DNA of 55,163 nucleotides from Gammaproteobacteria bacterium. GTDB taxonomy: Bacteria; Pseudomonadota; Gammaproteobacteria; SZUA-140. Position 1 is the first letter of the stretch; each line of letters starts with the position of its first letter. This document shows positions 1 through 55,163 of this stretch, piece after piece. The stretch spans positions 1 to 55,163 of the forward strand of contig JAKISP010000026.1 in NCBI GenBank assembly GCA_021648525.1, written 5' to 3'. The translations under genes were made by a program, and so were the position numbers. The notes below the pieces were generated by a model. That model did not search any database, had not been told where the DNA came from, and saw only the letters and a program-made list of their open reading frames with translations.

Positions 1-2923
1 TTTCAATATTGCTCAGGTCAACCTTGCGATGGTGTGCTTCGCCATGCAACGAGCCGCCTTTTTCAAAAGCCTTCATCGTTACTGGCGTGTACGTTGCGCC
101 TTTGGGCAGTGTGTCGGGCACAATACCCACCTGCATTTCGGATGGAAAATTCTTGCTGTCGGTAACGCCAGCACGCGCCTGAACAATCGCCAAACTGTCA
201 AAGTGATGAATCATACTGTTGATCTGTTTGGTGTAAGTCACCGGCTCTTCAACAGGAAGATCATTCAGCCATGCACTACGGTAAGCAAACGATTGCGTAC
301 GCTCCTGTTCCGAGAGTTGCTCGTCGATGGTTCTGGCATACATCGCTTCACTGAGAATATTATTGGGAACACGCGCTGGCCAGAATGTCGGCAAATAAGG
401 GTCGTAATCCGGTTCATAGCCATCACGGCAACTGGCGGTATCACAATGCCATGGGATAGCCATCCAGCGTGTGATGCCCCCGGCAACCTGCCCTCCCTTC
501 AATGGCCCGGCAGGCAGGCTGATCACGTCGCTATTCATCAGTGGCCCATAATAGTGCCCGTTAGTGGGTTCAGTTGCACTACTGTGTTTGAGGCGAAACG
601 GTGCCATATACATTTTAGCCGTACGCATAGGCCAGGTCATTTCACAACCGGGATGAAATGCATCCGCCAGACAAAACTCCATAGCAGCCCGGGTCAGCAT
701 ATCCGGCTGTTGATCAACCGGTAACTGTTCAATAGCCGTAGATGCAGTCGCGTCAGGATCATAATCGGCATCAAAATCACCCTCGACCCACTGGTCGAGA
801 AATGACAATTGCAAATCAGACAGGGTCGCATTTTGACGCACAGAGCCGGATGGCGGAATGCTCATCGCATCTCCATATATCCATGGCCACAGCTGCGCAG
901 CTTGCGCACCGGGAATATCATCGCGACGAAAATTATTGGAAATAGTTCTGCGCATCTCGTAATAAGCCGATGATGGATCACCCAGTCTGGCTATCCACTC
1001 AGGCGTTGTGTAGTCGAACTGCCCTCCCCAGCCGAAGGCGGCAGAAAACCCGGCGTTCACCCACTGCAAGTCGGTCATGCGCTGAAAAATCGGCAGGATA
1101 TCCTGTGTAAATGAAGGTCGGGGTGGACGATTTAACATGTGGTTGTTGATCGCGACATCGCGCATCAAATCCCACATGGTGCGCACCGATTTTTGCATCG
1201 GGGCAAAATCGGGCGGCGCACTGATCACCCATGCCGGCAATACGCGAAGCTCAACTCCTTCGTATTTTACGGTTGCGGTGACAGGACCATCAGCGATGTC
1301 GTCATACCAGCCTTCGTTGTTGGAAAACGTGACGGCGATGTCACCATTGATATTTTCTGCTTTCCCGTGGCCTCCCAGCATAACAAGCCTGCCGCATTCG
1401 TCGGTGCGCATTTCACCGAGATAGACCGGGGTGCCCATAAAGTTGCCGCGAAAACTAAGGCTGTCGTGATCACTGATAGAACGGCCCGACACCTGACACA
1501 GTCCACCATCAATGAGCAGCGCCTCCCGGTTGGTAACATTATTATTGCGTAGCAATGACGGTGGCGCATCAGCGGCTTCGGGAATATCCAGCGCCAGTTG
1601 AAACTCATACCAGGATGATTTTTGATTGGCCAGATGCGCAGACCACACTATTTCGGCATTATCCAGAGTCAGTTCCTTAACAGCTTTGCCTGCGGCATTA
1701 AAACCATATATTCGAAATTTCGCCGCCTGACGTTTGAGAGCACCGGTCTTATCCCGGTAAGGCGAATCACTGCAATCAGGCACGGGTTCGACAACTTCCG
1801 GACCAACAAAATAATCATCCGGACTATTGCCGACACGCATCACACCAACCGGAGGATAGATGCCAGCATAAACAATGCAGTCACTGCCGTCATCGGCATC
1901 ATCTTCAAAGGGCGGATTGAGTTTGTCAGGCTCTTGCCCTGACAACCCGTTAGCCTGCTGACGAGCATTTGCACTGGCCGGGTAAACCACTTTCCGTGCA
2001 GCAGCGATACTGCCAAGTGGCTCGTGTGCATCGAGTGTACGCCAGATGTTAAAAGCAAGATTTTGACCAAACTCACTCTGACCAATGGCGCAAATATCCT
2101 GTTGCGGAAAACTTAATTCGGCAATGCGAATATAGGGACTCTCGGTTGTACTCCACACAGCACGCGCATCATCAATCGGCATATCGTCACAAGTACGCAA
2201 CTGAATTTCGAAGCTGAATTTTGCGGGACCATTACGCAGCCGTTGCTGTAAATCAAGGGCCAGATAATCATTATTATCGAACGGTGCGCCACCCTCAGGG
2301 TTATCAGGTACCAATCGATATTTAACAACCTGCTTGCTACCCAATTTAAAAGGCAGGATTGCCCAATAGTTTGCCGTCAAACAACTGGCCTCGACTTTCT
2401 CCATTGCATTGAGTACGTCACCAAGCTCAGGGTGGTCAGTAATATATTGCGGATAATTCCGATTAATAACACCTGCCGTCGTAAATGCGCACATTTGTGT
2501 TGCATCCACTGCAAAAAAACGATCAATGTTTTGAAATATAAAGTCAGCAGTATCACCGTCTCCAAGCAGCATTTGACCTTTTACGTCAAACAGCTTTAAG
2601 CCGACACCTAATGTCGATTTCAGGTCAGGGTCGGTTGGCCCCGTATCGCTGGAAAAACGTACGACACATTGATAAGAATCACCTGCAAAAATACCGACTC
2701 TAAATGCAGGATCTATCTTCGGATCAATATTGAACTCACCATAAACGATGCCATGCTGTTTTTTGAACACTGCACGCCTTGCTGGAATGGCACCACCGGC
2801 GATGCCATGTTTCTGCCCCAGCTCAACAAACATTTCTTTGAGTCGTTCGGCAGTAGAATCCTTATTCCAGCAGCTGACGTTGTTTGCTGAAGGTTCTTGC
2901 CCGTCATCCTTTTTGTCTGTCAT
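1..2923 (-). CDS. Catalase-like/LodA fusion oxidase, C-terminus off window
   Basis: An open frame of at least 974 codons starts at ATG 2923 and runs off the left edge without a stop. Residues about 30-335 resemble the catalase-like family: a VVRFSSD segment, GVGLKLFDVKG, and a FNIWRTLDAHEPLGS segment followed by an Arg and VYPASA. The usual catalase distal His (RvvHakG) reads RAVFKKQHG here, so catalase activity is doubtful. From about residue 350 a LodA/GoxA oxidase domain begins (GIYPPVGVMRVGNSPDDYFV). LodA-type enzymes oxidise amino acids with a cysteine tryptophylquinone cofactor and release H2O2 and ammonia. The likely cofactor residues are Cys760 (HPGCEMTW) and Trp825 (MAIPWHCD). They are 65 residues apart, as are Cys516 and Trp581 of LodA. 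A LodB-like flavoprotein partner would be expected and may lie left of the window. Substrate unknown. Confidence 0.82.
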   Translation of the reverse strand, partial: MTDKKDDGQEPSANNVSCWNKDSTAERLKEMFVELGQKHGIAGGAIPARRAVFKKQHGIVYGEFNIDPKIDPAFRVGIFAGDSYQCVVRFSSDTGPTDPDLKSTLGVGLKLFDVKGQMLLGDGDTADFIFQNIDRFFAVDATQMCAFTTAGVINRNYPQYITDHPELGDVLNAMEKVEASCLTANYWAILPFKLGSKQVVKYRLVPDNPEGGAPFDNNDYLALDLQQRLRNGPAKFSFEIQLRTCDDMPIDDARAVWSTTESPYIRIAELSFPQQDICAIGQSEFGQNLAFNIWRTLDAHEPLGSIAAARKVVYPASANARQQANGLSGQEPDKLNPPFEDDADDGSDCIVYAGIYPPVGVMRVGNSPDDYFVGPEVVEPVPDCSDSPYRDKTGALKRQAAKFRIYGFNAAGKAVKELTLDNAEIVWSAHLANQKSSWYEFQLALDIPEAADAPPSLLRNNNVTNREALLIDGGLCQVSGRSISDHDSLSFRGNFMGTPVYLGEMRTDECGRLVMLGGHGKAENINGDIAVTFSNNEGWYDDIADGPVTATVKYEGVELRVLPAWVISAPPDFAPMQKSVRTMWDLMRDVAINNHMLNRPPRPSFTQDILPIFQRMTDLQWVNAGFSAAFGWGGQFDYTTPEWIARLGDPSSAYYEMRRTISNNFRRDDIPGAQAAQLWPWIYGDAMSIPPSGSVRQNATLSDLQLSFLDQWVEGDFDADYDPDATASTAIEQLPVDQQPDMLTRAAMEFCLADAFHPGCEMTWPMRTAKMYMAPFRLKHSSATEPTNGHYYGPLMNSDVISLPAGPLKGGQVAGGITRWMAIPWHCDTASCRDGYEPDYDPYLPTFWPARVPNNILSEAMYARTIDEQLSEQERTQSFAYRSAWLNDLPVEEPVTYTKQINSMIHHFDSLAIVQARAGVTDSKNFPSEMQVGIVPDTLPKGATYTPVTMKAFEKGGSLHGEAHHRKVDLSNIE

Positions 2924-3372
2924 GTGTTTATCCCTGACTGAAGTTTATGTTGCGCCGCTCACATCGTTATCGATATGAACCCGAATAAAAACCGTTTTTC
3001 TACGGAAAAACAAATCAGGTGATGGAAGAAAATGCCCTGATCTATCCTTGATCAACCGGTTGTGAATTGTTGATAATCCTATAAAATAGTGCAAAAAAGA
3101 ATGAATGACACACTGACTGTAAAAAAAATTCTCCATGCGTAATACTCTGCTAACGCACATTTTTATCGTCAGGCAGTTTTTTATTTCCATCCCCTTTGTT
3201 TTTCATAGCATTTACTATTTTTTGGTCATATATCGTTCAATTCGGATCGCCACTTTCGCGCTTTTGTGATTGAAGAACGAGCACCAACAACAGGGTGCGT
3301 TATTTCATACATGCTCCTTAAGGAACATATGCTTTTGACTGCGCTCGCACCCCACTCTGTTAAGATTAGCCT
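2924..3372. other. Divergent intergenic region, oxidase / cti
   Basis: This 449-base AT-rich spacer separates the minus-strand oxidase from the plus-strand isomerase, so it should hold both promoters. I see no convincing conserved operator. The stretch at 3001-3200 is rich in A and T runs. No open frame here resembles a gene. Confidence 0.5.
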
Positions 3373-5802
3373 ATGTATCAACATCACAAAATAATCACCC
3401 GCAAACGCCTGCTGATACTCTCCGTTATGCTGCTGACCGGCTTTCTGGTCAACGAAATTTTGATCTCACAATTTGTGATGAAAGATATACCGGCATCCAT
3501 CCAGTCTGATCTGGCTATTGCCGCACAAAGTGAGCCGGTGGGCTGGGAAAACCAGGTAAAACCAGTGCTGGAGCGACGCTGCGTTGTGTGTCACGGCTGT
3601 TACGACGCGCCCTGCCAATTGAAACTCTCGTCCCCTGAGGGCCTGCTACGTGGCGCAAGTACCGAAAGTATTTACGATCCGTCACGGGTAACGCCCATGC
3701 AGCCGACCCGCTTGCTCATTGACGCCCAAAATACTGCCCAGTGGCGCTCCCGTGATTTCCACCCGGTGGTCAACGAAAGTCTGCAAAATGACCCGGAAGC
3801 CAATCTGAAAAATTCGGTGCTTTATCATCTGTTACGACTGAAACAACAACACCCGCAACCTGATATAGATACATTTTCCGATAGCTTCACTCTGGGACTG
3901 AACCGCGAGCAAACCTGCCCGACACTGGATTCCATGGATGAATTTGCCCGCAAGCGCCCTTTGTGGGGTATGCCCTATGCCATGCCCAATCTGCAAGAAC
4001 AGGAATATCAAACACTGATTTCCTGGCTGGCCCAAGGTACACCGACACCGGCACCGCCCACTCCCTCCGCCACAGTGCAACCACAAATCAAACACTGGGA
4101 GCTGTTTCTCAACGGAACCAGCAACAAGCAACGGCTGGTCAACCGTTATCTCTACGAACATCTGTTCCACGCACACATTCACTTTGCCGATTCACCACAG
4201 CGGGAATTCTACCGGCTGGTGCGCTCACACACCCCGCCCGGACAGGCCATCGATGAAATCCCCACCACACTCCCCTTTGACGACCCGGGTAGTACACCTT
4301 TTTATTATCGCCTGCTGCGCTATCACCCCAGCATCGTGGCGAAAAACCATATCGTCTATGAATTTTCCGCACGCCGTATGGAACGGTATCAAGAGTTGTT
4401 TCTAAAACCGAAATACTCCGTAGAGACACTGCCCTCATACCAGCCAGAACTGGCCTCCAATCCTTTCAAAGTCTTTGCCGCCCTGCCCACAACATCGCGT
4501 TATCGTTTTTTGCTGGACGACGCGCGTTTTTTTATCGAAGGCTTTATCAAAGGGCCAGTCTGTCGTGGACAGATTGCCCTGAATGTTATCGAAGATCAGT
4601 TTTGGGTGATGTTCTTTGATCCCGACCAGCCGGTGATTACCAACAAGGCACGTTTTATTGACGAAATGAGCAATGATTTACAACTCCCTGCCGATGGCGG
4701 CAGCAACCTGGACCTACTGCGCATCTGGACCGACTACTGGCAGGGACAGCGACGTTACATGGAGCGTAAACAAGCCTGGTTCAAAACCATTGGCACACAC
4801 GATATCGGCCATGCCCTGAACTACATCTGGGATGGTGATGGCAACAACCCCAATGCGGCTTTGACTGTTTTCCGGCATTTTGACAGTGGCTCGGTTGCCT
4901 ACGGACTGGTGGGCGAAAACCCGGAAACCGCCTGGGTTATCGACTATCCGTTATTTGAACGCATTCACTATTTACTGGTGGCGGGTTTCAATGTGTACGG
5001 CAATCTGGGACATCGCATGAGCACCCGGATCTACATGGATTTTCTGCGTATGGAAGGAGAAGATTATTTTCTGGCCTTTCTGCCCGTAAGCCAACGCAAA
5101 GCCATACGTGACAGCTGGTATATGGGTCAGAGGGAAAGTGTCGAAAAACTGTTTTCTGCGCCCCAGGAATGGCTGAACACAGAAGCTGTCAATGGCTACC
5201 GCACCGATGACCCACAGAAAGAACTGTATAAATTTCTGAAAATCCGTCTTGCAGGTGCAACACGGCAGACACAGAATCTGAATCGCTGTAGCCTAACGAA
5301 TAATTGCAAAAGCTCCCTGCCCATCGATGTCGAAACCCGGGTGGACAAAGCCATGAACGCAATTGCTCGTTTACAAGGTGAAAACCTGCATGCCTTTCCC
5401 GATGTGTCCTTTGTGCGGGTCAAGACTGGCACAGAGGAGCAAGACCTCGCCTACACCCTGATTCGTAACAAAGCCTATAAAAATGTCACCTCTTTTCTGG
5501 CTGATGAACATGAACGGGATCGTGCGGATATCGAACAGGATACGATGACCGTGGTGAACTGGCTGGAAGGCTCTTATCCCAACTTCTTTCTCTCTGTGGC
5601 CTTGTCAGAAATTGATGAATTCAGCCAACGCTGCGCCAATATTCGCAGTGCTGAAGATTATGCAGCGTTTATTGAGCGTTATGGTGTGAGCCGTACCAAT
5701 CCCGCATTTTGGGAACAGGCTGACTGGTTTCAGGATAAATTCCGGGATAACAAACCGGTACAGGCAGGGTTGTTTGATTTGAACCGGTATCAGGCTCATT
5801 AG
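3373..5802 (+). CDS. cti: Fatty acid cis/trans isomerase
   Basis: The 809-residue product matches the Cti family in length and motifs. Cti is a periplasmic c-type haem protein that converts cis double bonds of phospholipid acyl chains to trans, which stiffens the membrane under solvent or heat stress. An N-terminal membrane segment (about residues 11-31) acts as a signal anchor. The haem motif CVVCH is followed by GCYDAPCQLKL, which is diagnostic of the family. A His-rich stretch (GTHDIGHALNYIWD) and RYPRM-like core motifs are seen further on. No strong Shine-Dalgarno precedes ATG 3373, but the signal anchor starts directly after it. Its substrates are products of the FabA/FabB pathway encoded at 26-28 kb. 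It is divergent from the oxidase gene and apparently monocistronic. Confidence 0.93.
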   Translation: MYQHHKIITRKRLLILSVMLLTGFLVNEILISQFVMKDIPASIQSDLAIAAQSEPVGWENQVKPVLERRCVVCHGCYDAPCQLKLSSPEGLLRGASTESIYDPSRVTPMQPTRLLIDAQNTAQWRSRDFHPVVNESLQNDPEANLKNSVLYHLLRLKQQHPQPDIDTFSDSFTLGLNREQTCPTLDSMDEFARKRPLWGMPYAMPNLQEQEYQTLISWLAQGTPTPAPPTPSATVQPQIKHWELFLNGTSNKQRLVNRYLYEHLFHAHIHFADSPQREFYRLVRSHTPPGQAIDEIPTTLPFDDPGSTPFYYRLLRYHPSIVAKNHIVYEFSARRMERYQELFLKPKYSVETLPSYQPELASNPFKVFAALPTTSRYRFLLDDARFFIEGFIKGPVCRGQIALNVIEDQFWVMFFDPDQPVITNKARFIDEMSNDLQLPADGGSNLDLLRIWTDYWQGQRRYMERKQAWFKTIGTHDIGHALNYIWDGDGNNPNAALTVFRHFDSGSVAYGLVGENPETAWVIDYPLFERIHYLLVAGFNVYGNLGHRMSTRIYMDFLRMEGEDYFLAFLPVSQRKAIRDSWYMGQRESVEKLFSAPQEWLNTEAVNGYRTDDPQKELYKFLKIRLAGATRQTQNLNRCSLTNNCKSSLPIDVETRVDKAMNAIARLQGENLHAFPDVSFVRVKTGTEEQDLAYTLIRNKAYKNVTSFLADEHERDRADIEQDTMTVVNWLEGSYPNFFLSVALSEIDEFSQRCANIRSAEDYAAFIERYGVSRTNPAFWEQADWFQDKFRDNKPVQAGLFDLNRYQAH

Positions 5803-5867
5803 TCGCCTCAGAAAAGCGAATTTGTGGTGAAAGCAAAGGAAGTGCTTTGGAGATGTGTGGTGTTATT

Positions 5868-5908
5868 AACGCAGAGTACGCAGAGGCGCAAAGGGCGCAG
5901 AGAAAAAA
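5868..5908. repeat. Dispersed gcagag-rich intergenic repeat, copy 1
   Basis: The stretch aacgcagagtacgcagaggc continues with more gcaaag/gcagag units. A longer, folded relative lies at 9334-9420, beyond prfB. Such gcagag/ctctgc repeats occur between genes in many gammaproteobacteria. The rest of 5803-6054 shows no gene. Confidence 0.6.
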
Positions 5909-6054
5909 CCTTTTTACTGCTATTTGTATTTTCCACTGGCAAAGCAAGATTGCTGAAAGACTATATTGAAGTAACTTCGCGACACTGCCGATAACACTGG
6001 CCCATATTTAGTGAAACCCGATAAAAACACTATTCTCGCCGTCCTTCTTTTGGA

Positions 6055-6345
6055 TCAGACATAAATAGCCTCTTGCTTTACATAGGGGCGTAATTTAGGC
6101 CGCAGCGCTTTTTCTGTCACCAAATCAATAGAGACACCAAACAGATCCTCCAGATAAAACTGGATGCCAAAATAACGTTTCGATGTGGCCGGTCCATCAA
6201 AATCGACAAGAATATCAATATCGCTATCCAGCTTGGCTACGTCTCTGGCTGTGGAACCGAACAGTGCCAGCGCAGTGACACCAAACTGTTTTGTCAGGTG
6301 AGTCTTGTGTGCATTCAATAATGCCAGGGCTTCATCTCTTTTCAT
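6055..6345 (-). CDS. MNT-type nucleotidyltransferase, orphan
   Basis: A short protein (96 residues from ATG 6345; GTG 6372 is an alternative giving 105) with the minimal nucleotidyltransferase signature. FGVTALALFGSTARD is followed by LDSDIDILVDF, which supplies the G-S and D-x-D metal-binding residues. Members of this family (MntA-like) are usually antitoxins that AMPylate a HEPN ribonuclease encoded next door. No HEPN gene follows: the 250 bases downstream contain only a repeat and no open frame of that type. It is therefore an orphan here, either a decayed toxin-antitoxin pair or a protein acting on a partner elsewhere. It lies downstream of lysS on the same strand, 180 bases away. Confidence 0.8.
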   Translation of the reverse strand: MKRDEALALLNAHKTHLTKQFGVTALALFGSTARDVAKLDSDIDILVDFDGPATSKRYFGIQFYLEDLFGVSIDLVTEKALRPKLRPYVKQEAIYV

Positions 6346-6525
6346 TTTCAATAACTCAATGTGCTGCAACACTGCAAGGACTCCGTTCCGCTTCGGTTCT
6401 CCATGGTTGCCATCAATGATGGCGTTTCATACGAATATTGCCAGTATTGACAGCACATTGTGTTATTTCGCGATGGGTATATTTACCAGATTACTATTGG
6501 AAGCTTCCAGTCAGAAAGATACTCA

Positions 6526-8043
6526 TCATTTTTTTGTCCGCATATGCGGAAACAGCAGCACGTCACGAATAGAAGGTGAATCAGTAAACAACATCACCAA
6601 CCGGTCAATACCGATGCCTTCACCTGCGGTGGGTGGCATACCGTGTTCCAGAGCGGTGATGTAATCAGCATCGTAATGCATGGCTTCGTCATCACCGGCT
6701 TCTTTTTCTTCCACTTGCTTGCGGAAGCGTTCGGCCTGATCTTCGGCATCATTCAATTCAGAAAAACCATTGGCCAGTTCTCGACCACCGACAAAAAATT
6801 CAAAACGGTCGGTAACAAAAGGGTCTTCATCACTACGTCGTGCAAGTGGTGACACTTCAGTGGGATACGCGGTAATAAAAGTGGGGTCTTTGAGTTTATG
6901 CTCAACGGTTTTTTCAAAAATTTCGATTTGCACCTTGCCCAGACCGTAACTGTCTTTCAACGGGATTTTAAGTGCTTCGGCTATTTGACGGGCAGCGTCT
7001 AGCGTTTGCAAATTTTCCAGCTGCAAATCGGGATTGAAGTGCAAAATGGATTCCACAATCGTCATACGCGCAAAAGGCTTGCCGAAGTCGAATTCTTCAC
7101 CTTGATAAGGCAACACGGTAGTACCATGAATTTCCTGCGCCATACCGCGTAGCATTTCTTCAGTGAGGTCCATCAAGTCTTTATAATCAGCATAGGCTTG
7201 ATAAAATTCCACCATGGTGAATTCGGGATTGTGGCGAGTCGATAAACCTTCGTTACGAAAGTTGCGATTGATTTCAAACACTCGCTCAAAACCACCCACC
7301 ACCAAACGCTTTAAATACAGTTCCGGTGCAACACGTAAATACAGACCCATGTCCAAAGCATTATGATGCGTCACAAATGGACGTGCTGTGGCACCACCGG
7401 GAATAACGTGCATCATGGGCGTTTCCACTTCCATGAAATCACGCTCCAGTAAAAACCGGCGCATATAATCCACCACCTGTGAACGCACCCGGAATGTGGT
7501 TCGTGTGACCTCGTTCATAATGAGGTCCACATAACGTTGCCGATATTTGGTTTCCTGATCTGCAAGGCCGTGCCATTTTTCCGGTAGCGGGCGCAGAGAT
7601 TTGGTGAGCAAACGAATATCATCCACACGCACTGACAATTCATCAGTCTGGGTTTTGAACAATACGCCTTCGGCACCGATGATGTCGCCGATATCCCATT
7701 TTTTAAATTGCTGGTTGTAAAAATTTTCGGGCAGATCATCACGGGTCACAAATAATTGCATCTTGCCCGACATGTCCTGCACATGAGCGAAGCTGGCTTT
7801 ACCCATGACGCGGCGGCTCATCATACGCCCCGCTATTTTCACACGCAGCGGATTGTCTGCCAGCTCTTCTTTCGTTTTTTCGCCGTATTCGGCGTGTAAT
7901 TCACCGGCCATTACATCACGACGAAAATCATTGGGGAAAGCGTTGCCGGTTTCCCGCAATGCGGACAATTTACTGCGGCGCTGTGCAATAAGCGCGTTAG
8001 TGTCTTCTACGGTTTCGGTTTTTTGTTTGTTGTTGTCTGACAT
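6526..8043 (-). CDS. lysS: Lysyl-tRNA synthetase, class II
   Basis: The 505-residue product has the same length as Escherichia coli LysS. It charges tRNA-Lys with lysine in the cytoplasm. An N-terminal OB-fold anticodon-binding domain (about residues 65-150) precedes the class II catalytic core. Motif 2 is visible at [20 protein letters not shown] and motif 3 at [11 protein letters not shown] near the C-terminus. It follows prfB on the same strand after a 58-base gap, the common prfB-lysS operon of gammaproteobacteria, so the two are probably co-transcribed. Start ATG 8043 gives the expected charged N-terminal extension. Confidence 0.97.
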
Positions 8044-8101
8044 GAATGACTTCTCGTTATGTTTTTGTATTTTCTCGACAACCTCTGCGGAGGTGGAGAG
8101 A

Positions 8102-9200
8102 TTAAAGTCCGGATTTCAAACTCGCTTCAATAAACTGATCCAATCCACCATCAAGCACGGCTTGCGTGTTGCCCGTTTCCACACCGGTGCGTAAATCCTT
8201 GATGCGCGACTGATCCAGCACGTAGGAGCGAATCTGGCTGCCCCAGCCGATATCGGCCTTGTTGTCTTCCACCACCTGCTGATCGGCATTGCGTTTTTGC
8301 ATTTCATATTCATACAGTTTGGCCTTGAGCTGCTTCATGGCCGAGGCCTTGTTTTTGTGCTGCGAACGATCATTCTGGCATTGCACCACGAGGTTCGTAG
8401 GGTTATGTGTGATACGCACGGCAGACTCGGTACGGTTAACATGCTGACCACCAGCACCCGAAGCACGGTACACGTCAATGCGCAGATCGGCAGGATTGAT
8501 ATCGATATCAATATCGTCGTCTATTTCTGGCGAAACAAAAACCGAAGCAAACGAAGTGTGTCGGCGACCACCGGAATCAAACGGTGATTTTCGCACCAGC
8601 CGGTGTACACCCGTCTCGGTACGCAACCAGCCGAAAGCGTATTCACCCTCGAAGTGAATGGTGGCACTTTTGATGCCTGCCACATCCCCATCCGAGGCTT
8701 CCACCAGCTCGGTTTTAAACCCATGCGCCTCGCCCCAGCGCAGATACATGCGCAACAGCATTTCGGCCCAGTCCTGCGCTTCGGTGCCACCGGAGCCGGA
8801 CTGGATGTCCAGGTAGGCATTGTTGGGGTCCATCTCGTTGGAAAACATGCGGCGGAATTCCAGCTTGGCCAGCTGGGTTTCCAGCTCATCAAGGTCAGCC
8901 ACCACCGCATCCACCGTTTCCTGATCATCCTCCTCGGCGGCCATTTCCAGCAGATCGGCCGCTTCGCTCAGATTGTTATCCATATTGCGAATGGTGTTAA
9001 CCACCAGTTCCAGCGACGAACGCTCCTTGCCTAACGCCTGGGCACGCTCGGGGTCATTCCAGACTTCGGGCACCTCCAGCTCACGGACAACCTCGTCCAG
9101 CTGCTCACATTTGGTTTCGTAGTCAAAGGTACCCCCTCAGAGCATCGGTGCGCCCTTGCATGTCTTTGATACGGGAAGAAATGAGGCTGATTTCAAGCAT
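8102..9200 (-). CDS. prfB: Peptide chain release factor 2 (programmed +1 frameshift)
   Basis: RF2 recognises UGA and UAA stop codons and triggers peptide release. The gene starts at ATG 9200 with 25 codons ending LRGYL. An in-frame UGA (9125-9123) follows, and translation must shift +1 to continue with DYETKCEQL. Joining the two gives 365 residues, the exact length of E. coli RF2. The main frame contains SGAGGQHVN, whose GGQ loop catalyses hydrolysis, and the SPF stop-recognition motif in KSPFDSGG. Read without the shift, only the 323-residue main part from an internal ATG (9073) would be predicted, which is too short. It is followed by lysS. The recJ stub lies upstream, matching the recJ-prfB-lysS order of E. 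coli. Confidence 0.96.
9122..9137 (-). promoter_or_regulatory. RF2 frameshift signal
   Basis: On the minus strand AGGGGGTACCTTTGAC has an internal Shine-Dalgarno-like AGGGGG, a short spacer and the slippery CUU UGA C. This is the classical RF2 autoregulatory site: when RF2 is scarce the ribosome pauses at UGA and shifts +1. Confidence 0.95.
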
Positions 9201-9333
9201 GTGGAGTAAACCCTTGTTTAGAACCGGGAAAAGCGCGTCATTCTACAGTAGCAAGAGAAGGTTTACATCCCGTACAATCGTTCCAATGCAGTGGGAGGCT
9301 ATGTTGTCGTGGCACTGACAAGTGGTGTGCTAT

Positions 9334-9420
9334 AAACACAGAGATCACAGAGACGCAGAGGGCACAGAGTCTTTAGTGTTTTTCTCTGCGTCCTTTGCGT
9401 CTCGGCGACCTCTGCGTTAA
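9334..9420. repeat. Dispersed gcagag/ctctgc inverted repeat, copy 2
   Basis: Units of cagagacgcagagg on the left arm face ctctgcgtcctttgcgtctc on the right arm, around a short AT loop. The transcript would fold into a long imperfect hairpin between the recJ stub and prfB. Copy 1 (5868-5908) is a half-length relative, so the pair flanks the prfB-lysS-MNT block. Confidence 0.65.
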
Positions 9421-9540
9421 ATACACGGAGGCTTTTAAAAGCAGGTAGCCAAGGGTAGCGCCTGAACATGGTTTTGGAGGCAGTCTGTTGTTCTGGCTCG
9501 TTGGGGTTCATAAAAAACATTCACCCCAACCTACGCATTT

Positions 9541-9669
9541 TTAGACTGGCTCGATGTATTCCACCATCAACTGGGCACTACGTTTGCCATTAAACTCATT
9601 GACACCCAGCCGATAGGCCAGCGTCACCTGTTTCACACCCACCGGCCAGTCATCATCGACGGCAACAAA
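9541..9669 (-). pseudogene. recJ: recJ 3' stub (about 43 codons)
   Basis: The minus-strand frame ending at TAA 9543-9541 reads VAVDDDWPVGVKQVTLAYRL and then GVNEFNGKRSAQLMVEYIEPV. This resembles the C-terminal end of single-strand exonuclease RecJ (VNEF-G---QLMVEYIE pattern). Its place just upstream of prfB, where recJ sits in many gammaproteobacteria, supports the call. Upstream of about 9670 the frame enters the sequence gacacccatgacaagggct, an end of a RAYT-type element, and all resemblance stops. The other 500 or so codons are not in this window. Either the gene was destroyed when the accessory region arrived, or the junction is an assembly artefact at a repeat. Confidence 0.75.
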
Positions 9670-9674
9670 AAATA

Positions 9675-9693
9675 GACACCCATGACAAGGGCT
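9675..9693 (+). repeat. RAYT-type element end, solo copy
   Basis: The 19 bases gacacccatgacaagggct are identical to 14417-14435, the left end of the intact RAYT element. This solo copy marks the breakpoint between the recJ stub and the integron cassettes. Confidence 0.8.
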
Positions 9694-9726
9694 TATTGAC
9701 AGAGTTAGGGCTCATATGTGTTAGGC
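9694..9726 (-). other. Truncated attC site
   Basis: GCCTAAC on the minus strand (9726-9720) starts an attC just after the DUF4236 stop codon. The palindromic partner and the closing GTTRRRY are absent: after about 30 bases the sequence becomes a RAYT element end and then recJ. Confidence 0.6.
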
Positions 9727-9732
9727 GCATAT

Positions 9733-10233
9733 TTATAATGTTACAACCCAAGTAGTTTGACCATTACCGCTTTTTGACGGTCTTTTCTCTGTTTTCCAGG
9801 CAGTATTCTGTTTACCAAACACAGCATTCATGGCTTTTGGCACAAGTTTGTATGCAATGTTGTTACGGTCCCTAACATGCTTTGGGAGAGCCTCCTTGAG
9901 TTTTTCTTGTACACCGCGCCACGGTACCCCGTATTTTTGGAGTTTATTAATAAACTGCTCGTCAGAGTTAAATGCTTCAATTGCCGCTTCTTCGTCTGGG
10001 CTAAAACTGCTTGGTAATTTATGAGTTTCTTCTTGGCAGTTTTTTTGGGTTGATGATTTGCCAAATGGGCTGCCAAAGAAAGCCATAACAGGACCTGCTT
10101 TAACTTTACCAAAAGTACCACCCTTGTTTTTTTTAGATAATGGTATAGATATACCTGTACCACCTTTCCATAGGCTTAAACGAGTGCCACTTTTACCGAA
10201 TGTTAATGGACCTAATCGAAATCTAAATCGCAT
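9733..10233 (-). CDS. DUF4236 domain protein (integron cassette)
   Basis: A 166-residue protein. The N-terminus MRFRFRLGPLTFGKSGTRLS and the following GTGISIPLS match the short Gly/Ser-rich DUF4236 domain, of unknown function, found at the start of many bacterial and phage-like proteins. Residues 75-166 are charged and unassigned. ATG 10233 lies 17 bases after the attC boundary (10250), as expected for a cassette gene. The stop is followed within 10 bases by a truncated attC. No signal peptide or membrane segment is seen. Function unknown. Confidence 0.72.
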   Translation of the reverse strand: MRFRFRLGPLTFGKSGTRLSLWKGGTGISIPLSKKNKGGTFGKVKAGPVMAFFGSPFGKSSTQKNCQEETHKLPSSFSPDEEAAIEAFNSDEQFINKLQKYGVPWRGVQEKLKEALPKHVRDRNNIAYKLVPKAMNAVFGKQNTAWKTEKRPSKSGNGQTTWVVTL

Positions 10234-10249
10234 ATCAGTCTCTTGTATC

Positions 10250-10369
10250 GCCTAACATCAGCGCATTTGCGTAAGCATGGTTTGGCTGTGATAAAATCGA
10301 GCGGAGCGAGATCACAGCCAAACCAGCCAAACCATGCTTACGCAAACCCGTTGTATGTTATTGTTATGT
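10250..10369 (-). other. attC site, 120 bases
   Basis: gcctaac at 10250-10256 and gttatgt at 10363-10369 bound a long imperfect palindrome (tttgcgtaagcatggtttgg facing ccaaaccatgcttacgcaaa). It closes the toxin-antitoxin cassette and opens the DUF4236 cassette. Confidence 0.85.
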
Positions 10370-10378
10370 CGGTTGTAC

Positions 10379-10699
10379 CTATGCACTGAGTCTGTAATCT
10401 AAAAGGTGGGGAGATTTTTCTAGTAGCTCGAGTAAAACTTTAGTGGAACCCGATGGTTTTCTTTTACCTTGTTCCCATTGCCTAACGGATGATGCGCTAA
10501 CATTTAGTAACTTGGCAAAAACACTTTGACTAAGACTCATATTTTTACGGATATTTTGGATTTGCTCACCAGTTAGCTGCACATCTGGTATTGTAATACC
10601 TAATGAATCAAGTTCTTTTTGCGTAAAAGAAACCTTTGCCCCTGTATTAATTATATCCTGAACTGTTTCAGAAATTGCATCTTTAATTGAATTTCTCAT
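10379..10699 (-). CDS. XRE-family antitoxin
   Basis: A 106-residue protein with a C-terminal helix-turn-helix (about residues 43-98: LTGEQIQNIRKNMSLSQSVF, then LLNVSASSVRQWEQGKRKPS). This is the layout of HigA/NadS-type antitoxins that bind DNA and neutralise a RelE-fold toxin. Its ATG overlaps the stop of the upstream toxin gene by four bases (ATGA), so the two are translationally coupled in toxin-first order, common for HigBA-like pairs. The N-terminal 40 residues probably wrap the toxin. The stop is 10 bases from an attC site, as expected in a cassette. Confidence 0.86.
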   Translation of the reverse strand: MRNSIKDAISETVQDIINTGAKVSFTQKELDSLGITIPDVQLTGEQIQNIRKNMSLSQSVFAKLLNVSASSVRQWEQGKRKPSGSTKVLLELLEKSPHLLDYRLSA

Positions 10700-11070
10700 T
10701 TTGACACCTCTATATCAAACAATATTTTTTCATCAACAAAATGAGTGAGTTTATCTTTGTTCAAAGCCAGCAGGTCATTACCCAATTTCTTAAAATGCTG
10801 CAATTCAGAAGCACTAATATTTTCTCTTTCGTTTTTCGCAAAACCATATAAAAAAATCGCTCGATCATTTTCTCGATACACAACGATAGTTCTAAATCCC
10901 GAACTCTTCCCACTATGCGATTTTTTTACCCTAATTTTAAATAGGTGGTTGCCCAAATCTGAACTGGATAACCCCGCTTCCATATTTGCCACAGCCTCAA
11001 TCAAATCCTGATCTTTCAGGTTAGATTTTTTAGACCACTTCTTAAACCATTTAGTGCAAAATACACTCAT
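10696..11070 (-). CDS. RelE/HigB-family toxin
   Basis: A 124-residue RelE-fold protein. The core is GLSSSDLGNHLFKIRVKKSH, GFRTIVVYRENDRAIFLYGF and FAKNERENISASEL, matching RelE-type mRNA interferases that cleave mRNA on the ribosome. It starts at ATG 11070 and overlaps the antitoxin by four bases. A 70-base AT-rich leader separates it from the attC boundary near 11144. TTGTAT (minus strand) and a TATAGT-like box suggest its own promoter, as is usual for toxin-antitoxin cassettes, which help stabilise large integron arrays. Confidence 0.85.
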   Translation of the reverse strand: MSVFCTKWFKKWSKKSNLKDQDLIEAVANMEAGLSSSDLGNHLFKIRVKKSHSGKSSGFRTIVVYRENDRAIFLYGFAKNERENISASELQHFKKLGNDLLALNKDKLTHFVDEKILFDIEVSK

Positions 11071-11143
11071 GGATTAACTATAGCACAATGTGATACAGAG
11101 GCAAATACAATTCATTAAGTCATTGTTTTTATATGATTTATAG

Positions 11144-11231
11144 GCATAATGCTTTAGATAAGCGGCGTTTCCTCAGACCCAACGCGTAGCGCCACAAGAG
11201 CGTAAACGCCGCTTGATCTAAATGGTTAGAT
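11144..11231 (-). other. attC site, 88 bases
   Basis: gcataat at 11144-11150 (one base off consensus on the minus strand, ATTATGC) and gttagat at 11225-11231 enclose facing arms agataagcggcgttt and aaacgccgcttgatct. It opens the RelE/XRE cassette. Confidence 0.78.
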
Positions 11232-11686
11232 TCGCCGCTTCTCTAAACTCTCCGGGCTATTAGATTCGCCGCCTCAGCGCTATGGCCATTCAATGGGCTT
11301 TTTCTTTCCTGGGCAACCCGGCCAGCACCCGTTTTTTTGCATTTCAACATGTCGCCACTGACTTCACAATCCACCATTATTTTCCTTCGGGCACAGTCGA
11401 TCCCCATGATTCAAATGATCATGTTTTAACCGCTAACAAAAAAAGTGGGTGTCCTATTTGATGGTAATTTGCTGATGCATATACAGCAGAACGCGCATGA
11501 AGGGAGTTAACTGAACCCGAATCAAAATCGTGCTGACTATGTTTATGTTTGTCTTGTTTATTGTATATATAGATGTCTTCGATTACGCCAGGGTAGTGAA
11601 GATTTTCATAACGTGCTCTTTTTGTATGTCCGGGGAAAAAGAGTCCTGAAGGGAGTGCAGTGCAATAGCTAAATGAGATGCCGCTT
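11232..11686. other. Geneless cassette remnant with a RAYT end
   Basis: I see no convincing gene. A RAYT-end sequence, aaagtgggtgtcctatttg, lies at 11442-11460 and probably marks an old insertion. On the minus strand, 11407 downwards reads MGIDCARRKIMVDCEV, faintly like the start of an IS110-type transposase, but the frame closes soon after. The segment is best seen as decayed mobile DNA. Confidence 0.45.
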
Positions 11687-11687
11687 G

Positions 11688-12002
11688 TTAGGCCATTTTT
11701 GGCAAATGATGAAAACCCTTAATTGCCTTAAGCTCTGCTTTTTCAGCTTCTTGAGCCTTATATAAATCACAACGCACTTGTAGGTTTAGCCAATAGTCAG
11801 CCGATACACCGAAGAACTTAGCTAGCCTTAATGCTGTGCTTGGAGTTACCCCCCTCTTTTGATTTATTAATTCATTTACCCGTTGATATGGCACATGAAT
11901 AGCATCAGCCAAATCTCTCTGACTAATTTCCATTGGAACCAAAAATTCTTCCTTTAGTATTTCACCTGGGTGAGTAGGCTCTCTATGGGTTGGTATTCTC
12001 AT
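11688..12002 (-). CDS. higA: HigA-family antitoxin
   Basis: The 104-residue product has the HigA signature THPGEILKEEFLVPMEISQR, then an XRE helix-turn-helix (LADAIHVPYQRVNELINQKR), and STALRLAKFFGVSADYWLNL. It should bind HigB and repress the operon. It follows higB after 15 bases. Its stop codon TAA is part of a GCCTAAC box (11687-11693) that looks like the start of an attC whose other half has decayed, so gene and recombination site abut exactly. Confidence 0.92.
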   Translation of the reverse strand: MRIPTHREPTHPGEILKEEFLVPMEISQRDLADAIHVPYQRVNELINQKRGVTPSTALRLAKFFGVSADYWLNLQVRCDLYKAQEAEKAELKAIKGFHHLPKMA

Positions 12003-12017
12003 AATTTAGTACCTCGA

Positions 12018-12311
12018 TTAATGATAATCAGTTATTTCTACATCCATTGGACCAGCTTTGCTCCATTTGAAACAAACCCTATATTGCTCATTAATACGTA
12101 TGCTAAATTCTCCTTTCCTATTACCCGAAAGGGACTCAAGGCGATTACCCGGAGGAACCTTCAGCTCCTCTAAAGTAACAACTGAATCTAGCTGATCAAG
12201 CTTTCTGAAAACCACCCGCCAAAGCGATCTTGGACATAGCTTCCTGGCATCCTTAGTATTCTTACCATTGAAGATATCCTCTGTTGCCTGATTCTTAAAT
12301 GAGACTATCAT
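12018..12311 (-). CDS. higB: HigB-family toxin
   Basis: A 97-residue HigB/RelE-family mRNA interferase: MIVSFKNQATEDIFNG at the N-terminus, a central LKVPPGNRLESLSGNRKGEF, and YRVCFKW near the C-terminus. The basic residues at NRLESLSGNRKG are typical of the ribosome-binding active-site face. It begins 49 bases after the attC boundary at 12360 and is followed by higA, the standard higBA order. A tatagcatggagtccgtgct stretch just upstream on the minus strand contains a short palindrome that could be the HigA operator. Confidence 0.92.
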   Translation of the reverse strand: MIVSFKNQATEDIFNGKNTKDARKLCPRSLWRVVFRKLDQLDSVVTLEELKVPPGNRLESLSGNRKGEFSIRINEQYRVCFKWSKAGPMDVEITDYH

Positions 12312-12359
12312 TTAGACATAATAGCACGGACTCCATGCTATACAAGAAGATTCAAGCGG

Positions 12360-12413
12360 GCCTAACGCCCGCGCTTAACTGGCAGGCTGGAGCATTGCCC
12401 GTCCGGGTTAAAG
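12360..12413 (-). other. attC site, 54 bases
   Basis: gcctaac (12360-12366) and gttaaag (12407-12413) enclose arms cgcccgcgcttaac and a shorter partner ending ggttaaagcgcc. The minus strand gives CTTTAACCCGGACGGGC and closes with GTTAGGC, opening the higBA cassette. Confidence 0.7.
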
Positions 12414-12487
12414 CGCCTTGATACTCATTGAGCCTTCTCCCCAGCTTCATCCTATTTGGGTAAACTGAAAGGCGACCAAACCAACAT

Positions 12488-12646
12488 ATGCACTGCTGGT
12501 ACTGGGTCTCTGACTTTTGCCAGGATCGATCACTCGACTTTATTTTGGGTCATGCGTTGTACATGAAGGCGATCCACGGCGGTAAGGCAAAAAATGACCG
12601 TATCGACTCCTTTAAAATTGCCAAACTGATGCGAGGAGGTCAATAG
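12488..12646 (+). pseudogene. IS110-family transposase fragment
   Basis: A 52-codon frame reads MHCWYWVSDFCQDRSLDFIL, then GHALYMKAIHGGKAKNDRID and SFKIAKLMRGG. This is the conserved N-terminal DEDD RuvC-like portion of IS110-type transposases (HALYMKAIHGGKAKND). It ends in TAG exactly where a RAYT end (12645) begins, so the rest was lost. Resemblance begins at about 12488. Confidence 0.78.
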
Positions 12647-12841
12647 TTAAAGTGGGTGTCCTATTTGGCATTTGTTTCCAGGCATATGCCGCAGCACTGA
12701 CCATCTTGCCCCGAAAGTGGCGTGACAGGGCTCTGACAGGAAACAGGTAGTTGCTTTTTGCCGGGTGCCATTCTGGCTGTACTGGCGGTTGTTGATCGGC
12801 GGCGTCCTGATCTGTCTAGTTAAAGTGGGTGTCCTATTTGG
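12645..12841 (+). repeat. Two solo RAYT ends flanking a 150-base spacer
   Basis: Identical copies of aaagtgggtgtcctatttgg (extended by agtt) lie at 12645-12668 and 12818-12841. They match the right end of the RAYT element at 15694-15717. The spacer shows no gene. Direct copies like these look like non-autonomous or abortive insertions. Confidence 0.75.
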
Positions 12842-13050
12842 TGAAGACAAACATCTGATCAAGAAATTTTGTTTGAGCCCAACTTAGCGTGCCGGTATAA
12901 TGCCAGCCATTCTGGCTGCATCAAACCATTGATTTAGCGTCAAAAAACAATTTCATGTAGTTGATTGTAACAATATACTTATTACCATTGTCGGTGATTT
13001 TGAAAAAATAATCTGGGTTGTGACTATTTTTTAATTTTCAGAGAAACTTC
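12842..13050 (+). promoter_or_regulatory. Leader of the Tse2-like/hcp operon
   Basis: An AT-rich leader. TTGATT at 12929-12934 and TTGATT/TATACT-like boxes around 12961-12980 are possible promoter elements. The sequence tttcagagaaacttc directly precedes the ATG at 13051. No clear operator. Confidence 0.35.
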
Positions 13051-13542
13051 ATGAAGCATTTTCAAACATTGGATGATCTGCGGGAGTATGTAAAAAATCT
13101 GCGGGAGTATATAAAAAAAGGGCAAGGTACATTTTGTGCTCGCCCAATAACTTCAGGAGGCCACCCAACGTTATATTTAGATGAATCACAAGGAACAATG
13201 GTTAACGGCATCCGAGAAAAAGATTATTTATTTTCACCTTGCAAGGGCTACGTATTGGCACATACCCAAATGGGGTTGTCATTTTCGGCACATTGGCAAC
13301 ATCTAAAAGGCCAGCTGAAAATGAAGGAAAAACATAACAAAGGAAAAGCAATAAATGTTTATTGGATTTTGAGTGGAGCAGATATTCCATCCGGACTCAA
13401 GTTTGTAGCTGACGAGAGAAATAAAAAACATTATTTTCTCACTGTGACCGATAAAAAAATGCCTATAGGTGAGTTGGCTGAAAAGCTGACTCGGGTTGCA
13501 AACGCTATGTCTGTAATAAGCGACGCGAGGAAAGCATTATGA
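13051..13542 (+). CDS. Tse2-like toxin, putative type VI effector
   Basis: A 163-residue protein. The segment ILSGADIPSGLKFVADERNK, then KHYFLTVTDKKM and a helical end with RVANAM, matches the C-terminal pattern of Pseudomonas Tse2: DGTDIPPDLK, a short gap, NK, HYTI, PAKPM, and a helix with NA. Tse2-fold proteins resemble ADP-ribosyltransferases and kill from the cytoplasm when delivered by type VI secretion. The N-terminal half (FCARPITSGGHPTLYLDES) is less conserved. There is no signal peptide, which suits cytoplasmic action. The next gene overlaps by four bases and hcp follows, which supports the effector reading. The homology is read by eye from a short block; a non-secreted toxin-antitoxin role is the alternative. 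Confidence 0.62.
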   Translation: MKHFQTLDDLREYVKNLREYIKKGQGTFCARPITSGGHPTLYLDESQGTMVNGIREKDYLFSPCKGYVLAHTQMGLSFSAHWQHLKGQLKMKEKHNKGKAINVYWILSGADIPSGLKFVADERNKKHYFLTVTDKKMPIGELAEKLTRVANAMSVISDARKAL

Positions 13543-13835
13543 TTCGTTATAAATTTCCTGAAGAAAAAGAAATAATTCTTTATTATGCGAAGCTTTTGAA
13601 GGATTCGATAACAGAAAACATTATCAATAAAGGTGAAGTATCAAATTCAGATGAAGCCGCACACCTTGCAAAATTCTTTTGGCTAATGGTAGATCAGTCA
13701 GTGAAGGACATTGAACAAGGAAAAGATGCCGTTGGACACTTTGACCTTGAAGCATGGAATGAGTATATATTTGAAACAATCAGCTCCTATCTTGAAAACA
13801 ATGGCTATGAGTCTGAGTGGGATGCTCACATTTAA
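13539..13835 (+). CDS. Probable immunity protein for the Tse2-like toxin
   Basis: A 98-residue acidic protein, mostly predicted helix (EKEIILYYAKLLKDSITENI; DLEAWNEYIFETISSYLENN). Its ATG overlaps the toxin stop codon (ATGA), so the two are translationally coupled. Small acidic helical proteins in this position are typical of immunity proteins for cytoplasmic toxins. It shows no clear sequence resemblance to Tsi2. The function is inferred from position, size and charge only. Confidence 0.6.
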   Translation: MIRYKFPEEKEIILYYAKLLKDSITENIINKGEVSNSDEAAHLAKFFWLMVDQSVKDIEQGKDAVGHFDLEAWNEYIFETISSYLENNGYESEWDAHI

Positions 13836-13882
13836 GTTTTTCCTGGCTAAAAGTTAAAAGCAATATATAAAAAGGATGGCTG

Positions 13883-14365
13883 ATGGCTATTTATATCGAG
13901 TATGAGGGCATTAAGGGCAACGTAACCGCTACTGGCTATAAAAACCATATTCAAGTGACATCATTGGCATTTGGTGTGCTGCGAGGCATTTCAATGGAAC
14001 CTGGCAACATGAGTAATCGAGAGGCAACCTGCCCTTCACTCAGTCAAATCACTTTAAAAAAAATAATGGACAACTCTGTTGCCAGTTTTTTTAAAAAATC
14101 CGTCACAGAAGTAGCTGGAAAAAAAGTAACCATAAAATTTGTTCATACCGGTTCAGATAGTTTAATAGAGTTTATGAGCTACACATTGGATAACTGCTTG
14201 ATTAGTGGCTATAGCGTTACCATTAATGACCAGGGAGAACCACAGGAAACTCTTAGCTTAAGCTTTTCCAAAATACTTTTAAGTTACATTGGCCGTGACT
14301 CCGCCAATAAATCAAATTCTCCGACCCGAGTCGGCTACGATTTATCGACGGCGAAAGTTGTGTAA
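13883..14365 (+). CDS. hcp: Hcp family type VI secretion tube protein
   Basis: A 160-residue Hcp: MAIYIEYEGIKGNVTATGYK, then IQVTSLAFGVLRGIS and REATCPSLSQITLKKIMDNS. These are the conserved N-terminal strands of the Hcp hexameric ring. Hcp forms the tube of the type VI machine and carries small effectors inside the ring. No other structural type VI gene is present, so this is an auxiliary (orphan) hcp that would need a main cluster elsewhere. It lies 47 bases after the immunity gene on the same strand, and aaaaggatggctgatggcta supplies a ribosome site. Small effectors such as Tse2 are Hcp cargo in Pseudomonas, which fits this grouping. Confidence 0.92.
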   Translation: MAIYIEYEGIKGNVTATGYKNHIQVTSLAFGVLRGISMEPGNMSNREATCPSLSQITLKKIMDNSVASFFKKSVTEVAGKKVTIKFVHTGSDSLIEFMSYTLDNCLISGYSVTINDQGEPQETLSLSFSKILLSYIGRDSANKSNSPTRVGYDLSTAKVV

Positions 14366-14416
14366 CTGAACGACCACTGAAAGCAGCAAAAGGCTTGTTG
14401 CTTGAAAAAAAAAAGA

Positions 14417-15717
14417 GACACCCATGACAAGGGCTACCTTTGTTAATGTTAAAGAAAAGCACAACAATTATCCGATGTTGCCTACTACTTCAATCACATT
14501 TTTGAATACTGTTGCCGGAAAACAGGTGTCATTAAGCCTGGAAGGCCAATATTCAGGGAACGCAGGCAGGTATAATCCTCAACACTGGGCTGATCAACAT
14601 TGCAAGACTGTGAGGTTGCTTCTGTCAGCTGGGAAAATACTGTCTACAGCTGCTTATCCCAGGGGTTCGTTCATAACCGAGTTTCTGGCAGGCCTGTTTG
14701 AGTTTGTTGACCGATCCCACCAGCCCTTTAAAGGGGCTTTCAAAGTGTTTGCTGAGGTAAAGCCAGTGTCTATTTTCGATGTTTAATCGATGAAGTATGG
14801 GTGGGGCGTTGTCCGCTATCACGCCTTTTTTATCATCCCGCAGTATATGGCCTGTCCAGTCTACCAGTTCCAGATAGTCCGTTAGCCGGAAGGGCAGACC
14901 TTTGGGCATGTCTGCTTTGAGATTTCCTGCAAAAATTAGTAATTGATTGTCCTGCTGTTGGGGATGATTGGGCTGTGCGGCTTTCTCTGCCTTGTTCAGG
15001 CGTTTCTGGATACTGGTGTGGGCAGATGATGCTGGTGTTTTTGCTATGCCTGCTCTTACGGGGTTAAGGTCAACGTAAGCCATACAGGCCATCAGTGCTG
15101 ATTCATCCAGTAATGCCTGGGACTTGAAGCGGCCCTCCCAGAATCGCCCAGTGCAGCCATCTTCTGCATTGGCCTGACGGGCTATGGATTCATTCAATAC
15201 CCGCATGAACCAGCTGATGTCCATCAAGCGCTGACGCCATTCCCTGATGTTTTTCTCAAGCGCTTTTAATTCGGCTTTACTGAGTTTTTCACCCCGTAGA
15301 AAACGTTGGGAGAACGGTGTGCCTGAAAACAACTGGTGCCATTGCTGAATCACCTCTGTCTGGCTCCAGCTCTCAGCCTTGTCCTGATCAACATGAAACA
15401 CCACATGGTAATGATTGGACATAATGGCATAAGCGCAGATATCCAGTGAAAAGATACCCGTCAGTTCCAGTAGCTTGTCTTCAATCCATTGTCGGCGATG
15501 CTCGTAGCTATTGCCTGAAATTTGATCGCTGCCGCACAGAAAGGCCCGGCGCACGCAACGGGAGACACAATGATAGTAAGGGGTAGCTTCCAAGGAGACC
15601 TGAGCATAACGGGGTTTGGGCATGGTTAACTCCTTTAACCGGCGTGATTCCTTGAGGGGATTGATGGTGGATTTGTTTGGGTGAGTTGTCAATAGTTAAA
15701 GTGGGTGTCCTATTTGG
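14417..15717 (-). mobile_element. RAYT-type transposable element
   Basis: A left end gacacccatgacaagggct (14417-14435) and a right end aaagtgggtgtcctatttgg (15698-15717) bracket a Y1 transposase gene. The ends share an inverted GACACCC/GGGTGTC core. Solo left ends occur at 9675 and solo right ends at 11442, 12645 and 12818. This is the pattern of REP-associated tyrosine transposases and their mobilised short elements. About 190 bases between the left end and the gene stop hold no other gene. Confidence 0.75.
14625..15623 (-). CDS. REP-associated tyrosine (Y1) transposase
   Basis: A 332-residue IS200-like Y1 transposase. ATG 15623 is preferred over an upstream frame extension because AAAGGAG lies 6 bases before it and the protein then begins MPKPRYAQVSLEATPYYHC, the usual family start. 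The HUH metal-binding motif is NHYHVVFHV. The catalytic tyrosine is probably in the helix with MACMAYVDLNPVRAG, where the family has YVDLNP. GRFWEGRFKSQALLDE is also diagnostic. These enzymes nick and join single strands at short palindromes. The gene appears intact, so it could still mobilise the solo ends nearby. Confidence 0.93.
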   Translation of the reverse strand: MPKPRYAQVSLEATPYYHCVSRCVRRAFLCGSDQISGNSYEHRRQWIEDKLLELTGIFSLDICAYAIMSNHYHVVFHVDQDKAESWSQTEVIQQWHQLFSGTPFSQRFLRGEKLSKAELKALEKNIREWRQRLMDISWFMRVLNESIARQANAEDGCTGRFWEGRFKSQALLDESALMACMAYVDLNPVRAGIAKTPASSAHTSIQKRLNKAEKAAQPNHPQQQDNQLLIFAGNLKADMPKGLPFRLTDYLELVDWTGHILRDDKKGVIADNAPPILHRLNIENRHWLYLSKHFESPFKGLVGSVNKLKQACQKLGYERTPGISSCRQYFPS

Positions 15718-15766
15718 CTATCCTATTTGGCTATCCTATTTGGCTATGCTATTTGGCTATGCTAAA
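15694..15766 (+). repeat. RAYT end followed by a tandem 13-mer
   Basis: After the RAYT right end the unit ctatcctatttgg repeats: two exact copies, then ctatgctatttgg and a partial ctatgct. With the end itself this makes four tatttgg copies in a row. Slippage or repeated transposition into the same site could produce it. Confidence 0.85.
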
Positions 15767-15908
15767 AGCAAAACCAAATGGTGGTAACCCTATAGTTCCT
15801 TTCGTTTTACTCAAAGGCACTTGGCTCGAAAAAAATGGCTTTGTCATTGGTTTACCTATCCGTGTTCAAGTTGAAAATCAACGGTTAATTATTACTCCGC
15901 GCACATAA
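15759..15908 (+). pseudogene. SymE-like toxin, N-terminally truncated
   Basis: From ATG 15759 a 49-residue frame reads MLKAKPNGGNP, then IVPFVLLKGTWLEKNGFVIG and LPIRVQVENQRLIITPRT. The SymE core (L-L-KG-WLE--GF--G--V-V-----L-I) is intact, but the upstream part is missing and replaced by the tandem 13-mer and RAYT end. SymE proteins are AbrB-fold toxins normally held down by an antisense RNA. A terminator follows at 15930. It may be a short functional form, but truncation is likelier because the frame emerges from repeat sequence. Confidence 0.65.
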
Positions 15909-15929
15909 GTTTTGAATTTTTATTTTTTT

Positions 15930-15967
15930 GAAGCAGGCTTCGTTGCTCGAAGCTTGCTTCTTTTTTA
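15930..15967 (+). terminator. Intrinsic terminator after the SymE fragment
   Basis: gaagcaggcttc and gaagcttgcttc form a hairpin around gttgctc, followed by a run of six T residues. Confidence 0.8.
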
Positions 15968-15970
15968 CTG

Positions 15971-16027
15971 GCCTAACGTTCCAATAAGCAGCGCGTTTTT
16001 TGCGTCTGCTTTATTGGCTTGTTAGCA
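15971..16027 (-). other. attC site, 57 bases
   Basis: gcctaac (15971-15977) and gttagca (16021-16027) enclose arms ccaataagcagcgcg and tgcgtctgctttattgg. It is compact, like the short attC sites of mobile integron cassettes, and closes the lipoprotein/amidase cassette. Confidence 0.9.
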
Positions 16028-16087
16028 CACGATCAGTGCCGAAACCGCGTAAAGAGTCCAACCTCAGAAAAACTAAAATGGGCTGGC

Positions 16088-16591
16088 TTATTTATAAAAT
16101 GTACCCTTTCCGCCGAAATAGGTCGCATAATCATTTTTCGCTACTTTCTTTTGACGACTAGAAGAGTGTTGTATTTCAATTTTATCTGGTTTACCCGGTA
16201 ATTTAGTAATTTTTGACACCATACCGCAATGATCAACCTTTGGATTGACATAAATATGGCCAACGGCTACCTTATCCAAGGTCACTTTTGTTCTACCGAT
16301 AATCAGATCTACTACCTTATATGTGCAGCCCGCTAAACATTTATGAATTGGCGCGCCTTTCGTGATGTTTTTTTGATGCGCGACCCAATGAGCGCAACCT
16401 GTTCCTCTGATTGGCGTCCACACATTCCCCCCTTTATACCAGACGAAACATTTTCTTGGTTCAATGTCGTTTGGCAATAACTTTTCAGCCTGTTGCTGTC
16501 CAGTTTCACACCGCTGACAATATTTCTTTCCATTTACTTCAATCGTCGCACTCAAACCGGGATGGTGTATGCATTTACCTTGAATTGCCAT
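16088..16591 (-). CDS. Putative NlpC/P60-like amidase (effector candidate)
   Basis: A 167-residue protein with two N-terminal Cys pairs (KCIHHPG and YCQRCETG), possibly a small zinc knuckle. GTGCAHWVAHQ could supply a nucleophilic Cys, VDHCGMVSKI a His, and IEIQHSSS a third polar residue. This order and spacing recall papain-like NlpC/P60 peptidoglycan amidases, several of which are type VI effectors. There is no signal peptide, so self-export is not suggested, and delivery by another system would be needed. It shares a cassette with the lipoprotein gene upstream (27-base gap). The fold assignment rests on motif pattern only; it could be an unrelated cysteine-rich cassette protein. Confidence 0.5.
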   Translation of the reverse strand: MAIQGKCIHHPGLSATIEVNGKKYCQRCETGQQQAEKLLPNDIEPRKCFVWYKGGNVWTPIRGTGCAHWVAHQKNITKGAPIHKCLAGCTYKVVDLIIGRTKVTLDKVAVGHIYVNPKVDHCGMVSKITKLPGKPDKIEIQHSSSRQKKVAKNDYATYFGGKGTFYK

Positions 16592-16618
16592 TATTAACTT
16601 CCTATTTATTATTTGTAT

Positions 16619-17056
16619 TTATTCAGATTTTTGTAAAGAAAAGAGTGCCTTTTTAATGGCATTTTTTGCTCTGCTCGAAGCTGTCTCTTCATAAAGTAAT
16701 TCATCAAACTCTATCGGCGGTCGCGCAGCGTAATAACGAGCTAAAATTTCATGCAAGGTCCATTTTCCGGGTTCTAGCTGATAATTTGCATATCGTTGTT
16801 TTCGCAATTCATCTGGCGAAAGTGTCAACATATCATTTAATGCTTGTGCCAAAACTTGGCGCTGATCGTCAGTTTCAATTTGGCGTTCTGCTTCATCAAA
16901 AAACGCAACGATGACATTATCACTATAGGCGGGAGAAATACCGGGACCAAGTGTAATGCTATGATTTGAACATCCGAATATGAATATACAAAAGGCCAAA
17001 ACAAATATTCGCAAAAAATAACAATACAAACTATTTCCGAGTTTTATATAAACCAT
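16619..17056 (-). CDS. Putative lipoprotein, possible immunity partner
   Basis: A 145-residue protein. Residues 1-30 form a signal peptide with a hydrophobic stretch ending FGCSN, a plausible lipobox with the acylated Cys at about position 29. The mature part is helical and acidic (FFDEAERQIETDDQRQVLAQ). It is the first gene of a two-gene cassette; the putative amidase follows after 27 bases. Periplasmic lipoproteins often act as immunity proteins to peptidoglycan amidase effectors, so a protective role is plausible but unproven. A 120-base leader with no gene lies between the attC boundary (17181) and ATG 17056. Confidence 0.6.
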   Translation of the reverse strand: MVYIKLGNSLYCYFLRIFVLAFCIFIFGCSNHSITLGPGISPAYSDNVIVAFFDEAERQIETDDQRQVLAQALNDMLTLSPDELRKQRYANYQLEPGKWTLHEILARYYAARPPIEFDELLYEETASSRAKNAIKKALFSLQKSE

Positions 17057-17180
17057 TTTTCAACTCTCTTTTTAGATTTCTGGAATTTTAATATTTCCCT
17101 AACTAAAGTTGGGGCACACAGTTTAGACTAATATAAAATTAGAGCCAAACATTCTATTTTATGCACGATGTTCCTTCAAG

Positions 17181-17300
17181 TGCTAACGTCGCAAATCACC
17201 GGCAGACAAAAGGGGCGCTTGGTTTGTGTAGAATTGAGCGAAGCGAATACACAAACCAAGCGACGCTTTTGTCTGTCCGCGTGTATTTGCCTTGTTATAC
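17181..17300 (-). other. attC site, 120 bases
   Basis: tgctaac (17181-17187) and gttatac (17294-17300) bound arms of which tttgtgtagaattgagcgaa and attcgcttcgctcaattcta-like sequence form the stem. It shares gtcgcaaatcaccggc and atttgccttgtta with the attC at 17983. Confidence 0.88.
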
Positions 17301-17430
17301 AGTATTATTTCGACATCGGCGTTTCGTTGTTTTATAAAGGGCGCACTCCTAAACACATGCCCTACTAAAATCATTAGGTGCTCAAAATGTTGATATGTAC
17401 TCCGCACGTACATCCTTTCCATAGCAGACA

Positions 17431-17964
17431 CTAACCCCCCGCAGATAGATCTGAGCATTTAACTAATTCCACAAACTTACTAACGTCTTCTCTGTATTCG
17501 TTTGGACTGTAACCATTTGCGCAATTGGCATGTACATACCCGCCATAGTTCATGCCAAGATATTCAAATGTATCTTTAAAAATATTCAGAAATGATTGAT
17601 TAGCCACATCACTGGTTGACGTACAAACAACATAGCCAGTCTTATCCCTTAACTTACGACCCTTGTCTTTCAACTCCTCCAAATATAATAAATCAGCAAT
17701 TCTATCCATAAATATTTTCATTTGTGCGCTAGAAGAATACCAATAGATGGGTGTTACAAAGATAATTTGTTCATAACCTAATAGCTGATTTATTAATGGT
17801 ATAAAATCATCATTGAGGTTGTTGTGCTCGTAATCATATGGCGATATATTTTTTTCAGAAAGGTCGATAATATCGATATCTAATTCATTACCAATCCAGT
17901 CAATAAATTTTCCCGTATTTCCATTTCTTCTTGCACTTGCAAAAATTGCAATTGTATCTTTCAT
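17431..17964 (-). CDS. Flavodoxin-fold NAD(P)H-dependent reductase family
   Basis: A 177-residue protein with a flavodoxin-like fold. IAIFASARRNGNTGKF is the FMN phosphate-binding loop (GSxRxxGNT type), and FVTPIYWYSSSAQMKIFMDR is the isoalloxazine-side motif of the NADPH-dependent FMN reductase group. Such enzymes use NAD(P)H to reduce quinones, azo compounds or nitro compounds. As an integron cassette gene its substrate cannot be told. ATG 17964 lies 19 bases after the attC boundary with AAAGGAG in front, the textbook arrangement. The 130 bases after the stop lead into the next attC. Confidence 0.88.
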   Translation of the reverse strand: MKDTIAIFASARRNGNTGKFIDWIGNELDIDIIDLSEKNISPYDYEHNNLNDDFIPLINQLLGYEQIIFVTPIYWYSSSAQMKIFMDRIADLLYLEELKDKGRKLRDKTGYVVCTSTSDVANQSFLNIFKDTFEYLGMNYGGYVHANCANGYSPNEYREDVSKFVELVKCSDLSAGG

Positions 17965-17982
17965 CTATTACTCCTTTGTGCT

Positions 17983-18070
17983 GTATAACGTCGCAAATCA
18001 CCGGCGGAAAAAAGCAGAGCGACGAAGGAGCGGCGCTTTTTGCCGTCCGAGTGAATTTGCCTTGTTAGCG
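17983..18070 (-). other. attC site, 88 bases
   Basis: gtataac (17983-17989) and gttagcg (18064-18070). Conserved ends gtcgcaaatcaccggcgg and aatttgccttgttag enclose a stem with agcggcgctttttgccgtcc. It closes the ArdC-like/membrane-protein cassette and opens the flavodoxin cassette. Confidence 0.92.
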
Positions 18071-18072
18071 AT

Positions 18073-18252
18073 TTAGTCATCCATTTCTTTCGGGGAGGAA
18101 AGCCACATTGTTATACCTGAAACTACAAGTATGGGACCTGCTACATAGGTAACATAAACACCAATATAGGATACTGTTGCCCAAATAATAATATAAACAA
18201 TAAGCGTAACCCAAAAAATTACCGAGGATTTTTCGTACAACCAATTTCTCAT
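18073..18252 (-). CDS. Small membrane protein, 59 residues
   Basis: ATG 18252 overlaps the stop of the upstream gene by ATGA, and the frame runs to TAA 18075-18073, giving 59 residues. It reads MRNWLYEKSSVIFWVTLIVY with a second hydrophobic segment around YVAGPILVVSGITMWL, so two membrane helices are likely. The four-base coupling and the position inside a cassette support a real gene that a 60-residue cut-off would miss. A longer frame in another register over the same bases is a shadow. No homologue is recognised. Function unknown; partner of the 124-residue protein is the best guess. Confidence 0.75.
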   Translation of the reverse strand: MRNWLYEKSSVIFWVTLIVYIIIWATVSYIGVYVTYVAGPILVVSGITMWLSSPKEMDD

Positions 18253-18623
18253 TTTTCAATATACCCATTACCTGTTGGGGATCGTATAATTACTTTTCCA
18301 GGATTATTTTTTGCCCATGTCATAGCCTCTTCAAATGACTGAAAATGACGCTTACCACTTAGATTAACTTCTGTTTGGCTAGTGAATTTGCTTTCTACGG
18401 TTTGACCTTCACTAAAAACACGAATCTTTGCGCATGGTAGATATTTACCTTTTTCGCCTTTCTTAACGCTTCGGCCAATATCATTCCATTCTTTTACAGT
18501 TTTGTAACCTTCGTCACGTAACTCTTGTTCCCAATCATCGTTCCAGCAAGGTGAGTCGATGCCATAAGGAATACCATCTTCACCCCATAGTCCGGCATCA
18601 TAGCCATCCTGCCAATCTCCCAT
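18249..18623 (-). CDS. Cassette protein with ArdC-like motif
   Basis: A 124-residue soluble protein. GYKTVKEWNDIGRSVKKGEK resembles the N-terminal (single-strand DNA-binding) segment of ArdC-type antirestriction proteins, where a Trp and GR-V-KGEKG are conserved. The C-terminal part (SFEEAMTWAKNNPGKVIIRS) could be a separate small domain. No zinc metalloprotease domain is present, so this is not a full ArdC. It starts 22 bases after the attC boundary with GGAGG in front, and overlaps the next gene by four bases. Function unknown; the ArdC link is weak. Confidence 0.65.
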   Translation of the reverse strand: MGDWQDGYDAGLWGEDGIPYGIDSPCWNDDWEQELRDEGYKTVKEWNDIGRSVKKGEKGKYLPCAKIRVFSEGQTVESKFTSQTEVNLSGKRHFQSFEEAMTWAKNNPGKVIIRSPTGNGYIEK

Positions 18624-18645
18624 AATGTCCTCCAGTTTATTTGAG

Positions 18646-18757
18646 CGCTAACGCCAGAAATAACCGGCGATTTGGAGCGGTGGGAGGCTTGTGCTAGTCT
18701 CTTTTAGCACAAATGAGCACCGCGGAAAAACGTCCGTGTTAATTTCTTTTGTTATGT
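18646..18757 (-). other. attC site, 112 bases
   Basis: cgctaac (18646-18652) and gttatgt (18751-18757) enclose an imperfect stem with gtgctagtctcttttagcac at its tip. It closes the HEPN-like cassette. Confidence 0.82.
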
Positions 18758-18765
18758 TCACTTTT

Positions 18766-19308
18766 CTACCACACCTCTTCTTTGATATCTTTTGTAGCAT
18801 TTAATGCCAACTCAGCAATGTGTCCAGATTGAGTAGAAAACCTTTGACCATACTCTTCAAGACTATCTGGATACTTATTTTCTCCAGACTTTCGAATGCG
18901 AGATATAAGATAGCTGTAGTAATAATTACTAGACGCTAATGCTATATCTAACCTTGGGTAATGAGTGATTTCGGTATCATCAACATAGTGGGCTATCGAT
19001 TCGTTGCGGAACATTGTCATTTCGTTCCAGTACTCTCCCCACTCTTGTTCGCTCAAGCCAATATAGCTGAATAAGTCTTTTTTAAACTTCTCATTATCAT
19101 CTTTGACTATTCCTTTCCAATGGGTTGGCTCGCCATTCACACCAAATATCTTAGTCCATTCCAAAACAGATAGATCAAGGAGGCCACCTTGAATCAACCG
19201 CCAAAAATTCAAATTTGGCTTAGGACTCTTCTTAAAAAGTTCCCTTTTAAGATGAATACACCGAACCACCTGAATCAGTAATTTAATTTGCGTTTCTATT
19301 TCTTTCAC
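18766..19308 (-). CDS. HEPN-like protein (AbiU2-type candidate)
   Basis: A 180-residue helical protein. FRNESIAHYVDD contains R-N-x4-H, the catalytic signature of HEPN ribonucleases, in the position seen in AbiU2-like phage-abortive proteins. The N-terminus (QIKLLIQVVRCIHLKRELFK) and the SYLISRIRKSGENKY region fit a helical bundle. HEPN proteins usually cleave RNA to stop phage growth or act as toxins. No nucleotidyltransferase partner is encoded beside it; an orphan MNT gene lies 12 kb away at 6055. It starts 18 bases after the attC boundary and stops 9 bases before the next attC. The family call is by motif only. Confidence 0.55.
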   Translation of the reverse strand: MKEIETQIKLLIQVVRCIHLKRELFKKSPKPNLNFWRLIQGGLLDLSVLEWTKIFGVNGEPTHWKGIVKDDNEKFKKDLFSYIGLSEQEWGEYWNEMTMFRNESIAHYVDDTEITHYPRLDIALASSNYYYSYLISRIRKSGENKYPDSLEEYGQRFSTQSGHIAELALNATKDIKEEVW

Positions 19309-19325
19309 TACGAACCCTCAAGTGA

Positions 19326-19422
19326 ACATAACGCCATGCTCAGCGGAAATTTAAAGGGGCACGTTTTTGCGAACGCAAAACAAGTGCCGCTTTAAATTGT
19401 CCGCTGTAGCATTTTGTTAGCA
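19326..19422 (-). other. attC site, 97 bases
   Basis: acataac (19326-19332) and gttagca (19416-19422) bound arms gctcagcggaaatttaaagg and ctttaaattgtccgctgtagc, an almost perfect stem. It closes the first cassette. Confidence 0.92.
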
Positions 19423-19424
19423 CT

Positions 19425-19739
19425 TTAGACCGAATCAATTCCAAAGCCGACCACATATAAATAAGAAAAAATAGCAAAAAATATAAAACCCAAAACAATG
19501 TTAGTCACTAGATGAATAAATTTGTAGACCTTTTTATTTATATATTTCATTGAATACAATATGAAATATCCACTAGTTGATGTAGCTAAAACTATGGCAG
19601 CAATAAAAAAATATTCATTAAGGCCAGAGTAATAGAAATCTTCTCCTGAAACTCGAATATAATAATCAATCGAAAAAGTTATTAAAATAATAGAAATATA
19701 CGTGCTCCATGCGTATATTAAACTGGATCTATAATTCAT
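19425..19739 (-). CDS. Small membrane protein (first cassette, second gene)
   Basis: A 104-residue protein with three hydrophobic segments: about residues 7-26 (YAWSTYISIILITFSIDYYI), 43-63 and 77-98. It starts 10 bases after the stop of the 188-residue gene, so the two form a cassette operon, and its stop is 3 bases from the attC. A polytopic protein paired with a soluble protein is a layout often seen for immunity proteins against envelope toxins. No homologue is recognised. Confidence 0.62.
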   Translation of the reverse strand: MNYRSSLIYAWSTYISIILITFSIDYYIRVSGEDFYYSGLNEYFFIAAIVLATSTSGYFILYSMKYINKKVYKFIHLVTNIVLGFIFFAIFSYLYVVGFGIDSV

Positions 19740-19749
19740 ACATTATTAC

Positions 19750-20316
19750 CTAATTTATTTTTGGTCTTGGTTTGGACGGACAAATAGGCATAAAATACGT
19801 TCTTGGTATTCTTTTTTCATTTGAAATATCAAACCCTTTCAAATTGCTTTGTACTACCCCACCTGCTAATTCTATGACCGTTTGAGACCAACTATTACTG
19901 TTAAAACCAAAACCAGCCGAAGGGTAAGCTATTTTGTCCATGGACTGATTAATTGAATAGGCATTAACTATTCTGATGATCTCTAAAGTTGCAGCTTGTT
20001 CATTTGCATTAGGGAATTTAACTTTAATTACTTCCGTATCAAAATCAGACTTAAAGAAGCTCACCCTTTTTTTATCGAAGTATTCCAGTGTTGCTTCATA
20101 ATCGCTTTTTTCAAAATAAAGCGCTTCTAAGTTTCCTCGATTATGTGCTCCTATGACATACCCTAGCTTCCCATTGCCTAAATTTTTCGGGCTTACTATT
20201 TTGCCTGATAGCATACCGTTTTGATAAGGTGTAGATAAATTGTCAATAATGATGAACTGATGTGTTCCTATCGGCACTATGCCAGCCAAATCTCTGGCAG
20301 CTATATAAATAGACAT
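19750..20316 (-). CDS. Possible papain-like cassette protein
   Basis: A 188-residue soluble protein, first in the array. PIGTHQFIIID near the N-terminus and FGFNSNSWSQTVIELAGG near the C-terminus look like the His and N-x-N-S elements of circularly permuted papain-like (PPPDE/NlpC-type) hydrolases, but the usual Cys of NCNS is Ser, so activity is uncertain. The start is 23 bases from the attI-proximal junction with TTAGGAG in front. A membrane protein gene follows by 10 bases. As the most intI-proximal gene it would be best placed for transcription from the integron promoter. The fold call is tentative. Confidence 0.5.
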   Translation of the reverse strand: MSIYIAARDLAGIVPIGTHQFIIIDNLSTPYQNGMLSGKIVSPKNLGNGKLGYVIGAHNRGNLEALYFEKSDYEATLEYFDKKRVSFFKSDFDTEVIKVKFPNANEQAATLEIIRIVNAYSINQSMDKIAYPSAGFGFNSNSWSQTVIELAGGVVQSNLKGFDISNEKRIPRTYFMPICPSKPRPKIN

Positions 20317-20338
20317 GATATTCTCCTAAATTAATTTA

Positions 20339-20638
20339 TGCTAACACTAAGTAGACGTCAAAGTGACGTTTAGTAACGCGTCACTTTGACGCATATCCCA
20401 CACGGCGATTTATTGACGAAACTCTTTTCATAACCCTTTACTTACTATGACTTTAAATTAATTGCTTAATTAATAGCATATTATAAAGCATAATTCATAA
20501 AACATCATTAATTGCTAATATTCTAATGAGCTTTCTCGCTGGATAATTACTTCATTTTGACTCATATTAGCCATCCTGCATTCAGGAAGAGTGCTTTTAC
20601 GTAAACGTATTAATTGATGAGCTCAAGGAGGAGTTGCT
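20339..20638. promoter_or_regulatory. attI region and cassette promoter zone
   Basis: tgctaac at 20339-20345 (GTTAGCA on the minus strand) is the junction of the first cassette. Next to it cgtcaaagtgacg and cgtcactttgacg form a 13-base perfect inverted repeat (20354-20391). From 20400 to 20638 the sequence is AT-rich and should contain attI, the cassette promoter and the intI promoter. I cannot place each of them. Confidence 0.55.
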
Positions 20639-20776
20639 ATGGATACCAATAAAAAATCGTCGCCATTTCTAAATGAGGTAAGAAGTGCTATTCGCGTTCG
20701 TCACTATAGCATTCGAACAGAGCAAGTATATGTTGACTGGATCAGGCGTTGCGAGCAGAGATATGCCACCCTTTGA
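20639..20776 (+). pseudogene. intI: Integron integrase intI, 5' fragment
   Basis: AAGGAGGAG precedes ATG 20639. The frame reads MDTNKKSSPFLNEVRSAIRV, then RHYSIRTEQVYVDWIRR, the very characteristic N-terminus of integron tyrosine recombinases (SPFLNEVR-AIRVRHYSIRTEQ-YVDWIRRF). Identity ends at codon 37. Eight unrelated codons and TGA follow, and all catalytic residues (two Arg, Lys, two His, Tyr) are gone. It points away from the array, the normal intI orientation. Confidence 0.93.
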
Positions 20777-20831
20777 TGACCCGCTATCCCGTAATTCGCT
20801 TTTTATGCCGTGTGATTATTCGCTAGGAGGG

Positions 20832-20990
20832 GGCCTGTCGGACTTAGGTGATCGTCGCGAGAGAAAGCCATTTTGAGACCATTTTTTCGATCATTTGAGG
20901 CGAATATTGAGCATATTTAACGAAATTGATCGGAAAAATGGACCGAAATGACTTTTTCGCAGTAGACTCATCCTAAGTCCGACAGGCTCC
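20832..20990. mobile_element. MITE with 16-17 base terminal inverted repeats
   Basis: ggcctgtcggacttagg at 20832-20848 is matched inverted by cctaagtccgacaggc at 20972-20987, flanked by near-copies. The roughly 160-base interior codes for nothing and contains its own partial symmetry (cgatcatttgaggcg). This fits a miniature inverted-repeat element moved by a transposase in trans. It sits 55 bases after the intI remnant and may relate to its truncation. No clear target-site duplication was found. Confidence 0.8.
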
Positions 20991-21110
20991 TGGACAAATA
21001 AGATATCCACGATTTGTGAATAGCAGCGCGGGGGTTAATTCAATCGTACATGTGCTTTTGGTGCTACTTTGGGTAATATGAGCGGTACGATTAATCACTG
21101 AAGCTTGATA

Positions 21111-22094
21111 ATGATGAAAATGTCTCCCTTTTTGCTGCTGGTCACCATGCTATTTTCAATGTTGCTGCCTGTATCTTTGATGGCAGACGACGACGCTGAC
21201 TTTGCGCGTTGGCTGGTGGATTTTAAACAGGAGGCGCGTGAAAATGGCATTTCTGATGCAATCCTTGAAGAGGCCTTTGAGGGGGTGAAACCCAGCCCGC
21301 GTGTAGTGAAACTGGACCGCTCGCAGCCAGAGACTATTCAAACTTTTCAGGACTATATTGAGAAGCGAGTCACCCCTTACCGGATTGAACTGGGGCGTAA
21401 GCAATACCGTGAGAATCGTCAACTGTTCCAGCAGATCGAAGCGCGTTTTGGGGTGCAAGGTCGCTTTATTGCCGCTTTTTGGGGAATGGAAACAAGTTAC
21501 GGGCGTTTTAGTGGCGGCCATTATGTGATTGGTGCATTAACAACACTGGCCTATGACCCTCGCCGTGCAAAATTTTTTCGTAAACAGTTGATGGACGCGT
21601 TGACGATTCTGGATGAAGGGCATATTACCGTTGATAACATGAAGGGTTCATGGGCAGGTGCAATGGGGCAGACGCAATTTATGCCATCTACTTTTCGTGC
21701 CTACGCGATGGACGGGGATGGTGACGGTAAAATTAATATCTGGGAGTCTAAGGCCGATGCCTTTGCATCAGCAGCCAATTACCTGTCCAGTATTGGCTGG
21801 CGTAGTGATCAAACCTGGGGGCGAGAGGTGCTGTTGCCTAATGATTTTGATCAGGGCTTAATTAAAGACAAGGTGAAAAAGACACTTGCAGAATGGCAGG
21901 CATTGGGTGTTCGTAAAATGTTTGGTAAAAACTTACCTAAGCGAGATCTGGTTGCGATGGTGGTGCAGCCAGATGGGCCAGGTGCGCGTGCTTTTATCAC
22001 TTATCCCGCTAATTACAGCGCCATTCTGGACTGGAACCGCTCGCATAAATTTGCAATCTCAGTGGGTACGCTGGCTGATGCGATTGCGCGTTAA
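21111..22094 (+). CDS. Lytic murein transglycosylase, MltB type
   Basis: A 327-residue periplasmic enzyme that cleaves peptidoglycan glycan strands to form 1,6-anhydro-muramyl ends. A signal peptide (SPFLLLVTMLFSMLLPVSLMA) ends at about residue 25, with no lipobox Cys. The catalytic region shows AAFWGMETSYGRFSGG, whose Glu is the general acid, and AYDPRRAKFFRKQL. DGDGDGKINIW is the EF-hand-like calcium loop of this family (SLT_2). ATG 21111 is preferred over an upstream TTG at 21105. It is the first gene after the integron remnant and heads a run with DUF3301 and DUF945 genes. Confidence 0.93.
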   Translation: MMKMSPFLLLVTMLFSMLLPVSLMADDDADFARWLVDFKQEARENGISDAILEEAFEGVKPSPRVVKLDRSQPETIQTFQDYIEKRVTPYRIELGRKQYRENRQLFQQIEARFGVQGRFIAAFWGMETSYGRFSGGHYVIGALTTLAYDPRRAKFFRKQLMDALTILDEGHITVDNMKGSWAGAMGQTQFMPSTFRAYAMDGDGDGKINIWESKADAFASAANYLSSIGWRSDQTWGREVLLPNDFDQGLIKDKVKKTLAEWQALGVRKMFGKNLPKRDLVAMVVQPDGPGARAFITYPANYSAILDWNRSHKFAISVGTLADAIAR

Positions 22095-22103
22095 GTTGCT
22101 TTA

Positions 22104-22418
22104 ATGCCCTCTTTTTTTGAATTATTACTGCTTTGCGGTGTTGCGCTGGCGATTGCATTCTGGTGGCGTACCAATGAGCTTAAGCAGGTAGCTTATCAAA
22201 TTGCACGACGACGTTGTGATGAGAGCGATGTGCAGTTTCTTGATGACAGTGTGGTACTTTCCAAAGTGAGATTTCGTCGTAATGATGAAGGCCATATCGC
22301 GCTTCTATGTTATTTCTGTTTTGAGTTTGCCACCGTGGGTGATGCGCGCTATCGCGGTGAGATGCAGTTTCTTGGGCGACGTTTAGATAGTATTGAAATG
22401 GAACCCCATAAACTTTAA
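22104..22418 (+). CDS. DUF3301 family protein
   Basis: A 104-residue protein with one N-terminal membrane helix (LLLLCGVALAIAFWW) and a cytoplasmic domain. LKQVAYQIARRRCDESDVQF and FEFATVGDARYRGEM match the DUF3301 pattern found in gammaproteobacteria. Function unknown. It starts 9 bases after the transglycosylase stop and is 27 bases before the DUF945 gene, so all three are likely co-transcribed. Confidence 0.88.
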   Translation: MPSFFELLLLCGVALAIAFWWRTNELKQVAYQIARRRCDESDVQFLDDSVVLSKVRFRRNDEGHIALLCYFCFEFATVGDARYRGEMQFLGRRLDSIEMEPHKL

Positions 22419-22445
22419 CCTCATAAACTCTGGCAAGGGCTGGTG

Positions 22446-23930
22446 ATGAAAAAAACTGCGCTGCTCATTTTTCTACCGATACTAATGCTGATTGCTGTAG
22501 CCTCCGTTCCTTACTGGGTTGGCGGGGCGATTGAAAAACAGTTGCGGGCGCAGAGTGATCTATTTCAACTTCAGTGGAAGCAGCAACCTGGGGTCTCATA
22601 TGAGCTTTATCGTTATCAACGCGGCTACCTTGCATCGGTTGTGGATACTCGGTTCACCTTTGATCCCCAGATGATATCTGTTTTGCCTATGTCGGATGCT
22701 CTCGTTATGGCACCTTTTAGTCTTACCTTCAGGCACACAATTAGTCATGGCCCGTGGATCGACAAAGGCTTTTCGTTGCGTACGATGAGCAGGATTGATA
22801 CGGTGCTTGTGCCTGAGGGTGAACAACAGGCTACATCAAACTTTTATTTTGGTGACCGGGGCGCATTTGCAATGACGACATGGCTTGAGTGGGCCGGCGC
22901 CATTAGGAGTGATGGTGCTGTACCAGCCTATCGTGGGCGTGATCATACGGGGCAGTATGATGTGAAATGGGGGGGGGTAAACTGGGGGGTTGAAGGTGGC
23001 TGGATGGTGGCGCAGGGGAGGGGGCATTTTAATGCGCCTAGGTTTGAGCTGGCCAATGCGGATTACGGTGTAACAGTAGGCGGGTTGTCTGGGGTTTTTA
23101 ATCGGTTTATGCCATCGCAGGGTTTACCGTTTGATGATGGTGAAATCACACTCAATACCTTTAAATTACGTGGCGAGAGTAGTAAGGGAATACCGTTGGC
23201 AGTTGTGCTACGCGATATGACTAGTGCGTATCGTGTGTTTAAGCGAGAAGAGTTGATTGATGTCACACAGCAGCTGGAATTTAGATTGTTGCAGATCAAT
23301 GATGAAAAATTTAATCGCGGGGCAATTTATTTAGCGCTACATAATCTTGATGCAGCTGTGTTACATACGATGCAGCAACGTTATATCGCTCTTACCCAGT
23401 TACCCGATATAGACTCTGAGCGATTGTCGCAGGTTTTGTTGCAGGAGGCACAATCATTGCTGCCTGAACTGTTGGCACAGGCACCCGTTATCGATCTCAA
23501 TAAAATAGAGGTGACAACGATTAATGGTCAGATGAGTGGCCGATTCAAGCTCGGTATTGAAGAGGGCGCGGCTGTTTTCACGTCAATGGCATTGCCGAAT
23601 GATTTTAAGGCATTGTTACGGTTGGCTCGGATTGAGATAGATATAAAACTGCCTGCCACTATTATTGAGCAGCAGGCGCGCAAAGCGGTGAGTGCTAACA
23701 TTGTAGAGCAGTTACTGGATTCTGAGCAGCCGATGACGGCTGAGACTCTGGCGCAACAGACTACGCGCGCGGTTGAGCAGATGCTTGTTCAGTTTGAAAT
23801 TCAGAATATTATTCGTCGTGAAACGAACCATTATCGGACAAAACTACATTACCAGGATGGTCACCTGTATTTAAATGGTGTGCCTGCCGATAATTTCCTG
23901 GCTCTTCTACCTTCACTTAAAGAGAGTTAG
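22446..23930 (+). CDS. DUF945 (YdgA-like) family protein
   Basis: A 494-residue protein starting at ATG 22446 (a GTG one codon earlier is possible). An N-terminal signal anchor (ALLIFLPILMLIAVASVPYW) leads into GGAIEKQLR and the repeated beta-rich segments of the YdgA family (YELYRYQRGYLASVVDTRF). E. coli YdgA is an inner-membrane-attached periplasmic protein of unknown role. It is last in the mltB-DUF3301-DUF945 run. Residues 340-430 are rich in leucine and glutamine. Confidence 0.86.
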   Translation: MKKTALLIFLPILMLIAVASVPYWVGGAIEKQLRAQSDLFQLQWKQQPGVSYELYRYQRGYLASVVDTRFTFDPQMISVLPMSDALVMAPFSLTFRHTISHGPWIDKGFSLRTMSRIDTVLVPEGEQQATSNFYFGDRGAFAMTTWLEWAGAIRSDGAVPAYRGRDHTGQYDVKWGGVNWGVEGGWMVAQGRGHFNAPRFELANADYGVTVGGLSGVFNRFMPSQGLPFDDGEITLNTFKLRGESSKGIPLAVVLRDMTSAYRVFKREELIDVTQQLEFRLLQINDEKFNRGAIYLALHNLDAAVLHTMQQRYIALTQLPDIDSERLSQVLLQEAQSLLPELLAQAPVIDLNKIEVTTINGQMSGRFKLGIEEGAAVFTSMALPNDFKALLRLARIEIDIKLPATIIEQQARKAVSANIVEQLLDSEQPMTAETLAQQTTRAVEQMLVQFEIQNIIRRETNHYRTKLHYQDGHLYLNGVPADNFLALLPSLKES

Positions 23931-24068
23931 CAGCTGATTGTTGTGATGTGGCCTTAATTTATTCTGAATTGAACAACTAAAACTCGGCTTACCGCGCCAT
24001 TTTTTGCTATAATTTCCGCTTTTCTCGTGCTGGATTTACGGTTCAGCTTGCCGTGCAGGTTTTATGTG

Positions 24069-24986
24069 ATGTCAAAAATTGTTATTGCTGCGCTTTATCA
24101 TTTTGTTATTCTTGAAGATTACCGGCAGTTACGTCAGCCGCTGCTGGAGGTGATGTTAAAAAACAACATTAAAGGCACGTTGTTGTTGGCTCGTGAGGGA
24201 ATCAATGGCACGGTGGCGGGTAGCCAAATATCAATCGATGCACTGTTTGAGTGGTTTAAGCGGGATAGTCGTCTGGCGGAGATTCGCCATAAGGTCTCTT
24301 ATGATGAGGTGATGCCATTCAATCGTACCCGGGTTAAGTTGAAAAAAGAGATTGTCACCATGGGGGTGGAGGGCATCGACCCGACACATGTGGTGGGGAC
24401 GTATGTTAAGCCTGAAGAGTGGAATGCGCTGATTTCTGATCCGGATGTCACTTTAATCGACACACGTAATGACTATGAGGTGGCGATTGGCACCTTTAAA
24501 CATGCGGTGAATCCGAATACTGATACCTTTCGCCAGTTTCCGGCTTATGTGAAAGACAAAATGGATCCGGCTAAACAAAAGAAGGTAGCGATGTTCTGTA
24601 CCGGTGGCATTCGTTGTGAGAAATCGACGGCGTATCTAAAAGAGCAGGGCTTTGATGAGGTCTACCATCTACTGGGCGGCATCCTTAAATACCTGGAAGT
24701 CATGCCGGAAGAAGAGTCGTTATGGGAAGGGGAGTGTTTTGTCTTTGATAAGCGTGTGAGTGTGACCCATGCGCTTGAAAAAGGGCAATATGATCAGTGC
24801 CACGCCTGTCGTCTACCGATTACTGAAGAAGATAAGCAAAGCGAACAGTATGTTCAGGGTGTGAGTTGTCACCGCTGCTATGACAAAACAACCGATGAGC
24901 AGCGCGGGCGCTTTAGCGAGCGTGAAAAGCAGGTTCAACTCGCCAGGGCGCGTGGTGAAAATCACATTGGGCCTAAAGGCGGTTGA
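24069..24986 (+). CDS. trhO: tRNA uridine-34 hydroxylase TrhO (rhodanese family)
   Basis: A 305-residue protein beginning [13 protein letters not shown] at ATG 24069, the normal family start; an upstream GTG-led extension is unlikely. TrhO (formerly YceA) hydroxylates uridine 34 of several tRNAs to 5-hydroxyuridine, the first step toward mo5U/cmo5U. The rhodanese domain contains [15 protein letters not shown] with the catalytic Cys in CTGGIRC. The C-terminal part holds CHACRLP and VSCHRCYD, a Cys4 zinc-like motif common in the family. The last 14 bases overlap the 3' end of the convergent gluQ. Confidence 0.94.
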
Positions 24987-25905
24987 TCAACTTATCTCGC
25001 AACAGATCAAGCGTGAGTCCTTGAACCAGCTCCAGTTTTGAAATAGCGCGCTCTTCATCAATCAGCCCGACAGTAAAAGCAAGCAGCCCAAGTACCACCT
25101 CGGGACTTTTTCCCTGTTGCTTCCATATATCAAGTGAATCAGCGCCATCGCGTTTTGAGAGCCTTGTACCCGTATCATTTAACATTAACGGCACATGCCA
25201 GAAGGATGGCACTGGATAGCCAAGTGTTTCAAAGAGTTCGATTTGCCGTGCGGTGGAGTCAAGCAGATCGGCGCCGCGTACCACATCGGTAATCCCCATC
25301 ATGCCGTCATCGACCACCACCGCGAGCTGGTAGGCGAAGAGGCCATCGGCGCGTTTGATCACAAAGTCACCGACTTCACGATCGAGCGACTGGCTCATAT
25401 GGCCGATGATGCGGTCTTCAAATTCAATGGTGTGTCTCGGGACGCGGTAGCGCCAGGTGGCTGTTTTATCTGGGTGGCGCTGTTTGATTGCGGCGCGTCT
25501 GGCGGGGTCTCGGCAGGTGCCTGGGTAGATCGGGCCGTATTCATGTGCATGTGGCGCACTTGCCGCTTGCTGAATATCTTTGCGTGAGCAGTAGCAGGGG
25601 TAGACTAAATCGTTGTCGAGTAGTTGCTGGAATACCTGTTGATATTGAGGATTACGTGCGGACTGCTCATACGGTGCGGATGGGCCGCCGATATCGGGGC
25701 CTTCGTCCCAGTCGAGTCCGAGCCAGCGAAGGTCTTTGAGGATCTGCTCGCGACTGCCGGGTTTTACCCGTGGCAGGTCGAGGTCTTCCATTCGCAGTAT
25801 CAATGGCTGGTTGGCAAGGCGTGCCTGTAGCCACGCAAGCAGGGCGGTGCGCAGGTTGCCGAGGTGCAGTGGCCCGCTGGGGCTGGGGGCGTAGCGGCCG
25901 CTCAT
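24973..25905 (-). CDS. gluQ: Glutamyl-Q tRNA(Asp) synthetase
   Basis: A 310-residue paralogue of the GluRS catalytic domain without an anticodon-binding domain. It attaches glutamate to queuosine in tRNA-Asp. [20 protein letters not shown] contains the class I HIGH-like HLGN motif, and [12 protein letters not shown] is the KMSKS variant. CYCSRKDI followed by YPGTC supplies the zinc ligands. Length agrees with E. coli GluQ. It overlaps trhO tail to tail by 14 bases; both act on tRNA wobble positions. Confidence 0.95.
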
Positions 25906-26269
25906 GTATCTCTGTATGTGATTAGCATGATGGTAAGCAGGTTACGCTAAAGGTGCCTTGTTTTACCATTAATTGGTGCGTGCTAGCGGGAATTCACCAT
26001 TTTTTCATGGTATCTGGATGGTATATAGCATCGGAAACCGCTATACTTTTGTCCATTATTATAAAAAGAATAACAATAATATATTGTTGCGTGATCTGGG
26101 CGAAGCGGTTCCTGAGTAGTGTTTAGCTGCTAAAGATCGGAATTTTGCAGGATAGTAGTGACTTCTAGTGCCTTTTATTCAGAGCACCTTTGATCTTAAT
26201 CGCATCAATCAATCTTATTTTGAAACGGAAGCTCGCAGCATTATGTTGCAGACTAATTGAATAGTGATA
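25906..26269. other. Intergenic region, gluQ / fabA
   Basis: This 364-base AT-rich region contains both start regions (gluQ to the left, fabA to the right). TATACT at 26041-26046 is a possible -10 box for fabA. I could not recognise a FabR or FadR operator. No coding potential. Confidence 0.5.
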
Positions 26270-26785
26270 ATGACTAAAAAAAATAGTTTTACCAGAGATG
26301 AGTTACTAACCTGCGCGAGTGGTGAGCTGTTTGGCGCTGGAAATGCGCAGTTACCAGCTCCACCGATGTTGATGCTTGATCGTATTGTTACCATCAATGA
26401 AGATGGTGGTGCGTATGGTAAGGGGCAGATTGTTGCTGAGCTTGATATTAACCCGGACCTGTGGTTTTTTGACTGCCATTTTAAAGGTGATCCGGTGATG
26501 CCGGGTTGTCTCGGGCTGGATGCAATGTGGCAGCTGGTGGGGTTTTACCTTGGCTGGAAGGGTGGGCCTGGCCGTGGCCGTGCACTGGGTTCAGGTGAAG
26601 TTAAGTTTTATGGGCAGGTCACCCCTGATAAGAAACTGGTGACCTACAGGATTAATTTGAAACGCGTCATCATGCGTAAACTGGTGATGGGTATTGCAGA
26701 TGCTGTGATGGAAGTCGATGGCAAAGAGATCTATTCTACAAAGGATTTGCGAGTCGGACTGTTTACCTCAACTGAGAATTTTTGA
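26270..26785 (+). CDS. fabA: 3-hydroxydecanoyl-ACP dehydratase/isomerase
   Basis: A 171-residue enzyme of type II fatty acid synthesis that dehydrates 3-hydroxydecanoyl-ACP and isomerises it to the cis-3 product, creating the unsaturated branch. The active site is clear: [20 protein letters not shown], with the catalytic His in DCHF and the Asp in GLDA. ATG 26270 gives the family length; the GTG at 26264 is less likely. It is followed after 30 bases by fabB, the standard fabAB operon. Its products are the substrates of the Cti isomerase at 3.4 kb. Confidence 0.97.
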
Positions 26786-26815
26786 GGCATCAAGTCAAGT
26801 GGGGGAGATGATTAA

Positions 26816-28030
26816 GTGAGACGAGTCGTAATTACCGGTATTGGTATCATATCAAGTATCGGCAATAACAAAGAGGAAGTGCTTGAATCCTTACGCAGTG
26901 GTAAGTCGGGGATTGAACACAGTGAAGAGTATGCTGAGCTCGGTTTTCGCTCGCATGTGCATGGCCCAATCAAGATTGATCTTCCTGAACTGATCGACCG
27001 AAAAAAGCTGCGTTTCATGGGGGAGGCTGCGGCCTATAACTACCTCGCGATGCAGCAGGCGATTGAAGACGCGGGGCTGTCAGATGATGACGTTTCTAAT
27101 CCGCGCGCGGGGTTGATTGTCGGTTCTGGCGGTGCATCCAATAAAAATATTGTGTTGGCAGTCGATACCATGCGAAGCCGTGGTGCTAAACGTGTTGGCC
27201 CTTATATGGTGCCGCGTACCATGGGCAGTACTACCTCAGCCAATCTTGCGACTACCTTTAAAATAAAAGGCATTAACTACTCGATTAGCTCTGCCTGTTC
27301 TACCAGTGCACACTGTATTGGTAACGCGGTAGAACAGATTCAGCTAGGTAAACAGGATGTGATGTTTGCTGGTGGTGGTGAAGAGGTTGAGTGGAGCATG
27401 ACAGTGCTGTTTGATGGCATGGGTGCGCTTTCATCGAAATATAATGATGTGCCGCAAACGGCATCACGTACCTATGATGCAAACCGCGATGGTTTTGTGA
27501 TCTCGGGCGGCGGCGGTGTGGTAGTACTTGAAGCGCTTGAAAAAGCGCAGGCGCGCGGTGCAAAAATCTACGGTGAAGTGGTCGGTTACGGTGCGACCTC
27601 TGATGGCCATGACATGGTTGCCCCTTCAGGTGAAGGCGCAGAACGTTGCATGAAGGTGGCGCTTGAAACGGTTGATGTGCCGATTGATTACATTAATACC
27701 CATGGTACCAGTACCCCGGTGGGTGATGTAAAAGAGCTAGAGGCGATCCGCAGTGTCTTTGGTGATAACATTCCTGCCTTTTCTGCCACCAAGTCGCTTA
27801 CCGGCCATGCGTTGGGTGCGGCAGGTGTTAACGAAACCATCTATTCGTTGTTGATGATGGAAAATAATTTTATTGCGGCGTCTGCCAATATCACTGAGCT
27901 TGACCCTGCTGCCGAGGGAATGCCGGTGGTACGAGAAACACAGAACGATGTGAAACTGAACTGTGTGATGTCGAATAGCTTTGGCTTTGGTGGTACCAAT
28001 GCCACGCTGGTGGTTAAGCGTTTCGAATAA
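26816..28030 (+). CDS. fabB: 3-oxoacyl-ACP synthase I
   Basis: A 404-residue condensing enzyme that extends the unsaturated intermediate made by FabA. The catalytic Cys is in [10 protein letters not shown], and the two active-site His are in [11 protein letters not shown] and [11 protein letters not shown]. It uses a GTG start (26816), preceded by GGGGGAGATGATTAA. The C-terminus [14 protein letters not shown] is typical of KAS I. Terminator-like hairpins follow. Confidence 0.97.
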
Positions 28031-28053
28031 CCGGTTAGCGAAAGCGATCTAAT

Positions 28054-28089
28054 AAAAAGCCTGTTATCCTGCGATAGTGGGCTTTTTTA
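28054..28089 (+). terminator. Terminator after fabAB
   Basis: aaaaagcc and gggctttttt form a stem around tgttatcctgcgatag, with T residues following. Confidence 0.7.
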
Positions 28090-28136
28090 TTGGAGCGAAC
28101 TTATCAAACCCATTCATCTCTGTATTCAGCGGGCAT

Positions 28137-28174
28137 AAAAAAACCTGTCGCCATTGCGGGTGACAGGCTTTTTA
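28137..28174 (-). terminator. Terminator after typA
   Basis: On the minus strand AAAAAGCCTGTCACCC and GGCGACAGGTTTTTTT make a strong stem with a T tract, 18 bases after the typA stop. It is nearly symmetrical and could act both ways. Confidence 0.85.
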
Positions 28175-28191
28175 TCGCACTTAATCGCCGT

Positions 28192-30009
28192 TTATTTTGC
28201 AGGGCGTGAGGCGCGTTTACGATCGTTCTCTTTTAACATCTTCTTACGTACGCGGGTGAAGTTTGGTGTCACTTCAACCAGTTCATCATCATCGATAAAT
28301 TCAAGTGCCTGTTCCAGTGTCATTTTAATCGGTGGTGTTAGTATCAAATTTTCATCGGTACCGGCGGCACGAATATTGTTCAGCTGCTTTGCTTTCAGTG
28401 CATTAACCACCAGATCGTTATCGCGAGAGTGAATACCGACCACCATTCCTTCGTAAACTTCTTCTGCATGGCCGATGAAAAGGCGTCCACGTTCCTGTAG
28501 GTTAAACAGGGCAAAAGCCAGCGCTTTACCGGCTGCATTGGCAACCAGTACACCGTTATTGCGTTGGCCGAATTCATTCTTCTTGAGCGGGCCGTAGTGA
28601 TCAAAGACGGTGTAGATCAGGCCGCTACCTTGAGTGGCGGTGAGGAACTCGGTACGGAAGCCAATTAAGCCGCGAGATGGAATGATGTAATCCATGCGAA
28701 CACGACCTTTACCATCGGGCATCATATCTTTCAGGTCACCGCCACGGGTTCCTAGTTTTTCCATTACGGTACCCTGGTGGTTCTCTTCAACATCGACAGT
28801 CAACTGCTCGTATGGTTCCTGTTTTTCACCGTCAACCTCGCGAATGATGACTTCTGGACGGGCGATGCCAAGCTCAAAGCCTTCGCGACGCATGGTTTCA
28901 ATCAGGATTGAAAGATGCAGTTCACCACGGCCTGAGACACGAAAACGATCTGGATCTTCAGTATCCTCAACGCGCAGCGCAACGTTATGTACTAGTTCTT
29001 TTTGCAGGCGCTCACGGATCTGACGAGAGGTGACAAACTTACCGTCTTTACCTGCGAACGGTGAGTTATTGACCTGAAAAGTCATGCTAATGGTTGGCTC
29101 ATCAACAGAGAGGGGGGGCAGTTTCTCAACGCAGGTTGGGTCACACAGGGTGTCCGAAATATTAAGTACGTCGATACCGGTAAAACAGACAATGTCACCG
29201 GCTTCTGCTTCCGGTACTTCAATGCGCTCAAGGCCCATGTAGCCCGACACCTGTAATACACGACCGTTACGGGTTTTGCCATCGTTATTGATGATGGTGA
29301 CCTGAGTATTGGTTTTGAGTTTACCGCGTGTAATACGGCCAATACCGATCACGCCGACATAACTGTTGTGATCAAGCGAGCTGACCTGCATCTGAAAAGG
29401 GCCGTCTGCATCAACATCCGGTGCTTCGACCTTGTCGATAATGGTCTGGAAAATAGGAGTCATGTCGCCGTCGCGTGCATCGGCATCAAAACTGGCATAG
29501 CCATTAAGGCCTGAGCAGTAAACCACTGGGAAATCGAGCTGTTCGTCGGTCGCACCTAAGCGATCGAAGAGGTCAAAGGTCTGATCCAGTACCCAGTCAG
29601 GGCGAGCACCCGGGCGATCAATCTTATTAATTACAACGATTGGCTTGAGCCCAAGGTCAAATGCCTTCTGGGTGACGAAGCGGGTTTGGGGCATTGGGCC
29701 TTCAACCGCGTCGACCAGCAGCAGTACGCAATCAACCATCGACAGAACGCGCTCAACCTCACCACCGAAATCGGCATGGCCCGGGGTATCGACAATGTTG
29801 ATGCGGTAGTCGTTCCATTTGATAGCGGTGTTTTTCGCCAGAATGGTAATGCCACGCTCTTTTTCAAGGGTGTTTGAATCCATCACGCGCTCGGTTGTCG
29901 CGGTACGGCTATCTAAGGTGCCAGACTGCCGTAGGAGTTGGTCGACAAGGGTGGTTTTGCCATGATCAACGTGAGCGATGATGGCAATGTTACGTAGATT
30001 CTGAATCAC
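28192..30009 (-). CDS. typA: Translational GTPase TypA/BipA
   Basis: The 605-residue product is a ribosome-binding GTPase involved in 50S assembly, stress and cold growth. [20 protein letters not shown] holds the P-loop, [16 protein letters not shown] is G3 and [12 protein letters not shown] contains G4. Domain order is GTPase, beta-barrel (about 205-290), two alpha/beta domains and the BipA-specific C-terminal domain with [11 protein letters not shown]. Length and start match E. coli TypA. A palindrome lies upstream at 30060. Confidence 0.97.
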
Positions 30010-30059
30010 GGATTAGGCTTCCAAGTGTGCGAAAAGGCGCACATTATACCCGATACTTT

Positions 30060-30075
30060 GTGAGTGAGCACTCAC
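30060..30075. promoter_or_regulatory. Palindrome upstream of typA
   Basis: gtgagtgagcactcac is an inverted repeat (GTGAGTG/CACTCAC with two middle bases) 50 bases before the typA start codon. It could be an operator; the binding protein is unknown. Confidence 0.35.
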
Positions 30076-30165
30076 ATAATGCAATGAAATGTAATCAGTT
30101 TATTGGGTGATAGTGCAGCTTGACCTTGTGCCAGATTGATTTTAGATCGTAACTATATGATATTT

Positions 30166-31593
30166 CTAGTAAATGCCAACATCTGAATAATAGCTGGAGA
30201 TCTTCTCAATCGCGATCACAAAGGCTGCAGTGCGTAGGTCTTTGATGTTTTCATTTGAATGCAGCGTGTTATGCATGTCCTGGTAGGCGTTTCGCATGGT
30301 GTCATCAAGCCCTGAGCGTACCAGGTCAAGCTCACTTGCACCGCGCACCATCATTGAACGGGTCGATTCTGAGAGTTTAGAGCCGGTTGCTTCTTCCAGC
30401 AGGTTGGCGTACTCATTACCACGTAATTCATCATAGCGGCGTTCCATGCGGCCAAAGCGGATGTGCGATAGATTGCGAATCCACTCAAAGTAAGAGACGG
30501 TGACACCGCCAGCGTTGACGTAGATATCGGGCATGATGAAGACACCCTTTTCCTGCAGAATTTTATCGGCATCAAAGGTGACCGGGCCGTTGGCTGCCTC
30601 GACAATCATATTGGCCTGAATACGGTCAGCGTTCTCTTTGGTGATCTGGCGTTCCAGTGCCGCAGGGATCAGGATATCGCACTCTTTTTCAAGTGCGCCT
30701 TTGCTATCGGTTGATAAGGTACCGCCAGCATAGCCTTCGAAAGAGCCATGTTCGACCTTATAACGGTAGACCTCTTCAACATTCAGGCCGTTATCGTTGC
30801 TGACCACACCGTTGTATTCGATGATAGAGGTGATCAGGGCGTTGTCTTCTTCCTGTAAAAATTTGGCAGCATGGTAACCCACATTACCAAGCCCCTGTAC
30901 AATGATCCGTTTACCGGCGAGCCCTGCACTCAGGTTGGCCGATGCGACATCTTTGGGGTGGCGAAAAAATTCACGGATGGCGTATTGAACGCCACGACCG
31001 GTGGCTTCAACACGCCCGCGGATACCGCCCTGTTTCACCGGTTTGCCGGTGACGCACGCCGAGTAGTTAATATCTTCTGGGTTAAGGTGTTTGTAGGTGT
31101 CGGCAATCCACGCCATCTCACGTTGACCGGTGCCGACATCGGGTGCGGGGACGTTGGTAGCCGGGTTGAGAAAACCTTTACGTACTAGCTCCAGGGTGTA
31201 ACGACGGGTGATCATCTGCATCTCATCCCGCGAGTATTTGGAAGGGTCAATTAGCAGCGCCCCTTTTGAACCACCGAAGGGGACATCAACCAGTGCGCAT
31301 TTATAGGTCATCAATGCGGCAAGTGCTTCTACCTCATCCTGGTCTGAGAAGGGGGCAAATCGAATGCCGCCTTTTGCCGGCAGGCGATGGGTACTATGGA
31401 CGGCGCGCCAACCGGTAAAGGTCTCGATCTCACCGCGAATCTTCACCGGGAACTTTACCTGCAGTACCGAGTTACACGCCTTGATCGCCTGTGCGGTACC
31501 ATCATCAAGGTTTAAAATACCAAAGGCATGATCAACCATGCGGTCAACATTGCTACTAAATGACGGTGAGGGTGAATTTTCTTTGTTTGCCAT
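30166..31593 (-). CDS. Glutamate dehydrogenase (Glu/Leu/Phe/Val family)
   Basis: A 475-residue enzyme from ATG 31593 (MANKENSPSPSF), with AAGGGAT nine bases ahead; an upstream TTG-led extension is rejected. It interconverts glutamate and 2-oxoglutarate with ammonia and NAD(P). LPAKGGIRFAP and ALVDVPFGGSKGAL hold the substrate-binding and catalytic Lys residues. VQGLGNVGYHAAKFL is the Rossmann nucleotide loop. The hexameric GdhA/GluD type fits best; cofactor preference cannot be told from sequence alone. Confidence 0.93.
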   Translation of the reverse strand: MANKENSPSPSFSSNVDRMVDHAFGILNLDDGTAQAIKACNSVLQVKFPVKIRGEIETFTGWRAVHSTHRLPAKGGIRFAPFSDQDEVEALAALMTYKCALVDVPFGGSKGALLIDPSKYSRDEMQMITRRYTLELVRKGFLNPATNVPAPDVGTGQREMAWIADTYKHLNPEDINYSACVTGKPVKQGGIRGRVEATGRGVQYAIREFFRHPKDVASANLSAGLAGKRIIVQGLGNVGYHAAKFLQEEDNALITSIIEYNGVVSNDNGLNVEEVYRYKVEHGSFEGYAGGTLSTDSKGALEKECDILIPAALERQITKENADRIQANMIVEAANGPVTFDADKILQEKGVFIMPDIYVNAGGVTVSYFEWIRNLSHIRFGRMERRYDELRGNEYANLLEEATGSKLSESTRSMMVRGASELDLVRSGLDDTMRNAYQDMHNTLHSNENIKDLRTAAFVIAIEKISSYYSDVGIY

Positions 31594-31951
31594 GGTGCAG
31601 ATCCCTTGTGAAAAACGCGTTAACTCTTCCTGGTTCAACGACAACCGTAGATTAAAACCATTTAACTAAAATTAACACACAATTCTGTCAGAATATCTGG
31701 TTGCTTATTATTGAGCATAAAAAAGTTGTTAGTATGCTTAGCATTACGGCCATTTTGGCTTTTACATTAGCAGGTTAGGTAATGCCTGATAGTGCCAGGT
31801 GTGAACGCTGGTGAATAGTCTGCATGTGTTAAAGAAATGTTTCTGGACTGTATCATTGATGTAATGATTGACCATGTTAGATTGAAGTGAGACTGCCACT
31901 AATATCATGAAAGGCATTCACCATTGGGTGAGTTAATCAAGGAGGGTAGGG
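31594..31951. other. Divergent intergenic region, gdh / DUF2007
   Basis: This 358-base region carries both start regions. I see no conserved operator or structured RNA. AAGGAGGGTAGGG directly precedes the DUF2007 start. Confidence 0.45.
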
Positions 31952-32260
31952 GTGCTTATTTATTCAGCAGAAAATCGGCAAGAGGCCCTCTTAATTGTTG
32001 GGCTATTGCAGCAGACAGGCATTGAGGTGACGCTCAAAAATGAAAATCTGCAAGGGGCGATAGGTGAAATCCCTTTTACCCACGCCTACCCTGAGCTGTA
32101 TCTGCTTGATGAACGTGATGAAACACTTGCGAGGAAGATCATCACCGAATATGAATCGTCACGTGAGTATCTTAAAACCATTATTTGCCCTGCCTGTGGC
32201 GAAGAGAACCCAGCGAATTTTCCCTCTTGTTGGGCCTGTGAGGCATCGTTGGAAAAGTAA
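31952..32260 (+). CDS. DUF2007 zinc-ribbon protein
   Basis: A 102-residue protein. The N-terminal half (MLIYSAENRQEALLIVGLLQ, then TGIEVTLKNENLQGAIGE) matches DUF2007, a small signal-transducing-like fold. CPACGEENPANFPSCWAC near the C-terminus is a Cys4 zinc ribbon. It starts at GTG 31952 with a strong ribosome site. Function unknown; stand-alone. Confidence 0.87.
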   Translation: MLIYSAENRQEALLIVGLLQQTGIEVTLKNENLQGAIGEIPFTHAYPELYLLDERDETLARKIITEYESSREYLKTIICPACGEENPANFPSCWACEASLEK

Positions 32261-32385
32261 CAGACTATTGTCCCGTTAACTTATCGTCTTGTACAAGCCC
32301 CCCACTATTAGCAAAGAGGGACTGGAGGAGATTTGAAAGCCGAAGAGAAACCAGTATGATTTCTGTACGTTGCAAGCCTGGTAAG

Positions 32386-32404
32386 CCCCCTTTTTCAAAG
32401 GGGG
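32386..32404. repeat. Short inverted repeat between convergent genes
   Basis: ccccctttttcaaaggggg is a compact hairpin between DUF2007 (+) and lplT (-). It may be a dispersed repeat acting as a terminator; it lacks a long T tract. Confidence 0.55.
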
Positions 32405-32420
32405 AAGCGGTAGTGACTGT

Positions 32421-33617
32421 TTACTCTTTTTTCTTTGCGATCAATTCACCACTATCTCTGGGTAGCTGCCATGAAACAATGACCGTTGCGATGATCACCA
32501 GCAGGCCAAGACCTGCCATGGTGATGACTGGGTCGATGCCGTTTGCTGCGACAACTGCATAGAGCCCAGAGGCGATTAACATTGCGAAATTCTCGAAGAA
32601 ATTCTGGATCGCCACCGCACCGCCACTGCCGATGGTGTTGTGGCCAATCTCCTGTAGTGCCGCGTTGATTGGCACCACAAATAGCCCACCACAGATACCG
32701 GAGAGCAGCAGTGCTACGCGCGCCATCCAGATGTTATCGACGGTGGCGAGTATCACGATCACCGCTCCCATCAGGTAGGCGGCGATGCGCGCACGGCGCA
32801 GATAGCCAAGTGGAATCAGGCGTGGTACCAGTAGTGAACCGATTGCAATGCCGATCGCTACAAACATTGTTAACATCGCAATGTCGGTGGTCGAATCGAC
32901 CATCAGCACCACTGGTGCCCATGCCACCAGTAGTACACGCAGCACCGTTGCCGCTGCCCAGAAGAGGCTAACACCGATCGTTGCAAAACGGGCGCGTGGG
33001 GTTGATAACAGCTCACGCATCTGGCTGAAAAAGTTTTTGATGGCAGGGCCGCTGGCACTACCCACAATCAGGTTATGGCGAATGGTGAGTGCAACTCCTG
33101 ATGAAATCAGATAGAGCGTAATCACCGCGACCAATGCAATCGTGATTGAGAAATTTGCGACCAGTGCGCCAATTAATGAGCCGCTGAGGATGGCTGCAAT
33201 GGTGGAACTCTCAATCCAGCTATTGGCCTTGACCAGTGAATTACTATCTTGTTTTTCATCGACCAGCTCAGGCAGGATGCCGTATTTGGCGGGGCTATAC
33301 ATTGCAGCGCCCAGACCTATCATAGCGTAGGCGATGAGTGGTTCGATATTCAATAGCAACATGCCTGCACCCGCTGCCTTGATCAGGTTAGCGCTGAACA
33401 TCACGGTTGGTTTGGGGCGTGTATCTGCGAAGCGTCCGACCCACGGTGCAATCACGACATAAGCAACAAGAAACGAGGCCTGTAGTGCCGGGATATACCA
33501 ACTGCCGATATCGCTCTGCAGCATCACCATTGTGATCGCAGTGAAGAGCACTGCGTTGTCCGCAAAGGCGGTTATAAACTGCGTGGTCAATACACGAAAA
33601 ATATCGCGACTCATCAT
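32421..33617 (-). CDS. lplT: Lysophospholipid transporter LplT
   Basis: A 398-residue major facilitator superfamily protein with about 12 membrane helices. It flips lysophosphatidylethanolamine to the cytoplasmic face for reacylation by Aas. FADNAVLFTAITMVML and YSPAKYGILPELV near the N-terminus fit the family. The first ATG overlaps the aas stop codon (33614-33617), so translation is coupled. The aas-lplT pair forms a lipid-repair operon. Confidence 0.94.
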   Translation of the reverse strand: MMSRDIFRVLTTQFITAFADNAVLFTAITMVMLQSDIGSWYIPALQASFLVAYVVIAPWVGRFADTRPKPTVMFSANLIKAAGAGMLLLNIEPLIAYAMIGLGAAMYSPAKYGILPELVDEKQDSNSLVKANSWIESSTIAAILSGSLIGALVANFSITIALVAVITLYLISSGVALTIRHNLIVGSASGPAIKNFFSQMRELLSTPRARFATIGVSLFWAAATVLRVLLVAWAPVVLMVDSTTDIAMLTMFVAIGIAIGSLLVPRLIPLGYLRRARIAAYLMGAVIVILATVDNIWMARVALLLSGICGGLFVVPINAALQEIGHNTIGSGGAVAIQNFFENFAMLIASGLYAVVAANGIDPVITMAGLGLLVIIATVIVSWQLPRDSGELIAKKKE

Positions 33618-35758
33618 TGTACGTCGACCATTTTGGTTGCGCTAACATAATCAACCTTACCGGTGCCGAGCAGTGGTATCGCTGCCACATGAATGATTTG
33701 ACGCGGGATTGCCGTTTCAGCAACGCCATCGTTTTGTGCCTGGCTGATAATGCGACTGCGATCTGCGTTTTCAGCGGTCGTTAATAAAATCACCTGTTCG
33801 CCTTTACGTGCATCCGGGATTGCAACCGCAGCATGTTCTGCATCAGGCCATACACGGCTTGCCAGTATCTCGACCGATGTCAGTGAAACCATTTCACCTG
33901 CAATTTTAGCAAAGCGTTTGGCGCGCCCACAGATGCGCACAAAGCCTTCGTCATCGATGGTGATGATATCGCCGGTGTCGTACCAGCCGTCACCGAGTTC
34001 AGAGGCGGGTGGCACTAACTGGCCGGGATTGCTGTGCAACAGATAACCGAGCATTATATTGGGGCCTCGTACCTGTAGTCGTTGGCCTTCATCGAGTCCT
34101 TCAACAGGCATCAAGCGGTAATCCATTCCCGGCATCAGACGGCCAACGGTACCCGCTTTGTTGGCGATAGGGGTATTGCCTGCAATCACCGGGCTGGTCT
34201 CAGTTGCACCGTAACCCTCAAAGATGCGCACACCAAATTTATCCTGCCAGGTTTGGCGTACCTCTGCCTGCAATTTTTCAGCGCCCGCGAAGACATAGCG
34301 TATGCTATAAAAATCATAGGGGTTGGCAAAGCGGGCGTAACCAGCAAGAAAGGTGTTGGTGCCATACAATATGGTGGCGTTGATGTCGTAGGCGACTTCA
34401 GGCACTACGCGGTAGTGCAGTGGTGATGGATAGAAAAAGACCCGCACACCGGAGGTGATCGGTAGCAGCATACCCGCGCTCAATCCAAACGAATGGAATA
34501 GCGGTAGTGCATTGAGCGCGATATCCTGGGCATTGAAATCGATGCTTGAGGTCAGCTGTTGAATATTCGATAACAGGTTGCGGTGCGACAGCACGACGCC
34601 TTTGGGTGTCCCTTCTGAGCCGGAGGTAAATAGTACAACGGCAGGTGCTTTGGCACTGCGTGTTGCGAGATTTGATAACAGATGATCACTACGGCTGGTG
34701 ATGAGACCGATCACTTTATCAATCCCACTAATCGTGGTGGCGACATCTTCCAGGTAGACCAGTTCAACATGGCCTGCCAGTATTTCAACGACCTGTTCTA
34801 GTTTGGCTAGCTTAATAAAACGGCGTGATGTGATCACATGTTTTAGTTGCGCCGTTTCACACGCCGCCACCATTCCCTGTGCGCCTGCGGTGTAGTTAAG
34901 CATCGCGGGTGTCTGGCCATAAAACTGTAGCCCCCAGAAGAGGCTCACCGTGGTTAAGGTGCTGGGCAGTAGTATGCCGACAAACTCATCACCATCGCAC
35001 TGCTTAGTGATTTTACGCCCGAGAATTACTGAGTGGGTAATCAGCTTGTTATAACTCAGCGGACTGCGTTCAGTATCTTCAACCACGATGTGTTTGCCAC
35101 CGTGAATGGTGCGCGCATCCAGTAAACGTTCTGCCAGTGTCTGGTCTCTGTTAGCGGTCTCGAACATCATGGTTGTCATTAACTCAGTCAACTGCTGTCC
35201 CGCTGCCTCACGACGGGCTCGGCCACGCAGTGATTCATCGATATGCAGTTTACGTGGTGGCTGTATGGTGAGTGTAATCTTTGGAAACCAGCTCAGACGA
35301 ACACGCCCACGCAGGCGAGAGAAGGGGGTGTACTGCGCGCCGTCAATACGGATCGGCAATATCGTTGCGTCGGCCCGGTCGGCCACCAGACCGGGGCCAT
35401 GGTAGACCTTCATCAATGCACCGGTGCGGGTGATACGCCCTTCAGGAAAAATCACCACGCAGCCGCCTTGTTCAACACGACGGATTAACGAACGAATCGA
35501 GAGCGGGTTGGCGGGATCAAGCGGGAAGAGGTTAACCAGTTTACTGGCAATGCGGCCAATCAAGCTGCGAGCGGTATAGGTATTGATCGCAAAGGTGATC
35601 GGAATCGGCAGGTAGGCGTAGAGTAAAATAGCATCCAGGAATGAGGTGTGGTTAGCAACCACCAGCAACCGTTCATCTATCTGTTTTAAATGTTCGATTC
35701 CGTGCACTTCAACTTTATATAGCTTTTTTAAAACCCAGCGTAATATTGCCTTGATCAT
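33614..35758 (-). CDS. aas: Aas: 2-acylglycerophosphoethanolamine acyltransferase / acyl-ACP synthetase
   Basis: The 714-residue two-domain enzyme re-acylates lysophospholipid at the inner membrane. Residues about 1-200 are a PlsC-type acyltransferase: NHTSFLDAILLYA gives the HX4D site, and FPEGRITRTG the phosphate-binding loop. Residues about 220-710 are an AMP-binding acyl-ACP synthetase: LFTSGSEGTPKGVVLSHRN is the P-loop, FEGYGATETSPV the A5 motif and YDTGD the A7 motif. E. coli Aas has 719 residues. It is coupled to lplT. Confidence 0.96.
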   Translation of the reverse strand: MIKAILRWVLKKLYKVEVHGIEHLKQIDERLLVVANHTSFLDAILLYAYLPIPITFAINTYTARSLIGRIASKLVNLFPLDPANPLSIRSLIRRVEQGGCVVIFPEGRITRTGALMKVYHGPGLVADRADATILPIRIDGAQYTPFSRLRGRVRLSWFPKITLTIQPPRKLHIDESLRGRARREAAGQQLTELMTTMMFETANRDQTLAERLLDARTIHGGKHIVVEDTERSPLSYNKLITHSVILGRKITKQCDGDEFVGILLPSTLTTVSLFWGLQFYGQTPAMLNYTAGAQGMVAACETAQLKHVITSRRFIKLAKLEQVVEILAGHVELVYLEDVATTISGIDKVIGLITSRSDHLLSNLATRSAKAPAVVLFTSGSEGTPKGVVLSHRNLLSNIQQLTSSIDFNAQDIALNALPLFHSFGLSAGMLLPITSGVRVFFYPSPLHYRVVPEVAYDINATILYGTNTFLAGYARFANPYDFYSIRYVFAGAEKLQAEVRQTWQDKFGVRIFEGYGATETSPVIAGNTPIANKAGTVGRLMPGMDYRLMPVEGLDEGQRLQVRGPNIMLGYLLHSNPGQLVPPASELGDGWYDTGDIITIDDEGFVRICGRAKRFAKIAGEMVSLTSVEILASRVWPDAEHAAVAIPDARKGEQVILLTTAENADRSRIISQAQNDGVAETAIPRQIIHVAAIPLLGTGKVDYVSATKMVDVQ

Positions 35759-36075
35759 TTACCCTTGCCCCTTTGCCCGGTATAGTATTATTGCGATGGC
35801 TGTATGATCGGCTAAAGAGACTAAGAATTAAACTAATATCAAAAGTATTCTAGTTTTTATTATTCTGGTATCGTACGGTTATACTCTCTGGTTGGTGGGT
35901 TAGCTGTTTGTTTCGGACTCGAATACTGCTATGTTTGACCAAAATGAAAATGCCTGTCAACTCATTCTGAGTGCACCGTTTTGATTGTCGTTTATAATAT
36001 TGGGGACTTCAGGTAGAGTACTCACAGGAATATGTAATTTTTGCAGACACTATAGAACTTAAGGTAAATGTCAAT
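35759..36075. other. Divergent intergenic region, aas / GFA
   Basis: This 317-base AT-rich spacer holds the starts of both genes. No repeat, RNA fold or recognisable operator was seen. Confidence 0.45.
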
Positions 36076-36492
36076 ATGAAAAAACATGAAGGGAAATGTG
36101 CTTGTGGAAATGTTGAATATTGTTTTGAGGGTGATCCAATTGATACAGCATTCTGTTATTGCCATGAGTGTCAAATACACACGGGGTCTGATAAATGGTT
36201 TGGTATTTGGGTTCCTGCTGAAACATTCAAATTCACTAAGGGTATGCCATCTACCTTTACCCGAAAAGGTGATTCTGGAAAAGAAATGCATCATAAATTC
36301 TGTGGTGAATGTGGCAGTACACTCGCTATAGATGTGACGGTGGGTAATTTTTATTCGGTGGCAGCGTCTACGTTAACAAAAGGTGAATTTTCACCCAATA
36401 TGGCGATCTATACCGCATCTGCTCCAAAGTGGGCTGTGTTTCCTGAAGGGGTACCTAAATTCGATGTACTACCACCCGATATGGGCGGTTAA
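36076..36492 (+). CDS. GFA/CENP-V family protein
   Basis: A 138-residue zinc protein of the Gfa-like family. CACGNVEYCFEG, FCYCHECQIHTG and FCGECGSTLAID give the expected Cys pairs for two zinc sites. Relatives include glutathione-dependent formaldehyde-activating enzyme, but many members have other or unknown roles, so no specific reaction is claimed. Monocistronic by position. Confidence 0.87.
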   Translation: MKKHEGKCACGNVEYCFEGDPIDTAFCYCHECQIHTGSDKWFGIWVPAETFKFTKGMPSTFTRKGDSGKEMHHKFCGECGSTLAIDVTVGNFYSVAASTLTKGEFSPNMAIYTASAPKWAVFPEGVPKFDVLPPDMGG

Positions 36493-36558
36493 ATGCATAA
36501 CGAATAAGGTGAAATTATGTGGAATAGGCGGACAGTTTTTTGCCCCGCTTATTTAATT

Positions 36559-38631
36559 TCAGGTTTTTTTCGGGCGACCCAGGAACTCTTCAAGTAACGC
36601 AGCTAGTTTCTGTTTGTTGATTGGCTTGCTTAAATAGCCATCCATTCCGGCATCCAGGCACTTTTCACGATCGCCAGATAATGCATTGCCTGTCATAGCA
36701 ATGATCGGTATTTTAATGCCATCGCTACTTTCTTCATGATTCCGTATCATGCGTGTTGCCTGATAACCATCAAGTACTGGCATCTGGCAATCTATGAAGA
36801 TGATATCATAGTGGCCAGCGATCATTTTTGTGACGGCTATTTCGCCATTATTTGCGATGTGTGAGTTGATTCCATGTTTTTGTAAGTACGATGTAATAAT
36901 CATTTGATTAACATCATTATCTTCAGCAATTAATGCGAGTGGTTGCTGTGAACTGTAGTCAATGGGGGATGTGTCAGTTTTAGTATCGATTTCATCTGGA
37001 GCAGAATGGGCCGGCAGTTCTGAGAACACAGCAGTGAACCAGAATGTACTGCCATTCCCTGGGGTGCTAGTGACACCTATTTCACCGCCCATTATTGTTG
37101 AAATTTTCTGGCAAATGGATAGTCCTAAACCGGTACCGCCATATGTGCGATTCGTTGATGCCTCTGCTTGTGAATACTCATCAAAAATACTCTTTTGTTG
37201 CGCAATGGTTAATCCTATGCCTTGATCGATTACTTTGAATAACAAAACCAGCTGGTCATCATCGTGACTTTTAACTGAAACACTTGTGGTTATTTCACCA
37301 TGATCAGTAAATTTTATCGCATTATTAATTAGATTGATTAATACCTGTTTTAGCCGTACTGGGTCACCATATAATGTGGTTGGGGTGTTAATTTGATGTT
37401 CAAGTCTTAAGTTAATCCCTTTAGATGAAGCCGTTTCTTCAAAAAGCTGATGAACCTGGTTCATTGTCTTAACTGGGGAAAATTCAATATTTTCCAGGCT
37501 CATTTTCCCAGCTTCAAGCCTGGAATAATCGAGGGTATCATTCAGTATACTGAGTAATGACTCTGTTGAACTAATAACGATTTCAGAAAAATCCTTTTGT
37601 TCTGAATTCAGCTCTGTATGAATGAGTTTATCCAGGATGCCAAGCATGCCATTGATGGGGGTTCTGATTTCATGACTCATGGTGGCAATCAGTCGACTCT
37701 TTAATGCTTCAGCAGATTTTGCAGTTGTGAGCGCGTGATCTAGATCAAGGGTCTTTGCCTTTAATTCAGAGGCAATCACCTTAAGGTCTGACGATATGAT
37801 ATTGGTTTCAATTGCTCGCCTGGCGCGGTTAGATACGGTAGCCACTAATCGCTCAGGACTGACAGGTTTTGATAAAAAATCATCGCCGCCAAACTCCATT
37901 GCGGTCATCTGCTCTTTGAGATCTGATTCCGTTGATAAAAATATAATGGGTATCCCTGAGTATTCCTCCTTTTGCCTTAGTATTCGAGCAAGCTCAGACC
38001 CTGAACATACCGGCATATATAGATCCATCAGGATTAAATCGGGCTTAAATTCATCGATAGCGATAAATGAATCTAGTGGTGAGTGGATGACTTTTGTTTT
38101 CATGCAAGCTCTACGTAGTACCATTTCATGAAATGAAGCAAGCATATCATCGTCATCTATAATTAATATTTTATAGATATGTGGTGAACGAGGAATCATC
38201 GCTTTATCGATAGTGCTACGTAGTAATGCTTTATCAATTGGTTGGGTTAGATAGTAACTTCCATTATTCCTGGTAGACTCAATTCGAGACTCAATAGTGT
38301 CTTCGATTGATATTGTGATGACAGGAATGTCTAAAGAAGAAGTTTTTGATGCTGTATTATGGTTTGCGAGTTCGGATGAGATGAGTAAAATTGAATGCGT
38401 TTCATAGAGAAGTTCTGTATCAAATTCAACCTGATTATCCAGGATGATGACGTTGTAACCATTGTCGACTACATACTGAGATAACTCATCTTCCAGATTT
38501 TTATCTATTATGTGTAAGTAAATATTATTTTTTATACTTTTTGTTTTTTCATAATCTAAAATAGATTTATCTTTTCTGCTTTGATGAAGAGTGGTTCTAT
38601 CCTTGATATGTTTGTTATGATATTTATCCAT
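36559..38631 (-). CDS. Hybrid histidine kinase, REC-REC-HisKA-HATPase-REC
   Basis: A 690-residue soluble protein. Residues about 30-140 look like a degenerate receiver (no clear phospho-Asp), and 153-270 are a receiver (ILIIDDDD; ILMDLYMPVCSG). HisKA is at about 310-375 (ATMSHEIRTPINGMLG, phospho-His in SHEIR) and the ATPase at 425-535. A C-terminal receiver (565-685) has FIDCQMPVLDG. There are no membrane segments, so input must come through the N-terminal receivers or partner proteins. It is the last gene of the long minus-strand cluster, 52 bases after the HPt gene, completing a phosphorelay with it. Confidence 0.92.
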   Translation of the reverse strand: MDKYHNKHIKDRTTLHQSRKDKSILDYEKTKSIKNNIYLHIIDKNLEDELSQYVVDNGYNVIILDNQVEFDTELLYETHSILLISSELANHNTASKTSSLDIPVITISIEDTIESRIESTRNNGSYYLTQPIDKALLRSTIDKAMIPRSPHIYKILIIDDDDMLASFHEMVLRRACMKTKVIHSPLDSFIAIDEFKPDLILMDLYMPVCSGSELARILRQKEEYSGIPIIFLSTESDLKEQMTAMEFGGDDFLSKPVSPERLVATVSNRARRAIETNIISSDLKVIASELKAKTLDLDHALTTAKSAEALKSRLIATMSHEIRTPINGMLGILDKLIHTELNSEQKDFSEIVISSTESLLSILNDTLDYSRLEAGKMSLENIEFSPVKTMNQVHQLFEETASSKGINLRLEHQINTPTTLYGDPVRLKQVLINLINNAIKFTDHGEITTSVSVKSHDDDQLVLLFKVIDQGIGLTIAQQKSIFDEYSQAEASTNRTYGGTGLGLSICQKISTIMGGEIGVTSTPGNGSTFWFTAVFSELPAHSAPDEIDTKTDTSPIDYSSQQPLALIAEDNDVNQMIITSYLQKHGINSHIANNGEIAVTKMIAGHYDIIFIDCQMPVLDGYQATRMIRNHEESSDGIKIPIIAMTGNALSGDREKCLDAGMDGYLSKPINKQKLAALLEEFLGRPKKT

Positions 38632-38683
38632 GAGAGTAGTCCAATCTGATGTTTTTAATGTAATGTGGGTTTTATGTTACGTT

Positions 38684-39034
38684 TCATATGAAGTCTGTCA
38701 GTTTTTTCCTGATATGATCGAATTCATTAAATGCATGTTGTAAGTATTCTTTCTGATTGGTGATAGAACCAGCCTTAGACTGGCTTTCAATTTCAGCACA
38801 AATTTTCGATAATTTTAATGCACCAATGTTTCCACTGCTTCCCTTTAGGCAGTGTGATTCTTCCAGCATGGCATTAATATTATTCTCTTCAAGGGCACTC
38901 AGAAGTAATGACAGGCGTTTTGGTGTATCTTCTAGATACACTTCGATAATTTCAGCAAACATCTCTTCAGTTGCCTCTTTCAGCGCTGTCAAGGCTGCAT
39001 CGTCGATAGAAGGTTCATTTAATACATTTATCAT
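38684..39034 (-). CDS. HPt phosphotransfer protein
   Basis: A 116-residue four-helix bundle. EESHCLKGSSGNIGALKLSK contains the phospho-accepting His (HCLKGSSGN). It would carry phosphate between receivers of the hybrid kinases on both sides. Its start overlaps the end of the 996-residue kinase by 20 bases, so it is translationally linked. Confidence 0.93.
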   Translation of the reverse strand: MINVLNEPSIDDAALTALKEATEEMFAEIIEVYLEDTPKRLSLLLSALEENNINAMLEESHCLKGSSGNIGALKLSKICAEIESQSKAGSITNQKEYLQHAFNEFDHIRKKLTDFI

Positions 39035-42005
39035 GAGTAACCTGTATTTTATTAGTTTTGTTATTGTTGGGTAATTTTACTTTCCTGACTGTCTTCGGGA
39101 CTGGTTCATTGCTAACCCATATATTGATCTTTGAAATCAATGTCTCTTTGTTGATTGGCTTTGACATGTAGTCATTCATTCCCACTGCAATACATTTTAT
39201 GTCATCACCATAAAGTGCATTTGCAGTTAGCGCAATAATGCTTGTGTTCTGGTTTGGCCCCTTTTCCTGTCGAATATTATTTGTTGTTTCATAACCGTCC
39301 ATTTTAGGCATTTGACAGTCCATCAATATAAGGTCAAATTTTTCATTGCGTGCTTTTTGAAGGGCTTCTTCGCCATCATCAGCGATGGTAACAGTACAAT
39401 TTAATTTTTTCAGTATTGCACTGGCGACTTTTTGATTGACCAGGTTATCTTCTGCTAGCAGTATGCTTGGATTAGTGACATTCAATGTGTTAGGGGTTTT
39501 CTTATCATTATTGATAGGAGACGCGGATGAATTCTGGTGAGCTAAACAAAAGTCAACCCAGAAGATACTGCCAGCCTGTTCATCTGAAATAACCCCTATA
39601 TTGCCATTCATTCCTGAAACTAATTGCTTGCAAATGGCAAGTCCGAGCCCCGTTCCTCCGTAATTCCTGGTGGTTGATGCATCACCTTGCATAAATGTTT
39701 CAAATATTGATGCGTGTAACTCAGGTTTGATTCCTATACCATTGTCTTTAACTTCGATATGGATATGGTCATTGTTACGATTCGTGAGGTAGGCGCTTAT
39801 ATGTAAGGTAATCCTGCCATTTTCTGTGAATTTAATTGCATTACTCAAAAGGTTTGTGAGTAATTGTTGAATCCTGGTCGGATCTCCAATCAGGATTTCG
39901 GGAAGGTTTTTAGCGATATCTATGTTTATCTCAGTGTCCCTTTTAGTCGCGGAGGGCGTTTGGTGAGAAATTATTTTTTTAATAAGATGTCGTATATTAA
40001 ACGGTATGGACTCAAAGGTAAGTTTTCCAGATTCAGATTTTGTAAAGCAGAGTAGGTCATCCAGAACTCCCATCAGGTTGTTTCCGCACTCCTGTGATGT
40101 GTTTAAATATTCTGTCTGTTCATCGGTGAGAGGGCTATCTGATAAAAGTTCAAGTGAACCCAGTATTCCATTCATTGGTGTTCGTATCTCATGACTCATA
40201 TTAGCTAAAAATTGAGATTTTGATTTGAAAGCATTGATTGCAGAGTCCCTGGTTTTTTTTAATTCGAATTCATAGTTTTTACGTTCAGTAATATCCCTTA
40301 TTGCAGCGCATATTACGGCTGTATTGTTAATCGAAAATGAACCAAATGAAACTTCAACATCGAATACTCTTCCTGAAATATCAACATGCGTCATTTCTGA
40401 TAGTTGTGAGTTTTTATTATTGTCTGTTATCTGGATGATGTCATCTGCTGTTAATTTATTATTGGACAGGCTATGGTATTTTAGCCCTGATATGGTTTCC
40501 TGGGAGTGGCCATATAATTTTAATGCAGCGCTATTAACCTCGATTATTAACTGTGTTTTTGCATCAAAGATGATAATAGCATCTGATACGGCGCTGAAAA
40601 TCTGCCTGTATTTCTCTTCATTTTCTTTTAACCTATTTTCTGAGCGCTTTCTTTTTGTGATATCGTTAAATACAACAACTGAGCCTGTAATTAGTCTGTC
40701 ATCTAAAATCGGGCGAGTAGAGTATTCAACCGGAATTGCCAGGCTATCCTTTTTCATGAACTCTGCATTATCTATATGGGCTGACTCACCCTCTGTATAT
40801 GTTCTAAATATAGGGTTTTTTTCGATATCATCATTGTTACTACTGATTATTATTTTCAATAATCTTTCACCAAGAAGTTCATCTGGATTTGAATATCCTA
40901 ACAGTTTAACAGCAGACTCATTTATAAAGGTACACACACCACCCAGATTGATACCAAATACACCCTGGTCGGTTGATTCCAGGAGCATCCTGATATGCCG
41001 ATTTAATTTCATTCGTTCATCTTCGGCCCTCATTTTTTCAGTTGTATCTTCACTAATCAATACAACTTCATCAACCTTTCCATCGCTATTGTAAACGGGG
41101 AAAATATTACTCTGGATCCAGCGATTACTACCGATAGAATCTATCAGGTCAAAAAGGGTGACTGGAATGGTAGATGATTTCCCATTAAATGCCATTTCAA
41201 TATACCTCATCAGACCTTGCCTTTTAAATTTCTCATCTTTCAATATGTTATATTTTCCTATCGCACTATCATCAATACCCCATAGTGATCTCCATGCTCC
41301 ATTGACGTTTGTCAAGATACCTTTAGTATTAAAAATCTGTATGCTGAATGGGAATTGTTCTATGCAATTAGTAAATCGAGTTGTTGATGAAGATAGCGTC
41401 TGCTCAGCAAAGATCCTTTCTGAAATATCTCTTACGATGCCAACGTGTTCATTATTGTGACTACCTTCGATATTATTAATTGATATTTCTATATCAACGC
41501 TAGAACCATCCTTTCTTCTGCCCTTGAATTCCCTGGGCCCATTCTTAATCATTCCAGGTCGTTTCGTTTCTCTGTAGTATTTTAAGTAGGTATCATGATT
41601 TGATTTATGATCCGAACACATGATTATATCAATATTTTTTCCAATAACTTCACTTTCGGAATATCCAAATATTATCTCAGATGATCTGCTGAAAAAGGTA
41701 ATGATACCCTGGCTATCGATTGTAATGATTCCATCAACTGCATTTTGAATTAATGCTTTTAGCCTGGTATTGTCTGATTTTTGTTTATTTTCGATTTCTG
41801 GAGTAACAGTAGTGTCAGGATTGCGGGTGAAAGTTATATTTTTTAGTGTTACACAGGCTGATGCAATTATTATTAACAGGGAAACTAGCAGTATCAGGTG
41901 TAATTGTGATTTGTGACTAATACCCTCTGATAGCGAAATTATTAGTGATGATATAACTAATATGGTTATCAACACTGCTATAGTTTTAATGTAATGTTTT
42001 TTCAT
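39015..42005 (-). CDS. Membrane hybrid histidine kinase with four PAS domains
   Basis: A 996-residue sensor. Two N-terminal membrane helices (about 7-27 and 36-57) have almost no periplasmic loop. Four PAS domains follow (about 85-200, 205-330, 335-455, 460-580), for example DGIITIDSQGIITFFSRSSE. HisKA has NMSHEIRTPMNGILGSLELL, the ATPase (about 705-825) has NAIKFTENGRITL and GTGLGLAICKQLV, and the receiver (about 850-970) has LMDCQMPKMDGYE. The signal is probably intracellular (redox, oxygen or a small ligand). It sits between the phosphatase gene and HPt. Confidence 0.93.
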   Translation of the reverse strand: MKKHYIKTIAVLITILVISSLIISLSEGISHKSQLHLILLVSLLIIIASACVTLKNITFTRNPDTTVTPEIENKQKSDNTRLKALIQNAVDGIITIDSQGIITFFSRSSEIIFGYSESEVIGKNIDIIMCSDHKSNHDTYLKYYRETKRPGMIKNGPREFKGRRKDGSSVDIEISINNIEGSHNNEHVGIVRDISERIFAEQTLSSSTTRFTNCIEQFPFSIQIFNTKGILTNVNGAWRSLWGIDDSAIGKYNILKDEKFKRQGLMRYIEMAFNGKSSTIPVTLFDLIDSIGSNRWIQSNIFPVYNSDGKVDEVVLISEDTTEKMRAEDERMKLNRHIRMLLESTDQGVFGINLGGVCTFINESAVKLLGYSNPDELLGERLLKIIISSNNDDIEKNPIFRTYTEGESAHIDNAEFMKKDSLAIPVEYSTRPILDDRLITGSVVVFNDITKRKRSENRLKENEEKYRQIFSAVSDAIIIFDAKTQLIIEVNSAALKLYGHSQETISGLKYHSLSNNKLTADDIIQITDNNKNSQLSEMTHVDISGRVFDVEVSFGSFSINNTAVICAAIRDITERKNYEFELKKTRDSAINAFKSKSQFLANMSHEIRTPMNGILGSLELLSDSPLTDEQTEYLNTSQECGNNLMGVLDDLLCFTKSESGKLTFESIPFNIRHLIKKIISHQTPSATKRDTEINIDIAKNLPEILIGDPTRIQQLLTNLLSNAIKFTENGRITLHISAYLTNRNNDHIHIEVKDNGIGIKPELHASIFETFMQGDASTTRNYGGTGLGLAICKQLVSGMNGNIGVISDEQAGSIFWVDFCLAHQNSSASPINNDKKTPNTLNVTNPSILLAEDNLVNQKVASAILKKLNCTVTIADDGEEALQKARNEKFDLILMDCQMPKMDGYETTNNIRQEKGPNQNTSIIALTANALYGDDIKCIAVGMNDYMSKPINKETLISKINIWVSNEPVPKTVRKVKLPNNNKTNKIQVTHDKCIK

Positions 42006-42078
42006 CTTCAGGATCCGTTGAAGGTGATGATTTTCTTGACATACATATCAAAATATTCTGGCTATTCTCATTCCCTGA

Positions 42079-43815
42079 TTACCACTGATAGTGTGCTTCA
42101 ACTCTGGTTCCTTCATTCGTGTATAGGAGGGAAGTGCAGAGCGATTTAACAAGGCTAATGCCACGGCCGTGAGCATTTCTATTTTCTTCTAGTGAGCTAG
42201 TATTGTTTGATATATCAAAGCCAGTGCCTGTGTCTTCAATAATTATGATGATATTTCCACCACTATTAGATGGTAAAGGATGATGCTTAACTGAAATGTC
42301 AATCGAGGCATTTTTTAGATTTGACAGTGCCAATTCCCTGGCATTATAGTACTCAGTAAATCCCTGAGGGTTTTCTTTGATAGAAGAATCTAATCCAAGT
42401 ATGCCATGTTCAAGTGAATTTGAATATAATTCTGAAAGTATCGTGTATATCCTTTCTCTGTGTTCTGATAATCCCTGGATTTCCATTATAGATTGAGTAA
42501 TAAGCGGGCATGGATTGGTCTGTTGTAATGCACCGGCACCCAATTTTATTGATAAACCCCAATTGACTGCTGCTAGCGCCTGGTCATTATTTTCAGTGTA
42601 TGCAGTATTGACTGTATCAAGCGGTTTTGCGGTGATTTCGATGAGTGTAATATCATCAAACTGTTCACTATTTTCGCAAAATTTATTGATAGAATTTTTT
42701 ATAGTGGAAAATGGATTACATTTATTTTGCGACTCAAGTAAAACGCTGTCTAGCCTTTCCTGCGTATACATATTTCCATGGGTATTTTGAGCTTCAACTA
42801 CACCGTCAGATACCATGTAAATTTTATCATTGGTAGCAAGCTCAAAAAACTCTACACTTCTATCAAGGTTGTCACTATTTAGAACTCCTAAGGGGAGGTG
42901 GCTTGACGATATTTTAATTGGCGGGCCGTTATTTGTGGTAATAATGATGTCAGGGTTTCCACCGTTCCAGACCGCGACTGTTCTAAACGCTTCATCAGCT
43001 TCTATCAGACATGCCGCACAAAAGAACCCTGACGGTAATGTCTCTTTTAGGCGTTTATTGATATTGTATGCGATATCACCGATAGAATAGCCCTTAGATG
43101 AAAGGCTATAAAAGGTGTCAGAGACCGGAATAGCGCCTATTGCTGCTGAAAGTCCATGGCCTGTAAAGTCACCTAGCATTACATGCATACCGCCAGATGG
43201 GGTCCGTGAACAGAGTAATATGTCACCACTAGTAATCGACATAGGCTTGAGGAGATATTTAATATTTTCTATCTCAAGATTCTCTGGATTAGTAATGTTT
43301 GTGAATATTGTTTCCGCGATTTCATGTTCTAATTGTAGTCGGCTGTGATGCTCCTGTAGTTCTGATTTACTATCAGCGATATGATTATACAATTCACGTA
43401 CGCGTACCATGGCATCAATTTTTGCTTTAATGATGGTGCTGTTGTATGGCTTTGTTATAAAATCATCACCGCCATATTCGATGCATTTTGCTAATGCATT
43501 TTCATCTGTGATCGCTGTTAGAAAAATAATAGGAACAAATATTTCGCCGCAAATTCGCTTTATCTCTACCGCTGCATCATAGCCATTCATGACTGGCATC
43601 ATGACATCCATTAATATGATATCGGGATGATCATTGGCATACATCTCAACAGCTTCTTCTCCATTTACTGCTGAAATGACGGTATAGCCTAGTTTTTTAA
43701 TTAGTGTAGACAGAATTAGTCTATTTGTCTTATCATCATCGACGATAAGGACTGAAAGGGGCAGCTGGCTCTTCGCACTTGTTACACCAGCAGTTTTAAT
43801 ACTTACATCGTCCAT
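42079..43815 (-). CDS. REC-SpoIIE phosphatase-ATPase regulator
   Basis: A 578-residue, three-domain protein. The receiver (about 18-135) has LIVDDDKTN and ILMDVMMPVMNG. The PP2C/SpoIIE phosphatase (about 190-385) has DFTGHGLSAAIG and YMVSDGVVEAQN with metal-binding Asp residues. The C-terminal GHKL ATPase (about 440-578) has SELYSNSLEHGILGLDS and GRGISLVKSL, the anti-sigma (RsbW-like) kinase type. One polypeptide thus holds both the kinase and the phosphatase of a partner switch; the substrate is probably the STAS protein encoded 45 bases upstream. Such proteins (HsbR-like) control adhesion or motility in relatives. Confidence 0.92.
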   Translation of the reverse strand: MDDVSIKTAGVTSAKSQLPLSVLIVDDDKTNRLILSTLIKKLGYTVISAVNGEEAVEMYANDHPDIILMDVMMPVMNGYDAAVEIKRICGEIFVPIIFLTAITDENALAKCIEYGGDDFITKPYNSTIIKAKIDAMVRVRELYNHIADSKSELQEHHSRLQLEHEIAETIFTNITNPENLEIENIKYLLKPMSITSGDILLCSRTPSGGMHVMLGDFTGHGLSAAIGAIPVSDTFYSLSSKGYSIGDIAYNINKRLKETLPSGFFCAACLIEADEAFRTVAVWNGGNPDIIITTNNGPPIKISSSHLPLGVLNSDNLDRSVEFFELATNDKIYMVSDGVVEAQNTHGNMYTQERLDSVLLESQNKCNPFSTIKNSINKFCENSEQFDDITLIEITAKPLDTVNTAYTENNDQALAAVNWGLSIKLGAGALQQTNPCPLITQSIMEIQGLSEHRERIYTILSELYSNSLEHGILGLDSSIKENPQGFTEYYNARELALSNLKNASIDISVKHHPLPSNSGGNIIIIIEDTGTGFDISNNTSSLEENRNAHGRGISLVKSLCTSLLYTNEGTRVEAHYQW

Positions 43816-43860
43816 GATTTAATTTTTATTTATTCCTGTCGTAGTAGTATCAGTATGGAT

Positions 43861-44169
43861 TTACTCTATTGTAAAAATTTTGTCAAAATTTGAGATTGAC
43901 AAAATATTTTTTATCTCTTTATTACAGTGTTTAAGGACAATAGCGGAACTTCCACTGCCTGTCCGCTCTTTTAAAACTAGAAGCATGCCGAGGGCTGAAC
44001 TGTCCATATATTCGGTTTGTGAAAGATTGATGATGAATTTTATGTTTCCTTTGTTCAGACAACTTTCATAAGCATCTCTAAAATCCTTATATAAATTAAA
44101 ATCGAAACGACCATTGATCGAAATGGTAAGTAATGAACCATCATTAGATAATTGAGTTGTTAGAGCCAT
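43861..44169 (-). CDS. STAS-domain anti-sigma factor antagonist
   Basis: A 102-residue STAS protein. TEYMDSSALGMLLVLKE holds the Ser phosphorylated by RsbW-like kinases (DSSALG). It is likely switched by the phosphatase/kinase protein encoded directly after it. A second STAS protein heads the cluster at 54.2 kb. Confidence 0.93.
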   Translation of the reverse strand: MALTTQLSNDGSLLTISINGRFDFNLYKDFRDAYESCLNKGNIKFIINLSQTEYMDSSALGMLLVLKERTGSGSSAIVLKHCNKEIKNILSISNFDKIFTIE

Positions 44170-44216
44170 ATTTATTTACCTGTTATTTGTAAGGCTAGTA
44201 CTTACATTGATAGGAA

Positions 44217-45440
44217 TCAGAAGAGTTCTACTTCACCTTCAACAATTGATTCCTGGTGTGCTGGTTTATCACGTTCATGATTAAAATTTGATCTTGATTC
44301 TTTTAATTTCGACTTTAATTCATTAATGGATTCATCATATGTGATTTCATGCTCTTTTGAATTTAGTTCAGAAAGGCTACTGAGTATGTCATTTGAAAAT
44401 ATTTTTAATTTTTCAAGGTAATTTTGAGATGAATCGATTTGCTGACTAACAATATCTTCAAACTGAAGACCTCGTACGGCTTTATTCACATTGTTATCAA
44501 TGTTGTCTGATATTAATGAGACTTTTCCAAGATTTTCAGAGACGCGAATGTTCATGTTCCCCACTTCTTCAAGCATCATATCGACTCTGCTTTTAGCAGA
44601 TATTGCCATATTCATGTCTTTAGATGCTACGTCACCCACAATTTTCCTGGCATCAGAGATTGATACCCTGGTTTTTTCCACATGGTTTCTGATTTCATCA
44701 TTAAATTTATTTGAATGTTGGGATAGTTTTCTAACCTCATCCGCTACCACTGCAAAACCACGACCAGCCTCACCTGCATGCGCAGCTTCGATGGCGGCGT
44801 TAAGCGCGAGCAGGCTGGTTTGGTCGGCGATGGTCTTAATATCTTCTAAGAGCTTAAATATTTCGTCCATTTGATAGACCATGTCATCTATCTTATGTAC
44901 TGTCTCAATACTCTGTTTGCTAACATTGACCAGAAGGTCAATAAAGTATGTCAGGATTTCAGAAGTTTCGTTTGCAAATTCTTTGATACCGATAGCTTTT
45001 TCATTGTCACCAGACCCCTTTAGAGATGCCCCAGATACATTGTCAATAAGTGAAACAACCATGCCTTTCTGACTCTGTATATCACTGTTTAAACCGCTAA
45101 AACTGCTTCCCAGGTTAGAGACCGCATCACCCACGACACCACGAGCCTGTTTTAGCTCCTTACATGAGCTTTCAACTTCTATATTTAGTGCATCATTTAT
45201 AATTGTTATGAAGTCGATCAAGTTTTCATGGTTTGATGTTTCAGATTGATTTTTTTCTTCCTGGGCTGCTATATTTTTGTTTATGAATGACTGTGATTTT
45301 AGTGAGGCATAAACCCATAAGGATAGCGTAATAATCAGAGCAGGGATCTCAGCTAATTTATATTCACCACTAACTAGCAGTACTATAAAAATAATGCTTA
45401 AGGTAAGTGGTAAAAAATAGCTTTTAAGGTATGCGCTCAT
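44217..45440 (-). CDS. Methyl-accepting chemotaxis protein, short
   Basis: A 407-residue receptor. Two N-terminal membrane helices (about 10-28 and 32-50) lack a sizeable periplasmic domain. The rest is a coiled coil with the receptor tip: [40 protein letters not shown]. There is no HAMP domain and the signalling helices are shorter than usual. The C-terminus is VEGEVELF; CheD ends SDIELF. It follows cheB by 72 bases, the position of an extra receptor gene in related clusters. Confidence 0.9.
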
Positions 45441-45512
45441 TTTTTTTCAATGTGCCTGTCAATAACAACTACTGTAATATTTATCGGTCTCACAAAATGG
45501 AACTTTATATTA

Positions 45513-46607
45513 TTAATTATTTGATTTTTTTGTCAGTGTGATTATCTTTGCTGATACAGAATTAAGTGGCAGTACACTATCCACACCACCTAACTTTACG
45601 GCCTCACCAGGCATGCCCCATACAACACTTGTTTTTTCATCCTGAGCGATTGTGGCAGCACCTGCTTCATGTAACTCTTTCATGCCTGCCGCACCATCAT
45701 CACCCATACCAGTGAGTATTACCCCAATGGCATTATGGCCGACATTCTGGGCGACTGATCGGAACATAACATCGACAGAAGGGCGATGTCTGTTTACAAC
45801 TGGGCCATCATTTAAACGACAGATAAAACGCGCTCCATCGCGTTCAATCAATAAATGATGGCTTCCCGGTGCAATATATACATGGCCAGGCAGTATTTGT
45901 TGTCCATCGTGAGCTTCATATACTGTCATCGCTGAACAGCTATTCATTCTTTTAGCGAAAGGAGTACTAAATGCTGCTGGTATGTGTTGTGATATGACCA
46001 TTCCAGGTGCATCTGCCGGCATTTTCATTAGAACCTCTTTAATTGCCTCAGTACCACCTGTTGAAGCACCTAGTGCAATAATGGTATCGGTCGTTTTGAA
46101 ATGTCGTTTAGTGGAACGGTTATTTTTTTCCAGGATGACATCTGCTGAATTTTTAGCAGTTACTTCTCCAATTGAAGAAGCGGATTGTGTGAAGGCGTGG
46201 ACGTTTGCATTTGCGGCTGCTTTTACTTTACTGATTATTTCGTAGGTATAATCAGGTAATGAATGGGCAAGGTCTAATTTTGGTTTAGAGACGAAATCAA
46301 CCGCACCAGATTCAAGTGCTTCTAACGTGATATCCGCACCCTTTTCTGTGAGTGATGAGATCATAATGACTGGAATGGGGTGCAATCGCATTAGATTTTT
46401 AAGAAATGTGATTCCATCCATACGGGGCATTTCAACGTCGAGTGTTATTACATCTGGTTTGAGTTTTTTTATTTTTTCCCTGGCTGCGAATGGGTCCTGC
46501 GCAGTTCCAACAACCTCAATACCTCTATCAGTGGATAGTATTTCCCCAAGAAGCTTGCGAATCAGAGAAGAGTCATCAACGATGAGTACTTTTATTTTAT
46601 TTATCAT
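45513..46607 (-). CDS. cheB: Chemotaxis methylesterase CheB
   Basis: A 364-residue response regulator/methylesterase that removes methyl groups from receptor glutamates and deamidates glutamines. Receiver: [10 protein letters not shown] and [12 protein letters not shown] (phospho-Asp57). Esterase: [12 protein letters not shown] (Ser), [10 protein letters not shown] (His) and [12 protein letters not shown] (Asp). GAGGGGATG-type spacing supports ATG 46607. It lies 9 bases after cheD. Confidence 0.97.
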
Positions 46608-46616
46608 TACATCCCC

Positions 46617-47249
46617 TCAGAAAAGTTCGATGTCACTTTTAACAGGTTTTTTGACGAGATCTTTCATGTAGTCTTTTTCACGTTCAATTACAGTTTCGTT
46701 ATGAAGTTTTCTTAATTTTTTGATTCGAACACGGCCGCTATCAGGAAAATAATAAACTTTTCTTGGGTGAGGAGAACCAACATCACTGGAAAGCAGGTTT
46801 AAACCTTCAGTTTTTATATAAGTTACTGCAAACTCAATATTACGTTCTCCAACATCGGTCATATTTCTTAAAATTTTTCCGCCACCAAAAATTTTTACTT
46901 CAAGGTTTTGCTTCTTTCCCCCATTCTTTAGTATTTCATTGATTAACATTTCCATGGCGAAGTTCCCATATCTTGCAGATTCACTGAGTTTGGTGCCATT
47001 TCCACTATTATCAGCTGGAAGCATAAAATGATTCATGCCACCTATGCCAGCTTGAGGGTCACGTATGCATGCCGATATGCAGGAGCCTAACACTGTTACA
47101 ATTGCTTCATTTTCTCTGGTGACATAGAATTCTCCTGGAAGTATCTTTGCAGAAACTATTTCATTTTGTTTGTCCCAGTAACGGTTTATATGAGAAAATC
47201 CTGTAAGGCATTTTTCTATCTGGATGTCCTTTTCGCTGCATAAACCCAT
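46617..47249 (-). CDS. cheD: Receptor glutamine deamidase CheD
   Basis: A 210-residue CheD. VTVLGSCISACIRD has the catalytic Cys, and GGMNHFMLPADN the His. It deamidates receptor Gln residues and in some bacteria binds CheC or CheY. The C-terminus is KSDIELF, an unusual acidic, aromatic tail similar to that of the second receptor. It is located between cheR and cheB, as in Che2/F7-type clusters. Confidence 0.96.
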   Translation of the reverse strand: MGLCSEKDIQIEKCLTGFSHINRYWDKQNEIVSAKILPGEFYVTRENEAIVTVLGSCISACIRDPQAGIGGMNHFMLPADNSGNGTKLSESARYGNFAMEMLINEILKNGGKKQNLEVKIFGGGKILRNMTDVGERNIEFAVTYIKTEGLNLLSSDVGSPHPRKVYYFPDSGRVRIKKLRKLHNETVIEREKDYMKDLVKKPVKSDIELF

Positions 47250-47259
47250 CAGACTTCCC

Positions 47260-48093
47260 TTATTTTATTTTATTATAGATAGTTTGCCCAAGTAGATTAA
47301 AGCGATCAGATACTTTAAAGAGAGACTCTGAGTGCCCTATAAATAGATGTGCATCGGTTTTTAAAACGTTCGCATATCTATCAAATAGAACTTTTTGTGT
47401 ATCTTTATCGAAATAGATAACGACATTTCTGCAAAATATAAAATCAAATGGACCTTTTGTTGGCCATTCATGCAGCAGGTTAAGTTGTTTGAAGGTGATT
47501 AGATCCTGAAGTTCAGGTCTCACCCGTACTGTGCCAGCGTTATCACCTTTTCCTTTGAGGAGCCATTTCTTTTTTCGCCCAGTGCTTAATCCATCAATCC
47601 GATCAATGTTGTATACACCACTTTTAGCAGTATTTAATACATCAGAGTCCAGGTCGGTTGCCAGTATTTTCACATCCCACGAGTCAATTGAAGGGATTGC
47701 TTCTTTCATCGCAATCGCGAGTGAATAAGGCTCTTCACCTGTCGAACATCCTGCAGACCAAATTCTAATACGTTTGTCACTGCTGGATTTAGTTAGCTCT
47801 GGTATGAGTGTCTTTGCCAGGTACTGAAAATGGTGATCTTCCCTGAAAAATGAGGTCAGGTTAGTTGTGATTGCATTCGTGAACTTAATCAGTTCAGCAC
47901 CATCACCACCTTCAACTAGAGAGCAATAATCTGAAAAGCGGTCGATTTCAAGGCTTCTCAGTCGTCTGGACAGGCGACTGTATACCATATCCTTTTTTGC
48001 ATCAGATAATGAGATTCCTGTGTGACTCTTGACAAGGGTTCTAACCTTCTCGAAGTCCTTGTCAGTAAAATCGAAATCGCGAACTTTTTCCAT
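47260..48093 (-). CDS. cheR: Chemotaxis methyltransferase CheR
   Basis: A 277-residue S-adenosylmethionine-dependent enzyme that methylates receptor Glu residues. WSAGCSTGEEPYSLAIAM is the SAM-binding loop. The N-terminal helical domain and the FIFCRNVVIYFDKD segment are canonical. It follows the globin-PAS receptor whose tail DEWEEF resembles a CheR-tethering pentapeptide, so this CheR probably binds that tail. Confidence 0.96.
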   Translation of the reverse strand: MEKVRDFDFTDKDFEKVRTLVKSHTGISLSDAKKDMVYSRLSRRLRSLEIDRFSDYCSLVEGGDGAELIKFTNAITTNLTSFFREDHHFQYLAKTLIPELTKSSSDKRIRIWSAGCSTGEEPYSLAIAMKEAIPSIDSWDVKILATDLDSDVLNTAKSGVYNIDRIDGLSTGRKKKWLLKGKGDNAGTVRVRPELQDLITFKQLNLLHEWPTKGPFDFIFCRNVVIYFDKDTQKVLFDRYANVLKTDAHLFIGHSESLFKVSDRFNLLGQTIYNKIK

Positions 48094-48127
48094 GTTATTA
48101 TGAACTCATAGGTTATGTTGATGTGGC

Positions 48128-50932
48128 TTAGAACTCTTCCCATTCATCGCTGTCGACTGATGCACTTTTCTTTTTAGAGCGTGGCACAGCGCTTTTGGTT
48201 GGAGTGCTTGCTCGTTCTTTAGGGGCACTATTTTTAGCCTTAATGCCTGGTCTTGCTGCTGGTGCCTCGTCACTACTATCACTACCGAAAAATTCCATCA
48301 GTTGTGATAACCCTTTAGACTGCTCATCCATCGATTCGCTTGCTGCAGCGGCTTCTTCAACCAGGGCTGCATTCTGTTGAGTCACTTCATCCATCTGGAT
48401 TATCGCTTTATTAACCTGGTCAATCCCGGTTGATTGTTCCTGACTGGCTGCGGCGATTTCGGCAATAATATCACTTACTTTTTTCACCGCAGTTACGATC
48501 TCTTCTAGTGTTTTTCCTGATTCATCAACTAGTTTGCTTCCTTCATCAACTTTTTCAACACTATCGTTAATGAGTGTTTTAATCTCTTTGGCAGCAGCAG
48601 CACTACGTTGAGCCAGGTTTCTGACTTCACCGGCTACCACAGCAAAACCCCTCCCTTGTTCTCCTGCTCGGGCAGCTTCAACTGCTGCATTGAGTGCCAA
48701 TAAATTTGTCTGGAAGGCAATTTCATCAATGACACTGATGATGTCTGCAATTTTCTTACTACTCTTATTGATTTCAGACATTGCCAATACTGCATTTCCA
48801 ACAACTTCCCCACCTTTTTCTGCTTGTTCTCGTGCACCACTAGCAAGCTGATTTGCCTGGTTTGCATTATCAGCATTTTGTTTCACTGTTCCGGTTAGCT
48901 GTTCCATGCTAGATGCAGTTTCTTCAAGAGAGGATGCTTGCTCTTCTGTGCGTTGACTGAGATCCTGATTGCCCTGGGCAATTTCACCCGCACCGGATGT
49001 AATGGCCGAGGCTGATTCTCTTATATCACCAACCATACTGCGAAGGTTGTTAACAGAGGTATCGATCGCTTTCTGTAATATAGAGAAATCACCCTGAAAT
49101 TCTCCATTCATATTTTGAGAGAGATCACCTTCAGCAAGTGCTTTCATAACTCTCGTTCCTTCTTTTACAGGGCCAACCACGGCGTCTAACATCTGGTTGA
49201 TTCCATCAGATAAAGATCGCATAAAACCTTCGTATGATGATGAGTCAATTCTTCTGGACAGATCACCTGCAGATGCCGCATCAATCAACGCTTGCATCTG
49301 AAGCTCAGCATCTTTCTGTTCGGTGATGTCTCGCCATTCAACCATATTGCCCATTAAGTTCCCTTCGCCATCGATAATTGCGGTGGCATTAACCTCAAAT
49401 TCAAGGTCAGCAATGCGTATCTCTGCTTTTGCAGGCAAGGTATTTTTGTTGCCAAGCAGCGCACGCTGATGTGAGGGATTTTTATGAAACTGATCAATAC
49501 ATTGCCCAACCAGATTGTGAGGATCAAACCCTGGAAATGCAGTACGGAGTTCCATTTCACGCTTCACTAGCATCTGAATTACTGCTGGATTTACATACGT
49601 AATGGTGAGGTCGTTATCACATAGCATTATATTGGTTTGTGCACCATCCACAGCTGATTGTAATCTGGCCACTTCTAGTTCTTTCTTGCGCTGTTCTGTT
49701 ACATCAGACCACTCAAGTGAATTGCCGATATATTCTCCGTTACTATCAAGCATCGCGCTGACATTAATTCTAAATTTTAATGGCCCTACTGCGATATCAG
49801 TGGAGTAGGGTAGATTGTTAGGGTTATTTAACAATTGTCTTTGATGCGCGGGGTTTACATGGAATATATCGATACAGGTACCAATAATATTATTGACATC
49901 AAAGCCTGGGTATACGGCTCTTAGTGAGTTTTCATGCGACCTCAATAAAGCAATAGTGGAGTCATTCGCGTAGGTGATAACCAGGTCTCTATCGATCATC
50001 ATAATAGATGTCATGGCGTTATCAACGGTAGACTGCAAGCGCATGACATCATTTTCTTTTTTTCTGACTTCTGTCACATCATCCCATTCAAGTGAATTGC
50101 CCAGGTGATTTCCATCATGATCGACAATTGCACTGGCATTGATATTAAACTTTAAGGGGCCAACCTGAATATCAGTTGAATAGGGCATATTAGACGGATT
50201 GCTTAGAATTTTTCTTTGGTGAGACGGATCCTTATGAAAAATATCAATACAGGTTCCCACAATACCATCAACAGAGAATCCTGGGAAAAGTGAGATGAGG
50301 GCATCCTCGTTCTTTTTGAGTAGCGTTATAGTTGCATCATTTGCATAGGTGATGACTAAATCCAGGTCGATAATCATAAACGGTGTCATGGCATTATCAA
50401 CGGCAGCTTTCATCCGTAGTGCATTTTCGTCCTTGACTTCATTAACCTCAGGTTTTACTGATTTTGTTGCGGTCGCCATAATTGAATTCTCCATTTCTTT
50501 ATTGTTACCTATCATTGTAGTAGCGACGTTATTTAATGCCTGCTGCCACGTATTTTCGATTTCCTCTGACCAGTCATCTCCGGCAACTTCTTTCATTACA
50601 TCCAGTAATGTGTTTACAACTGCCTCATAATGTTCAGGTTCTGCACCATATTGAATATGTCTCTCACCTAACGATGACAATACAATTTTTAGTTCATCAG
50701 GTTTTCCCAGGCTATTAACGACGGTTGAGAGTGCTGATATAAGTTTCTTTTCCTGTTCCTTAATGCGCGTATTTTTAAACAGTGGTTTAACATCTGGATA
50801 TTTTGAAAATAGCTCTTTATAGAATAATTTTGCTATTTGAGGCGCTTTGGTTGCTAATTTCTCAAAGCTAGTTTCAATTAATAAAATATCTAATTCCATA
50901 TCTTCATCTGGTTTTTTTAGTGACGGTTTCAC
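48128..50932 (-). CDS. Soluble globin-PAS-PAS-PAS chemoreceptor
   Basis: A 934-residue receptor without membrane segments. Residues about 15-145 match single-domain/flavohaemoglobin-type globins ([20 protein letters not shown]; His92 in [15 protein letters not shown] is the probable proximal haem ligand). Three near-identical PAS domains follow (about 172-289, 294-411, 416-533), each with C-I-D-x-FH-x-(D/N)P-x-HQR, a possible haem-contact motif. A HAMP-like linker leads to the signalling coil ([40 protein letters not shown]). The tail DEWEEF resembles the GWEEF CheR-binding tail of Aer2/McpB. It uses a GTG start at 50932; ATG 50899 is an alternative. It lies in the aer2 position of a Che2-type operon. 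Confidence 0.9.
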
Positions 50933-51206
50933 CTTGTAACGCTCCAGTATGAAGTTAATTTTATTGTTGATTTAATAGGCATTTCGAAACCTCCCTGGCT
51001 AAATTAGCCGTACCATGCCATGTCAGAAAGTACCTGTTCTAATATGTGGCCATTTTCACTGTGTGATCGCGTTCCATTATTTCTAACCTTTTTTTTAGTA
51101 TGGTATTTTGCACTGCCATTAAATTGCTTTTGACTATTCTGGTATGCGCTACTTGTTTTACTGTATTTAAAATTTTTCATATGAAAGTCCTGGCCACAAT
51201 CAATGT

Positions 51207-51719
51207 TTATTGTAGAAGTGCTTCAGTAGAGTCCATTACACCGCTATTCAATAATTTGTCAATTTCAAGCACGATAACCATTTTATCTTCTACTGTTGCA
51301 AGGCCTTTAACGTAGTCAATACTGATGGTTCCAAAGTCAGGTGGTGATTTCATCTCTTCTGCTGAAACATTATATACATCGGATACTGCATCAACTACGA
51401 TTCCCATTGTTCTATTGCCATTGTCGCTGGCGACTTTAAGTACAATCACGACAGTCGTTGCGCCATAAGGAATTTCCTCCAGTGCGAATCGGTGCCTTAA
51501 ATCAATTATTGGGACAATGGTGCCACGAAGGTTTATTACCCCTTTAATATAGTTGGGTGTATTTGGAATAGGGGTCACACTATCCCAGCCTTTTATTTCC
51601 TGTACCCGTAAAATATCGACACCATATTCTTCACCTGCAAGAATAAATGTGAGGTATTGGTCTGTGTCTGTCATGACATCAACTGAGGTGTTTGTATCGA
51701 CATACTGTGCTGTACTCAT
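51207..51719 (-). CDS. cheW: Chemotaxis coupling protein CheW
   Basis: A 170-residue CheW that couples receptors to CheA. FILAGEEYGVDILRVQEIKG and INLRGTIVPIIDLRHRF are typical. It starts with AAGGAGATTAA in front, 12 bases after cheA. The 274 bases between its end and the receptor gene contain no other gene. Confidence 0.96.
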   Translation of the reverse strand: MSTAQYVDTNTSVDVMTDTDQYLTFILAGEEYGVDILRVQEIKGWDSVTPIPNTPNYIKGVINLRGTIVPIIDLRHRFALEEIPYGATTVVIVLKVASDNGNRTMGIVVDAVSDVYNVSAEEMKSPPDFGTISIDYVKGLATVEDKMVIVLEIDKLLNSGVMDSTEALLQ

Positions 51720-51731
51720 AATTTAATCTCC

Positions 51732-53798
51732 TTATGCAACGTCCCTTACACTACTTTGTGGGATGCTGCCTGATGTAGATGGATTTCGTGATAGCTCAAT
51801 TAATCCATCGACATCTAGAATTAATGCAACTGTTCCATCTCCAAGAATTGTTGCCCCTGATACACCATCGACACGTTTGTAATTGGTTTCTAAGCTCTTA
51901 ATCACGACTTGTTGTTGGCCAAGTAATTCATCGACAAGTAATCCTACTTTTTTACCATCACCTTCTACAACGACAAGTAAACCACCTTCAAGGGTTTTTC
52001 TTTTAACGCTAACCCCAAACATATCGTGCATTCTTACGATAGGGATATATTCATCGCGAACTTTATAAAGCTCAGTCTGGCCTGCAATGTTATTCACAAA
52101 TTCTTTTTTAATCTGTAGTGATTCAACGATTGAAACCAGTGGAGTAATGTAAATTTCATCTCCGACGCAAACAAGTTGTCCATCAAGAATAGCAAGTGTT
52201 AATGGCAATCTTATTGTAAAGGTGGTGCCATTACCTTCTTCTGATTTAACATCAATATTCCCACCGAGCTCTCTAATGTTTCTTCTCACGACATCCATCC
52301 CAACACCGCGTCCTGATATGTCGCTCAACTGTTCGGCGGTTGAAAACCCTGGTTGAAAAAGCAGGTCATATATTTTTTCATCTGAAAGCGTTTCATCACT
52401 TCCAATAAGTTCTTTTTCAATCGCTTTAGCTTTTATTCTGTCCTTATTAAATCCGGCACCATCATCCTTAATTTCTATAATGATATTTCCACCCTTGTGG
52501 AATGCATTCAATTCAATAGTGCCAGACTCTGGTTTTCCTGCTGCCAGACGATCTTCTGGTATTTCAATGCCGTGATCAATTGAGTTCCTTACTAGATGTA
52601 CAAGAGGATCGCCGATTTTCTCCATCACAGTCTTATCTAATTCAGTCTGTTCACCGGTCATTTTTAGTTCTATTTTTTTATCTAGTTTTTGGCAAAGATC
52701 ATGTACCATTCTTGGAAATCGGTTAAATGCAAAGCTGATTGGCAACATACGAATGCGCATGACACTCTCTTGAAGCTCTCTGGTATTTCGTTCTAATAAC
52801 GTCAGCCCATCACGAAGCTTTTCCATTCGGCTGATATCAAAGTCATCAAAATCACAGTCGAGCTGTCCTATCATTGACTGTGTTATGACGAGTTCACCAA
52901 CCATGTTAATAAGTGCATCTACCTTGTCTATACTGACCCGAATAGATGCACTATCAGTATTGGCCGTAGTCTTACCTCCTGCTGGTTTTGCGGCTGTGAC
53001 GGGTGTCACTTCTGTAGTGTCTGTAATAAGGTCTTCTTTCTCCACTTTATTAGAATGAAGAGCATCACCTTTGATTTCAACAATTTCAAAGTCACATTCG
53101 TCCTCAACCCATTCAAAAATTTCCTTAACTTTTTCAATCTCAATATTCGACTTGAGCATTAACTCCCATGATAAATATGACTCCTCTGGGTCAAGATCAT
53201 CAAGTATGGGTAGCTGTGAAATATCAACTTCAACTGTGAGTTCACCTAGTTCGCCTAGCTCTCTAAACATCCTAACCGGGTCATTCCCAGTTCTAAGCAT
53301 GTCATGATGAGGTTTAAATTTGATTTTCCATCCTTCACGATCCTCGCACGCTTCTGGTGTGTCAGCAGTTTCAGTTTTTTCAACGATATTAGTTACGGCG
53401 CTGTTGTTGCCTGATGCTAAAATTGCTTCTAGCTCACCTTTTAGCACAGCTGCATTTTCTGTATCGATCGGTGTTTTGTCTCTTGATGCGGCCAGCATTT
53501 CACGTAAACAGTCTACGGACTGAAGGAGTGTATCAACAGACCCTTGTGTTACATCCCGACTGCCATCCCGCATTTCATCAAGCAGTGTTTCCATTCCGTG
53601 GGTAAACTCAGCGACCTCGGTAAATCCGAAGGTTGCGCTGCCACCTTTAATTGAATGTGCAGCGCGGAAAATTGAATTAACGGTATCATTATCTGCTGCA
53701 CCAATATCCAGGTTTAATAATCCAGATTCCATGATGTCTAGTCCTTCGAAGCTCTCTTCAAAGAAAGTCTCATGAAACTGTGTAATGTCTATTGTCAT
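51732..53798 (-). CDS. cheA: Chemotaxis histidine kinase CheA
   Basis: A 688-residue kinase. The HPt domain has FRAAHSIKGGSATFGF (phospho-His48). A linker without a clear CheY-binding P2 fold leads to the dimerisation helices (VGELVITQSMIGQL), the ATPase (LVRNSIDHGIEIPEDR; SGRGVGMDVV) and the C-terminal CheW-like domain (ILDGQLVCVGDE). It phosphorylates CheY and CheB. It starts 6 bases after cheY. Confidence 0.97.
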   Translation of the reverse strand: MTIDITQFHETFFEESFEGLDIMESGLLNLDIGAADNDTVNSIFRAAHSIKGGSATFGFTEVAEFTHGMETLLDEMRDGSRDVTQGSVDTLLQSVDCLREMLAASRDKTPIDTENAAVLKGELEAILASGNNSAVTNIVEKTETADTPEACEDREGWKIKFKPHHDMLRTGNDPVRMFRELGELGELTVEVDISQLPILDDLDPEESYLSWELMLKSNIEIEKVKEIFEWVEDECDFEIVEIKGDALHSNKVEKEDLITDTTEVTPVTAAKPAGGKTTANTDSASIRVSIDKVDALINMVGELVITQSMIGQLDCDFDDFDISRMEKLRDGLTLLERNTRELQESVMRIRMLPISFAFNRFPRMVHDLCQKLDKKIELKMTGEQTELDKTVMEKIGDPLVHLVRNSIDHGIEIPEDRLAAGKPESGTIELNAFHKGGNIIIEIKDDGAGFNKDRIKAKAIEKELIGSDETLSDEKIYDLLFQPGFSTAEQLSDISGRGVGMDVVRRNIRELGGNIDVKSEEGNGTTFTIRLPLTLAILDGQLVCVGDEIYITPLVSIVESLQIKKEFVNNIAGQTELYKVRDEYIPIVRMHDMFGVSVKRKTLEGGLLVVVEGDGKKVGLLVDELLGQQQVVIKSLETNYKRVDGVSGATILGDGTVALILDVDGLIELSRNPSTSGSIPQSSVRDVA

Positions 53799-53804
53799 TT
53801 CAGA

Positions 53805-54167
53805 TCACCCCAGCACTTTATTTATTGTTGCCAGTAATTGATCTGGGTCAAATGGCTTAACAATCCAGCCAGTTGCACCTGCATCTTTCCCTTCCTGTTT
53901 CTTATGAGGAGCGGATTCAGTTGTGAGCATTAATATTGGCGTGAATTTGTAATCGGGAAGGTTACGTAGCTCTCTAATTAGTTCAATACCATCCATGTTA
54001 GGCATGTTGACGTCTGTTATTACCAGGCTTACTTTATTTGCCTGAGCTGCTTTCAGGCCATCTACTCCATCAACTGCCTCTACCACATCATGCCCTGCAT
54101 TCTTTAGCGCAAAAGAGACCATCTGACGCATTGATGCCGAATCGTCCACTGCTAGAATACTTGCCAT
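53805..54167 (-). CDS. cheY: Chemotaxis response regulator CheY
   Basis: A 120-residue single receiver: ILAVDDSASMRQMV, LVITDVNMPNMDGI (phospho-Asp), MLTTES and IVKPFDPDQL. In this cluster type CheY may not bind the flagellar switch. AAGGAGATTAA precedes the start. Confidence 0.96.
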   Translation of the reverse strand: MASILAVDDSASMRQMVSFALKNAGHDVVEAVDGVDGLKAAQANKVSLVITDVNMPNMDGIELIRELRNLPDYKFTPILMLTTESAPHKKQEGKDAGATGWIVKPFDPDQLLATINKVLG

Positions 54168-54220
54168 AATTTAATCTCCTTCACACATTTTGATTCTTTA
54201 AATAGGGTCTTAATACTTGA

Positions 54221-54538
54221 TTAACAGGCGGTTGAAAGCTCAAAATGCTCACTAAGGCCTAATTGTTTTATGGATTTCGAAAATATATCTGACGGGGTAG
54301 TCCATTCACATTTGATTTTTTTTGACTTAGCGTCTTGATAAAACGCACACAACATTTGAGCACCTGCTGTATCGATGCGTTCTATATTCGAGATATCAAT
54401 GGAGATGTCGTCCCCAGAACTAAGGGCGTCTTTTAGCTTTTGATTGATCTCATTGACCATCGAGATATCGAGCAGGTCGCCGCAGTCAATAGTATTGTCT
54501 TGCTGAGTAGACTTATTTTGTCTGCTTTTTTTGGCCAT
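54221..54538 (-). CDS. STAS-domain protein heading the che operon
   Basis: A 105-residue STAS protein from ATG 54538, with AGGGATGAATAAA in front (ATG 54547 is closer to that site and less likely). ISIDISNIERIDTAGAQMLC is the core; the phosphorylatable Ser is replaced by Thr in DTAGAQ, as in MlaB-like and some che-linked STAS proteins. It is the first gene of the operon, 53 bases before cheY. Confidence 0.85.
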   Translation of the reverse strand: MAKKSRQNKSTQQDNTIDCGDLLDISMVNEINQKLKDALSSGDDISIDISNIERIDTAGAQMLCAFYQDAKSKKIKCEWTTPSDIFSKSIKQLGLSEHFELSTAC

Positions 54539-54620
54539 TTTATTCATCCCTGGTGGTTCTGCGATAACATTCTGTGGTTACTTCAATCCAGATATCGTCA
54601 GTCAAATCTAAAACTTTAAC

Positions 54621-54642
54621 GAATGTCAAGTCCGTGACATTC
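54621..54642 (-). promoter_or_regulatory. Palindrome at the head of the che operon
   Basis: gaatgtca-agtccg-tgacattc is an 8-base inverted repeat with a 6-base spacer, 83 bases before the STAS start. On the minus strand it contains TTGACATTC, a near-consensus -35 box, so a bound protein would block or modulate this promoter. Confidence 0.6.
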
Positions 54643-55017
54643 ATGGTTTAAAATCGCATAAAAAGGCAATTTTGACTTAGTGTGTGTCGACAGTTTGAAG
54701 CCTGGCTTTAAGGCTTATTTATATGTGTGGGGAATAAGGGAGTGGATTTGAGGTTTACTTAATTGATATTTGCCTTCTTTCTTTATGGTTCTTCGTAGAT
54801 CTGTGTGAAATACCCGACAAAATATCGTCCTGGAACCTGGGTGTTTTTGCGGGGCAGAGGGCCATTCAAATATTTGTGTTTTATTCAAAGAAAACATAGA
54901 AATACCCAGTGACCACCCTGGGGTGATTTATGATAGAGATGGATGACCGCAGCACATGGAGATTCAGCCTGGCACCGAAACTAAAAAAACTGATATAACA
55001 AGTAAGTAGCCTGGGCA
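54643..55017. other. Region upstream of the che operon, no gene seen
   Basis: I see no convincing coding region. A 60-codon minus-strand frame (54715-54897) lacks a ribosome site and resembles nothing. A 22-codon plus-strand frame starting at 54931 also looks spurious. Confidence 0.4.
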
Positions 55018-55076
55018 GAGCTTCCAGCGAAACCCAGGGGATGTGGCACTGCCCTCCCGGGTTTCGCTGGAAGCTC
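55018..55076. repeat. Perfect 18-base inverted repeat
   Basis: gagcttccagcgaaaccc and gggtttcgctggaagctc face each other around aggggatgtggcactgccctcc-like spacer. It would form a stable hairpin or cruciform. No T tract follows on either strand, so it is more likely a dispersed repeat or an element end than a terminator. Confidence 0.8.
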
Positions 55077-55163
55077 AGCCCGTATATGGTCTCCCCCCGT
55101 TTTGCAATCTTTGTGATATAAATAACAGGAACAGGATTGCGGTCGTATATCCGGCCTGTTAAT

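Follow-up and report, generated by a model that had tools for sequence, protein, structure and literature searches.

A CrsR/HsbR-like partner switch within an F7-type chemosensory gene array of a gammaproteobacterium without detectable RpoS: a predicted link to FlgM and FliA

According to the abstract of a 2018 review, the sensing module of partner switches of this kind in Gram-negative bacteria is reportedly often a chemosensory system.

In Shewanella oneidensis, the che1 locus includes crsR and crsA and forms one transcript as judged by RT-PCR (Fortier et al., PMC9855816). According to that paper, Che1 "could be involved" in the regulation of RpoS, and the receptor McpA is assigned to the F6 array instead. 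How CrsR acts on RpoS, and HsbR and HsbA on FlgM, was described by Bouillet et al. (PMC6482189); in their account, the phosphorylation state in which HsbA binds its regulator is the opposite of that in which CrsA does; the accessible CrsR literature points to RpoS as the target. In Pseudomonas aeruginosa, HptB activates HsbR, the HptB-HsbR-HsbA relay has been relocated beside flgM, and phosphorylated HsbA binds the diguanylate cyclase HsbD (Valentini et al., PMC5085249). A stage-1 F7 chemosensory cluster was defined by Ortega et al. (2020; PMC7184735), according to whom it is unclear what these systems do in stages 1 and 2, and in Vibrio cholerae RpoS has been implicated in the expression of the F7 cluster (PMC7534058). 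The merger of a partner switch with a che operon is already known (PMC9855816, PMC7184735, PMC6482189); for an input from CheA to this kind of switch, the accessible passages of the literature say only that it "could be" or is "probably" involved.

Here we describe such a module in the window, by which we mean the whole stretch of 55,163 nucleotides that was analysed, corresponding to contig C49 of a gammaproteobacterial draft genome (3.36 Mb, 76 contigs, 99.91% complete). New in this lineage are the absence of a detectable RpoS alongside CrsR, the proximity of flgM in congeners, and the conservation of predicted sigma-28 sites; among the open-access papers listed by literature searches, judged by titles and abstract openings, none on an F7 operon with sigma-28 promoters, linkage to flgM and an RpoS-less CrsR switch was found.

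Organization of the array and domains of its switch proteins

The window contains a single array of 14 genes, all on the minus strand (36559-54547), which were assigned by open reading frames and by Pfam and NCBIfam profiles. In the order of the array, these are a first STAS gene (STAS1, 54221..54547), cheY (53805..54167), cheA (51732..53798), whose F7 type was assigned from gene order rather than by a class model, a single copy of cheW (51207..51719), a gene for an Aer2-like receptor with globin, PAS repeats, HAMP and MCP signalling domains (48128..50932), cheR (47260..48093), cheD (46617..47249), cheB (45513..46607), mcpL (44217..45440), which by position encodes a small McpA-like receptor with an MCP signalling domain and an N-terminus judged by eye to be hydrophobic, a second STAS gene (STAS2, 43861..44169), the gene for a REC-SpoIIE-HATPase regulator (42079..43815), and the genes for a hybrid histidine kinase with PAS repeats, HisKA, HATPase and REC domains (HK1, 39015..42005), an HptB-like HPt protein (38684..39034), and a second hybrid kinase with two REC domains, HisKA and HATPase (HK2, 36559..38631). 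The globin of the Aer2-like receptor is N-terminal, and its match to NF041847 (1055.9 bits) is below the cut-off of 1200. The intergenic gaps from STAS1 to HK2 are 53, 6, 12, 274, 34, 10, 9, 72, 47, 45, 73, -20 and 52 nt, i.e. at most 73 nt with the exception of that between cheW and aer2, and none of them contains a predicted terminator-like site on the minus strand. The same gene order is present in three further genomes of the genus (G009, G003 and G004) and is therefore not due to chance. A sequence-only reading of this DNA had placed a STAS and REC-SpoIIE-ATPase pair between the che genes and two hybrid kinases with an HPt, with which both open reading frames and Pfam agree, and had regarded partner switch and chemosensory genes as one operon, a view that is supported by gene order and gaps and that matches the published cases cited above.

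Genes 1-11 have the order of the stage-1 F7 cluster, with STAS first and mcpA-STAS-phosphatase last (PMC7184735), and as in stage-1 F7 genomes a second che set is present elsewhere, here on contig C76 adjoining fliA. In contrast to the two cheW genes reported for that cluster, there is one; no second cheW is found in the cheW-aer2 gap, since 274 nt are too short and stops break two of the three frames. Further differences are the N-terminal globin of Aer2, the HK-HPt-HK genes added downstream, and the nearby flgAMN genes and sigma-28 sites (see below), which the available text of the stage-1 account does not mention. With the CrsR-CrsA system of Shewanella, the array shares the REC-PP2C-HATPase and STAS proteins within an F7 che operon as well as receptors of the Aer2 and McpA types (PMC9855816), whereas the ten genes listed for che1, compared by their description, include neither an HPt nor a hybrid kinase gene, and the RpoS that Shewanella CrsR targets (PMC6482189) is missing here. 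The likeness to the Pseudomonas HptB-HsbR-HsbA relay consists of the HPt, REC-PP2C-HATPase and STAS proteins and the flagellar context (PMC5085249, PMC6482189), and the P. aeruginosa switch adjoins flgM as it does in this genus (PMC5085249). The Pseudomonas loci examined have the switch with HPt but without F7 che genes, whereas here HPt is located between two hybrid kinases.

The regulator (578 amino acids) is of the CrsR/HsbR type, combining a REC, a PP2C and a GHKL domain, all three with intact catalytic residues. Pfam detects SpoIIE (121.4 bits) and Response_reg (92.9 bits) above the cut-offs and HATPase just below them (23.8 and 21.9 bits, cut-offs 27.4 and 26.4). In fold searches, an AlphaFold2 model of the HATPase domain alone (pLDDT 88.6) matches Leptospira LvrC (E 8e-8) as well as SpoIIAB bound to SpoIIAA (1th8, E 8e-6) or sigma-F (1l0o, E 3e-5), and the full-length model (pLDDT 81.3, pTM 0.49) matches RssB of P. 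aeruginosa and Rv1364c, an RsbU-RsbW protein; when PDB sequences were searched with the CrsR profile, the best 60 of 324 matches were nearly all to receiver domains. The conserved residues are D26/D27/D70/T100/K122 in REC, D216/D337/D387/D388 in SpoIIE, and the N-box E462/N466, D528-x-G530-x-G532 and G550-x-G552 in HATPase. In 154 loci (75 from the G-numbered genomes and 79 others, two loci being duplicates), each catalytic residue is kept in at least 144, except at position 26, where 147 have D or E, and the receiver, phosphatase and N/G-box positions are also conserved in CrsR alignments of 20 and 38 rows. A regulator with both kinase and phosphatase, as the sequence-only reading had it, is thus borne out by Pfam, fold matches of the HATPase model and the catalytic positions. 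A degeneration of receivers depending on HPt was considered and rejected, as D70 or K122 is lost in 1 of 81 loci with and 7 of 73 loci without HPt, numbers that are too small and disregard kinship. The SpoIIAB/SpoIIAA/SpoIIE and RsbW/RsbV/RsbU systems have the same three activities and matching domain folds; unlike in these, phosphatase and kinase are here fused on a receiver domain.

STAS2 (102 amino acids; Pfam STAS, 48 bits) is a predicted CrsA/HsbA-like anti-sigma antagonist with the motif D56-S57-S58. Alignment with the SpoIIAA structures 1th8 (DSS) and 1tid (DAS) predicts the first serine, Ser57, as phosphosite, in agreement with Ser56 of HsbA (PMC5085249), and in 95 of 96 aligned rows, which include one duplicate pair, a serine directly follows the aspartate, the remaining row being gapped. 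STAS1 is the first gene of the operon, as had been noted from the sequence, and its participation in the switch is doubtful: it scores better against STAS_2/MlaB-like models and has D-T-A-G at the phosphosite, i.e. D-T-A instead of the D-S-S of STAS2. The notion that STAS1 cannot be phosphorylated, suggested by alanine in seven of seven sequences at the column of the second serine, was discarded because the phosphosite is the first serine, where six have threonine and one alanine.

Sigma-28 sites, flgM and RpoS

Two predicted sigma-28 promoters are located on the operon strand, namely TAAAGTTT-N11-GACGATAT (54592..54618, minus strand), 45 nt before STAS1, and TAAAGTTC-N11-ACCGATAA (45481..45507, minus strand) in the cheB-mcpL gap, 41 nt before mcpL. 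Both agree with 14 of 16 positions (two mismatches) of the FliA consensus of E. coli. With up to three mismatches, the window has these 2 sites against 0.53 expected, and 11 shuffles reach two. With up to two mismatches, the genome of 3.36 Mb has four sites: the two in the operon, one before a flagellin gene (C1:43778-44194), and one 38 nt upstream of a PilZ-like gene (PilZ 21.1 bits, cut-off 22.5). By a rough estimate about four such sites are expected by chance genome-wide, and with up to three mismatches the pattern is not commoner than its reversed control (59 versus 66); in view of these chance-level counts, the case for sigma-28 rests on position and conservation. The site before STAS1 scores 14/16 in all four operon-bearing genomes and has the same position in G009, G003 and G004, that before mcpL scores 14, 14, 14 and (in G004) 13 of 16, the spacers of the sites differ among the four genomes, and the remaining operon genes reach just 8-12 of 16 as best upstream score. 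The flagellin site, serving as positive control, scores 14/16 in three of three strong flagellin loci scanned; three weaker flagellin-family loci have no site. None of 400 permuted motifs equalled the observed number of loci, and when 11 genes of the window's operon were tested, one of 400 reached a score of at least 14 before any of them. By these conserved predicted FliA-type promoters, the operon is a predicted member of the sigma-28 regulon. Sites for sigma-54, also scanned, were discarded (36 found, 36.1 expected), and in this genome no such sigma-28 site precedes flgA-flgM.

In another family, two RpoS-less genomes (G093 and G209) have a 14/16 site before STAS1. Sites of at least 13/16 before STAS1 are present in five of five RpoS-less and two of six RpoS-bearing genomes in which the start of the gene lies within the fetched stretch; before mcpL the counts are 5/13 and 3/31, and before operon genes in general 7/21 and, depending slightly on the stretch scanned, 6-7/54, with 1/79 in the other loci. 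G040, G180 and G274 have no site before mcpL, and their stretches stop short of the region upstream of STAS1. A swap from RpoS to sigma-28 promoters across lineages was dropped as an explanation, as three of the five STAS1 cases and four of the five mcpL cases come from the genus studied here.

The genes flgA, flgM and flgN (Pfam/NCBIfam) stop 244 nt short of the STAS1 match in G009. In both G003 and G004, flgM precedes STAS1 by about 1.5 kb; in G002, whose locus has neither F7 che genes nor a site of at least 13 before STAS2, it precedes STAS2-crsR by about 0.8 kb. Over the four congeners, the distance of flgM ranges from 0.7 to 1.5 kb. In the genome under study, flgA-flgM-flgN terminate contig C41, and the end of the window's contig precedes STAS1; the G009 fragment from flgM to STAS1 matches the ends of these two contigs with 83% and 86%, respectively, and we infer that flgN and STAS1 are contiguous in this genome, too. 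A flgM profile match near crsR occurs in 2 of the 154 loci (G009 and G002), flgM of G003 and G004 lying just beyond the scanned stretches, and within the scanned flanks adjacency of flgM to crsR is seen solely in this genus. Flagellar genes in general are present in the flanks of 9 of 69 loci of the class sample described below versus 62 of the 79 other loci, mostly from Pseudomonas; in the one Pseudomonas locus read (L096), the switch is located between fliJ and fliK.

A search of the genome with the RpoS model TIGR02394 yields three matches, RpoD, RpoH and FliA, and no RpoS; the seven proteins with a sigma-70 region 2 are these three and four of 189-206 amino acids, which is the size of ECF sigma factors. 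CrsR was found in six of ten genomes of the genus, and not in G005-G008 (66-94% complete). None of the six, i.e. the genome under study and five congeners (78-99.9% complete), has an RpoS over the cut-off, RpoS being the target of CrsR of the Shewanella type. Of 21 CrsR-bearing genomes searched altogether, RpoS is over the cut-off in 11 and not in the other 10, which include these six. A class sample of 370 genomes, each at least 90% complete, contains 69 with full-length CrsR, from which matches without receiver or HATPase domain were excluded; G221 and G306 carry internal stops. With a lenient threshold (E <= 1e-100; 256 genomes, 240 being over the curated cut-off), RpoS is present in 52/69 genomes with CrsR versus 204/301 others (p 0.25), which leaves 17 of the 69 without RpoS, whereas FlgM is present in 58/69 versus 148/301 (OR 5.5, p 8e-8). 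Counted by genus, the values are 43/54 versus 153/218 for RpoS (p 0.18) and 47/54 versus 111/218 for FlgM (OR 6.5, p 5e-7), and among RpoS-less genomes FlgM occurs in 14/17 with and 33/97 without CrsR (p 3e-4). In this sample, CrsR tracks FlgM rather than RpoS; these statistics ignore kinship, and general motility may underlie them. The genome under study encodes FlgM (TIGR03824, 64.2 bits, cut-off 40.75). In 11 of the 69 CrsR genomes a FlgM match is missing, and FlgM therefore cannot be the sole target of the switch; RpoS-less genomes of this kind are G093, G209 and G306.

Proposed output of the switch and alternative explanations

The reading that we tentatively prefer, and that has slightly less than even odds of being right, is a sigma-28-transcribed partner switch aimed at FlgM/FliA and fed by the phosphorelay and probably by the F7 array. 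It starts from the components found in the genome sequence, their catalytic residues and gene order, the absence of RpoS, the proximity of flgM in congeners and the conserved predicted sigma-28 sites. HK1 and/or HK2 would phosphorylate HPt, which, by analogy with HsbA/HsbR/HptB, would phosphorylate the receiver of the CrsR/HsbR-like protein. Receiver phosphorylation would turn on the PP2C domain, STAS2 would lose the phosphate at Ser57, and dephosphorylated STAS2 would bind FlgM, as HsbA does, and free FliA, whereas in the absence of a signal the SpoIIAB-like domain would phosphorylate STAS2 and FlgM would retain FliA. As the operon has predicted sigma-28 promoters, more free FliA might lead to more switch and close a feedback loop, again by analogy with HsbA/HsbR/HptB. 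By its membership in the operon, the Aer2/CheA array may report oxygen or redox to the switch, either by phosphotransfer or via mcpL. Transfer from HPt to the receiver, binding of STAS2 to FlgM and the signs of the effects are drawn from the homologous systems, and the sign of the STAS2 effect is uncertain because of the opposite binding states of HsbA and CrsA (PMC6482189).

The phosphorelay input has a counterpart in HsbR-type loci, since an HptB-like HPt gene is located near the regulator gene, with HK1 in between. With a profile built from 64 HPts encoded downstream of crsR outside the genus, mainly in Pseudomonas, the HPt of the window is the best of the eight HPt matches of the genome (81.8 bits, the next 53.1). 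The sequence-only reading had suggested that CheA output, phosphorelay and partner switch converge on one regulator, and by homology to HptB-HsbR (PMC5085249) the phosphorelay part of this suggestion stands, the CheA part being tentative. F7 array and switch could also be merely co-transcribed genes of the flagellar regulon, CheA acting on CheY alone and the switch answering to HPt only, a real possibility that we nevertheless consider somewhat unlikely. Across a tree built from 101 CrsR proteins, the linkages to F7, mcpL and HPt switch at least 19, 22 and 8 times, respectively; these counts are rough, as it is a quick tree with several long branches and its labels miss genes past contig ends. 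Roughly, then, the partner-switch core seems to stay while the input modules turn over, which favours mere co-transcription, as do the Pseudomonas loci with switch and HPt but no F7 genes and the assignment of S. oneidensis McpA to the F6 array (PMC9855816). On the other hand, F7 linkage of crsR recurs, in at least 31 of the 69 class-sample loci, and a change of F7 linkage on the tree tends to bring the same change of mcpL (among 12 independent pairs, 5.8 in the same and 0.1 in the opposite direction; median p 0.03). Between F7 and HPt linkage, no correlation was found on this tree (median p 1). F7 genes and HPt occur together in 9 of the 69 loci, two from this genus, and are also combined in Oleispira (L085), Oceanobacter (L090), Pleionea (L146) and Cellvibrionaceae (L154). 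A mutual exclusion of mcpL and HPt beside crsR, hinted at by single-query BLAST, was refuted by the profile search, in which both are present in 8 of the 75 loci of the G-numbered genomes, four of this genus, and among the other 79 in L085, L090 and L146.

A second, unlikely alternative is that the CrsR-like protein itself is the anti-sigma factor, its SpoIIAB-like domain holding FliA (or RpoH or an ECF sigma factor) directly and STAS2 releasing it. Direct binding of RpoS by CrsR is the published mechanism in Shewanella (PMC6482189), the HATPase model matches SpoIIAB including its complex with sigma-F (1l0o), the genome encodes FliA, RpoH and RpoD as candidate partners, and G093 and G209 combine F7 genes, switch and sigma-28 site while having neither RpoS nor a FlgM match. 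Against this, the sequence reveals no sigma specificity, and Pseudomonas HsbR also acts through HsbA-FlgM. It is improbable that the switch acts through an HsbD-like partner of STAS2, a diguanylate cyclase or some other protein, instead of a sigma factor: the binding of phosphorylated HsbA to HsbD (PMC5085249) and the position of one of the genome's four top-scoring sigma-28 sites before a PilZ-like gene speak for it, but the operon itself contains no diguanylate cyclase gene. An undetected or highly diverged RpoS as target of CrsR, for which the draft state of the genome in 76 contigs leaves some room, is very improbable in a genome of 99.91% completeness whose seven sigma-70 region-2 proteins are RpoD, RpoH, FliA and four of ECF size, RpoS being over the cut-off in none of the six genomes of the genus searched.

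Extending the preferred FlgM/FliA reading, we put forward as doubtful that stage-1 F7 arrays of RpoS-less bacteria have sigma-28 as their output. Array, phosphorelay and switch would form one sigma-28-transcribed loop that sets the level of free FliA, and FliA would be locked by the CrsR-like protein and, in genomes that have it, by FlgM. If true, this would explain what stage-1 F7 arrays do. An RpoS-less lineage that has the whole assembly, near flgM and behind predicted sigma-28 sites, sets the two published outputs apart and predicts the FlgM/FliA axis as the general partner of the switch. The closest named match of the CrsR-like protein (88% identical) is from the metagenome-assembled genome of Thiotrichaceae bacterium NORP103 (L077, Gammaproteobacteria), and a search of plasmid proteins gave only three full-length CrsR matches, all on Vibrio replicons.

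Receivers and distribution of CrsR homologues

Receiver residues, i.e. the acidic pair, D70 or K122, have been lost in seven homologues of CrsR, the REC-SpoIIE-HATPase partner-switch regulator (loci L060 in genome G017, L066 in genome G029, L206, L234, L241, L249, and L250), so that some of these switches may operate without receiver phosphorylation. CrsR-STAS pairs also occur beyond the Gammaproteobacteria, with 41-43% identity, in Nitrospirae/Nitrospira (L084, L086) and in Magnetococcales (L081-L083), where CheA- and MCP-like genes adjoin them. A full CrsR match was not found in four genomes of the window's genus (G005-G008), which may reflect either loss of the gene or incomplete assemblies.

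STAS1 and its upstream junction

STAS1 of the window (54221-54547, minus strand), the first gene of the F7 operon, carries a D-T-A or D-T-A-like phosphosite motif, as do its counterparts in L051, L053, L064, L085, and L090, and STAS1 of L168 has D-A-A at this site. STAS_2/MlaB-like models score higher for STAS1 than for STAS2, the predicted anti-sigma antagonist. The assembly of the window's genome (G000) is broken between flgN, at the end of contig C41, and STAS1, on the side of window positions 54548-55163; the two genes are adjacent in the congener G009. At each of the two ends (window 54548-55163 and the C41 end), some of the sequence is not matched by the G009 fragment and is possibly an insertion.

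Receptor globin and genes near FliA-like sites

The Aer2-like receptor (window 48128-50932) has an N-terminal globin domain preceding its PAS domains (Pfam Globin, 64.3 bits), possibly a second heme gas sensor within a single receptor. Elsewhere in G000, a PilZ-like gene (L254, positions 1565-2470, contig C46) begins 38 nt downstream of a FliA site that ranks among the best four in the genome; its product, with a Pfam score slightly below the cut-off, is a possible flagellar brake. A second stand-alone HPt gene (L158, positions 3391-3735, contig C45) lies about 90 nt downstream of a FliA-like site with three mismatches, a number at which sites occur at chance level, and is adjoined by a convergent sigma factor gene of ECF size.
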